DNA of 38,453 bases from an uncultured Agrococcus sp. (GTDB lineage: Bacteria > Actinomycetota > Actinomycetes > Actinomycetales > Microbacteriaceae), in assembly GCF_945915485.1 (NCBI RefSeq), contig NZ_CAMEFJ010000017.1:1-38453 (forward strand), in the 5' to 3' direction. A program made the translations under genes and the position numbers. Positions 1 to 38,453 of the stretch are shown here, piece after piece (positions within the stretch are counted from its first letter, which is position 1; each line of letters begins with the position of its first letter). Below the pieces are notes generated by a model, which was not told the origin of the DNA, made no database searches, and was given only the letters and a program-made list of their open reading frames with translations.

Positions 1-43
1 CGCGTGGGAGATCCAGCGCTCGGACTGTTTCCGGACGAATCCG

Positions 44-68
44 GACAACGGCCCACAGGGCCGTTGTC
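44..68. terminator. GC-rich hairpin, possible terminator
   Basis: GACAACGGCCC (44-54) and its exact complement GGGCCGTTGTC (58-68) flank a 3-nt ACA loop, giving an 11-bp perfect stem. No T-run follows on the plus strand (GTACTAGG). It may end a plus-strand gene that lies left of the window. Function is inferred from structure and position only. Confidence 0.4.
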
Positions 69-113
69 GTACTAGGGAGGGGTCTACGATGCTTGAGCTC
101 TTGAAGACCGAGA

Positions 114-166
114 GGGTGCGAAAAACTTCGAAACATGACGGTCATGTTTCGAAGTTTTTCGCACCC
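114..166. repeat. Long palindrome, copy 1 of 2
   Basis: Two 26-bp arms (114-139 and 141-166) are perfectly complementary around a single G at 140. The core, TGCGAAAAACTTCG continuing to CATGA on the left and mirrored on the right, recurs at 33114-33160. There the arms are identical over 22 bp and only the 3-nt centre differs (CGG here, CCA there). Flanking DNA of the two copies shows no further similarity. The element is intergenic in both places. It could be a dispersed REP/MITE-like element, a bidirectional terminator or a protein-binding site; the sequence does not decide which. Confidence 0.85.
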
Positions 167-304
167 TGGGCGGACGTAGTCGTCCCACCGATCAGCCGTC
201 GCGCCGAGCAGAAGCGTCGTTCGGTGCGCAGTTTATGCCGGAAGTCTTCCCTCGTACCGACTCGAAGTCCGCACTGAACAGCTGCCTCGCCATCCCGCGC
301 GGAG

Positions 305-1198
305 TTACAGAGCCTCGCACGAGGCGATGGCACTCGCCCGTTCGAGCGCCGCGCGAACGAGTGGTCGCTCGGTCGATCCTTTCGGGATGAGCGCGTAGAT
401 GAAGCGCGTGGGCGTCGGGCCGGTAACGGGCTTCAGTACGACGCCTGCGGGAATAGCGGGTGCCACGAGAGCGGGCACCAGCGAAATGCCGATGCCTTTG
501 GCGACAAGCGCCAACGCACTCGAAAGATCTGTTGCTTCGATGCGGAAGTCGGGTTGGAAGCCGGCCGCGGCACACGCGTTCATGACGATCCTGTGACAAA
601 AACCGTCGGTGATGTCGTTCGAAATCCAGTCGAAGCCGTCTAACTCGCCAAGCGGGATCTCATCGAGGTCGGCAAGCGGATGCGCAGTGGGAAGCGCGGC
701 GACGAAGGCATCTTCGGTCAGCAGCCGAGCTTCGTAGCCGGAAGGCACCGCAGGGTCCCGGGGCAGCACGGTCAGCTGCAGGTCAGGTTTGGGGGAGCGA
801 GCAGTGTCGAACTCATCGGCGAGCACGAGCTCGAGGCGAGCTTCTGGAAACTCATCGGCGAGGCTCGAGAGTATCTCCGGCATCCACGTGGGGCCGAGTG
901 ATGAGAAGTAGGCGATCGTGAGACCGGACCGTTGGCCGGTTCGCAGATCACGCGCGAAGTCTTCGAGCGCACCGAGTTCGCCGAGAACGCGGTCGATCTG
1001 CTCCGCGAGCTCAGCTCCCTGCTCGGTCGGGTCGAGGCCCCGCCCCGAACGAGCGAACAGGGGGATGCCGGTCGCGCGTTGCAGTGCTGATACCTGCTGA
1101 CTGATCGCAGACGGTGAGTAGCCGAGCGCTTCGGCCGCGCCCCGCACCGAACCGGTGGCAACGACAGAACGCCATGCGCGCAGTTGCTGTATCTCCAT
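305..1198 (-). CDS. LysR-family transcriptional regulator
   Basis: This 297-aa protein has the LysR layout and usual length. An N-terminal winged HTH (about residues 1-60, with GSVRGAAEALGYSPSAISQQ as the recognition region) is followed by a linker helix and a periplasmic-binding-protein-like effector domain (about 90-290). The effector is unknown. The gene is divergent from the EamA-family exporter gene at 1289. LysR proteins usually control the divergent neighbour and repress themselves, so this pair is probably a regulator with its target. The start is the ATG at 1198. The 90-bp gap between the two start codons holds an AAGCAAA / TTTGCTT inverted repeat. The family call is secure and the target is inferred. 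Confidence 0.92.
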   Translation of the reverse strand: MEIQQLRAWRSVVATGSVRGAAEALGYSPSAISQQVSALQRATGIPLFARSGRGLDPTEQGAELAEQIDRVLGELGALEDFARDLRTGQRSGLTIAYFSSLGPTWMPEILSSLADEFPEARLELVLADEFDTARSPKPDLQLTVLPRDPAVPSGYEARLLTEDAFVAALPTAHPLADLDEIPLGELDGFDWISNDITDGFCHRIVMNACAAAGFQPDFRIEATDLSSALALVAKGIGISLVPALVAPAIPAGVVLKPVTGPTPTRFIYALIPKGSTERPLVRAALERASAIASCEAL

Positions 1199-1219
1199 GA
1201 AGTCACTCTAGCAACCATT

Positions 1220-1255
1220 AAGCAAAGCAGAACAGTGATTCAGGAACGTTTGCTT
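1220..1255. promoter_or_regulatory. Inverted repeat in the lysR-eamA divergent promoter region
   Basis: AAGCAAA (1220-1226) and TTTGCTT (1249-1255) form an inverted repeat with a 22-nt gap, between the starts of the LysR gene (1198) and the exporter gene (1289). The position fits a LysR-type operator, although the gap is longer than the classic T-N11-A box. The assignment is inferred. Confidence 0.35.
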
Positions 1256-1288
1256 GTCTGTACGGTGAATCGAGAGCAGTATCGAAGT

Positions 1289-2224
1289 ATGAGCACACAG
1301 CAAGCACCCCGACCAACGATCGCGACTCCGGGCAGCGGCCGCGAATCCCGCATGGTGATCATCGCGGCGATCGTGACCGTCGTTCTCTGGGCGTCCGCGT
1401 TCGTGGTCATCAGAAGCGTGGGAGAGCACTTCGGCCCAGGCTCAATGGCACTGCTTCGCATGATGGTCGGCAGTATCGTTCTGGGCTTGATCGCGGTCGT
1501 CATGCGCGTCCGATTGCCACGGTGGCGCGACCTGCCGTTGATTGCCGTGTGGGGAATCGCCTGGTTCGGCCTGTACAACCTTGCACTCAACGGGGCCGAA
1601 GTCGATCTCGATGCGGGCACGACGGCCATGATCGTGAACATCGCACCGCTCTTCGTCGTCCTGCTCGCGGGGCTCATACTACGAGAGGGGTTTCCGCGCC
1701 CGCTCGTCTTCGGGGCACCGTTGGCGTTCATCGGCGTGACGTTGATCGCGAGTGGATCCTGGACGGGCGATTTCGCGTTGCGCGGCGTCCTGCTCGCTTT
1801 CGGTGCCGCCGTGCTCTATGCGGGAGCAGCGCTGCTGCAGAAGCGGTTGTTGCGAAATACGAACGCCACTTCGCTCACGTTCACGGGAGCCGCGGCCGGC
1901 ACCGTGATGCTCTTGCCCTGGTCGGGCGAGATGTTCGCCGACATCGTGCACGCGCCATTGTCAGCGACGCTCGGCGTCGTCTACCTCGGCGTCTTCCCGA
2001 CCGCCATCGCATTCACGACGTGGGCGTACGTGCTGTCGCGAACGACCGCGGGAAAGACCGTCGCAACGACCTACGTCGTGCCGGCGCTCGTGCTGCTGAT
2101 GTCCTGGTTCTTCCTTGCCGAAGTACCAACGCCCATCATGCTCCTGGGCGGCGCGCTCTGCCTAGGGGGCGTGTTCATCACGCGGCTGCCGTCGCGTCGT
2201 GGTGCACGCAACGTTCGAGACTAG
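1289..2224 (+). CDS. EamA/DMT-family transporter (drug/metabolite exporter)
   Basis: This 311-aa polytopic protein consists of two EamA repeats, each of about five hydrophobic segments (roughly residues 20-160 and 165-300), the usual 10-TM drug/metabolite transporter fold. It sits in the cytoplasmic membrane and probably exports an amino acid or other small metabolite; the substrate cannot be read from sequence. The frame is open upstream to 1184, but that extension overlaps the divergent lysR start and encodes no membrane segment, so the ATG at 1289 is preferred. The Shine-Dalgarno is weak. The stop overlaps the stop of the next minus-strand gene within one CTAG (2221-2224). Confidence 0.85.
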   Translation: MSTQQAPRPTIATPGSGRESRMVIIAAIVTVVLWASAFVVIRSVGEHFGPGSMALLRMMVGSIVLGLIAVVMRVRLPRWRDLPLIAVWGIAWFGLYNLALNGAEVDLDAGTTAMIVNIAPLFVVLLAGLILREGFPRPLVFGAPLAFIGVTLIASGSWTGDFALRGVLLAFGAAVLYAGAALLQKRLLRNTNATSLTFTGAAAGTVMLLPWSGEMFADIVHAPLSATLGVVYLGVFPTAIAFTTWAYVLSRTTAGKTVATTYVVPALVLLMSWFFLAEVPTPIMLLGGALCLGGVFITRLPSRRGARNVRD

Positions 2225-2397
2225 CGCCCGTCGCCATCCCGCTCTTCGCGCTGCGCCTTGCGGCGCCTGAAGTAGTAGACGAACAGCGCGGCGGCGACGA
2301 AAGCCATCGCCGAGCCGGCAAGTCGATCCTCCGGCTGCGTGAAGATGACGTACAGCGCGTAGAGGAACACGACCCCTGAGATCACGAGCAGAATCAC
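2221..2397 (-). CDS. Small two-helix membrane protein (58 aa)
   Basis: This short ORF was found by direct reading of the minus strand. The GTG start (2397-2395) overlaps the TGA stop of the NB-ARC/TPR regulator gene in a GTGA, the usual sign of translational coupling. The 58-residue product has two hydrophobic segments (about 2-20 and 29-43), separated by a short TQPEDRL loop, and a basic tail rich in R, K and E (FRRRKAQREE). I do not recognise a family. Coupling suggests that it works with, or is sensed by, the STAND protein upstream. It ends in a CTAG shared with the convergent exporter gene. Confidence 0.7.
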   Translation of the reverse strand: MILLVISGVVFLYALYVIFTQPEDRLAGSAMAFVAAALFVYYFRRRKAQREERDGDGR

Positions 2398-4772
2398 GAT
2401 AGTTTCATTCGCTCGCGTACTTCGGCCAGCAGATGCTCGGAGGAGCTCAGCCGTGCTGAGTCGGCGGATGCCCTGCCCGCTTCAACGGCTCGTACGGCGG
2501 CTTCCTCGGCCGCCTGCAGATCCCCGGAGGCGAACACGATACGGGCCTCGGCCTGCGCCGCGAACGCAGTGAGCTCTCTGTGCCGCGTCTGACCCGCCAG
2601 TTCCTTCGCAGCTTCGAGATCTCGCTCGGCGTCATCGATTCGGCCCTGCTTCATCGCGAGCACGCTGCGCGAGGTCGTCAGGAACCCCAGCTGCACCTGG
2701 TGCTGCAGTTTCTTCGCGATTTCGACGCCGCGCTCGCTGATCTCGAACGCTGTTGCGAGGTCGCCACTCTCTGTCAGCGCATCCGTGAGGTTCAGGCTGA
2801 GGGCGAGTACCTCGCGGTCGTAACCCAATGCGTCGGCCCGCTCGATGGCATCGAGGCCGAGCTCGGTGCTTTCTTCGACTTTGCCGGCGCGATTGAGCAC
2901 CTCGACGAGGTTGACGATCACAGGAAACTCGAGCCGGTCGTCGGGGCCGCTGCGGACGTGCGGCAACAGCTCCCGGAATGCCTTCTCGGCACCGGCGAGA
3001 TCGTTCGCCAACGCCGCAGAAGTCGCTTGCGAATTCTTGACCGACATCAGGGACGGGATGACCGCCGGGTCGTCGATGAGCGACATGCAGAGGTCCTCCG
3101 CCCATTTCAGCGGCAGAGCGGCTTCCTCGCTGCGACCGAGCCGGAAGACCAGCAGCGCCGCCTCGCGGGTGAGTGCACGCATCTGCTCCCAGCGATCCCC
3201 GTGCTGCTCTGCCACGGCTCGCGTTCTGCGCTGGAGCTCGAGCGCCGCCTCGCCGTCGTTGCCGACGAGCCCGAGATAGTACATCAGGGTCGAGAGCCGG
3301 GATGCGCCGGTGAGATCGCTATTGTCGATTGCCTTGGCCGCTGTTGAGAAGACGGCTGCGATGTGCGTGTCGAGCCAGTGCCGCGCATCCGCGCGATCGA
3401 AGTCGCGGATCTCGAGCTCGCTCAACCACGGCACCCTGTGCGTGCCGAGTACTTCGAGCGACAACAGCACCGATGCGGTCGTCGTTGTGATGCCTTCCAC
3501 GTAACGGCCGAAGGACTCCTGGAGTTCGGACGGCGGAGTGCTTTCGTGCGCGTTCGCCGTTGCAAAGCTTCGCACGAAGTCATGCATCGACCAGACTTCG
3601 CCCGAAACGCGAACGAGGCCCGTCTGCCCCAGCCGTTCGAGTATCCGACGGGTGGGTTCGCTCCCGTCGCCGAGCAGCCATCGCGCCTGATCGGGGTCTC
3701 CTTGCGTGCCGGGCAGCAGCGCGAGTTTCGTCAGGGCGGTGCGCAGTTCTGGCGGCAGTGCAGCATAGGAGCCTCGGATCCGCTGGTAGAGCGGATCGAA
3801 GGCGTCGCCCTGCCGTTGGAATGCGGCCGCGTGATCCTCCATCGTCCAGTTCGGTCGATCGCGGATGCGTTTCATGGCGACCTCGAGCGCAAGCGGAATG
3901 CCCCCGCAGCTGCCCACGAGGGAAGCAGCACCCGGCTCGCTCCCGTCGATGTCGAGCAGCGCAAGGGAGTCGCTGTCGCCGAGCGGATCCAGTGGGAGCT
4001 CGTTCGGAACCTCGAGTGGCCGACGGCTCGTCACGAGCACGTGCGCCCCTCCTGTGCCGGCAGGGAGGAACGGCTTGACCTGCGCAGCGCTCACGGCATC
4101 GTCGAGCACGAGCAGTACGCGCTTTGACGCTAGCCTTCTCTGCAGTTCTTCCGTAACCCTGGACGCTTCGAACGTGTGCTTCCAGCGATCGAGCAGCGCG
4201 CGTGCAAGTGCGCCCGGGTCAACGGGGGATGTTGCAGCGGAGTGACCGCGCATCGATACCCAGAGCGTCTCCTCGAACCGCTCCCGCAGACTGAACGCGA
4301 CGCGTTCCGCAAGCGCGGATTTCCCGATGCCGGGCAACCCGACGATGCTCGCCGTCGCCGACTCCCGTAGATGATCGGCGACCGCGCGCAGCGCAGCCGA
4401 CCTGCCGACGAAGCGTTCTGAGGAGGGGCCACGGCCCAACTCCACGATTTCCGGCAGGTGCAGCGGCCCGGACGCCGTCAGCCGGAGCGCTGCATCGCGC
4501 CACTGTCGCGGGTGAGCCGACTCGACGTCCAACGCTGCCACGATGTCCTCGACAAGCGCTGCATCCAGCCGTTTTCGGTTGGGTTTGAACGCCTCGTAGA
4601 CGGTGGACTTTCCGGGTGCCGCGTGCTCCGAGGGAAGCCCCCGCGCCGTCCGGATCGCGCCGATGCTTCCCGCGATCTCGGCATAGGAAGGGCCGCCTGC
4701 CCGCGTTCGCAGTTGCTGCAGAGCCGCAATGAACTCGGGCACCGTCTCGATCTGCTCGATGGCAGGAACCAC
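2394..4772 (-). CDS. STAND-type regulator: HTH-like N-terminus, NB-ARC ATPase, TPR repeats
   Basis: This 792-aa protein has an N-terminal region (about 10-95) like the XRE-type HTH segment of actinobacterial NB-ARC regulators. An NB-ARC/AP-ATPase core follows, with Walker A GLPGIGKS (145-152), Walker B VLLVLDDA (219-226), an LVTSR sensor motif (246-250) and GGIPLAL (290-296). From about residue 430 to the end there are helical TPR-like repeats rich in A/L/E. There is no signal peptide or membrane segment, so it is cytoplasmic. STAND proteins act as nucleotide-driven switches that assemble on sensing a ligand; here the ligand and target are unknown. GTG start at 4772, preceded by GGAGGGG. It is coupled to the 58-aa membrane protein downstream. 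Confidence 0.82.
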   Translation of the reverse strand: MVPAIEQIETVPEFIAALQQLRTRAGGPSYAEIAGSIGAIRTARGLPSEHAAPGKSTVYEAFKPNRKRLDAALVEDIVAALDVESAHPRQWRDAALRLTASGPLHLPEIVELGRGPSSERFVGRSAALRAVADHLRESATASIVGLPGIGKSALAERVAFSLRERFEETLWVSMRGHSAATSPVDPGALARALLDRWKHTFEASRVTEELQRRLASKRVLLVLDDAVSAAQVKPFLPAGTGGAHVLVTSRRPLEVPNELPLDPLGDSDSLALLDIDGSEPGAASLVGSCGGIPLALEVAMKRIRDRPNWTMEDHAAAFQRQGDAFDPLYQRIRGSYAALPPELRTALTKLALLPGTQGDPDQARWLLGDGSEPTRRILERLGQTGLVRVSGEVWSMHDFVRSFATANAHESTPPSELQESFGRYVEGITTTTASVLLSLEVLGTHRVPWLSELEIRDFDRADARHWLDTHIAAVFSTAAKAIDNSDLTGASRLSTLMYYLGLVGNDGEAALELQRRTRAVAEQHGDRWEQMRALTREAALLVFRLGRSEEAALPLKWAEDLCMSLIDDPAVIPSLMSVKNSQATSAALANDLAGAEKAFRELLPHVRSGPDDRLEFPVIVNLVEVLNRAGKVEESTELGLDAIERADALGYDREVLALSLNLTDALTESGDLATAFEISERGVEIAKKLQHQVQLGFLTTSRSVLAMKQGRIDDAERDLEAAKELAGQTRHRELTAFAAQAEARIVFASGDLQAAEEAAVRAVEAGRASADSARLSSSEHLLAEVRERMKLS

Positions 4773-4865
4773 GACCCCTCCGTTCAGTTGGAGGCCGCAT
4801 CCCGCGCAGCCCGAGTCCCAACGCTACCAGCGGCAACCGGCAGAGTTCGGGTGAGCGGCGGGAAA

Positions 4866-5972
4866 CTACGCGCGCAGGAGGTGAGACCAGGTAATGGGCC
4901 CGACGGAGCCGTCGACGACAAGAGCGTTCGACTGCTGGAACGAGCGCACAGCGGAAAGCGTCGCGGGCCCGAAGGACTCGTCGACTGCGAGGCTGTGACC
5001 TCGATTGTTCAAGAGCCCCTGCAGTGCGGCAACCGCGAGGGACGATGCGCCCTCGTTCAGCGTCGGTGCGAGCGCACCCCAGGTGATGGGGCCGACCGAG
5101 CCGTCGACGACAAGACCGCTCGACTGCTGGAAGGCGCGCACCTGCGCGAGTGTCTCTGGCCCGAACGAACCGTCGACCCCGAGCGAACGACCGTTGTGCC
5201 GCAGCAGCCGCTGCAGTGCCGTGACCCTGAATCCGCTCGCCCCCTGGTTCAGGGTCGGCCAAGGCTGTCCGGTTGTCGGAGGGGGCTCCTCGCCGCCGCC
5301 GTCAATGCGGGCAGCGACCGCGTTCCGCAACTCCTGCAGTCGCGGGTAGAACGCGTTGCCGGGGCACTCCGTCGAGTTGAAGTCTCGGTGCCCCTTGATG
5401 GCGTTGACCGACAACCCGTACCTGGTGCAGAGGAATGCGATGAGTGCGACAAGCGATTCCCACTGCGCCGAGGTCGGCTGAATGCTGGTGAAGTCACCTT
5501 CGGTTTCAATACCCAGGCTCGTCGAGTTGTTGTTGGCTACGTGGCTGCCGATCGGAAACACGCCGCCCGTGTCGAGACCCTCGATCGTGCGGTGCCTGCC
5601 CTCCAGGACATAGCCCCCGCGGGAAACGCTGAAGTGCTGCCCGGTGTCGATCCAACCGTTGTCGAAGTGCCAGCCCTGCACCTGCCGAGCGATCGAGTAG
5701 GCGGCGTCCAGATCCGTGCCGGTGCCGTTCGAGCTGGCCATGTGGTGCACGACGATGTTCCGCGGCGTCGATGACATCGAAATCGTGCCGCGGGCGGGGG
5801 ATGCTCCCCACGTTGCGCAGGGGATGATGTTCGGCCGTGCCGCAGCCCGCGCCGCGGGAGCCGCTGTGAACGTGGAACTTCCTACGAGTACGAGTGCTCC
5901 TGCTGCGCCGAGGGCGCCCGTTAAGAGTGCTCGTCTGCTGATGCCGGATGGTTCTTCCGAGGTGGTGTCCAT
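4866..5972 (-). CDS. Tat-exported N-acetylmuramoyl-L-alanine amidase with two peptidoglycan-binding repeats
   Basis: This 368-aa secreted murein hydrolase begins with a Tat signal (SRRALL at 12-17, then a hydrophobic stretch, with likely cleavage near AARAAA at 41-46). An Amidase_2/PGRP domain follows (about 48-215), with zinc ligands readable as HH (76-77), H195 in GHRDF and C203 in TECPG. The C-terminus holds two tandem PG_binding_1 repeats (about 238-302 and 304-366), both ending in VDGSVGPITW. Enzymes of this type cut the bond between MurNAc and L-alanine. The frame extends three codons upstream to a TTG, but the ATG at 5972 is the more natural start. It may act in wall turnover or against other bacteria. 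Confidence 0.9.
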   Translation of the reverse strand: MDTTSEEPSGISRRALLTGALGAAGALVLVGSSTFTAAPAARAAARPNIIPCATWGASPARGTISMSSTPRNIVVHHMASSNGTGTDLDAAYSIARQVQGWHFDNGWIDTGQHFSVSRGGYVLEGRHRTIEGLDTGGVFPIGSHVANNNSTSLGIETEGDFTSIQPTSAQWESLVALIAFLCTRYGLSVNAIKGHRDFNSTECPGNAFYPRLQELRNAVAARIDGGGEEPPPTTGQPWPTLNQGASGFRVTALQRLLRHNGRSLGVDGSFGPETLAQVRAFQQSSGLVVDGSVGPITWGALAPTLNEGASSLAVAALQGLLNNRGHSLAVDESFGPATLSAVRSFQQSNALVVDGSVGPITWSHLLRA

Positions 5973-6003
5973 GCACCCCAAGGGTAGGGAGGGCGTTTCG
6001 GTT

Positions 6004-6029
6004 CCGCACGGGGAGTTCTCCCCTTGCGG
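6004..6029 (-). terminator. Hairpin between the MFS and amidase genes
   Basis: CCGCA, a mismatch, then GGGGAG (6004-6015) pairs across a TT loop with CTCCCC, a mismatch and TGCGG (6018-6029). It lies 34 bp past the stop of the MFS gene on the minus strand and before the amidase start at 5972. No U-run follows, so termination is plausible but not proven. Confidence 0.45.
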
Positions 6030-6062
6030 GATCTCGTCGAAACGTTCACTCGGGAAGGAGCC

Positions 6063-7469
6063 TCACGAAATGCTCGGGCGTTCCCGCTCGGGCGCCCGAA
6101 CGAACAGCAGCAGTACGAAGCCGACCGCGAGCACGAGGGCGATGCCGAGGATGCCGTAGAGCGTCTGGTCCGCGAAGGCCGCGATGAAGACCGCCCAGAG
6201 TGCGGAGGCCATCCAACCGGCGGCCCGCCCCGTTGTCGCGTAGAGCCCGAAGAGCTCCCCCTCTCGCCCCTCCGGTGTGACTCGCACCAGGAACGACCTC
6301 GAAGCCGCCTGAGCCGGGCCGACGAGCGCCGCCAGCACGATTCCGACCGCCCAGATCACCGGCGTGCCTCCTCCTGCGCCGAAGAACACCGTCAGGCAGC
6401 AGGCCACGAGGCCGCCAACCGAGACGAGTATCACCGGTTTGGGGCCGAAGCGGTCGTCGAGCCTGCCCGCGAAGATCGTTGAAACACCCGCGACCAGATT
6501 GAGCACGATGCCGAAGATCACGAGGTCGGTGAAGCCGAAACCGAACACCTGCCCTGCGATGACGGCGCCGAAGGTGAACACGGCGCTGAGCCCGTCTCGG
6601 TACACGGCGCTCGCGGCGAGGAACCAGACCGTGTGGCGCGACTCCCGCCAGAGACGCACAATGGTTCTCACGAGTTCGACGTAGCCGGCGAAGAAGTTGA
6701 CTTTGCGACTGTCCGGCGTCGCGGGCGGTTCGGGAATCGCCACGAGAACGGGAATCGAGAATGCGACGGTCCAGATCGCGGCGCCGAGTGCAACGATCTG
6801 GAACGTCATCGGGTCCTCGCCGTCGAGAACACCGGTGAAAATTGCGGCGACGACCAGCGCCAACGCGAAGATGCCACCGATGTACCCGAAGCCCCAGCCA
6901 AGACCACTGACGCGGCCGACAGTCCGCTTGGTCGAGACCGTGACGATGAGCGCGTAGTAGTTGACGGCGGCGATCTCACCGAAGACGCTGCCGGCTGCGA
7001 TGAGGGTGACGCCGAGCCAGAAGAGCGCGGGGACGCCGTCGACGAAGAACATCCCGAGCTGGGCGAGGACGAGCAGCCCGGTGAATACCGTAAGCATCGT
7101 CTTCTTGCGGCCCGCGGCATCCGCCCGCTGACCGAGGACGGGCGCGAGCAGCGCGATGAGCAGACCCGCGATGGTGATGCCCCACCCCAGCTCGGTTGCG
7201 AGGCGCCCGAGCCCACCGCAGTACTCGGTCAGGGCGTTCTCACCGCCATCGCAGTTCAGCCGGCCGCCGTCGGGCTGAATGCCGCTGGCAGCGAGATCAG
7301 GGTCGAGGAAGAAGTACGAGGTGAGGAAGCTCGGTACCCAGACGAAGGTGAGCAGCACCGTGTTGAACGGTTGCGTCGCCCAGTCCCATAGGGCCCAGGC
7401 GTATATTTTGCGCTTCGGGATGCGGGGCTCGCCGTCGTGTGTCTGCGGGGGTATCGGGGTCGCGTTCAT
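6063..7469 (-). CDS. MFS transporter, UMF1/Atg22-like family
   Basis: This 468-aa protein has about 12 hydrophobic segments. Its N-terminal YAWALWDWATQPFNT segment is typical of the UMF1 (Atg22-like) branch of the major facilitator superfamily. The GRKKTMLTVF stretch matches the loop 2-3 signature of MFS carriers. The substrate is unknown; eukaryotic Atg22 exports amino acids, but bacterial members are not well defined. The ATG at 7469 has only an AAGG one base upstream, too close for a normal ribosome binding site. It lies four bases after the stop of a 34-codon ORF, so translation may depend on coupling to that ORF. Confidence 0.82.
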   Translation of the reverse strand: MNATPIPPQTHDGEPRIPKRKIYAWALWDWATQPFNTVLLTFVWVPSFLTSYFFLDPDLAASGIQPDGGRLNCDGGENALTEYCGGLGRLATELGWGITIAGLLIALLAPVLGQRADAAGRKKTMLTVFTGLLVLAQLGMFFVDGVPALFWLGVTLIAAGSVFGEIAAVNYYALIVTVSTKRTVGRVSGLGWGFGYIGGIFALALVVAAIFTGVLDGEDPMTFQIVALGAAIWTVAFSIPVLVAIPEPPATPDSRKVNFFAGYVELVRTIVRLWRESRHTVWFLAASAVYRDGLSAVFTFGAVIAGQVFGFGFTDLVIFGIVLNLVAGVSTIFAGRLDDRFGPKPVILVSVGGLVACCLTVFFGAGGGTPVIWAVGIVLAALVGPAQAASRSFLVRVTPEGREGELFGLYATTGRAAGWMASALWAVFIAAFADQTLYGILGIALVLAVGFVLLLFVRAPERERPSIS

Positions 7470-7473
7470 GCCT

Positions 7474-7578
7474 TCAGCGTCCGATCCGGCCGGGCGACAG
7501 CGCGCGTTCGTAGAGATGCTCGGTGGCGGATGCGGCCGCGGGGACCGACGGCGCCGCCTGCTGTTCGGGGGTGCTCAC
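7474..7578 (-). CDS. Short upstream ORF (34 aa), possible leader peptide
   Basis: A GTG at 7578 opens 34 codons ending in TGA at 7476-7474, followed after four bases by the ATG of the MFS gene. The peptide starts MSTPEQQAAP and ends SPGRIGR. It is not hydrophobic and matches no family I know. The MFS start lacks a well-spaced Shine-Dalgarno, so coupling from this ORF would explain its translation. No ribosome binding site is obvious before the GTG. A TAGGCT six bases upstream could be a -10 box of a leaderless transcript. Tentative. Confidence 0.4.
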   Translation of the reverse strand: MSTPEQQAAPSVPAAASATEHLYERALSPGRIGR

Positions 7579-7642
7579 ATCAGCAGCCTATTCCGCCGAT
7601 GTCACGAAATGGTGAAGAAGCTGCGAATTCTGTTCGCTGCCT

Positions 7643-8908
7643 CTAGACGACGAGCGCGATCAGCAGCGCGATGACGACGGTGTTGAACAGGAACGCGACG
7701 ATCGACTGCGCGGTGACAGTCCCGCGTGCCCGGGATGAGGTGAACCGGATGTCGCCGGGCCCGAAGGTCGTGTTGATCTGTGCCGACACGTAGATGAAGT
7801 CCCGAAACCGTCGCCGGTCATCTCCGTCGTCGGGAAAAGCAATGCCGTCGCCCGACGCCCACATTCTGGCGTATTCGAGTGCGAAGGTGGTCAGCAGCAA
7901 CAGCCAGGCGCCAAAGAGACAGGCGGCAGCGGCGAATGTGATCGAGGGATCTTGACCGAATGCGCCGGCGATGACGAGGGAGCCGACGCCGAGCAGAGCG
8001 ATCATGACGACTGTCGATGCCCACGTCACGGGCGAGTTCATGACCGTTCGCCCGGGTCGTGTGCCCAGCAGGCGTTCTTTGAACTGCCGTCCTCGTAGCC
8101 GCCGGAACGCCAGTACCGTGACTACGAGATAGAACGGCCCCCAGAATGCGTACACCAGCAATGCGGGGAGCAGCCCGTCGAAGAACGCGAATATCCAATT
8201 TTCCCCGTGGTCGAGGCCGATGGGTTCGAGCACACGGGCGAGCAAGACGGCGATGCCCGCGGCAAAGAGAATGGAGATCCACTGATGCCACCAGTCTTGT
8301 TGGTACCAACGGACCGGCTTTGCGCGGGATATCGAGTCCGGGCGAACTCTGTGAGGGTCCGCCGAGCGCGCATCCTGTTCTGCCAGCGCCTCGCGCGCCA
8401 GCCCCAATGCCGCGACCGTGTCGACGTCGCCGATCTCGCCGGTGGTGCACATTCGCAATGCGTCGTCGAACGGTACGCGTTCGACGCTGAGGATGCCCTC
8501 CTCTTCCTGGTGCTCACCGACATCGTCGTTCTGCAGCAGGCCCGTGGCCAGGAACATGTGGTGTTTCGCTCTCGCAACACCGTTCATAGCGTCGAGTGAG
8601 GCCAGCGGACGCCACGTTTGCGCCGTATAGCCCGTTTCCTCCAGCAGCTCCCGCTGCGCAGCTTCGAGAGGCTCGTGATCGTCGAGCCCGCCCGCCGGAA
8701 TCTCGAGTGACTCGCCCGTCGTGTGCCGGTCGAGCCGGACGAGCAGCACGTTCTGCTGGTCGTCGACGGCGACGACGAAGGATGCGCCTTTGGTTTCCAC
8801 GACCCCGTACAGGCCGTCGGAGCCGTCGGGTCTGACCACCTCCTGCTCGCGAACGCGTATCCACGGGTTCTCGTAGGCGATACGCGTCTTCTTCACCGGC
8901 CATGTCAC
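7643..8908 (-). CDS. NUDIX hydrolase-DUF1345 membrane protein fusion
   Basis: Residues 1-180 of this 421-aa protein form a NUDIX domain like ADP-ribose pyrophosphatases (PAGG at 71-74, catalytic helix RELLEETGY at 86-94). The Nudix loop between PAGG and the helix is one residue shorter than the canonical spacing. Residues about 205-421 hold five or six hydrophobic segments and end with the DUF1345 pattern: FALEYARMW, a FPD stretch, RDFIYVSAQ and [11 protein letters not shown]. The reading frame is continuous with no sign of a frameshift, and residues 175-205 are a charged linker. It likely hydrolyses a nucleoside diphosphate derivative at the inner face of the membrane. It is transcribed divergently from dnaK. 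Confidence 0.82.
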
Positions 8909-8951
8909 GGTCTCAGTCTAGAAGGCGGCAGCGCGCTGCGGTTCGAGAAAA

Positions 8952-8972
8952 CTTGATATAGCTCGACTCAGA
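8952..8972 (+). promoter_or_regulatory. HAIR operator 1 (HspR site) upstream of dnaK
   Basis: The half-sites CTTGATA and ACTCAGA are separated by 7 nt. They match the HAIR consensus (CTTGAGT, 7 nt, ACTCAAG) at 5 of 7 positions in each half. The site lies just upstream of the predicted -35 box. HspR, encoded at the end of the same operon, binds HAIR and represses with DnaK as co-repressor in related actinobacteria. Confidence 0.75.
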
Positions 8973-8975
8973 TAC

Positions 8976-9003
8976 TTGACAACGACCCGCGGGGGCGTAG
9001 AAT
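8976..9003 (+). promoter_or_regulatory. dnaK promoter
   Basis: TTGACA (8976-8981) and TAGAAT (8998-9003) are separated by 16 nt, a good housekeeping-sigma promoter. Its -10 box overlaps the left half of HAIR operator 2, so bound HspR would block RNA polymerase. It predicts a leader of about 165 nt before the dnaK ATG. Confidence 0.8.
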
Positions 9004-9022
9004 TGAGTCATGGCGACTCAAG
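9002..9022 (+). promoter_or_regulatory. HAIR operator 2 (HspR site) overlapping the dnaK -10
   Basis: ATTGAGT (9002-9008) and ACTCAAG (9016-9022) are separated by 7 nt. Only the first base departs from the consensus HAIR element. It covers the -10 box and start region of the predicted dnaK promoter, an ideal position for repression by HspR. Confidence 0.9.
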
Positions 9023-9075
9023 GTTTCATTGAGCGTCGCGTAGATCATTGCTGATCCGTTCGATTCCGGGGGACG

Positions 9076-9147
9076 AGCCCACGGGCACTTGGGGGAGTGC
9101 CGGTGGGTTTCTCCGCCGGAATCACCGGAAAGCGTCCGGTGATCCGG
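9076..9147 (+). promoter_or_regulatory. Two strong hairpins in the dnaK 5' leader
   Basis: Hairpin A (9076-9109) pairs GGCACT with AGTGCC around a TGGGGG loop, then CCCAC with GTGGG after one G/G mismatch. Hairpin B (9116-9147) pairs ATCACCGGA (9121-9129) with TCCGGTGAT (9135-9143) around AAGCG and extends by CCGG on both sides past a bulged A. The AAGGAG ribosome binding site (9163-9168) lies 15 nt downstream and is not itself in the stems. The role is unknown: mRNA stability, attenuation or temperature sensing are possible. Confidence 0.6.
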
Positions 9148-9178
9148 AAAGACCAAGACAGTAAGGAGAACACCAAGC

Positions 9179-11032
9179 ATGGGACGAGCAGTAGGTATTG
9201 ACCTCGGCACGACCAACTCGGTCGTAGCGTTCCTCGATAACGGGAACCCGACCGTCATTGCTAACTCGGAAGGCACGCGCACGACCCCGTCGATCGTCGC
9301 CTTCGCAAAGGACGGCGAAACACTCGTCGGCGAGCCGGCGAAGCGCCAGGCGGTCACGAACGTCGACCGCACCATCGCTTCCGTCAAGCGCCACATGGGC
9401 ACCGACTGGAAGACCGACCTCGACGGCAAGCCGTACACGCCGCAGGAGATTTCGGCGCGCATCCTGACGAAGCTGAAGAACGATGCCGAGGCATATCTCG
9501 GTGAGAAGGTGACCGACGCGGTCATCACCGTTCCCGCGTACTTCAACGACGCCGAGCGTCAGGCCACGAAGGAGGCCGGCGAGATCGCGGGCCTCAAGGT
9601 CACGCGCATCATCAACGAGCCGACGGCGGCAGCGCTCGCCTACGGCCTCGAGAAGGGCAAGGAAGACGAGCTGATTCTCGTCTTCGACCTCGGTGGCGGA
9701 ACCTTCGACGTCTCGCTGCTCGAAGTGGGCAAGGACGACGGATTCTCGACCATCCAGGTTCGCGCAACCGCAGGCGACAACCGCCTCGGCGGTGACGACT
9801 GGGACGAGCGCGTCGTCGAATGGCTCATCAAGAAGTTCAAGGAGTCGACGGGTGTCGACGTCTCGGGCGACAAGATCGCGAAGCAGCGCCTCAAGGAGGC
9901 TGCTGAGCAGGCGAAGAAGGAGCTCTCGAGCCGCTCCTCGACGAGCATCCAGCTCCCGTACCTCTCGGTGACGGCCGAGGGCCCCGCGAACCTCGACGAG
10001 ACGCTCACGAGGGCGCAGTTCGAGCAGATGACCAGCGACCTGCTGGACCGCACGAAGAAGCCCTTCGAGGACGTCATCAAGGAGGCGGGGGTCTCCGTCA
10101 GCGACATCGCACACGTCGTGCTCGTCGGTGGTTCGACCCGTATGCCGGCCGTGACCGAGCTCGTCGAGAAGCTGACCGGCGGCAAGGAGCCGAACAAGAC
10201 GGTCAACCCGGACGAGGTCGTCTCAGTCGGTGCGGCCATCCAGGCCAGCGTGCTCGCAGGCGACCGCAAGGACGTTCTGCTCATCGACGTTACGCCGCTC
10301 TCGCTCGGAATCGAGACCAAGGGCGGCATGATGACGAAGCTCATCGAGCGCAACACGGCCATCCCGACCAAGCGGAGCGAGACCTTCACGACGGCGGAGG
10401 ACAACCAGCCCTCCGTCGGCATCCAGGTCTTCCAGGGCGAGCGCGACTTCACGCGCGACAACAAGCCGCTGGGCAACTTCGAACTCACTGGCATCGCACC
10501 CGCTCCACGCGGCATCCCCCAGGTCGAAGTCACCTTCGATATCGACGCCAACGGTATCGTGCATGTCTCGGCAAAAGACAAGGCCACGAACCAGGAACAG
10601 TCGATGACCATCACGGGCGGGTCGAGTCTCTCGAAGGAGGACATCGATCGCATGGTGAAGGATGCGGAAGAGAACGCCGCTGCCGACCAGGAGCGTCGCG
10701 AAGCTGCCGAGCAGCGCAACACGGGCGAAGCGCTCGTCTACTCGGTCGAGAAGATTCTCACGGATAACGGCGAACAGCTGCCTGAGGACGTCAAGACCGA
10801 GGTGCAGGCCGACGTGGATGCGCTGAAGAGTGCACTCGCCGGTGACGATGATGCCGCTGTCAAGACGGCAGTCGACAAGCTGCAGGAATCGCAGACGAAG
10901 CTCGGCGAAGCCATCTACCAGCAGGCGCAGGCCGATGGCCAGGAAGCGCCCGAGGGTGACGCGGGAACCGACACGGAGGACGATGTCGTCGACGCTGAAG
11001 TCGTCGATGACGAGGACGAAGAGAAGAACTAG
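9179..11032 (+). CDS. Molecular chaperone DnaK (Hsp70)
   Basis: This 617-aa Hsp70 has an N-terminal ATPase domain (about 1-365) with GIDLGTTNS (6-14) and the [10 protein letters not shown] phosphate loop. A short linker with the pattern [12 protein letters not shown] leads to the beta-sandwich substrate-binding domain, then a helical lid and an acidic C-terminal tail ([15 protein letters not shown]). DnaK binds unfolded proteins in an ATP cycle driven by DnaJ and GrpE. It is the first gene of dnaK-grpE-dnaJ-hspR, with AAGGAG ten bases before the ATG. Control by HspR is expected from two HAIR sites. In actinobacteria DnaK also acts as co-repressor for HspR, giving feedback. Confidence 0.99.
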
Positions 11033-11034
11033 CG

Positions 11035-11670
11035 ATGGCGAACGACAGCAACCCCGAAGAAGAGCCGGTGTTCCGCGACAAGCGGCGTATCGACCCTGAA
11101 ACGGGCGAGCTTCGAGACCCGGGAGCCTCGGCTTCGGCCGAGGCTCCCGCCTCCGAAGACGCGCCCGAAGGCGAGGAGACGCTCAGCGACGCGGACGAAG
11201 CGCTGCTCGCCGAGACGCGTGCATCCATGACCGAGGAGGTCGAAGCCGCACAGGCGGAAGCCGCCCAGCACAAGGATGCCCTCGCGCGTCTGCAGGCAGA
11301 GCACGTGAACTATCGCAACCGCATCGAGCGCGAGCGTGCGGGAGACCGTGACGCAACCGTTGCCGGAGTCGTCGAAAGGCTACTGCCCGCGCTCGATGAC
11401 CTCGACCTGGCACGCAAGCACGGCGACCTCGAAGACGGCCCGCTCGCGCTGGTCGCCCAGAAGATCGAGGGCGCGTTCGAAGCTCTTGACGTGCACCGCG
11501 TCGGTGAGGTCGGCGAACGGTTCGACATCGCCAAGCACGAGGCGATCGCACAGCTGTCGAACGCGGAGGCGACCGAGGAGACCGTCGCCGACGTCGTGCA
11601 GATCGGGTACCGCGTCGGCGACAGACTCCTGCGCGCCGCGAAGGTAGCCGTACAGGTACCTGCAGAATAG
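11035..11670 (+). CDS. Nucleotide exchange factor GrpE
   Basis: This 211-aa protein starts two bases after the dnaK stop, so the two are translationally coupled. The N-terminal 60 residues are acidic and disordered ([16 protein letters not shown]). A long helix (about 60-105) with [12 protein letters not shown] precedes the C-terminal beta domain, which carries the GrpE signature near HEAIAQLSN and ends [19 protein letters not shown]. GrpE releases ADP from DnaK. The helical dimer part can act as a thermosensor in other bacteria. Length and position are standard for actinobacteria. Confidence 0.97.
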
Positions 11671-11683
11671 AAGGGGGGCGAGT

Positions 11684-12643
11684 GTGGCTAGCAACGACTG
11701 GATTGACAAGGACTTCTACAAAGTCCTCGGCGTGCCGAAAGACGTCGGCGAGAAGGATCTGAAGAACGCGTATCGCAAGCTCGCTCGCCAGTACCACCCG
11801 GATCAGAACCCCGGCGATACGGCGGCCGAGACGAAGTTCAAGGAGATCAGCGAAGCGAACGCTGTTCTCTCCGACCCCAAGCAACGGCAAGAGTACGATG
11901 CGATTCGGGCGATGGCCGGAGGTCGTCCGCGTTTCGCCCCCGGAACCGGCGGTGCCGGCTTCGAGGACGTGTTCGGGGGCTTCGGGGGAGGCCCGCGGGT
12001 GCAGTACTCGCAGGGCGACTTCGATGATCTACTGGGTGGACTCTTCGGCGGACAGGGCGGGTTCGCGCCACGCGGGGGCGGCTTCGGCGCCCCTCCCAAG
12101 GGCCGGGACATCGCGGCGAACGCATCCCTCGACTTCCGCAGCGCGGTGCAGGGTGACACGCTCAAGCTCACGGTCGGCGGTCGATCGATGAACGTCCGCA
12201 TTCCCGCGGGCGTGCACGACGGTCAGAAGATCAAGATCTCCGGGCGGGGCGAGCCGTCGCCGGCAGGAGGCCCGGCAGGAGACCTCGTGGTGACGGTTTC
12301 CGTTCGATCACATCCCGTCTTCAAACTCGACGGCTTGCATCTGCGCGTGGATGTCCCCGTCAGCTTCTCCGAAGCGGCGCTGGGGGCGACGATAGAAGTC
12401 CCCACGCTCGGTGGTGAGCCCGTGAAACTGAAGGTTCCGGCAGGTACGCCGTCCGGGCGCGTCATGCGCGTGAAGGGCAAAGGTGTGCAGTCGAAGAAAG
12501 GAACGGGCGATCTCCTGGCGGCCGTGCAGGTTGCCGTGCCGACGAACCTGGGCCGGGAGCAGAAGAAACAACTCAAGGCCTTTGCCGATTCGCTCGGCGA
12601 AGAGTCGCCGCGCGAAGACCTCTTGGCGAAAGCGAAGCTATGA
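11684..12643 (+). CDS. DnaJ-family co-chaperone without zinc-finger domain
   Basis: This 319-aa protein has an N-terminal J domain (about 10-75) with HPD at 38-40, a G/F-rich linker (about 84-145, many GGFGG units) and two C-terminal substrate-binding domains. The CxxCxGxG zinc-finger repeats of canonical DnaJ are absent; the protein has no cysteine at all, so it is CbpA-like in layout. It stimulates DnaK ATPase through HPD and delivers substrates. The GTG start at 11684 follows AAGGGGGG. The gene overlaps hspR by ATGA. A second, zinc-containing DnaJ is usual elsewhere in actinobacterial genomes; none is in this window. Confidence 0.95.
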
Positions 12644-13065
12644 GACGCGGCAACCTCGACGATATAGACGAGAACACACCGATCCTGTCGATCGCTGCTG
12701 CAGCGGAACTTGCGGGTATGCACCCGCAGACGCTGCGGCAGTACGACAGGATCGGTCTCGTTGAACCCCGGAGAACCGCCGGCAACACGAGGCGCTATTC
12801 CCTGCGTGATGTCGCTCAATTGCGCGAGGTGCAGGCGCTGTCGGCGGAAGGCGTATCGCTCGAGGGCATCCGGCGAGTGCTGAGTCTCCAAAACGAGAAC
12901 GCTCGCCTGCAGCGGCGCGTTCGTGAACTCGAGGAGCAGCTCGAGCAGTTCGAGTCCGAGAGCCGGCGTGTTTTCGCTGCCGGCGAGCGTGGTGTGACGA
13001 GCATCCGCTTCGGTTCGCGGCCCACGAAATCCAACGCGGTCGTCGTCTGGCGCAAACCACGCTAA
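12640..13065 (+). CDS. Heat-shock repressor HspR (MerR family)
   Basis: This 141-aa MerR-type regulator starts inside the dnaJ stop (ATGA overlap). The HTH and wing (about 14-80) include [18 protein letters not shown] and [13 protein letters not shown] coiled coil rich in E, L and R follows (about 85-112), then a basic tail ending VVWRKPR. HspR binds HAIR inverted repeats and represses the dnaK operon, aided by DnaK; HAIR sites lie at 8952, 9002 and 32503 in this window. It is the last gene of its own regulated operon, so it controls its own level. The 234 bp after it show no clear terminator. Confidence 0.96.
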
Positions 13066-13299
13066 ACCCCACCTTGTTCCAGGGGTCAAAATCTCGGTCT
13101 ATGTGACGAGCCAGCCCCTAATGCAGGGTTCTCTCTCGATACAGAACGACTTTTTGCCCTCGCATTGTTGGGGAAGGGCTCTGGCGCGGTCGTCCGCCTA
13201 CTCCGCATTCGTTCGCTTTATTCCATGACCTTGTCACATTGTTTCTTCTTATGGGAATGTGGGTCTGGAAGCAGTGTCGAACAGAAGGACGGATGACCT

Positions 13300-14433
13300 G
13301 TGCAGTCGCTGTATGAAGAGCCCCACGACATCGATCGGTACGACGCAGATTACCGAGACTGGCTCGCGGATTCGATTCGACGCCTGCAGTCGGACGAGAA
13401 CAGGTCCTCCGACACCCACCTCCTCGCGGTGCCGCTCCCGGCCGAGTGGGGAATCGACCTCTATCTCAAGGACGAGTCGACGCATCCGACGGGCTCGCTC
13501 AAGCACAGGCTCGCGCGATCGCTGTTCCTCTTCGGTCTGTGCAACGGGTGGATCCGGCCCGGTCTGCCGGTGATAGAAGCCTCGAGCGGGTCCACCGCGA
13601 TCTCGGAGGCGTACTTCGCGAGACTCATCGGCGTCCCGTTCATCGCCGTCATGGCGAAGACGACGAGCCAGCAGAAGGTTGACCTCATCACCTCCTACGG
13701 CGGCACCTGTCACTTCGTGGACAATCAGGGTGACGTCTACTCGGCGGCCGCCGAGCTCGCGCGAACGACCGGCGGCCACTACATGGATCAGTTCACCTAC
13801 GCGGAGCGCGCAACCGACTGGCGTGGCAACAACAACATCGCCGAGTCGATCTTCGATCAGTTGCGGCTCGAGCGCTTCCCGGAGCCGGCCTGGGTCGTCG
13901 CCACGGCCGGAACGGGGGGCACTTCGGCAACGCTGGCAAGGTACATCAGGTACTCGGGCAGGGCCACCGGCGTGTGCGTCGCCGACCCGGAGAACTCTGC
14001 CTTCTTCACGTCCTGGCACCAGCGAGATCCGTCGGCGACGACCGGAATCGGCTCCCGCATCGAGGGCATCGGTCGCCCGCGGGTCGAACCGAGTTTCGTC
14101 CCCTCCTGCATCGACCGCATGATGCGGGTACCGGATGCGGCGGCGATGGCGTCGATTCGCTTGCTGGAGCGGTTGCTCAGCAGGAGAGTCGGAGCATCGA
14201 CGGGCACGGGGCTCTGGGCAGCGCTGCAAATCGTCTCGGAAATGCGCGAGCAGGGCCGCACCGGCAGTATCGTCGGTCTGATCTGCGACGGTGGCGAACG
14301 GTACCTCGACAAGTACTACGCGGACGCTTGGCTGAGGAGCGAAGGGCTCGAGATCGGACCGTACGCGCGCCAGCTGGACGACTTCATGCGGACGGGAGTG
14401 CTCGCGCCCTCACCCGAGGAGATGCATACTTGA
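13300..14433 (+). CDS. PLP-dependent L-cysteine desulfhydrase, Cds1 type
   Basis: This 377-aa fold-type II PLP enzyme belongs to the cysteine synthase superfamily. The Schiff-base lysine is K68 in TGSLKHRLA, and the phosphate/substrate loop is EASSGSTA (93-100). The stretches ERATDWRGNNNIAES, GTGGTSAT and IEGIGRPRVEPSF are shared with Mycobacterium Cds1 (Rv3684 type), which degrades L-cysteine to H2S, pyruvate and ammonia and helps cysteine and redox balance. The GTG start at 13300 follows GAAGGACGG. It is cytoplasmic and stands 234 bp after hspR, with its own promoter likely in the AT-richer part at 13200-13260. A cysteine synthase role cannot be excluded from sequence alone. Confidence 0.88.
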   Translation: MQSLYEEPHDIDRYDADYRDWLADSIRRLQSDENRSSDTHLLAVPLPAEWGIDLYLKDESTHPTGSLKHRLARSLFLFGLCNGWIRPGLPVIEASSGSTAISEAYFARLIGVPFIAVMAKTTSQQKVDLITSYGGTCHFVDNQGDVYSAAAELARTTGGHYMDQFTYAERATDWRGNNNIAESIFDQLRLERFPEPAWVVATAGTGGTSATLARYIRYSGRATGVCVADPENSAFFTSWHQRDPSATTGIGSRIEGIGRPRVEPSFVPSCIDRMMRVPDAAAMASIRLLERLLSRRVGASTGTGLWAALQIVSEMREQGRTGSIVGLICDGGERYLDKYYADAWLRSEGLEIGPYARQLDDFMRTGVLAPSPEEMHT

Positions 14434-14437
14434 GGTT

Positions 14438-15088
14438 ATGAGCACCGAGCGCGGCAATTCTCCCGACCCACAAGAGTCTCCTGAGGTGGACGAGCGCGAG
14501 CTCACACCCGAGGAGCAGTGGAAGCAGCGACAGCGTCGCGGCTCGTTCGCAGCCGGCGCGCTCGCCATGCCGATCATCGGTCTCGGAGTTACGCTCATGG
14601 CCGTGCCGCTGGGCATCTGGTACGTCACGACCGTTTTCAAGACCGTCATCGTCGTGATCATGAATATGGTGGCGGGCGAGGAGGAGGCCGCGGAGGTCAA
14701 CACGGCACTCGGCAACATCGACCCCGGTTCCATGTCTGCGGTCTCGATCTCGCTCGTTATCGTCGGTGTCGTCCTGTTGGCCGCAGCCTTTGCGCTCAGC
14801 TACTTCATGCTTCGCGCCTACGACATCGAACGCCCGCTACTGGTCACGACCTTCAGCGCACCGATGGCGACCGTGCTGGTCGCGGTCGTGAGCGCTTCAA
14901 TCGGAGCACTCGGCGGGCTGATGTTCGAAGGGGCGACGCAAACGGTCGAAGGAACCCTCAGCAGCGCACCGTGGGGAATCGCGGGATTCGCGCTTGCGTC
15001 CATCGCGGTGTCCGTAGTCATCGGCGCGGGCGTCTGGTGGTGGGTCGGCCGAATCCTGCGCTCAGCCGACACTCAAACACAGCACTAG
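14438..15088 (+). CDS. Four-helix membrane protein of unknown function
   Basis: The gene starts 4 bp after the cds1 stop, so it is probably co-transcribed. The 216-aa product has a charged cytoplasmic N-terminus (about 1-35, many E, Q and R) and four hydrophobic segments (about 36-78, 98-125, 140-160 and 180-207), with an acidic loop (GEEEAAEVN) between the first and second. The tail is short and polar (SADTQTQH). I recognise no domain. The four-TM layout, acidic loop and link to cds1 are the only clues. Confidence 0.72.
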   Translation: MSTERGNSPDPQESPEVDERELTPEEQWKQRQRRGSFAAGALAMPIIGLGVTLMAVPLGIWYVTTVFKTVIVVIMNMVAGEEEAAEVNTALGNIDPGSMSAVSISLVIVGVVLLAAAFALSYFMLRAYDIERPLLVTTFSAPMATVLVAVVSASIGALGGLMFEGATQTVEGTLSSAPWGIAGFALASIAVSVVIGAGVWWWVGRILRSADTQTQH

Positions 15089-15161
15089 ATTCCTCCAAGC
15101 AACACTCAGCAGCCTTTCCTATCCTGGGAGTGTCCATTTCGTCGACCGCAGGAGGGTGCAC

Positions 15162-16388
15162 ATGCCTGACCTCGTTCCTGCCAAGCGCGGCGAGAATACC
15201 CCGGTACCCGCCGACGTCGAGACGAAGAAGGTCGAACGGGCGGCAGGGTCACAGCCCGACGATCTGCTGATTCCGAAAAGCTATCTCGAGCAGCGTGCCG
15301 AAGAGCGGCAGAGCCGCGGTCACACGTACGCGGAACTCTACGACGTGGCGAAGGGTGACGGGAAAGCCGATGCGGTGAGCAATCCCGTACCGCGCACCGC
15401 GGCACAGCCGCTGTCGGCAACCAACCCTATGACGGTCAATCCCATGGCAGCCCCGGCTCCCGTGATGTCCGGCCACGCGGTGCCTGGCTACGCGGCGCCG
15501 AATCACTCGGTGCCGAATCATGCCGAGCCGCACTACGCTGTGCAGGGATACTCGATCCCCGGCACGTACGCCGATTTCGCTCCCGGGGGCCAGCTCGCGC
15601 ATGCCGTGCACTACGCACAGCCCCGCTATGCGCAACCACCGTTCTGGCAACCGCAGTTCTGGCAACCGCAGTACGGGCAGTATCAGTATGCACAGCCGGG
15701 ATTCACGCCCCATTACGTTCCGCCGCAAGAGCCGTGGAAGCCCGGCCAGCGAGCCGCGGCGCTCTGGGGGTCCTTCTTCCAGCACACGATTTTCGCAATC
15801 GCGGTGCAGATCTTTCTCTATGGCAGCCTGTTCCTGCTCTTGGCAGCCACCTCCTGGCAGGACGCGGAGGGCATCTTCATCGACGATGTGCCGACGACGC
15901 TGACAGACTTCATGGTGTGGTTGGCGAAGCCGGAACACCTGCTCCTGTCGTTCGTGCTGGTACTCATCGTCGTAGGAGCGCTCTTCGTCACTGCGTACTA
16001 TACGGGTGCCGGATGGCAGCGGGCGAAGGGGCTGCAGGGTCGCGCGAAGTCGTTCTGGCTGACGACGATAACCGGCGGCAGCATCTCCTTCTTCACCTTC
16101 GCGATCTTCTCACCCATAACGCTCTTCGCCTGGCTCATCATCGGGCTGCTCTTCGGTGCCGGTGGCAACGCAGGGCTTTGGGCGAGCACATTCATCTTCA
16201 TCCTGCTCGGCGCCGTGATCAATGGCTTCGTGTGCATGGGCTTCGGCCGCCTCTTCCTCAGTAAGGCACGGCCGCCGATCGATTTCGCCAAGCTTGCAGC
16301 AGAAGCGGAGGCCAGGGCGAGAGCGCAGGACGAACAGGCGCTCGCGGGAGAGCCTGCCGAGGAACGTTTCCGCATTCACGGCACCTGA
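15162..16388 (+). CDS. Membrane protein with long P/Q/Y-rich N-terminal region
   Basis: This 408-aa protein has a hydrophilic N-terminus (about 1-85), a low-complexity region rich in Y, P, Q, H and N (about 90-190) with PNH and FWQPQ units, then four or five membrane segments (about 200-385) and a charged tail (AEAEARARAQDEQ). The frame opens at a GTG two codons earlier, but GGAGGG (15151-15156) is correctly spaced from the ATG at 15162. No family is recognised. The repetitive region suggests a disordered scaffold or interaction arm on the cytoplasmic side. It follows the four-helix protein by 73 bp and could share its transcript. Confidence 0.7.
   Translation: MPDLVPAKRGENTPVPADVETKKVERAAGSQPDDLLIPKSYLEQRAEERQSRGHTYAELYDVAKGDGKADAVSNPVPRTAAQPLSATNPMTVNPMAAPAPVMSGHAVPGYAAPNHSVPNHAEPHYAVQGYSIPGTYADFAPGGQLAHAVHYAQPRYAQPPFWQPQFWQPQYGQYQYAQPGFTPHYVPPQEPWKPGQRAAALWGSFFQHTIFAIAVQIFLYGSLFLLLAATSWQDAEGIFIDDVPTTLTDFMVWLAKPEHLLLSFVLVLIVVGALFVTAYYTGAGWQRAKGLQGRAKSFWLTTITGGSISFFTFAIFSPITLFAWLIIGLLFGAGGNAGLWASTFIFILLGAVINGFVCMGFGRLFLSKARPPIDFAKLAAEAEARARAQDEQALAGEPAEERFRIHGT
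15642..15671 (+). repeat. 15-bp tandem repeat, two copies
   Basis: TTCTGGCAACCGCAG occurs twice in direct succession (15642-15656 and 15657-15671), in frame, encoding FWQPQ twice inside the low-complexity arm of the membrane protein. Such a repeat can expand or contract by slippage and change the arm length. Confidence 0.9.
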
Positions 16389-16423
16389 AGACCACGCAGA
16401 GGCATCCCTGCAAAGATGGTGTC

Positions 16424-17146
16424 GTGCACGACTACGACCCGAGAATTGTCGACCTGTACGACGGCGACAACCCAGACGGGCCCGACCACGACTACTATCG
16501 TTCGCTTGCGGACGAGCTGGATGCCGCATCCATTCTCGACATCGGTTGCGGAACGGGCATCCTGACGGTCACATTCGTGCGGCAGGGGCGATCGGTGACG
16601 GGAGTCGACCCCTCGCCCGCGATGCTCGCGAAAGCCCGGGCGCGCTCGGGTGGCGAAGAGGTGGAGTGGATCGACGGTGACTCCTCGGTCGTTCCGCATC
16701 GCGAGTATCGGTATGCGGTCATGACGGGCAACGTCGCGCAGCACATTCCCGACGGCGACTGGGAGCGTACGCTGGGCGATGTCGCACGGGTCATGCAGCC
16801 CGGTGGCGTGCTGGCGTTCGAGAGCAGAAACCCCGAGGTTCGCGCGTGGGAAGCTTGGGCGGCTGAGCCGGAGTCCACGCGTGAAACGATGCACGGCCGA
16901 TTGCGCGAGTGGACGGAGGTCGGGCAGCCCAAGGACGGTCGGGTCGTGCTTACCTTTCACAACGAATTCGTGGCGAGCGGCGAGCATCTCGTGCAGCAAG
17001 AGGTGCTCGCGTTCCGTTCGAAGCACGAGATCGAGCGCGCCCTCATCGGGGCAGGATTCTCGGTTCGAGCGGTGCACGGAGGGTGGGGCCGGGAGTCGTT
17101 CGAACCGGACTCGCGACTGATGATCTTCGAAGCCGTTCGCAATTGA
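16424..17146 (+). CDS. Class I SAM-dependent methyltransferase
   Basis: The product is a 240-aa Rossmann-fold methyltransferase. Motif I is ILDIGCGTG (37-45), followed by an acidic residue after strand 2 (GVDPSPAML) and a post-motif region (NVAQHIPD) typical of the Methyltransf_25/11 group. It is cytoplasmic and uses S-adenosylmethionine; the acceptor is unknown. It opens with a GTG at 16424 (MHDYDPRIVDLYD). A hairpin terminator follows directly after the stop. Confidence 0.85.
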   Translation: MHDYDPRIVDLYDGDNPDGPDHDYYRSLADELDAASILDIGCGTGILTVTFVRQGRSVTGVDPSPAMLAKARARSGGEEVEWIDGDSSVVPHREYRYAVMTGNVAQHIPDGDWERTLGDVARVMQPGGVLAFESRNPEVRAWEAWAAEPESTRETMHGRLREWTEVGQPKDGRVVLTFHNEFVASGEHLVQQEVLAFRSKHEIERALIGAGFSVRAVHGGWGRESFEPDSRLMIFEAVRN

Positions 17147-17148
17147 AG

Positions 17149-17180
17149 AGGAACCCCCGACCTCGTGGCCGGGGGATCCT
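17149..17180. terminator. Hairpin terminator between convergent genes
   Basis: AGGA then CCCCCG (17149-17159) pairs with CGGGGG then TCCT (17170-17180), with one A/A mismatch and a 10-nt loop. It begins 2 bp after the methyltransferase stop and also lies 31 bp past the stop of the convergent secreted-protein gene, so it may serve both strands. Confidence 0.7.
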
Positions 17181-17210
17181 TCTACCGCTTACGCGTCGTG
17201 ACAGGTTCGC

Positions 17211-18035
17211 TTAGCGTCCTGTGTCCACGCTGTCCGGCGGCGTGGGCTGGTCGGGGTCGTCGCTCGAGTCGTCGTCATCGTCGCCCTCGACCACAGTCAG
17301 CCAGTGGCTGACGGTGCTGTCGGCGCCAGCGAGGTCGACGCGGAACTGCGAGTCGACGGGCACGAGTGAGCCGTCATCGTAGCTGATCGTGATCTCGACG
17401 ATACCCGCGCCGTTCTCATCGAGCGTGAGGGTTTCGACGTCACCGATGGACTCGTATTCGCCTGTCTCGGGGTTGAAGTGGAAGATCTCGCCCGTCACTT
17501 CGGCGTTGGATGCGAAGCCGGTGAGCTCGAGGTCGATGCCAGCGGCCAGTTCTGCTGCAGTCACTTCGCTGGGGCCGTCGACCGTGGCGCCTTCGAGGAT
17601 CGTGAGGGACACGTTGTCGGCCCAAACCCACACGTCTTCGCCGTCTTCCGTGTAGACGTAGCCGGCGCTCGCCGAGTACTCGGGGTAGCCGTCAGCATCC
17701 GGTGCAACCGGGCCCGCTCCCTCCGGGAGCACGACACTGGCGTACGTGTCGTCGGGCTGGAGTTCGGCATCGGCGTCACCGACGAGACCGCCACCGTTCT
17801 GGCCCATCGATCCGACGGACACGACGACGCGGTCGACCTCGACCTCCAGGTCCTCCGGTAAGGTCACGCTGAAGGCGATGCCCTCGCCCCAACTGCCCGC
17901 CGTGAAGGTGTCGTTTTCGATCTCGAACGAAGGGGCTGAGGCCTCTTCCTGAGCCATTGCGGGTGCTGCGACGAAGCCGAGGCCGAGCGCCATGGCACCG
18001 GCGAGAACCGCCTTGCTGCGTTTTGTGATTTTCAT
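17211..18035 (-). CDS. Secreted acidic protein A, ends in VDTGR
   Basis: This 274-aa product starts at the ATG at 18035, preceded by AAAGG; the frame is open 12 codons further but without signal-like sequence. A Sec signal peptide (KITKRSKAVLAGAMALGLG, cleavage after AMA at about 28) is followed by beta-rich, very acidic sequence with Ig-like or jelly-roll character. An Asp run (GDDDDDSSDDPDQP) leads to the C-terminus TPPDSVDTGR. No LPxTG-membrane-anchor tail is present. It is a paralogue of the next gene, sharing the signal, FTAGSWGEGIAF versus FTEGDWGNGVEF, and VAPDADGYP. Function is unknown; secretion to the envelope is likely. Confidence 0.78.
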   Translation of the reverse strand: MKITKRSKAVLAGAMALGLGFVAAPAMAQEEASAPSFEIENDTFTAGSWGEGIAFSVTLPEDLEVEVDRVVVSVGSMGQNGGGLVGDADAELQPDDTYASVVLPEGAGPVAPDADGYPEYSASAGYVYTEDGEDVWVWADNVSLTILEGATVDGPSEVTAAELAAGIDLELTGFASNAEVTGEIFHFNPETGEYESIGDVETLTLDENGAGIVEITISYDDGSLVPVDSQFRVDLAGADSTVSHWLTVVEGDDDDDSSDDPDQPTPPDSVDTGR

Positions 18036-18077
18036 GAGTACCTTTCGTGCGCGCACTCGACGTCGCTGCACAAGCGC

Positions 18078-18083
18078 AGTTTA
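18078..18083 (-). promoter_or_regulatory. Possible extended -10 of secreted protein A gene
   Basis: Read on the minus strand, TTGCTAAACT places a TAAACT -10 (18083-18078) with a TG-like extension, 43 nt before the start codon. The paralogous gene has TTGCTATGGT in its own upstream region (-10 at 19458-19453), suggesting a shared promoter type. No convincing -35 is seen at either. Confidence 0.35.
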
Positions 18084-18126
18084 GCAAGAGAATCGGTCTC
18101 AGTTCGCTGGAATCTTCCTGAAAGAA

Positions 18127-18166
18127 ACCGGTAGCCCCGGGGCCGAAGTGGCGCGGGGCTACCGGT
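18127..18166 (-). terminator. Intrinsic terminator after secreted protein B gene
   Basis: Perfect 13-bp arms, ACCGGTAGCCCCG (18127-18139) and CGGGGCTACCGGT (18154-18166), enclose a 14-nt loop. On the minus strand the stem is followed by TTTCTTTC, a good U-rich tail. It lies 31 bp past the stop at 18197 and separates the two paralogous genes, so they are separate transcripts. Confidence 0.88.
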
Positions 18167-18196
18167 GTGTTCCAACCCGAACGGGGATGCCAGTGG

Positions 18197-19342
18197 CTAG
18201 AGCCCCGTGTCAACCCGCTCAGGCGGTGTCGGAGGCGGAGCGTCTACGCCGCTGACGGTGATCTCCAGCGAGACGGAACCGGAGGCACCGGAAGCGGTGA
18301 TCGTGTAGACGTCGCCGGCGACAGCGCCCTCAATCGATGCGACACCCGCAGTGCGGCCATTGATGCCGGCGACGGCGGCGTCCTCGTGAATGACCTCGGC
18401 GTCGATCGAGTAGGTGACCTCGATCGATTCTTCCGGCTGGAAGCCGAACAGTGCGACGTCGACGCCCTCTGCGAGTTCTGCCGCGGAAGCGTCGTTCGGA
18501 CCGGTGATGTCGAGCTCAGGGTCGATCACGAACAGGTCGACGTCGTTCGAAACGATGTCCTCGAAGGTCCACTCGCCATCTTCTGCGACACCGTAGAGAG
18601 CAGAGACGACGTAGTGGGCGTCGCCCTCGTCCTCGGCGATCGCGGGAGCACCCTCCGGCTCGAGCGTGATCGTGTAGCTGCCGTCCTGGCCCTCATCGCC
18701 CCAGAGTGAACCGTCGGCGATTATCTCGAACTCTTCGCCAGTGACTTCGTAAACGAAGAACACGACGTCGAAGACATCATCCTCCGTGACGCCCTCGCCG
18801 AGCGTGAGCGTCGCCTCGATGCCGTCTCCCCAGCCGTCCGTCGTGAAGACGTCATCCGACACCGACAGCTCGGGTGCCGGGTGCTCCGTGGCCTCTTCCT
18901 CGTCCTGCACGATCGTCAGTTCGACAGCGGTTGCGGGTTCGCGCTGGCCCGAGGCAACACCGTCGGTCCAGCTGAACAGTGCATTCGCGGAGTAGCTCGG
19001 GTACCCGTCCGCGTCGGGCGCTACCGGCAGGGTGTCCGGTAGGACGGTTCCCGTCCAGGTACCGTCCTCTTGCTCTTCCGCCTCTGTGAGGCCGATGAGA
19101 CCACCGCCGTCGGTCTCCTGCGCCGAGACCTCGAGTTCGACGGCATGGATGTCCAGGGTGTCGGGAACATCGAAGCTCACGGTGAATTCGACACCGTTGC
19201 CCCAATCGCCCTCCGTGAAGGTGGTCTCAGCAAGTTCGAAGCTGATCCGCTCCTCCTGAGCCACGGCGGGCGCTGCGGCGAAACCGAGGCCTAGGGCCAG
19301 GGCGCCGGCTAGAGCCGCCTTGCTGCGTGTTCCGAGCTTCAT
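18197..19342 (-). CDS. Secreted acidic protein B, ends in VDTGL
   Basis: This 381-aa paralogue of the preceding gene starts at the ATG at 19342, after AAAGGA. The signal peptide (GTRSKAALAGALALGLG, cleavage after AVA at about 28) is nearly identical to that of protein A. Two repeated beta-rich modules begin ETTFTEGDWGNGVEF and DDVFTTDGWGDGIEA, so each starts with an F-T-x-G/D-x-W-G-x-G-hydrophobic pattern also found once in protein A. The C-terminus is PPTPPERVDTGL. It is strongly acidic with no membrane anchor. Function is unknown. It was probably formed by duplication; protein A has one such module and protein B two. Confidence 0.78.
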   Translation of the reverse strand: MKLGTRSKAALAGALALGLGFAAAPAVAQEERISFELAETTFTEGDWGNGVEFTVSFDVPDTLDIHAVELEVSAQETDGGGLIGLTEAEEQEDGTWTGTVLPDTLPVAPDADGYPSYSANALFSWTDGVASGQREPATAVELTIVQDEEEATEHPAPELSVSDDVFTTDGWGDGIEATLTLGEGVTEDDVFDVVFFVYEVTGEEFEIIADGSLWGDEGQDGSYTITLEPEGAPAIAEDEGDAHYVVSALYGVAEDGEWTFEDIVSNDVDLFVIDPELDITGPNDASAAELAEGVDVALFGFQPEESIEVTYSIDAEVIHEDAAVAGINGRTAGVASIEGAVAGDVYTITASGASGSVSLEITVSGVDAPPPTPPERVDTGL

Positions 19343-19497
19343 GATTTCCTTTCGTGCGGCAACCGAGATGCCGCAGAAACAACAAAAACGAGCGCGCTAC
19401 TGCCCCGTGCCGTCAGCGGGTGCGTCTAGAAAAGCAGCGTTTGCGCATCTAAACCATAGCAAAATCACAGGAAAGTGGGCAGTGAGGGCGACTTTCG

Positions 19498-20145
19498 TCA
19501 CTCGGTGCGTGTTGCGACGATGATGTCGTTCTCTGTTGAAGCGCCCGTGTTCGGGTCGATGATGCAGGTTATGACGACAACGCGGTTCGCATCGTGCGTC
19601 CAGATGTCCTGATCTCCGATCTCGGTCTTCAAGATCTCGAGTTTGTCCTCAACGACGTACAGTTCACCGAGGTAGGTGAACGTGTCGCCCGCCTCCAGCG
19701 CCCGAATCGCGTCTCCCGCGCAGGCGCCTCCCGGGCAGGCATGAGCGAGGACATAGTCGGTACCGCCGTTCTCCGGGTACCCGTGATCGGGGTCGACGAT
19801 CTGCCACCAACCCTCGCCGTTGTCCGGAGGATCCCAGACGGGCGTATAGGGCATGTGGTTGACCGAGTCGATCGCGATGGCGACCTCGACCTCCGGTTCT
19901 TCCGTCTCCTCTTCTGAAGGCGTAGGGCTCGCCGACTCTTGCACCGTGAACGAGGGACGCGGCGAGGGAGCGGCCTCCTCAGCCTCCTCCGGCGCTGTGA
20001 ACATCCCGGTGCTCCACGCGATCAGCACGGCGATGATCGCGGCAGCCAGCACGCCGCCTCCCGCGAACCAGGGCCAGCGCTTCTTCCGCTCGGGCCTATC
20101 CGCAGCTTCGGCCGCTTCGACCGGTTCGGTGCTGTCGTCTGGCAT
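19498..20145 (-). CDS. Sortase, class F-like
   Basis: This 215-aa protein has a cytoplasmic basic start, one membrane anchor (about 25-46), a Pro/Glu-rich stalk (about 50-87) and a sortase domain (about 88-215). The catalytic triad is readable: H135 in VLAHAC, C194 in VVITC and R213 near the C-terminus. Sortases join surface proteins to the cell wall by cleaving LPxTG-like motifs. The frame stays open to 20619, but that part is antisense to the ABC gene; the ATG at 20145 is nine bases after AAGGGG and is preferred. It sits 155 bp from the secreted protein genes, which lack classical sorting signals. Confidence 0.85.
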   Translation of the reverse strand: MPDDSTEPVEAAEAADRPERKKRWPWFAGGGVLAAAIIAVLIAWSTGMFTAPEEAEEAAPSPRPSFTVQESASPTPSEEETEEPEVEVAIAIDSVNHMPYTPVWDPPDNGEGWWQIVDPDHGYPENGGTDYVLAHACPGGACAGDAIRALEAGDTFTYLGELYVVEDKLEILKTEIGDQDIWTHDANRVVVITCIIDPNTGASTENDIIVATRTE

Positions 20146-20223
20146 GGTGCGCATCCCCTTCGCGCGAGAAAAAACGGGAGACAAGCAGATGCAAGCTCTG
20201 CAGCACATCGTACCGAGCCCCGG

Positions 20224-20254
20224 CGTGACAGTTGTCACGTCGCAGAGATGACAA
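20224..20254. promoter_or_regulatory. Palindromic operator candidate between sortase and ABC genes
   Basis: CGTGACA (20224-20230) and TGTCACG (20233-20239) form a 7-bp inverted repeat with a 2-nt centre. A further TGACAA (20249-20254) makes an inverted pair with TTGTCA (20232-20237) at 11-nt spacing. This lies 43 bp before the ABC gene start and 79 bp from the divergent sortase start. The NarL/DesR-type regulator encoded downstream is the obvious candidate to bind it, but that is inferred. Confidence 0.45.
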
Positions 20255-20296
20255 CGCCCCAGTGCGCGAATCGGCTCGCCGGAGAAAGCTGGAACC

Positions 20297-21238
20297 ATGA
20301 CCAAAACATCGCTCTCCTCACCGCCGGTCGCAATCGACGATCCGGCAATCGACATCAGCGGGCTCACCCGGCGCTTCGGGCGGGGAGAGCACGTCGTGCG
20401 GGCCGTAGACGGCATCTCCTTACACATACGCAAGGGAGAGATCGTTGCGCTGCTCGGCCCGAACGGGGCAGGCAAGACCACTGCGCTCGACATGCTGTTG
20501 GGGCTCAGCGACCCGAATGAGGGCACACTGAGCGTGCTCGGTATGCATCCGCGCCGTGCCGTAGGCGCAGGACGGATCGCTGCCGTGCTCCAAACCGGCG
20601 GGCTGCTGCCCGATCTCACGGTACGCGAGACCGTCAGCGTTATCGCCGGACTCCACGGGGCGCTGCATCGCGTCGCTCATGTCATGGAACAGGCCGGGCT
20701 CGAGCCCATCGCGGGTCGTCGCATAGGCAAGTGCTCTGGCGGCGAACAGCAGCGCGTCAAGTTCGCGCTCGCGCTCATCCCCGACCCCGACGTGCTCGTT
20801 CTCGACGAGCCGACGGCGGGCATGGACGTCACGGCGCGGCGCCGGTTCTGGGACGTTATGCGCCAGGATGCCGACTCCGGTCGCACGATCCTGTTCGCGA
20901 CCCACTACCTCGAAGAGGCGGAGCAGTTCGCTCGCCGTACGATCGTGCTCGACGAGGGCAAAGTGGTCGCCGATGAACCCACTGCGAAGCTGCGTTCTTC
21001 GCTCGGTGGCCGCACGGTGGCGGCAACACTGCCGCAGAGCGGCGACGCCGACGAGCTCGTCGCGGAGCTGCGCAACGCGTCGGACGCGGAAGAGCTCACA
21101 CTCGACGGCGATCGGTTAACGTTGCGCACCGGTGCTTCCGACGAACTCGCAGCGCGGCTGCTCGCGCTCGGCGCATCCGACCTTGAGATCGCCGCCCCGA
21201 GCCTCGAATCCGCCTTTATGGGCCTCACGAAGGAGTAG
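20297..21238 (+). CDS. ABC transporter ATP-binding protein
   Basis: This 313-aa cytoplasmic ATPase of an ABC-2-type exporter carries Walker A GPNGAGKT (54-61), a CSGGE signature (146-150, with Cys in place of the usual Leu), Walker B LVLDEP (167-172) and the H-loop in ATHYLEEAEQ. The C-terminal 80 residues form the extra domain often seen in drug or antibiotic-peptide exporters. It pairs with the permease 3 bp downstream. The substrate is unknown. Grouping with a DesK/DesR-type system suggests that export is switched on by membrane stress or by the exported compound. Confidence 0.92.
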   Translation: MTKTSLSSPPVAIDDPAIDISGLTRRFGRGEHVVRAVDGISLHIRKGEIVALLGPNGAGKTTALDMLLGLSDPNEGTLSVLGMHPRRAVGAGRIAAVLQTGGLLPDLTVRETVSVIAGLHGALHRVAHVMEQAGLEPIAGRRIGKCSGGEQQRVKFALALIPDPDVLVLDEPTAGMDVTARRRFWDVMRQDADSGRTILFATHYLEEAEQFARRTIVLDEGKVVADEPTAKLRSSLGGRTVAATLPQSGDADELVAELRNASDAEELTLDGDRLTLRTGASDELAARLLALGASDLEIAAPSLESAFMGLTKE

Positions 21239-21241
21239 ACC

Positions 21242-22042
21242 ATGACCACGAAAACCACCGCAGTGCTCCCTGCGCGACCCAAACGCACGCTGTTCGGGCC
21301 GACGCTGTTCAGGATCGAAGCGATTCGCCAGCTGCGCAACCCCTACACGCTCGTCTTCACACTGACGCTGCCGGTCATCATGTATCTGCTGTTCGGCGCG
21401 TTCATGCCCTGGGGCTCCGAGCTGATCGGCAACGGCAACGTCTCGTTCCAGGTCATGGTCTCGATGGCCGGCTTCGGAACGGCAACCGCGATGAGCTCAC
21501 TGTGCTCACTGGCCGCCTCCGAGGTTCGACAGGGATGGGGGCGCCAGATCGCGATGACACCCTTACCGGTCGCAGGTTACGCGTTCACAAAGCTCATGGC
21601 GGCGCTCACGTTCTCCGCGTTCTCCGTGCTCGCCGTCTACATCGCCGGCGCAGCGACAGGCGCCGAGGTCAACGAACTCTGGCGCTGGTTCGCCTGCGCA
21701 GGCATCATCCTGGGCATCGGCGTCATCTTCGGACTGTGGGGAATGGGCGTCGGCATGCTGCTGAACCCGGACTCCGCCGCGGCCCTTGCCTCGATTGCGA
21801 TAACCCTGTTCGGATTCTTCGGGAACGTCTTCATGCCGCTGAGCGGCGCGATGCTCGACATCGCCAGGTTCACGCCGATGTACGGCTACATCGCGCTCGT
21901 GCGGTGGCCGCTCACGGGAGGCGAACTGGGCGACGGGACGAGCGACCCGCTGTGGCTGCCCATCCTGAGCGTCGTTGTCTGGACGGTGCTGTTGTTCGCG
22001 CTCGCCTACGCGGGTGTCGTCCGCTCGCGCCGCCGTGCGTAG
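21242..22042 (+). CDS. ABC-2 type transporter permease
   Basis: This 266-aa membrane protein has six hydrophobic segments. It starts 3 bp after the ATPase stop, so the two are translated together. Its RQLRNPYTLVFTLTLPVIMYLLF N-terminal part and MPLSGAMLDIARFTPMYGY region are typical of ABC-2/DrrB-like exporters. It forms the membrane half of the exporter; two copies probably pair with two ATPases. The sensor kinase gene starts 14 bp downstream. Confidence 0.9.
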   Translation: MTTKTTAVLPARPKRTLFGPTLFRIEAIRQLRNPYTLVFTLTLPVIMYLLFGAFMPWGSELIGNGNVSFQVMVSMAGFGTATAMSSLCSLAASEVRQGWGRQIAMTPLPVAGYAFTKLMAALTFSAFSVLAVYIAGAATGAEVNELWRWFACAGIILGIGVIFGLWGMGVGMLLNPDSAAALASIAITLFGFFGNVFMPLSGAMLDIARFTPMYGYIALVRWPLTGGELGDGTSDPLWLPILSVVVWTVLLFALAYAGVVRSRRRA

Positions 22043-22056
22043 ATAGGCTCGGCACT

Positions 22057-23157
22057 ATGAACAGGGCACCGTCCGCATCGACTCGGAGCGCGAGCCAGAA
22101 GGACCCGTGGGAGCGCTACGGCTGGCTGATGGCGGTCGTGTGGATGGTGTTCCTCGTCTACCCGATCCTGGAACTCGTCAGATCCGCGGCGCCGCTCTGG
22201 TTGCTCGTCCTTGCCTGGGCAGGGCTCGTGGCTTTCGCAGCGGCGTACGTCATCGGCTTCGTCGTCGGTATGCGTTCCGGATGGGGGCGTCCGCCACGGG
22301 CGGTCTTCGTCGCGTTCTTCCTGTTGATGGTCTTCGGAGGCGCGACCCTGCCCGTTCTGGGATGGTATTCGCTCTCGTTCCTGCCCTTCATCATGTCCTA
22401 CGCCGCGTACGGGTTGCGCGGCGCGTGGCACTGGACGACGACGGTCACCTCGGTGGCACTGGCAGGGAGTGCGCTGCTGGCGCTCGGGCCGTCGGGAGGC
22501 GTGCTGCCGATCTTCGCCATCGTCTGCATCCTCGCGGTCGTGAACTCGATCAACACGTGGCTCATCAGCCGCAGCGTGCAGGCCGACAAACTGCGACTCG
22601 ATCTCGCAACGAGTCGTGAGCGCGAAGCCATCGCCCGCGATGTACACGACCTCATAGGGCACACGCTCACGGTCGTCAAACTGAAGTCCGAGCTCGCTGA
22701 GCGACTTGTCGACCGGGATCCGGACGCCGCGAAGCGCGAACTCGAAGCGATCTCGTCGCTGACTGCCGAGGCGATCGCCGGCGTCCGCAGCACGGTCACG
22801 GGGCTGCGCGCATCCGAACTGGATGAGCAGCTGGAAGCCAGCAGAAGCGCCCTGGCCTCCGCAGGGGTCGAGCTGCGCGTCGAAGGTACTCCCGAGGCGA
22901 TGTCTCCCGCGCAGTCGCTCAGCGCGAGCTGGATCGTGCGGGAGGCGGTCACGAACATCCTGCGGCATGCGGGGGCCACGCGGGTGAACATCGAGCTGAA
23001 GCCCGGAACCCTGACGGTCGTCGATGACGGACGCGGTGTCGAGGGACCCGCGGGAAACGGGCTGCGCGGCATGGCCGAGCGGGCATCCGCATCGGGCGCG
23101 GTGCTTGCCGTCGAGGACGGCGCCGACGGCGGTACGGCAGTGAGCGTGAGGTGGTGA
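22057..23157 (+). CDS. Sensor histidine kinase, DesK/NarL-partner type
   Basis: This 366-aa protein has five or six membrane segments in residues 20-170 and a short coiled linker (QADKLRLDLATSREREAIA). A HisKA_3 dimerisation domain with phosphorylatable H197 in RDVHDLIGHTL and a C-terminal HATPase (NGLRGMAERA, DGGTAVSV) follow. There is no large extracellular domain, so it probably senses something within the membrane, as DesK does. The same frame is open 185 codons upstream, but that part is a shadow of the permease gene; the ATG at 22057 starts real kinase sequence. It transfers phosphate to the response regulator 4 bp downstream. Confidence 0.92.
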   Translation: MNRAPSASTRSASQKDPWERYGWLMAVVWMVFLVYPILELVRSAAPLWLLVLAWAGLVAFAAAYVIGFVVGMRSGWGRPPRAVFVAFFLLMVFGGATLPVLGWYSLSFLPFIMSYAAYGLRGAWHWTTTVTSVALAGSALLALGPSGGVLPIFAIVCILAVVNSINTWLISRSVQADKLRLDLATSREREAIARDVHDLIGHTLTVVKLKSELAERLVDRDPDAAKRELEAISSLTAEAIAGVRSTVTGLRASELDEQLEASRSALASAGVELRVEGTPEAMSPAQSLSASWIVREAVTNILRHAGATRVNIELKPGTLTVVDDGRGVEGPAGNGLRGMAERASASGAVLAVEDGADGGTAVSVRW

Positions 23158-23161
23158 CGGT

Positions 23162-23776
23162 ATGAACGACGCCATCCGACTTCTGCTGGCGGATGACCAG
23201 GCGATGGTCAGGGGCGCACTGGGGGCGCTGCTGAATCTGGAACCGGACCTTGTGGTCGTCGGGGAAGCGTCCGATGGTGAATCCGCGATTCGCGAGGCCG
23301 AACGACTGCAACCCGACGTGTGTCTCATGGATATTCAGATGCCGGGCGTGGACGGGCTGGAGGCGACACGGGCGCTGCGAGACGCAAGCGCGCACACTCG
23401 CGTGCTGATCGTCACCACATTTGCCAGACCGGGCTACCTGAAGGCCGCGCTGGATGCGGGCGCGAGCGGATTCGTCGTCAAGGACGCCCCTCCCGATCGG
23501 CTCGCCGACGCTGTGCGGCGGGTGCACAGCGGGATGCACGTCGTCGACCCCGCGCTCGCCGAGGCGACGCTGTTCGAGGGCGAGAATCCGCTCTCGGAAC
23601 GTGAACAGCAGGTGCTGAGGCTCTCGGCCGACGGCAGGCCGGTGGCCGAGATCGCCGCAGAGGTCTTCCTCTCACCCGGAACTGTGCGCAACCATCTGTC
23701 AGCGGCGATCGGCAAGACGGGAGCCGAGAACCGTGCGCAGGCGGCACGTTCGGCGAGCGACAAGGGCTGGATCTAA
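23162..23776 (+). CDS. Response regulator, NarL/LuxR family
   Basis: This 204-aa DNA-binding regulator has a receiver domain (1-120) with acidic pocket DDQ (11-13) and phospho-acceptor D57 in CLMDIQMPG. A GerE/LuxR HTH (about 140-200) includes LSEREQQVLRL and LSPGTVRNHLS. It is the partner of the adjacent DesK-like kinase. The likely target is the operon's own promoter region with the palindrome at 20224-20239. The gene ends 32 bp before the convergent serine hydrolase gene. Confidence 0.92.
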   Translation: MNDAIRLLLADDQAMVRGALGALLNLEPDLVVVGEASDGESAIREAERLQPDVCLMDIQMPGVDGLEATRALRDASAHTRVLIVTTFARPGYLKAALDAGASGFVVKDAPPDRLADAVRRVHSGMHVVDPALAEATLFEGENPLSEREQQVLRLSADGRPVAEIAAEVFLSPGTVRNHLSAAIGKTGAENRAQAARSASDKGWI

Positions 23777-23808
23777 GAGGTCGCGACCCCACCCCCACAG
23801 AAGAGTTG

Positions 23809-25242
23809 TCAGGCCGCCGTGATCTTCAGCGACTGCAGCACGGGAGTCGCGAGGCCCACGAGGCGGATCGTGCATTCCAGGTCGCCGTGCTCACAGGCGA
23901 CGCGCCAACGCAACTCGGCGGCATTCGGTTTCGCCGTGACGCGCTCGGCAAGCGGCGACTGTTTCGCCATGACGGCACCGAACTGCTGCGTGAGCTGCGC
24001 GAGACGCCGGTCCCGCACATCCGCGGGAACATCCGCCAGCAGGTTCTCTGCCGAGAACGCTGCGAGCCCTCCCAGGGATGCCCCGTCGCGCAGCAGCCGG
24101 TCGACGGTCTCCGCTGCCTCGAGGGTTTCCGGCCAGGAATCGACGAGCGCCGGGGGTTCGTCGACAGCGGCCAGGAGGTTGCGCAGTATCTCGGTCGCGC
24201 GCGTCCCGGCCCCGAAGCTGTCGGAGTTTCCGAACACGACAACGCCGACGCCCGAAGCAGCGTGCCAGCGCATGTGCGAGGACCAGCCCGGCAGCCCGCC
24301 CGCGTGCTGGAGAATTCGACCGAAGCGACGGTCCTGCTCGATGACCAGCCCGTAGCCGTACCCGGCCGATTCCAGCTGCTCCGCGCGTTCGGCTGCGACG
24401 GGAGCGGGCGTGAATGCGCTCTGCATTTCGCGCCTTGACTTCGGATGCAGGATGTCGGGATGCTCGGGCCCGGGAGAGAACGCGGAGGCCAGGAAGCGCA
24501 TCCAGCGCCCGATGTCCGCAGCAGAGCTGAACATGCCGCCTATGCAGCCGAAGGCGCCGTGCTCGAGGAGCGGCTCGTGCCGGAACTCGTGACCACCGTC
24601 GAAGCTGCGATATCCCTCGGCGACGGCGGTGCCGCTCGGAAGGTCTGCGACGGCGTAGGCCGTGTGCACGAGCCCGAGGGGTTCGAGGAAGCGTTCGTGC
24701 ACGACCCGTTCGATCGTCTGACCGGTCACGGTTTCGACGATCGCGCCGACCAACGCCATGCCGGTGTTCGAATACTGGTATTCGGAGCCGGGCGGCAGTG
24801 AGAGCGTCAGCCCGGCCGCATGCGCATGCAGCGCGTCTCGTGAGATTGCGAGCTGCCGGTCGGCCCACGCGTTGTCCTCCGGCAGACCGGAGCGATTGGA
24901 CAGCAGCTGCGCGCACGTCACGTCAACGGCTTCGCCGCCCCAGAACAGTCTCGCCTCCGGCAGGTAGTCGTGGATCGGCGCCCGAATATCGAGGCTGCCC
25001 TCGTCTCGCAACGCGAGCACTGCGGCGGCGAGGAAGCTCTTCGACATCGAGGCGATGCGGAAGACCGTTTCGGCGTCCGTCGATGTTCCTGCGCGGGCTT
25101 CGCCGAACGGCCGCGCGATCACATTCCCCGCTCCATCGGTGACAGCGGCGACACCACCGCGGGCGCGCCTGCGCACCTCGGCAGGCAACGCCTTCGCTAT
25201 CGAGCGCCGCGCGATCGCTTCGAAGCTCTCGCGGTCAGGCAC
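23809..25242 (-). CDS. Serine hydrolase, beta-lactamase/class C-like family
   Basis: This 477-aa protein of the AmpC/esterase/D-aminopeptidase superfamily has nucleophile motif SMSK (65-68), the tyrosine motif YSN in EYQYSNTG, and HAGG late in the domain in place of KTG. About 130 C-terminal residues form an extra domain of the kind seen in D-aminopeptidase-like proteins. No signal peptide is present, so it is cytoplasmic, which argues against a beta-lactam resistance role and for hydrolysis of peptides or esters. It is the last gene of the minus-strand peptide operon. Its GTG start overlaps the stop of the amidotransferase gene by 8 bp. Confidence 0.85.
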   Translation of the reverse strand: MPDRESFEAIARRSIAKALPAEVRRRARGGVAAVTDGAGNVIARPFGEARAGTSTDAETVFRIASMSKSFLAAAVLALRDEGSLDIRAPIHDYLPEARLFWGGEAVDVTCAQLLSNRSGLPEDNAWADRQLAISRDALHAHAAGLTLSLPPGSEYQYSNTGMALVGAIVETVTGQTIERVVHERFLEPLGLVHTAYAVADLPSGTAVAEGYRSFDGGHEFRHEPLLEHGAFGCIGGMFSSAADIGRWMRFLASAFSPGPEHPDILHPKSRREMQSAFTPAPVAAERAEQLESAGYGYGLVIEQDRRFGRILQHAGGLPGWSSHMRWHAASGVGVVVFGNSDSFGAGTRATEILRNLLAAVDEPPALVDSWPETLEAAETVDRLLRDGASLGGLAAFSAENLLADVPADVRDRRLAQLTQQFGAVMAKQSPLAERVTAKPNAAELRWRVACEHGDLECTIRLVGLATPVLQSLKITAA

Positions 25243-25936
25243 CCCGTACCTCGGCTGCGAACGCGCGGATCATGCCCTCGGCGGCTTTCGTGTTCGCCTC
25301 GTCGTTCTCCTCCGCGCGCGCGAGGATCGCCGGGTAGTCATCGGCTGCGGCCTGACGCTCCGGGCTCCAGTTCCTGATGTTCTCGACGCTCGATTCCGGG
25401 TGGAACTGCAGCCCGCGAACGCGCAGTCCGATCCTGAACGCTTGATTCTCGATCAGTTCGCTCGAGGCCAGCAGCTGCGCGCCGTCGGGGAGGCGGGTGA
25501 TCATGTCGCGGTGATTCTGAATCATCGGTGCGCCGCTGCCCAGCTGCCCGAGCACGGGGTCGGCGAGCCCGGCATCCGTCGTCGTGATCATGTAGGAGCC
25601 GCGCTCCGGCGGCCCGAAGTTCTCGCGCACCTCGCCTCCCGCGACGTCGGCGATGAGCTGCCCGCCCAGGCAGATGCCGAGGGTCGGGAAGTCGGCGTCG
25701 ATCGCCTGCTGTGCGAGTTCGCGCTCGGGGCGCAGCCACGGAGCCTTGTCGAACGCGTCGGGCATGAGCCCGCCGCCCAGCAGTACCATGCCCGCAAAGC
25801 CGTCGAGCGAGCCCGGCAGGCCGTCTTTGCCTTCGACGACGACGGGTTCGATGCCCTCTTCCTCCAGCCAGGTCGCGAGTCGGCGCGGACCGCCGCCCTC
25901 CCAGTTGATGATGACGAGTACGCGGGGCTTGGTCAC
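25235..25936 (-). CDS. Class I glutamine amidotransferase-like protein
   Basis: This 233-aa protein has the GATase1 fold with nucleophile C89 in GICLGGQL and catalytic His in GLQFHPESS. The GTG start at 25936 has AAGGAG five bases upstream and overlaps the dipeptidase stop as GTGA. The frame remains open far upstream, but that part is a shadow of the dipeptidase gene. Stand-alone members split glutamine or gamma-glutamyl compounds; the partner synthetase is not in the window. In this operon it may remove gamma-glutamyl groups from peptide or amine intermediates, an inference from context. Confidence 0.87.
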   Translation of the reverse strand: MTKPRVLVIINWEGGGPRRLATWLEEEGIEPVVVEGKDGLPGSLDGFAGMVLLGGGLMPDAFDKAPWLRPERELAQQAIDADFPTLGICLGGQLIADVAGGEVRENFGPPERGSYMITTTDAGLADPVLGQLGSGAPMIQNHRDMITRLPDGAQLLASSELIENQAFRIGLRVRGLQFHPESSVENIRNWSPERQAAADDYPAILARAEENDEANTKAAEGMIRAFAAEVRGA

Positions 25937-27024
25937 GGTGTCTCCTTCAGCGTCGCAGTGTCGATTGCCGGTCGCAGTGCGGTCGGGCGCGGGGCGGGAG
26001 CCGCTCCCGCCATGAATGCGCGGTAGTCGTCGTCGCTCGCCTCGAGCGTCCGCAGGATGTTCTCGTGCGCGAGCAGCGCGAGCTCGCTCTCCGACCATCC
26101 GCGCCCGCGCAGTTCCTGCAGGAGTCGCGGATACCCGGCGACATCCTCCAGGCCGGAGGGCATCGCGTCGGTGCCGTCGTAGTCGGCGCCGATACCGACC
26201 GCCTGCACGCCGGCGACATCGCGGATGTGCTCGATGTGGTCGGCGACGTCGGCCACCGTCACCTCCGGTGCCTCGCCCTTCGCCCCCGCAAGAACCCAAT
26301 CGCGACGCGACTGCGATACGAAGCTCGGCACGAAGGCGACCATGACGAGGCCGCCTCCGCGGCCGATCGACTCGATGACATCGTCGGGGACATTGCGTGG
26401 ATGATCGCACAGGGCGAGCGCGCAGGAGTGCGTCACGACGACGGGCCTGGTCGAAGTTTCGAGCGCATCCCGCATCGTGTCCGGCGATACGTGCGCAAGG
26501 TCGAGAAGCACGCCGATGCGGTTCATCTCCCGGACGACTTCGCGACCGAAGTCGCTCAGCCCGCCGTGACGTGAGTCGTCGGTTGCGGAATCGGCCCAGT
26601 CGGTTGTGCGCGACCAGGTCAGCGTCATGTAGCGGGCTCCGAGTCGCGCGTACTGACGCAGCGCGGCGAGCGACCCGCCGATCTGCGCTCCTCCCTCGAT
26701 GCCGATGAGCGAAGCGACTTTCCCGTCCTGCATCGCTGTACGGGTGTCCGCTGCCGTCGTCGCGAATCGAAGGTCCTCGGGATAGGTGTCGATGAACCGG
26801 TGCACGAAGTCGATCTGTTCGAGGGTTGCCGTCACCTGGTCTGCTCCCTGCAGTACCGAGTCGACCCACACCGACCAGAACTGCCCGCCGACACCGCCGG
26901 AGCGCAGGCGATCGACCGAGGTGTGCAGCCCATCGATCGGCAGCTCGAGCCCCGCCGTCGAATAGCCCAGGTGCTTGCGGCTCGCCCATGCGAGATCGTT
27001 ATGGCCGTCGATGACGGGGATCAC
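25933..27024 (-). CDS. Membrane dipeptidase-type metallopeptidase (M19)
   Basis: This 363-aa zinc dipeptidase of the renal-dipeptidase family has metal ligands readable as H8 and D10 in DGHND, E110 in GIEGG, H178 in LAHVS and H199 in VTHS, with D281 in GADYDG. M19 enzymes cleave dipeptides and often accept a D-residue at the C-terminal side, such as L-Ala-D-Glu-like or L,D-dipeptides. No signal peptide or anchor is present, so it is cytoplasmic. The GTG start overlaps the stop of the enolase-superfamily gene as GTGA. Substrate specificity is inferred from family and neighbours. Confidence 0.92.
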   Translation of the reverse strand: MIPVIDGHNDLAWASRKHLGYSTAGLELPIDGLHTSVDRLRSGGVGGQFWSVWVDSVLQGADQVTATLEQIDFVHRFIDTYPEDLRFATTAADTRTAMQDGKVASLIGIEGGAQIGGSLAALRQYARLGARYMTLTWSRTTDWADSATDDSRHGGLSDFGREVVREMNRIGVLLDLAHVSPDTMRDALETSTRPVVVTHSCALALCDHPRNVPDDVIESIGRGGGLVMVAFVPSFVSQSRRDWVLAGAKGEAPEVTVADVADHIEHIRDVAGVQAVGIGADYDGTDAMPSGLEDVAGYPRLLQELRGRGWSESELALLAHENILRTLEASDDDYRAFMAGAAPAPRPTALRPAIDTATLKETP

Positions 27025-28157
27025 AGTGTTGCCTCCTGCGCAGCGCGATGCTGTTCGTGGGTTCTTGCGGCGTGCTCGCGGATCCAGTCATCGCGCACCT
27101 CGTGGCCGATACCCGGCCCATCGGGTACGCGCACGACGCCGTCGTTCGCGATGACCGCGGGAGCGATCACGTCTTCCGCGTAGTACTTGTCGGAGCCCGA
27201 TACGTCGGAGGGGAGTGTGAAACCCGGCAGCGACGAGATCGCGACGTTCGCTGCCCGACCGATCCCGAACTCGTGCATTCCGCCGCACCAGGCCGGAATG
27301 CCGCCGTCGACCGCTGCATCGTGAGCGAGTTTCGCGGCCGTCAGACCGCCCATCCGCGAAACCTTGATGTTGACGACGCGGGCGGCATCCAGCCGCAGCA
27401 TCGTGTGGATGTCGTCGACGTGCACGATCGACTCGTCGAGACAGATCGGAGTGCTGACGCGTTGCTGAAGCCGCGCGTGGCCCACGAAGTCGCGAGCGGC
27501 GAACGGCTGCTCGAACATCGTGAGTTCAGCGGCGTCGAGTCTGGCGAACATCGTGAGGCTCGCTTCGCCGGCTTCGAAGGCGGCGTTCGCGTCGACGTGC
27601 AGCAGGAGCTTCGGGAATGCGGCGCGCACGGCCAGCACGGGTTCGACATCCCAGCCCGGTGCGATTTTCAGTTTGACGCGACGGTAGCCGGCATCGACCT
27701 GTCGCTGTACCTGCTCGAGCAGTTCATCGATCGTCGGTTCTATTCCGAGCGAGACGCCCGCGACGACCTCAGTCCGCGCGCCTCCGAGCGTCTGCGAAAG
27801 CGAAACGCCGCGGGCGCGGGACGCGAGATCCCAGGCCGCTATCGAAAAACCCGACTTCGCGAACTCGTGGCCCCGGACGCGGGCCCACGCTTGTTCGAGC
27901 GCCTCCGGGCTCTCCGCATCCGCCGAGAGCAGCTCGGGGGTGAGGTATCGCGTCGCGACACCCCAGGCGGTCTCGACGGTGTCAGCGCTGAAGAACGGAT
28001 GCGTCGGTGACGCGATCTCGCCCCACCCGACACGACCCTCCGCGTCGGTGAGCTCCACGAGAATGTGCGTCAGCCCCGACTTGCGGTGCGAACTCGTTTC
28101 AAAACTGTGGACGAGCGGCAGGCTCAGCTCGTACAGGCGCACTCGATCGATGCGCAT
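27021..28157 (-). CDS. Enolase-superfamily N-acylamino-acid racemase / o-succinylbenzoate synthase-like
   Basis: This 378-aa protein is of the MenC type 2/NSAR group in the muconate-lactonising subgroup. All catalytic positions are present: KxK (K162 and K164), metal ligands D189, E216 and D241, and K265 in NIKVSRMGG. The family includes o-succinylbenzoate synthases and racemases of N-succinyl amino acids, often with both activities. No menaquinone genes lie nearby; a GNAT acyltransferase and a dipeptidase do, which favours racemisation of N-acyl amino acids. The ATG at 28157 overlaps the stop of the SIS gene by one base (TGATG). Confidence 0.88.
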   Translation of the reverse strand: MRIDRVRLYELSLPLVHSFETSSHRKSGLTHILVELTDAEGRVGWGEIASPTHPFFSADTVETAWGVATRYLTPELLSADAESPEALEQAWARVRGHEFAKSGFSIAAWDLASRARGVSLSQTLGGARTEVVAGVSLGIEPTIDELLEQVQRQVDAGYRRVKLKIAPGWDVEPVLAVRAAFPKLLLHVDANAAFEAGEASLTMFARLDAAELTMFEQPFAARDFVGHARLQQRVSTPICLDESIVHVDDIHTMLRLDAARVVNIKVSRMGGLTAAKLAHDAAVDGGIPAWCGGMHEFGIGRAANVAISSLPGFTLPSDVSGSDKYYAEDVIAPAVIANDGVVRVPDGPGIGHEVRDDWIREHAARTHEQHRAAQEATL

Positions 28158-28825
28158 CAACCACGCTCCCGTTCTGATTCCGGCAGGTAGGTGTCGAGCT
28201 GCTCCGAAATCTGGTCCCGCAGCGCGAGTCGCCGCCTGGCGCCCTTCGCGCTCGCGGTCGTCAGCGTGCTCAACAGATGACAGACGGCGACGGTCGCGGT
28301 TGGCGAGTCAGCGTACGAGGCCGAACCAGTGCGCACTTTGATGCGGCAGGTCGCGATATCGGCAAGGGGCGCAGACTCGTCGTCCGTGACAACGATGAGC
28401 TGACCGCCGGCCTCGTGGAAGAGCTGCCCTATGCGCACGGATTCGCGGCGATAGCGACGCATCGAGAACACGACGAGGACGTCGGTCGGCCGGACGTCGG
28501 ACAGCACCGCGAGCTCGTCGAGACTCTTACCGTCGATCAGGAAGACATTCGAGAGCGTTGCGCCGAGGTCGGCCGTCAGTAACTGCGCGTACGCCGCCGA
28601 CTTGCCCTCGCCGAGAATGAACCGACGGCGAGCACCGAGGATGAGCGCCGCGCCGCGCGGGACATCGCCGGAGTCCTCCAACTCTTCGAGCGTCTCGGCG
28701 AGAGAGCGCGTTTCCGACTCGATAACCCGACGCTGGATGATCTCGGCCGAGACGTTCTTGCGGAAGCGTGCGTTGAATCGATCCCGGGGGGAGTCAAGCG
28801 AACGATCGTGTTCAGTTTCGCTCAT
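28157..28825 (-). CDS. SIS-domain protein, RpiR-like without HTH
   Basis: This 222-aa protein contains a SIS sugar-isomerase fold (about 65-195; GEGKSAAYAQ, DVLVVFSMRRY, LIVVTDDESAPLA). This is the ligand-binding half of MurR/RpiR regulators. The usual N-terminal HTH of about 75 residues is absent; only a helical lead of some 60 residues (RNVIESETRS-like linker, as SAEIIQRRVIESETRS) precedes the SIS domain. It may be an isomerase, a sugar-phosphate binding protein or a regulator acting without its own DNA-binding domain. The ATG overlaps the GNAT stop as ATGA. Confidence 0.78.
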   Translation of the reverse strand: MSETEHDRSLDSPRDRFNARFRKNVSAEIIQRRVIESETRSLAETLEELEDSGDVPRGAALILGARRRFILGEGKSAAYAQLLTADLGATLSNVFLIDGKSLDELAVLSDVRPTDVLVVFSMRRYRRESVRIGQLFHEAGGQLIVVTDDESAPLADIATCRIKVRTGSASYADSPTATVAVCHLLSTLTTASAKGARRRLALRDQISEQLDTYLPESERERG

Positions 28826-29631
28826 GAGTGTTCCTGTTCTCTTCCAAGGGACTCTCTCGGTACTGCAAGATATGCGGCGGTATCGTCGCTGACGAGCGAA
28901 CAGCCGATCAGCGCACGCCGCTGATCGAACGTCGCCCGCAGCGTCTCGGCGATGAGCTCGCTGACGCGGGAACGAACTTCGGCGGGAACCGTCGTCGAGT
29001 CCGCCGGCAGCGGTATCCATGTGTCATTGTCGTCTCCGGCGACGGCCGTGCCCCAGCGAGAGCGGCCGAGTGTCGGAGGCGGGGTCGGTTTCGGGCGTCG
29101 CTCGCGGCTCGCATCCGCCGGCAACCGCCAGTTGACGAGAATTCGGTCGCTCTCCGGCCGCTCGAAGTAGCGGGGCAGGAACCCGACGCCCACGGCCTGG
29201 AGCGAGTCGAGGTTGAAGTGCGCGTTCCTGACCAGTAGCGGATCAAAGGTCCAGCGCATTTCGCGGTGCCCGGCGCGGGCCGCGTCCTCGGCCTGCAGAT
29301 ACTTCAACGCACGACCGAGGCCCCTTCCCTGCTGCCGTTCATCGACGACGGCCGCTTGTGAAAAATGAAACGGCTGCCCATCGTCGAGCCCGGCGAAACC
29401 GTAAGCGTAGCCGACGAGTTCGCGGAGTTCGTTGAAGACGCCGACGGATGACCCACCGTGGTGGCAGAGCGAGCTCAACAGGTTCGGGTTCAGGGAGAAC
29501 GCGGGGTCTTCGTAGCCGAACACTCGGCGGTAGAGTGCGTCGGCCTCCCGCAGGCCATCCGGATCACTCAGGCGCGCCGATGAGTACCCTTGGGGCAGCA
29601 GTGATTCTGCACGGAGCGACGTTGCTTGCAT
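28822..29631 (-). CDS. GNAT-family acyltransferase
   Basis: This 269-aa protein belongs to the COG3375-like GNAT group. The acyl-CoA binding loop is QQGRGLGRA (100-108), after a strand reading FHFSQAAVVDE. WTFDPLLVRNAHFNL matches the conserved region that follows in that group. The frame is open to 29742, but the ATG at 29631 has AGGA upstream and begins recognisable sequence. Relatives next to N-succinylamino-acid racemase genes succinylate D-amino acids in a D-to-L conversion pathway. It is the first gene of the minus-strand peptide operon. The substrate is inferred from context. Confidence 0.8.
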   Translation of the reverse strand: MQATSLRAESLLPQGYSSARLSDPDGLREADALYRRVFGYEDPAFSLNPNLLSSLCHHGGSSVGVFNELRELVGYAYGFAGLDDGQPFHFSQAAVVDERQQGRGLGRALKYLQAEDAARAGHREMRWTFDPLLVRNAHFNLDSLQAVGVGFLPRYFERPESDRILVNWRLPADASRERRPKPTPPPTLGRSRWGTAVAGDDNDTWIPLPADSTTVPAEVRSRVSELIAETLRATFDQRRALIGCSLVSDDTAAYLAVPRESLGREQEHS

Positions 29632-29874
29632 AGCGCGATTCCTAGTGAGAGGGCCCAACTTTTTTGACGGCCGGTGTAAAGCGTGTTCGGTCAGAAACAT
29701 AGCATGAGATACGTCACGGATTCTGCCCCCATCGTAATACAATTGCCGACTTTACTGCCGATTCTAAGGCGATTGGGCCCCGTGTCAGGCTGTAGATACG
29801 ATTCAAATGATTGCAATTCGTGACACTTTGGTGTTGCATGGCACTACCCCGCAAGATTCGATGGAGAGCCGTAT
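29632..29874. promoter_or_regulatory. Divergent promoter region of the peptide-salvage cluster
   Basis: This 243-bp gap separates the GNAT gene (minus) and the LD-carboxypeptidase gene (plus). It is visibly richer in A and T than its surroundings, especially 29690-29850, as expected for two promoters. A direct repeat TGCCGA occurs at 29744-29749 and 29756-29761, 12 bp apart, about one helical turn. No -35/-10 pair stands out. No operator can be assigned. Confidence 0.45.
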
Positions 29875-30825
29875 ATGAACCCGTCCGACGCGTATCTCGA
29901 CAGTGCTCCTCTGCAGCCGGGTGACACGGTCGCCTTCGTGTCTCCCGCAGGGCAGTGCAGCGCGGAGGCCCTGGAGCGCGGAAAGTCGTACTACGAGCAG
30001 TGGGGACTGCACGTGGTCGTCGGACGACACGCGCTCGCGAAACATCCCCGTGCCGACTATCTGGCCGGCACCGACGACCAACGACGTGCAGACCTCGTTG
30101 AAGCGTGGTTGAACCCCGAAATCGATGCGGTTGTCAGCACGCGCGGCGGGTACGGCTCGCTCAGACTGCTCGACGGCATCGACTGGGCAGCGATGCGAGC
30201 GGCGGCGACGCGACGCGACGGCAGGCCGAAGCTCTTAACCGGGTCTTCTGACATCACGGCGCTGCACGAGGCGTTTCGCGCGCACCTGGATGTGCCGACC
30301 CTGTTCTGCCCCATGGCGACGAACGACGTGTTCGGCAAGTCGGCCATCATCAGGGAGGACGTGCGCAGGTGGCTGCTGCAACCGTGGCGAGGGCAGAGTC
30401 TCGTCGGCCCCGCAACGGAAATCCTCGCTCAGGGCACGGCGAGAGGGCGGTTCACGGGCGGCAACCTCAGCCTTTTGGCGAGCGCGTTGGGTACCGCAGA
30501 CGCCCGGCAGCGGCCCGAGGGCATCCTGTTCCTCGAGGATGTCACCGAGAAGCCCTACCGAATCGACAATTTCCTGACGCAGTTGCGCAGAGCCGGATAC
30601 TTCGACGGTCTCGCGGGTATCGTGCTGGGGTCATGGCACGATTCCGGAGACCTCAGTGCTGTGCGAGCTCTCATGGAAGACGAATTCGGCGATGCGGGCA
30701 TTCCGGTGCTCTGGGAGCAGGGGTTCGGCCACGACCCCGACGCGATCTCGGTGCCGCTGGGTGTCGAAGGACTGTTGGATGCGACCGGTCGTGAGCCGGT
30801 TCTGACCGTAACGGGGAGCGCATGA
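29875..30825 (+). CDS. LD-carboxypeptidase (S66 family, LdcA/MccF-like)
   Basis: This 316-aa serine peptidase has the S66 triad readable as S125 in TGSSDITAL, E221 in LFLEDV and H286 in GFGHDPDA. RGGYGSLRLLDGIDW (90-104) is the conserved N-domain motif. LdcA enzymes remove the terminal D-alanine from cytoplasmic murein tetrapeptides; MccF-type relatives cut acyl-adenylate antibiotics. The ATG at 29875 follows GGAGAG. No signal peptide, so it is cytoplasmic. It is the first gene of the plus-strand arm and overlaps the next gene by ATGA. Murein-peptide recycling is favoured by the neighbours. Confidence 0.93.
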   Translation: MNPSDAYLDSAPLQPGDTVAFVSPAGQCSAEALERGKSYYEQWGLHVVVGRHALAKHPRADYLAGTDDQRRADLVEAWLNPEIDAVVSTRGGYGSLRLLDGIDWAAMRAAATRRDGRPKLLTGSSDITALHEAFRAHLDVPTLFCPMATNDVFGKSAIIREDVRRWLLQPWRGQSLVGPATEILAQGTARGRFTGGNLSLLASALGTADARQRPEGILFLEDVTEKPYRIDNFLTQLRRAGYFDGLAGIVLGSWHDSGDLSAVRALMEDEFGDAGIPVLWEQGFGHDPDAISVPLGVEGLLDATGREPVLTVTGSA

Positions 30826-31646
30826 AACCACCGGAGCTCGACCAGCGCGCGAAATGGAGCATACGGGTCGTGGATGCCGACTCGGGCGAAGAGCTGCTTG
30901 CCCACGAACCCGACGTTGTGTGCGAGACCGCGAGCATAGGCAAGGTCTTCCTGCTGCTCGAGGTCGCGCAGAGACTCGAAGACGGTCGATTCTCGCCCGA
31001 CGATCGAATTCGCATAGAAGACGAGCACCGGGTCGAGGACTCTGGGCTGCTCTACCGGATGCGCGATCAGCGGGTCACGGTAGAAGACGCGGCCCTCCTG
31101 GTCGGCGCCGTGAGCGACAACCTTGCGACCAATGCGCTCATCGCGATGTGCGGCCTCGATACTGTGCGCGCCGTCGCGAAGAACCTCGGCCTCGAGCGAA
31201 CGGAGCTGCACGATTTCATCAGGGACGCTCGGTTGCCGGGCATGCCGTGGACGCCGTCGTTCGGCACCGCACGGGAGCTCGCCGACGTCATGCGGCGGCT
31301 CGCTCGTCGCGAACTGGGCTCACCGGCCGTGAGCGAACGGGTGCTCGGGTGGCTGGCAGCGGATACGGACACGTCGATGCTCGCCGACGCGTTCCTGCTG
31401 GACCCGCTGGCCCACGCCGAGCCCGAGTACCAAGGCATCGAGCTTCACCATAAGACCGGCAGCACCTCGTTCGCCCGCATCGACATAGGTCATGTCCGCG
31501 GACCCTCGGGTGCGGTCGCGTACGCGGTCGCCGCGAACTGGCGAGACTCCGACGTCGATCTGCGGGCTCCCGTCATCGACGCGATGCGCGAGATCGGAGA
31601 AGAGATCCGCTCCCGGATAACGGGGCAGGAAAGGAGTGCCCAGTGA
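30822..31646 (+). CDS. Class-A beta-lactamase-like serine hydrolase 1 (cytoplasmic)
   Basis: This 274-aa protein has the class A order of motifs: SIGK (38-41), SDN (98-100) and KTG (211-213). The omega-loop ExxLN that supplies the deacylating glutamate of true class A beta-lactamases is not visible; the corresponding region reads DARLPGMPWTPS. No signal peptide is present. It is therefore more likely a cytoplasmic peptidase or amidase than an antibiotic-resistance enzyme. The start overlaps the LD-carboxypeptidase stop (ATGA) and its stop overlaps the start of its paralogue (GTGA). Confidence 0.85.
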   Translation: MKPPELDQRAKWSIRVVDADSGEELLAHEPDVVCETASIGKVFLLLEVAQRLEDGRFSPDDRIRIEDEHRVEDSGLLYRMRDQRVTVEDAALLVGAVSDNLATNALIAMCGLDTVRAVAKNLGLERTELHDFIRDARLPGMPWTPSFGTARELADVMRRLARRELGSPAVSERVLGWLAADTDTSMLADAFLLDPLAHAEPEYQGIELHHKTGSTSFARIDIGHVRGPSGAVAYAVAANWRDSDVDLRAPVIDAMREIGEEIRSRITGQERSAQ

Positions 31647-32443
31647 GTATCGAGTTCCCGGAGCACGACGGCATCCGATGGTCGGTGCTGGTGCAGGATG
31701 CCGACACCGGCGAGACGCTGCTGGGCGAACGGCAGGAGCAAGTGCTGAACACAGCATCCATCGGCAAGCTCTTCCTGCTGCACCGCTTGCTCGTCGACGT
31801 CGACGAGGGGTCGCGTCGGCTCGAAGACACTGCGACGCGGCTGCCGCACGAGATGATCGGCGCTTCGGGGCTCTGGTCGCGCATGCAGGCGGACACGTTC
31901 TCGCTGTACGATCTCGGGCTCTTGATCGGCGCCGTGAGTGACAACGACGCGACGAACGTGCTGGGCAGAGTCGTCGGCATGGAGCGGGTGCGGCAACATG
32001 CGCTCGATCTCGGTTTCGAGCATACGAGGCTCAACGACATCGTGCGGTGGCCCATCCCGCCCGGGTATCCGAAACGGCTCTCGGAGGGCAATGCGAGCGA
32101 GCTTGTGCGGCTCGCCAGGATGATCGCGGACGGCGACGGGCTCAGTGAAAGCAGCCGCGATACCCTGGCCAGGTGGCTCGCGGCGGGAACAGACCACTCG
32201 ATGGTCGCGCAGCCCTTCAACTTCGACCCGCTCGATCACGACTTCTTCGATCGAGGCGTCTGGCTCTGGAGCAAGACGGGCACGCTGCGATCGGTGCGCG
32301 GCGACGTCGGCATCGTGATGACAGGAGAGCGACGCGTCGCCTACGCCGTGCTGGCGCAGTGGGAGCAGGGTAAGGACCCGCGGGATGCCGTCCTCGCGAC
32401 GATGGCAGAAGTCGGCGAGTTGATTCATCGCGCCCTCGCGTAA
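31643..32443 (+). CDS. Class-A beta-lactamase-like serine hydrolase 2 (cytoplasmic)
   Basis: This 266-aa paralogue of the preceding gene is equally without a signal peptide. Motifs are SIGK (39-42), SDN (99-101) and KTG (211-213); again no ExxLN is seen (region RWPIPPGYPKR). GTG start at 31643. Shared stretches such as TASIGK, LIGAVSDN and the KTG region point to tandem duplication, though overall similarity looks moderate, so the two may differ in substrate. It is the last gene of the plus-strand arm, 59 bp before the hsp20 operator. Confidence 0.84.
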   Translation: MSIEFPEHDGIRWSVLVQDADTGETLLGERQEQVLNTASIGKLFLLHRLLVDVDEGSRRLEDTATRLPHEMIGASGLWSRMQADTFSLYDLGLLIGAVSDNDATNVLGRVVGMERVRQHALDLGFEHTRLNDIVRWPIPPGYPKRLSEGNASELVRLARMIADGDGLSESSRDTLARWLAAGTDHSMVAQPFNFDPLDHDFFDRGVWLWSKTGTLRSVRGDVGIVMTGERRVAYAVLAQWEQGKDPRDAVLATMAEVGELIHRALA

Positions 32444-32489
32444 GCGCGTCAGCCGACGGCGAACATCCCTGACGAGAAGCCCACTCGAC

Positions 32490-32519
32490 TTGCATCAGAA
32501 AACTTGAGTTGCTTAGTAT
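32490..32519 (+). promoter_or_regulatory. Predicted hsp20 promoter
   Basis: TTGCAT (32490-32495) and TAGTAT (32514-32519) are separated by 18 nt. The -10 lies within the HAIR operator at 32503-32523, as at the dnaK promoter. The leader would be about 65-70 nt, with AAGGGGG as ribosome binding site before the ATG at 32593. Confidence 0.55.
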
Positions 32520-32523
32520 CAAG
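32503..32523 (+). promoter_or_regulatory. HAIR operator 3 (HspR site) upstream of hsp20
   Basis: CTTGAGT (32503-32509), a perfect consensus half-site, is followed after 7 nt by TATCAAG (32517-32523), matching ACTCAAG at 5 of 7. It overlaps the predicted hsp20 -10 box. It places hsp20 in the HspR regulon, although hspR is 19 kb away. Confidence 0.8.
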
Positions 32524-32592
32524 TTAAGGAATATCGGGGGCCTCTTGCCGGTTGACCACGGCAAGAGAGCAAATCAACTCAAGGGGGAAACC

Positions 32593-33030
32593 ATGGCAAG
32601 CAATCTAGACCTGTTCCGTGACTTCGATCGCGTCATCAACCAGGCGTCGCGTGGGCAATCCGCGTTCGGAATGCCGATGGATCTGCATCGCGAAGGCGAT
32701 CGTTTCGTCGCCGAAATCGACCTGCCGGGCGTCGACCCATCGAGCATCGATATCGATGTCGAAGACTTCACGCTCACGATTCGTGCCGAACGCAAGTCGG
32801 CCCACAATTTCGACAAGAACCAGTGGGTGACGCGGGAGCGCAGCTACGGTACGTTCGCTCGGCAGCTCAGCCTTGGCCGCGGTCTCGATCTGAACCGCAT
32901 CGAGGCAGACTACGCCGACGGCGTCCTCACGCTGTCAATTCCCGTTGCGGAGGACAGCAAGCCGCGAAAGGTGCAGGTTCGCCACGCTGCGGCCAGCGAG
33001 GCCGTGACGGTCGATGAAGCAACAGCGTAA
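32593..33030 (+). CDS. Hsp20/alpha-crystallin family small heat-shock protein
   Basis: This 145-aa holdase has an alpha-crystallin domain (about 35-130) with FVAEIDLPGVDPSSIDIDVE and the late GVLTLSIPV motif. Small heat-shock proteins form oligomers that hold unfolding proteins for DnaK and ClpB. The frame is open to 32509, but the ATG at 32593, with AAGGGGG upstream and MASNLDLFRDFD at the start, matches the family. The HAIR site upstream indicates HspR control together with the dnaK operon. Confidence 0.95.
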   Translation: MASNLDLFRDFDRVINQASRGQSAFGMPMDLHREGDRFVAEIDLPGVDPSSIDIDVEDFTLTIRAERKSAHNFDKNQWVTRERSYGTFARQLSLGRGLDLNRIEADYADGVLTLSIPVAEDSKPRKVQVRHAAASEAVTVDEATA

Positions 33031-33111
33031 GACGTCGAGTACGGCAGCTATCGAACGCTGACCGAAAGCGCAATCGACGCCCGCCGGGGAGTCCCGTCAC
33101 CCCCCGCGTAA

Positions 33112-33162
33112 GGTGCGAAAAACTTCGAAACATGACCATCATGTTTCGAAGTTTTTCGCATC
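33112..33162. repeat. Long palindrome, copy 2 of 2
   Basis: Arms 33114-33135 and 33139-33160 are perfectly complementary over 22 bp around CCA. In RNA the stem extends by a G-U and a G-C pair (33112-33113 with 33161-33162). The arms are identical to those at 117-138 and 142-163. It lies 82 bp after the hsp20 stop and about 230-275 bp before the methyltransferase start, so it could terminate hsp20 transcription, insulate the next gene or be a mobile repeat. Confidence 0.85.
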
Positions 33163-33251
33163 CAAGGGGCAAGGGTGGGAATCGCCCTGGCCAAAGTGGG
33201 TGGGCACCTGCTACGGTCATCTGCGTGGGATCGATAATCTGCAGCGCGCTC

Positions 33252-33293
33252 GTGACAGCGCACCAGTACATCGACCGCGACCGTCGCTCCTGA
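33252..33293 (+). CDS. Possible 13-aa leader peptide before the erm-like gene
   Basis: GTG at 33252 opens 13 codons reading MTAHQYIDRDRRS and ends at TGA 33291-33293, within the loop of the hairpin at 33275-33301. Many Erm genes are induced by macrolides through stalling on leader peptides, often at an Arg/Lys-x-Arg/Lys motif; R-D-R here fits that pattern. No Shine-Dalgarno is evident and the ORF may be chance. Offered as a hypothesis only. Confidence 0.2.
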   Translation: MTAHQYIDRDRRS

Positions 33294-33301
33294 CGGCGCG
33301 G
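33275..33301 (+). promoter_or_regulatory. Hairpin in the erm leader, possible attenuator
   Basis: CCGCG, a bulged A and CCGTC (33275-33285) pair with GACGG and CGCGG (33292-33301) around the loop GCTCCT. GGCTTTCT follows, a short weak U-run. It could act as a terminator-type attenuator for the methyltransferase gene 137 bp downstream. Structure is seen; function is inferred. Confidence 0.4.
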
Positions 33302-33437
33302 GGCTTTCTGAACGCCCGATCTACATTCACGCGCCGTCACCTCCGAGTAATCTCGCGTCTCGGACCAGCGGTCTCTTCCGTTCTCGTTAGGCATGTCACG
33401 CCCCGAGGCGCTCCGAACATCGACTCTGGAGCGCACA

Positions 33438-34199
33438 ATGCGTCGTTCACAACACGGCGGCCGGCACGAACTCGGCCAGAATTTCCTCACCCACAAACCC
33501 ACCGTCAATCGAATCGCCACGGTCGTGGCAAGCACGTCCGGATCCATCCTCGAGATCGGCGCAGGCGGTGGTGCGCTGACGGGATCACTCGCTCGGCTCG
33601 GACGCCCGCTCACGGCGATCGATATCGACGAGCACCGCGTCGGACGGCTGCGACGTCGACTGCGCAACGTTGAAATCCTGCGAGCCGACGCAATGCGGCA
33701 TCCGTTGGATGCGAACGTCGTGGTCGGCAATATTCCCTTCCACATCACGACGCCGCTGCTCCGGCGCCTGCTGCGACAGCGCTCCTGGCGCTCGGCAGTC
33801 TTGCTGACGCAGTGGGAAGTGGCCAGAAAGCGAGCCGGTGTGGGCGGCTCGACCATGATGAGCGCTCAGGCTGCTCCATGGTTCGAGTTCTCGCTGGAGA
33901 TGCGCGTTCCCGCGTGGGCATTCACTCCCAGGCCCAGCGTCGACGGAGGAGTACTCCGTATTGATCGCCGCGCAACCCCGCTCATTCCTCCGTCGCAGCG
34001 AGGGGCCTACGAAGCCTTCGTGAAGACCGTTTTCACGGGACGAGGCGGCTCGCTCGCGGCCACCGTCGGCGGCGCCGCCCGAGTGCCGACGAAGGGCGCG
34101 AAACGGGCGCTGCGGGATGCCGGGGTGCGCGGCGAAGCTCGCCCGCGCGATCTAGCGCCCGAGCACTGGGCACAGCTCTGGCAGCGAGTGCAGCGTTAA
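33438..34199 (+). CDS. 23S rRNA adenine-N6 methyltransferase, Erm family
   Basis: This 253-aa rRNA methyltransferase starts with HELGQNFL (10-17), the Erm/KsgA N-terminal signature. It has SAM motif I EIGAGGG (39-45) and catalytic motif IV NIPF (98-101), which binds the target adenine. The C-terminal part is basic. Erm enzymes methylate A2058 of 23S rRNA and give resistance to macrolides, lincosamides and streptogramin B; KsgA-type housekeeping enzymes are less likely given the N-terminus and length. The ATG at 33438 has GGAG six bases upstream; an alternative ATG lies at 33393. The stop shares TTAA with the convergent gene. It is probably an intrinsic resistance gene of the erm(37)/ermE-like actinobacterial kind. 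Confidence 0.86.
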   Translation: MRRSQHGGRHELGQNFLTHKPTVNRIATVVASTSGSILEIGAGGGALTGSLARLGRPLTAIDIDEHRVGRLRRRLRNVEILRADAMRHPLDANVVVGNIPFHITTPLLRRLLRQRSWRSAVLLTQWEVARKRAGVGGSTMMSAQAAPWFEFSLEMRVPAWAFTPRPSVDGGVLRIDRRATPLIPPSQRGAYEAFVKTVFTGRGGSLAATVGGAARVPTKGAKRALRDAGVRGEARPRDLAPEHWAQLWQRVQR

Positions 34200-34525
34200 G
34201 CGGCGGGGAGGTGCGAAACCGTGATGCGAACCAATGGGTCGACGATACCGTGCTGTCCGGCTATTCGGGTGACTCGGGATTTGATGAGCCGCGCGAGGTC
34301 GGGTGTTCGACTCTCGATCGTTACGGCGACGTTCAATTCGATCGTGCATTCTTGCGCATTCTGGCTGATTCTGACCAGCGGATTGTCGCCGGCGTCCTGC
34401 CGGAGGATCGTTAAACCGGTTTCGACAGGGCCCCCGCGAGGAGGAAACAGTTTCGCAACGCCTTCGATCGCGATAACCCGGTGCTCGATCTCCTCCGCCA
34501 GCATTGCTCTGATCGGTTCGTTCAT
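34196..34525 (-). CDS. Short Asp23-like protein
   Basis: This 109-aa protein is compatible with a small Asp23-type fold: VIAIEGVAKL near the start resembles the I-x-GV motif of Asp23 proteins, and alternating beta strands follow (CTIELNVAVTIE). It is coupled to the preceding gene by ATGA. In other actinobacteria a small Asp23-like protein often follows a larger one with an anti-sigma-like N-terminus, and the same order is seen here. Its stop overlaps the stop of the erm-like gene. Confidence 0.65.
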   Translation of the reverse strand: MNEPIRAMLAEEIEHRVIAIEGVAKLFPPRGGPVETGLTILRQDAGDNPLVRISQNAQECTIELNVAVTIESRTPDLARLIKSRVTRIAGQHGIVDPLVRITVSHLPAA

Positions 34526-35139
34526 GGGCGCTCCTCTTCCTTTGCCCGCGTGACGACGTCGCTGACACGAATGTCGACTGCTTCGAGCTGCAGTTCGGAG
34601 TGCTGTTCGATGCGCTTCGCGACTTCCCGGCGCAGTGCTGTGACCAGGCTATGCATGGGGAGCCCGTAGAGAACACTGACCTCGAGACTGATTCGGATTT
34701 CGGCGCCCGGCTCTTCGACAGCGCCCAGGAACCGGCACTTCCCGACGATCACCCCAGGTACGGCCTCTTCCGCGCCGCGGACGAGGCCGCGTACCGCCCC
34801 CTCCGTGATGGCTAGATCGGCCGACGGATCGGGGTCGCTGATGGGAATTCTGCGCCCCACGCGAGACTCGGCCACGATTGACGAAACGACTCCGCGTAGC
34901 CAGTGCTCCTCGACGTCCGGTTCGCTACGCGCTTCCTCTTCGAGCGCAGTAGAGGTGAGAGTGCGCAGCCGCGCAAGGCCTTCGAGCGCGCGCTGACAGG
35001 CGGGGGAGTCCTCGATCGACGGGTTCACAGGGTTGCGCCCGGATTCGAGATAGTCGGTGAGCTCTTCGATGGTGTGACCGTCGAGATCCTCTTGCAGCAC
35101 GTGCTCGTGCTCGTTACGGGGGGTGTGGTTGTCGTTCAT
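34522..35139 (-). CDS. Asp23-family protein with anti-sigma-like N-terminus
   Basis: This 205-aa protein has residues 15-65 (HTIEELTDYLESG, then SPACQRALEGLARLRTL) resembling the helical part of zinc anti-sigma domains, but with only one His (22) and one Cys (48) in place of the H-C-C ligand set. Residues 100-200 form an Asp23-like domain (VPGVIVGKCRFLG, VSVLYGLPMHSL, LEAVDIRVSDVV). The ATG start overlaps the ECF sigma stop (ATGA), so it is co-translated with the sigma factor. It may hold the sigma factor inactive and link it to envelope stress. The frame is open to 35460, but the upstream part is a shadow of the sigma gene. Confidence 0.75.
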   Translation of the reverse strand: MNDNHTPRNEHEHVLQEDLDGHTIEELTDYLESGRNPVNPSIEDSPACQRALEGLARLRTLTSTALEEEARSEPDVEEHWLRGVVSSIVAESRVGRRIPISDPDPSADLAITEGAVRGLVRGAEEAVPGVIVGKCRFLGAVEEPGAEIRISLEVSVLYGLPMHSLVTALRREVAKRIEQHSELQLEAVDIRVSDVVTRAKEEERP

Positions 35140-35702
35140 CGCCACGCCTCCATCCTCACGATGATATGTCTTCTCGCACGCGCCAGCGCCCCACGCACGG
35201 TCGAGACACTGGTGCCGAGCTGTTCGGCGATCTCGTCGTAGTGGTAACCGCCGATTTCGCGAAGCACCCAGCAGTCGCGCTGCAGGGAGGGGAGCCCGTC
35301 GAGCGTCTCCCTGAGTGCGGCCATCTGGGCCCTGTTCTCCACGACGCGGTCGGGACTCGTGTCTCCCGACGCCGTCGAATAGAGATCGTCGATGTCTTGA
35401 TACGGGCGGGATGCCCGAACGCGGCTGATCGCGTTCCTGGTGACGATGCGCATGAGCCACGGCTGCACCTTGCCCTGATCCTCGAGATCCGGGAGGCGCT
35501 GCCAGGCGGTTACGAATGATTCTTGAACGATGTCGTCCACTTCCAACGTGCTGCGGGTGATCAGTCTCGTCGCCGCACGAAGCCGCGGTGTGTGCCTGCG
35601 CACGAGTACCGTGAACGCCTCGACGTCCCCGTCTGCGGCCCTTCCGGCGAGAATCCGATCATCGGCATCCGCGAGCGAAATGCGCGGTGTGTATTCACGC
35701 AT
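35136..35702 (-). CDS. ECF-type RNA polymerase sigma factor
   Basis: This 188-aa sigma factor has region 2 (about 25-95; DDIVQESFVTAWQRL, QPWLMRIVTRNAISRVR) and region 4 (about 130-182; LDGLPSLQRDCWVLREIGGYHYDEIAEQLG with an HTH ending VSTVRGALARARR). It directs RNA polymerase to stress promoters. The ATG at 35702 follows GAGAGG; the frame opens nine codons earlier without a ribosome binding site. It is coupled to the Asp23-domain protein, its likely regulator. Promoter targets cannot be read from the window. Confidence 0.93.
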   Translation of the reverse strand: MREYTPRISLADADDRILAGRAADGDVEAFTVLVRRHTPRLRAATRLITRSTLEVDDIVQESFVTAWQRLPDLEDQGKVQPWLMRIVTRNAISRVRASRPYQDIDDLYSTASGDTSPDRVVENRAQMAALRETLDGLPSLQRDCWVLREIGGYHYDEIAEQLGTSVSTVRGALARARRHIIVRMEAWR

Positions 35703-35729
35703 GTGTGCCTCTCTGAAACTGCAGCGCAA

Positions 35730-35762
35730 CCGGCCCTGCCCTGTTGAACAGCGTAGGGCCGG
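35730..35762 (-). terminator. Hairpin between GlsB-like and ECF sigma genes
   Basis: CCGGCCCT (35730-35737) pairs with AGGGCCGG (35755-35762). The 17-nt loop itself contains CTGTT-G-AACAG, which can pair as a second stem. It lies 15 bp past the stop of the GlsB-like gene and 28 bp before the sigma start, so it could end the upstream operon or lie in the sigma leader. No U-run. Confidence 0.45.
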
Positions 35763-35776
35763 GCGCTCGAACGGGT

Positions 35777-36046
35777 TTACCGCTTCTTCGACTTCCTCCC
35801 GAAAACCAGTCCGTAGACGAGCAATACCAGCAGTGAACCTCCTATTGCGAGCAGCCAGCTGCGCAAGTCGAAGAATCCTCCCAGGTCAATGTTGAACAGC
35901 AGCCCGCCCAGCCAACCGCCGAGCATCGCACCGACGACACCGAGTAGCAGGGTGACGATCCAGCCACCACCCTGTTTGCCCGGCAAGATCAACTTCGCGA
36001 TAGCTCCGGCGATGAGCCCGAGCAGTAGGAAACCGAAAAACCCCAT
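35777..36046 (-). CDS. GlsB/YeaQ/YmgE-family stress membrane protein
   Basis: This 89-aa protein has three hydrophobic segments and the family pattern: GLIAGAIAKLILPG near the start, GGWIVTLLLGVVGAMLGGWLG in the middle and a basic end (FGRKSKKR). Members of this family (transglycosylase-associated) are induced by general stress; their biochemical role is not known. It sits between csbD-like and sigma genes, all on the minus strand. Confidence 0.92.
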   Translation of the reverse strand: MGFFGFLLLGLIAGAIAKLILPGKQGGGWIVTLLLGVVGAMLGGWLGGLLFNIDLGGFFDLRSWLLAIGGSLLVLLVYGLVFGRKSKKR

Positions 36047-36100
36047 GGGTCGACTCCATTCCTTCTCAATGTATGGTTACTGACGCATGCTGCGTCCGGA

Positions 36101-36277
36101 CTACTTGTTCTTGAAGACATCCTTGACGTCTTCAACGGTCTTCTTGACCTTGCCTTCGACCTGATCGGCCTTGCCCTCCGCCTTCAAGCGGTCGTTGTCC
36201 GTCGCCTTTCCGAACGTTTCCTTTGCTTTGCCGAGGGTCTCTTTTGCTTTCGCCTCGAACTTGTCTGATTCGCCCAC
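36101..36277 (-). CDS. CsbD-family stress protein (58 aa)
   Basis: The gene was read directly from the minus strand. A GTG start at 36277, with AAAGGAG seven bases upstream, opens 58 codons. The product is lysine- and glutamate-rich with the CsbD pattern: KFEAKAKETLGKAKETFGKA, then DNDRLKAEGKADQVEGK, then VEDVKDVFKNK. CsbD-like proteins are small, abundant and hydrophilic, under general-stress control in other bacteria; function unknown. The neighbouring GlsB-like gene is a common partner. Confidence 0.92.
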   Translation of the reverse strand: MGESDKFEAKAKETLGKAKETFGKATDNDRLKAEGKADQVEGKVKKTVEDVKDVFKNK

Positions 36278-36334
36278 GATGGGCTCCTTTCTCTGTGTGC
36301 TCAGTTGAGAGCGGTTGTTGCGGGTTTCTTTTGG

Positions 36335-36934
36335 TCATCGGGCTCGTATCGGTGCGCGCAGCCGGTCGCGGACTCGCTGACGCCCCACTCGCAGGACAAC
36401 GGGGGTCTCCGTGCCTGCGAAGTTGTCCCAGTCGGCGAGCGCCGCGTGCGCAGCTGCCAGCGTTCGTGAGAGATCTGCTCCGTCGCGGACGAAGAGCTCC
36501 ATCAGGATCGTCGGTCCGAGTCGACCTCTGTAGGTCGTCGCGGATACGTCGAGGAGCTCCGGTGTGCCGTCGCATCGCAGTGCGAAGAATTCGCCAACAG
36601 CAGTCGTATCCACGCTCGTCGTCCCCTGCGCGGACGCCGTACGGAGAGCCGTTCGCGTCGTTCCCCGGCGCCGGCTCGCAATGAACGCAACAGAGATCAG
36701 CAGCACGAACAGTGCCGCGACAACCGCCGCGACGCCCCATACGGGCATACGCCAGCCCCACGGAGTTGCGATCGTCTCCGTGGCAATCGGCCAGATCGCG
36801 CCGGCCCGCGAGACCGACGCAGTAAGGGCATCCTGTGCGAATGTCCAGAGCAGCAATGCCGCGCCCGCTCCGATCGCGAACAGCCCCGTGACCAGGAGGA
36901 CGGTTCTGCCGAGGAATCTGTTGTTCGAGCTCAC
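36335..36934 (-). CDS. AmaP-like two-helix membrane protein
   Basis: This 199-aa protein has membrane helices at about 9-31 and 64-87 with a short outside loop and a soluble C-terminal domain (about 90-199). The layout resembles AmaP, the membrane anchor of Asp23 in Firmicutes, and its actinobacterial counterparts. The GTG start at 36934 overlaps the stop of the DUF6286-like gene (GTGA); upstream codons in frame are shadows. It is the last of the five coupled genes that begin at 38436. Confidence 0.7.
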   Translation of the reverse strand: MSSNNRFLGRTVLLVTGLFAIGAGAALLLWTFAQDALTASVSRAGAIWPIATETIATPWGWRMPVWGVAAVVAALFVLLISVAFIASRRRGTTRTALRTASAQGTTSVDTTAVGEFFALRCDGTPELLDVSATTYRGRLGPTILMELFVRDGADLSRTLAAAHAALADWDNFAGTETPVVLRVGRQRVRDRLRAPIRAR

Positions 36935-37491
36935 GCGACCGACCCCTCTCGCTGCACGAGGACTCGTGGACGCAATCGCAGGCCGAGCGCCTGCGTTGTG
37001 CTCCTGGCTGCCTCTTCGACGGCATCGTGATCGACCGCCACGCCAGAGACGGGTCGAACCATTATCGTCACCAGACGGCGGCGATGGACGCTCGCGCGTA
37101 CCTGACGCCGCTGCAAACCGCACGAGCGTGCGACTGTAGTCGCGACGGACTCGGCGAGCCCATAGCTCTCGATAACGACCCCGGCTCGATCGGTTATGAG
37201 GGTGTGCCTTGTCCTTCGCCCCGGCAGGATCGCCAGGAGGAAACCGACCACGCCCAGGAGCAGGAGCACGCAGCCGGCCGTCACCGAAACGACGGGATCG
37301 TTCACGGCATCCGTGACGGTCGCGGCAACCGTGTCCAAGCGTTCAGGTAAGAACAGCGCCAAGCCTCCTGCGACGAGTCCGCCCGCCGTGAGCAGAGCGA
37401 CACAGGTCGCCGCGATGACTGCGGGAACCGTTCTGGAGGCGCGGGTCTCTCGACGGAGCAGACGTCGGTAGAGCCTTTCGTGGGTGGGCAT
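36931..37491 (-). CDS. DUF6286-like membrane protein
   Basis: This 186-aa protein has two hydrophobic segments (about 22-48 and 66-90) and a basic C-terminal domain (GLQRRQVRASVHRRRLVTIMVRP). This matches the DUF6286 type found beside Asp23 genes in actinobacteria; the name is from memory of the neighbourhood and pattern. The ATG shares one base with the preceding stop (TGATG). A role as a membrane partner of Asp23 is likely. Confidence 0.68.
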   Translation of the reverse strand: MPTHERLYRRLLRRETRASRTVPAVIAATCVALLTAGGLVAGGLALFLPERLDTVAATVTDAVNDPVVSVTAGCVLLLLGVVGFLLAILPGRRTRHTLITDRAGVVIESYGLAESVATTVARSCGLQRRQVRASVHRRRLVTIMVRPVSGVAVDHDAVEEAARSTTQALGLRLRPRVLVQREGSVA

Positions 37492-37823
37492 CAGAGCACT
37501 CTCCCTCGACGGGCCGGACGCGCGCCATCAAAGCGGATGTCGACCGCCGAAACCGAGCGCTCGGCGAGGCGAAACATCCCATCGATGAGGGCCGCCCGGA
37601 TCATCTGAGCCTGCTCCGGTATGGGGATTGGTTCGGCTGTCAGCGCGAGCGGCAAGCGCACCGAGGCACGTAACCTGCCGCTATCGTCCGTGAGTTCCAG
37701 CGAGACTTCCGAGTCGCGGGTCTGAGCCGCGTCGGATGCGAGCCGAGTGGCGAGCGCCTGCAGCGAGCGAACGCTGAGCACCGTCCGTCCCCTGCACTCG
37801 TCGCCCTGCTGGTCGAGGATCAT
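37491..37823 (-). CDS. Small protein, probably a diverged Asp23 domain
   Basis: This 110-aa protein has GRTVLSVRSLQALATRLASDA near the start, a beta hairpin (VSLELTDDSGRLRASVRLPL) and a helix-strand end (RAALIDGMFRLAERSVSAVDIRFDG). The order of elements is that of an Asp23 domain, with weak sequence identity. The ATG at 37823 overlaps the preceding stop (ATGA). No membrane segment. Confidence 0.6.
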   Translation of the reverse strand: MILDQQGDECRGRTVLSVRSLQALATRLASDAAQTRDSEVSLELTDDSGRLRASVRLPLALTAEPIPIPEQAQMIRAALIDGMFRLAERSVSAVDIRFDGARPARRGRVL

Positions 37824-38011
37824 GACGACGTGCGACGTCCGCGTACGACGTCCGCGAGCGCGCCGAGGTCGAGCCTGCCCTCCATGACACGGCCGATGCC
37901 GGCGCCGATCAACATTGCCAGGCCGACCAGCAGGAAGACCCAGAATCCGAGCGTCACGAGCGTGAGAGCGAGAATCGCTCCCACGACCGTGCCAGTGAAC
38001 GTTGCGCTCAC
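37820..38011 (-). CDS. Small integral membrane protein (DUF2273-like)
   Basis: This 63-aa protein has two hydrophobic stretches (about 5-24 and 25-44) joined with little loop, and a basic tail (VVRGRRTSS). In Asp23 loci of other Gram-positive bacteria a DUF2273 protein of this size sits next to asp23 and amaP. The GTG start overlaps the asp23 stop (GTGA). The family is assigned by size, topology and place. Confidence 0.68.
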   Translation of the reverse strand: MSATFTGTVVGAILALTLVTLGFWVFLLVGLAMLIGAGIGRVMEGRLDLGALADVVRGRRTSS

Positions 38012-38436
38012 TGGACTCGAGTCTCCCCGGTCTCTTCTTCGTCGTTCGAAGGAAGGTGCACGTCGTCGACGGCGACGTTGACTTCGGTGACCTCCATGCC
38101 GACGTACTCCTGGAGCGCGTTGTACACGGAAGCCCGTACCTTGTTCGCGACGTCCTGCAGTGCAACCGGGTAGTCGGCGACGATCGTCACGTCGACGGCA
38201 ACCTGCTCTTCGCCCACCTCGACGTTGATGCCCTGCGAGAGGTCTTTGGTGTTGAATGCGCCGCGGATCGCGCCGACGACGCGAGCTGCCCCGCCTCCCA
38301 GTGCGTACACGCCGGGTACCTCGCGTGCTGCGATGCCGGCGATTTTCGCGACAACGCCGTCATCGATCGTGGTCTTGCCGACGGGGCCGGTCGCGGTAGC
38401 GGTGGTCTTCGGTCGGGGGTTCGGCGTGTTTGCCAT
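38008..38436 (-). CDS. Asp23/Gls24-family envelope stress protein
   Basis: This 142-aa protein has a disordered T/P-rich start (about 1-22) and then the Asp23 domain with TTIDDGVVAKIAGIAAREVPGV, DVTIVADYPVALQDVANKVR and the GMEVTEVNVAVDDVHLP end. Asp23 is an abundant membrane-associated protein in stress-response complexes of Gram-positive bacteria. The ATG at 38436 follows AAGGAG. First gene visible in a tightly overlapping operon; upstream genes may lie beyond the window. Confidence 0.93.
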   Translation of the reverse strand: MANTPNPRPKTTATATGPVGKTTIDDGVVAKIAGIAAREVPGVYALGGGAARVVGAIRGAFNTKDLSQGINVEVGEEQVAVDVTIVADYPVALQDVANKVRASVYNALQEYVGMEVTEVNVAVDDVHLPSNDEEETGETRVQ

Positions 38437-38453
38437 GGCTGATCTCCTTCGGA

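Follow-up and report, generated by a model that had tools for sequence, protein, structure and literature searches.

The six minus-strand genes at positions 23809-29631 of the window, a 38,453-nucleotide stretch of DNA from an uncultured Agrococcus sp., are probably part of a scattered, co-regulated and operator-controlled regulon for the catabolism of D-peptides, with the SIS protein acting as its sensor. The gene content, the presence of M20 and importer genes at other places in the genome, the operator regulon, the phasing of the operators and the association between the SIS protein and the operator are apparent at the level of sequence. The order of the six genes represents a rearranged part of a larger regulon. 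The SIS protein, to which the original prediction assigned no role, is the most informative member of the six-gene set.

The locus and its gene products

The six ORFs are collinear and show coding-type GC by codon position. The features of the locus, with the evidence used to assign them, are:

23809..25242, minus strand: S12-family serine hydrolase (Pfam; best solved match an alkaline D-peptidase)
25235..25936, minus strand: class-I glutamine-amidotransferase (GATase)-like hydrolase (Pfam; triad intact)
25933..27024, minus strand: M19 dipeptidase (Pfam; best solved match 3id7; metal-ligand motifs)
27021..28160, minus strand: racemase of the NSAR/OSBS subgroup, distinct clade (TIGR01928; nearest solved chains; clade separation)
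28157..28825, minus strand: SIS protein, RpiR-derived, without HTH (PF01380; RpiR structure match; operator company)
28822..29631, minus strand: GNAT-type N-acyltransferase (similarity to the GNAT of the second NSAR operon; structure model; racemase adjacency)
29705..29725, no strand: operator-like palindrome 2 (12.4 bits with the out-of-family matrix, 6.0-6.6 with the full matrix)
29792..29812, no strand: operator-like palindrome 1, in the divergent promoter (16.5 bits with the out-of-family matrix, 19.2 with the full matrix)
29875..30825, plus strand: S66 LD-carboxypeptidase (LDC), divergent arm (PF02016, PF17676)
30822..31646, plus strand: class-A-like serine hydrolase BLA1 (PF13354, 142.2 bits)
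31643..32443, plus strand: class-A-like serine hydrolase BLA2, same family as BLA1 (PF13354, 108.7 bits)

The original prediction had described six genes of these families with overlaps of 1-8 nt, and both the families and the overlaps were confirmed: successive ORFs overlap by 8, 4, 4, 1 and 4 nt, and a racemase start at the TTG of position 28160 would turn the 1-nt overlap into one of 4 nt. Pfam scores are 55.1 bits for SIS (PF01380), 367 for Peptidase_M19, 63.9 for GATase and 180.6 for Beta-lactamase (S12 type), and both the N- and C-terminal MR_MLE domains are matched in the racemase. Motifs are intact in the M19 protein, the GATase-like protein (C, H, E), the S12 hydrolase (SxxK, YxN, HxG) and the two Beta-lactamase2 proteins BLA1 and BLA2 (SxxK, SDN and KTG sets). 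The solved match of the M19 dipeptidase, 3id7, is presumably Sco3058. The GATase-like protein is possibly a gamma-glutamyl hydrolase, and no signal peptide is evident at the N-terminus of BLA1.

The full catalytic set claimed for the racemase was found: residues K162, K164, D189, E216, D241, K265 and R268 are present, and they are invariant in 11/11 aligned sequences including that of the window. Its nearest solved chains are NSARs, and its clade, which is set apart from the canonical NSARs, has the motifs TSSHRK (20s loop), NIKVSR and GGMHEFG; the motif contrast is partly by construction, the canonical set having been chosen by the absence of TSSH. The NCBIfam model TIGR01928 (264.8 bits, cutoff 200.65) carries the name of o-succinylbenzoate synthase, and the original prediction held that the racemase would have this role in menaquinone synthesis if menC were missing elsewhere. 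However, a separate, dedicated actinobacterial menC (NF002782, 389.2 bits) is located together with menB, menA and menD on contig C31 of the same genome, and we therefore give the o-succinylbenzoate synthase function almost no credence. A folate-type reading was raised by a PabC-like aminotransferase beside the racemase in some relatives (NF005888, 275.3 for a cutoff of 273), and was dropped because the PabC-like gene is absent from the window.

The GNAT has no Pfam or NCBIfam match. A second NSAR operon of this genome encodes a GNAT with which it shares 32% identity and which itself matches Pfam GNAT weakly (E 0.0095). The window GNAT contains the motif QQGRGLG, and its structure model is alpha/beta and confident (pLDDT 92.4). 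It is predicted to acylate a D-amino acid as the first step. The proposed presence of a GNAT and NSAR-type D-to-L module beside L,D-peptide hydrolases is supported by these assignments.

An M20 deacylase and an importer are located elsewhere in the genome

The window locus lacks an M20 gene, as had been noted originally, and it had been suggested that the M19, GATase-like or S12 enzyme takes the place of the M20 deacylase. The absence of M20 from both the window locus and the 91% identical locus of genome G003 would fit such a replacement. In both genomes, however, a cluster-type M20 with operator sites in front of it is present on another contig. The best candidate in the window genome, whose assembly is 86% complete, is G000:C80:6441-7505; it is 64% identical to the M20 of the A. 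casei cluster, for which the next-best match in this genome reaches 39%, and it is preceded by two operator-like sites, such that the displaced M20 has kept its sites. In addition, M20 is present inside 68 of the 80 named racemase loci, and M19, GATase and S12 occur together with M20 in relatives. We consequently regard replacement as very improbable.

The neighbours of the M20 gene on contig C80 include genes for a VanY carboxypeptidase and for a peptide ABC importer. The importer shows 33% identity to the SBP of a relative's cluster and may not be orthologous to it; its promoter lies off the contig. Contig C18 of the same genome carries the second NSAR operon (importer, S9, M20, GNAT and NSAR). 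Control of this operon by the same operator was considered and rejected, as its best site scores 6.8 bits; its own palindrome, GATACAnnnTGTATC, precedes a TetR-like gene.

Distribution of the cluster

The core spans eleven named actinobacterial families (80 loci), and SIS is present in ten of these families and in 68/80 loci. With respect to the six-gene order that had been proposed, the GNAT-racemase pair is conserved in relatives beyond chance (adjacent in 78/80 loci, the exceptions being L123, at a contig end, and L067, where GNAT was not found). M19 is present in 31/80, S12 in 30/80 and GATase in 16/80 loci; since each of them is lacking in many relatives that have the core, the peptide part cannot be called universal. 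The cluster was found in only two of the 23 sampled congeners.

The targets of the module might be free D-amino acids or D-residue peptides of another kind (aged protein, antibiotics, dipeptides) instead of murein, which we consider possible but somewhat doubtful. In favor of this, an LDC is found in 24/80 loci, a count in which the 10-kb flanks cut many loci, and an SBP in 28/80. In addition, the core of several non-Microbacteriaceae genera comes before a carrier and an Amidohydro_3 enzyme, and neither LDC nor importer was detected in the locus. On the other hand, LDC, M19 and PBP-like hydrolases cluster with the core in Microbacteriaceae, VanY is near the displaced M20, and the importer has the same operator. 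We infer that murein is the substrate.

Paired operators at the promoters of the regulon

The palindrome nAnGATACGnnnCGTATCnTn is present in the promoters of the regulon. Among the sites of at least 13 bits in the related loci (1,561,626 positions), 140 of 142 are upstream of GNAT, M20 or SBP, and the SBP promoter carries a site in 23 of 28 loci. When the matrix was built from 25 loci of other families, 37 Microbacteriaceae loci yielded 104 sites scoring 12 bits or more; 63 of these sites precede GNAT/M20, 37 precede SBP, 2 precede C39, C1 or LDC, and 2 are elsewhere. Left out of this training were loci without a family name and also L060, L067, L080, L081, L083 and L094: L060 and L080 fall within Microbacteriaceae in the tree, and the other four belong to the same genera. 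Shared control of importer and LDC is seen in relatives: in A. casei, an operon of importer, LDC, BLA1 and BLA2 lies on another contig and is equipped with a separate operator site. Site 1 is the best site in the 38-kb window; site 2 is 87 bp away, and the next-best site in the window scores 6.3 bits with the out-of-family matrix. Of the twelve canonical NSAR loci, L152 has a site of 11.6 bits, and the other 11, which are short stretches, score at most 5.9 bits.

The sites are paired at helically phased spacings of about 53, 65, 76 and 87 bp, with a periodicity of 10.9 bp in a test that used one hand-picked value per genus and left out pairs wider than 120 bp (132, 141-144, 196-202). The Agrococcus value was the 76 bp of A. 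casei and not the 87 bp of the window, where the second site scores only 6.6 bits. At a looser threshold of 5 bits, spacings of 14, 23, 97 and 104 also appear. The set of 77 promoter regions contains some genomes twice, once from each of two collections (e.g., L049/L051, L050/L052, L040/L100 and L045/L084). The phased pairs imply that one multimeric regulator probably controls these promoters. Among the papers listed by literature searches, none describes this cluster as judged by title and start of abstract, and the two matches to the operator strings look unrelated by title. The paired-operator regulon of this module, as predicted here, is a new result.

The SIS protein and its association with the operator

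The best solved match of the SIS protein is the RpiR regulator 3sho, with MurR also among its six matches, and a Pfam scan detected no HTH_6 or other DNA-binding domain. The N-terminal extensions of L101 and L117 contain no HTH by Pfam, score 5.0 and 0.9 bits with a small RpiR-HTH HMM, and reach an hhalign probability of 75. The phosphate-binding loop of RpiR proteins is Ser-x-Ser-x-x-Thr according to the preprint PMC12713135. Aligned by eye, the loop of the window protein reads SMRRYR, with R124 and Y125 invariant in 35 sequences. Given this change in the loop, the effector is probably not a phosphosugar. The SIS protein is derived from RpiR-type regulators, having neither their HTH nor their phosphate loop, and it is the best candidate for the regulator of the operator or its sensing subunit.

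For 77 of the 78 loci, the presence or absence of SIS in the genome matches that of an operator in the GNAT promoter, at an 8-bit threshold that was set after the scores were known (weakest SIS-positive 8.5 bits, strongest SIS-negative 7.1 bits) and with L054 and L055 counted as SIS-positive. The scoring matrix was trained on SIS-positive loci, leaving out the genus being scored; the random-window control contains some true sites, and the SIS-less L098 (7.1 bits) and L128 (4.4 bits) are above its 95th percentile (0.23). A genome-wide search for SIS was made for the ten loci that have no nearby SIS and no operator (L098, L104, L107, L114, L116, L118, L124, L127, L128 and L130), and SIS was absent in nine of them. 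The exception is L116, whose GNAT promoter lacks the operator. Its SIS gene is located elsewhere in the genome, within a hydantoinase-type cluster, and has an operator pair of its own (25.0 and 12.0 bits, at a distance of 75 bp). A more distant SIS group, L046-L048, is 40% identical and has no racemase; no palindrome of the operator type was found in its gap before SIS, and it was left out of the operator statistics.

The operator might be read by an unrelated, unlinked transcription factor, with SIS being an enzyme or metabolic modulator that co-travels for another reason. This would account for the lack of a DNA-binding domain in SIS; moreover, only three independent losses are behind the agreement (sign test p 0.25), and 9 of the 66 SIS-positive loci match a simple consensus only at 3-4 mismatches. 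We nevertheless consider it unlikely. SIS is the sole regulator-like gene of the core; in two Leifsonia, SIS is found on the other arm, after BLA1-BLA2, and the operator has remained in place; in L042 and L043, SIS and operator persist though GNAT, racemase and M20 are gone from the locus; SIS and operator are together in the unrelated hydantoinase-type cluster; and the SIS-less L124, L127 and L128 have retained M20 and lack an operator. The idea that the operator is read throughout by an RpiR-type HTH protein was rejected, as G085 has both operator and SIS and no HTH_6 match at E 0.01; this genome is 97% complete, and a full-length RpiR partner is excluded to that extent. There is, in our estimate, a slightly less than even chance that SIS itself is the regulator of amino-acid inversion regulons in many Actinomycetes, sensing an N-substituted amino acid and clamping GATACGnnnCGTATC pairs set whole helical turns apart. 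In that case, its ligand would be an N-acyl amino acid here, and perhaps an N-carbamoyl one in the hydantoinase-type cluster, instead of a phosphosugar. The finding of the L116 SIS with its own operator pair made us rate this role of SIS as likelier and an unlinked factor as less likely.

Proposed pathway and comparison with known systems

In the regulon that we propose, D-residue-rich peptides, most plausibly murein stem peptides, would enter via an SBP5-type ABC importer (that of C80 here) and be trimmed to free amino acids by the cytoplasmic LD-carboxypeptidase, the serine hydrolases, the GATase-like hydrolase and the M19 dipeptidase. A released D-amino acid would be N-acylated by the GNAT and then racemised by the NSAR-type enzyme, and cleavage of the N-acyl-L form by the C80-encoded M20 would make the inversion one-way. 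Operator pairs placed whole helical turns apart would control the promoters of the module, of the relatives' importer and of the displaced M20. We infer the substrates, the acyl donor, the reaction directions and the action of SIS on the operator.

The N-succinylamino-acid racemase pathway of Geobacillus kaustophilus, reportedly described by Sakai and co-workers in 2006, likewise combines a GNAT, an NSAR-subgroup racemase and an M20 hydrolase, and a copy of this kind is also present on C18. The cluster studied here differs in its distinct racemase clade with a TSSHxK 20s loop, its SIS partner and operator pair, its divergent or displaced M20, and its joining to M19, LDC, importer and other hydrolases. 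Bacillus subtilis ykfABCD and Escherichia coli LdcA/YcjG bring together an LD-carboxypeptidase, an enolase-superfamily isomerase and a peptide importer, which the cluster shares; however, their epimerase acts on the dipeptide, whereas here the dipeptide would first be split by the dipeptidase, and the D-amino acid freed in this way would be acylated and then inverted. The acylating enzymes of the DgcN-DgcA pathway and of the window cluster differ. According to PMC12363236 and PMC10845958, DgcN-DgcA is a D-to-L pathway for D-glutamate with a dedicated racemase, as would be the case here. The window racemase matches the DgcA model NF042940 weakly (85.5 bits, cutoff 400). MurR and NanR of the RpiR family (PMC12713135) share the SIS domain, paired palindromes would fit a tetramer bridging two sites, and two distant members have retained an HTH-like N-terminus; in contrast to MurR and NanR, the window SIS lacks the HTH and the canonical loop.

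In summary, a previously unassigned GNAT-racemase core of eleven named actinobacterial families is tied here to a regulon with a readable operator, which allows function to be assigned to unlinked genes such as the displaced M20, the A. casei importer and the Nesterenkonia hydantoinase-type cluster. The regulon suggests a different logic for the salvage of D-residues, in which hydrolysis comes first and is followed by inversion of the free D-amino acid through acylation, racemisation and deacylation. Should SIS prove to bind the operator, it would regulate through DNA contact while lacking any recognised DNA-binding domain, and the SIS fold would be sensing a non-sugar ligand.

The locus and its racemase

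The window lies on contig C17 of a 2.81-Mb assembly (170 contigs, 86% complete), and its racemase is most similar, among named organisms, to those of Candidatus Agrococcus pullicola (92% identity) and Agrococcus casei (73%) in the racemase alignment. The tightly overlapping six-gene run on the minus strand that was read from the sequence at the outset was confirmed. The locus comprises:

23809-29631, minus strand: six genes with overlaps of 1-8 nt, in the order GNAT acyltransferase, SIS (RpiR-derived) protein, racemase, M19 dipeptidase, class-I GATase and S12 hydrolase
beyond a 243-bp gap, plus strand: S66 LD-carboxypeptidase (LDC) and two Beta-lactamase2-type hydrolases (BLA1 and BLA2), with successive 4-nt overlaps

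The catalytic motifs of the locus enzymes are all intact, and inspection by eye revealed no evident signal peptide at the nine N-termini. Elsewhere in the window, there are a dnaK-grpE-dnaJ-hspR-like series (9179-13065, plus strand, judged by eye), an ABC and two-component-like block adjoining the operon end (20297-23776) and, two genes past BLA2, an Erm-type 23S rRNA methyltransferase (33393-34199, plus strand; NF000499, 240.4 bits vs a cutoff of 212).

The racemase scores 264.8 bits (cutoff 200.65) with TIGR01928, a model named for OSBS, and the solved chains closest to it are NSARs. The genome has a separate menC (NF002782, 389.2 bits), located together with menB, menA and menD on contig C31, and the possibility that the window racemase is the OSBS of a menaquinone pathway lacking menC is therefore ruled out. 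The same genome contains a second NSAR operon, on contig C18 (see also L163:5442-15750), which is of the canonical type and encodes an ABC importer (binding protein SBP, permease and ATPases), an S9 peptidase, M20, GNAT and NSAR; the two racemases are 42% identical. A TetR-like gene near this second operon is preceded by GATACAGTCTGTATC, a palindrome unlike the operator described below.

By sequence, the window racemase belongs to a clade other than that of the canonical NSARs. Among 394 sampled genomes of the class, 18 including that of the window score 534-687 bits for the racemase, while the remaining matches do not exceed 390.2 bits; in a phylum-wide sample of 396 genomes, the window genome and one other pass E 1e-125. 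In a 78-row tree, built by a quick method with a long outgroup, a branch with 99% support parts 62 window-type from 15 canonical racemases, the groups being split by the presence of TSSH. Window-type racemases carry TSSHxK as their 20s loop and, with few exceptions, NIK-V/A/I-SR and GGMHEFG, and the matching positions of the canonical enzymes read TSFG, NIKPGR-like and GGMLETG. The basic 20s loop suggests that the window-type racemase may act on an acidic substrate. The racemases of Gordonia amarae (L060), whose locus is of the Microbacteriaceae type, and Acidipropionibacterium sp. (L080) come from other bacterial families and nest within the Microbacteriaceae in the tree; for both, horizontal transfer is likely.

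M20 is displaced and the proposed pathway is a variant of a known one

The original prediction was that the locus converts D- into L-amino acids and that the M19, GATase-like or S12 enzyme might stand in for the M20 deacylase. The first part agrees with our analysis; the second does not, as a cluster-type M20 is encoded on contig C80 of the window genome. This gene is the best match in the genome to the M20 of the A. casei cluster (64%, vs 39% for the M20 on C18), and C80 also encodes an SBP, two permeases, two ATPases and a VanY carboxypeptidase (PF02557, 139 bits). The gene order is the same on contig C51 of another genome (G003), with M20, ATPase genes and a gene that is VanY-like by resemblance only. 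As judged from gene content, M20 in the window genome is displaced rather than replaced.

In the proposed pathway, peptides would first be imported, and the LD-carboxypeptidase, the serine hydrolases, the GATase acting as a gamma-glutamyl-type hydrolase, and M19 would release amino acids from them. The D-amino acid would then be acylated by GNAT, the racemase would equilibrate the N-acyl-D and N-acyl-L forms, and M20 would take the acyl group off the L form. The best solved match of M19 is 3id7, which we take to be Sco3058, an L-Xaa-D-Xaa dipeptidase, and that of the S12 enzyme is an alkaline D-peptidase. A natural candidate for the substrate would be D-Glu from L-Ala-D-Glu or Gly-D-Glu. The NSAR pathway was reportedly already known (Sakai, 2006), and the window pathway is a variant of it. 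DgcN-DgcA is a parallel route for D-Glu (PMC12363236, PMC10845958).

Variation among related loci

A profile search of genome contigs yielded 259 relatives, and the best 80 were compared. GNAT is present in 78 of these 80 loci, and SIS and M20 in 68 each; M20 and GNAT lie on opposite strands in 66. The M20 arm of many Microbacteriaceae loci extends into SBP, permeases, ATPase, LDC and BLA, and their racemase arm has varying sets of a class-IV aminotransferase or DadA-like oxidoreductase, M19, GATase and S12. Two loci, L042 and L043, have lost GNAT, racemase and M20 and retain SIS, M19, GATase, the importer, BLA and a DadA-like gene; at E 1e-20 no racemase match was found in either genome. These losses fit the view that disposal of the freed D-amino acid, the predicted job of the module, can pass to oxidation.

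Six Nesterenkonia loci (L098, L104, L107, L116, L118 and L130) and one of Microlunatus (L114) have GNAT and racemase but lack the operator and, within the locus, both SIS and M20; they would represent a minimal form of two genes that is controlled in some other way. Genes for an ion/carboxylate-type carrier and an Amidohydro_3 enzyme, possibly an N-acyl-D-amino-acid deacylase with its transporter, come after the core in Saccharopolyspora and Haloactinopolyspora, and Kribbella has genes of matching size in this position (L103:11116-14126, L088:11122-14105 and L112:11116-15000).

A palindromic operator at the GNAT, M20 and SBP promoters

Comparison of the promoters revealed the palindrome GATACGnnnCGTATC. 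With at most two mismatches it is present in 63 of 77 divergent regions, some genomes being counted twice, whereas dinucleotide shuffles give about 1.2 of 77. Among named loci, two without GNAT being set aside, it occurs in 57 of the 66 that include SIS and in 2 of the 12 that do not (Fisher p 3.7e-6, uncorrected for kinship). A symmetric 21-bp matrix, whose training included GNAT regions and left out SBP regions, yields nAnGATACGnnnCGTATCnTn. The 80 loci (1,561,626 positions) contain 142 sites of at least 13 bits, 140 of them no more than 350 bp upstream of GNAT, M20 or SBP; the other two precede a C39 (L055) and a C1 peptidase gene (L064). An operator site is carried by 23 of the 28 cluster SBPs, whose regions lay outside the training.

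A second matrix was trained on 25 loci of other families and applied to 37 Microbacteriaceae loci (709,504 positions). At 12 bits, it placed 63 sites before GNAT or M20, 37 before SBP, two before C39, C1 or LDC genes and two elsewhere. With this matrix, the best site at the C18 NSAR operon reaches only 6.8 bits, and the two best sites in the 38 kb of the window, ahead of a next best of 6.3 bits, are:

29792, divergent promoter: operator-like site, 16.5 bits
29705, divergent promoter: operator-like site, 12.4 bits

The operator appears to go with genes displaced from the locus. The displaced M20 on C80 is preceded by sites of 16.2 and 9.7 bits, with a further site (10.4 bits) within the SBP gene, and the M20 of G003 by sites of 13.8 and 13.0 bits. 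In A. casei, the series SBP-permease-permease-ATPase-LDC-BLA1-BLA2 lies apart from the GNAT locus, on contig C41, with a 19.7-bit site before SBP. A one-mismatch pattern occurs at two places in this 2.8-Mb genome, the GNAT-locus and SBP promoters, and its reversed control at one. In the window genome, the pattern occurs at seven places vs three for the control, none within the window, so that the simple pattern alone is unspecific there.

Pairs of sites of at least 8 bits within 260 bp are present in 56 of the 80 loci. Spacings up to 120 bp cluster at 53-54, 64-66, 75-77, 85-89 and 107-112 bp, and the spacing is 87 bp in the window, 76 bp on C80 and in A. casei, and 75 bp in G003. The period is 10.9 bp, with a mean resultant length of 0.844 that none of 20,000 uniform random sets reached, in a test using one hand-picked spacing from each genus (19 labels, of which two are loci that have no genus name). 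Spacing by whole turns ordinarily points to a multimer that holds both sites on one face of the DNA.

SIS as the candidate reader of the operator

Among solved structures, the SIS profile matches the RpiR regulator 3sho best, with MurR chains fourth and fifth of six matches; no HTH was found in the window SIS protein. A Ser-x-Ser-x-x-Thr loop binds phosphate in RpiR proteins (PMC12713135), whereas the window protein has SMRRYR. R124 and Y125 are invariant across 35 SIS sequences. The distant members L101 and L117 retain a 60-residue N-terminal extension, in which no Pfam domain was found and a plain HMM search was weak; against full RpiR HTHs, hhalign gave a probability of 75 over 53 columns, with 30 shuffles at or below 2.5. 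A SIS group that is further removed (40% identity) lies close to an S12 hydrolase in loci L046-L048; these have no racemase, and no operator was found before their SIS.

Two Leifsonia loci have the operator with no SIS nearby, and SIS lies elsewhere in their genomes, after BLA1-BLA2. The other ten loci without a nearby SIS are all under the operator threshold, and in a genome-wide search nine of the ten genomes had no SIS. Thus, the presence or absence of SIS in the genome matches that of the operator before GNAT in 77 of 78 loci, the threshold having been chosen post hoc between the weakest locus with SIS (8.5 bits) and the strongest without (7.1 bits). Three independent SIS losses on the tree are all concordant, too few for significance, with L116 then still scored as SIS-less.

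L116 is the locus of Nesterenkonia ebinurensis, with GNAT and racemase alone and no operator. The SIS of this genome, an intact 223-aa frame, lies in a different cluster (L180:7048-10879) with an ApbA-like reductase, a cyclic amidohydrolase nearest to D-hydantoinase (TIGR02033, 219.3 bits, under the cutoff of 393) and a divergent Asp/Glu/hydantoin racemase (PF01177, 138.3 bits); a carbon-nitrogen hydrolase is further away. The amidohydrolase-racemase gap contains sites of 25.0 and 12.0 bits, 75 bp apart, the top two of 14 kb. L042 and L043 likewise keep SIS with operators of 22.0 and 25.7 bits, the racemase, GNAT and M20 being absent. These three cases therefore indicate that the operator pair accompanies SIS and not the enzymes. 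No HTH_6 match was found in G085, a 97% complete genome with SIS and operator. The strongest candidate for the regulator acting at the operator, or for its sensing subunit, is SIS. In the open-licence papers searched, we found no description of a paired, phased operator of this kind or of its tie to a SIS protein lacking an HTH. N-substituted (N-acyl or N-carbamoyl) amino acids would be intermediates in both types of cluster, which hints at the nature of the effector.
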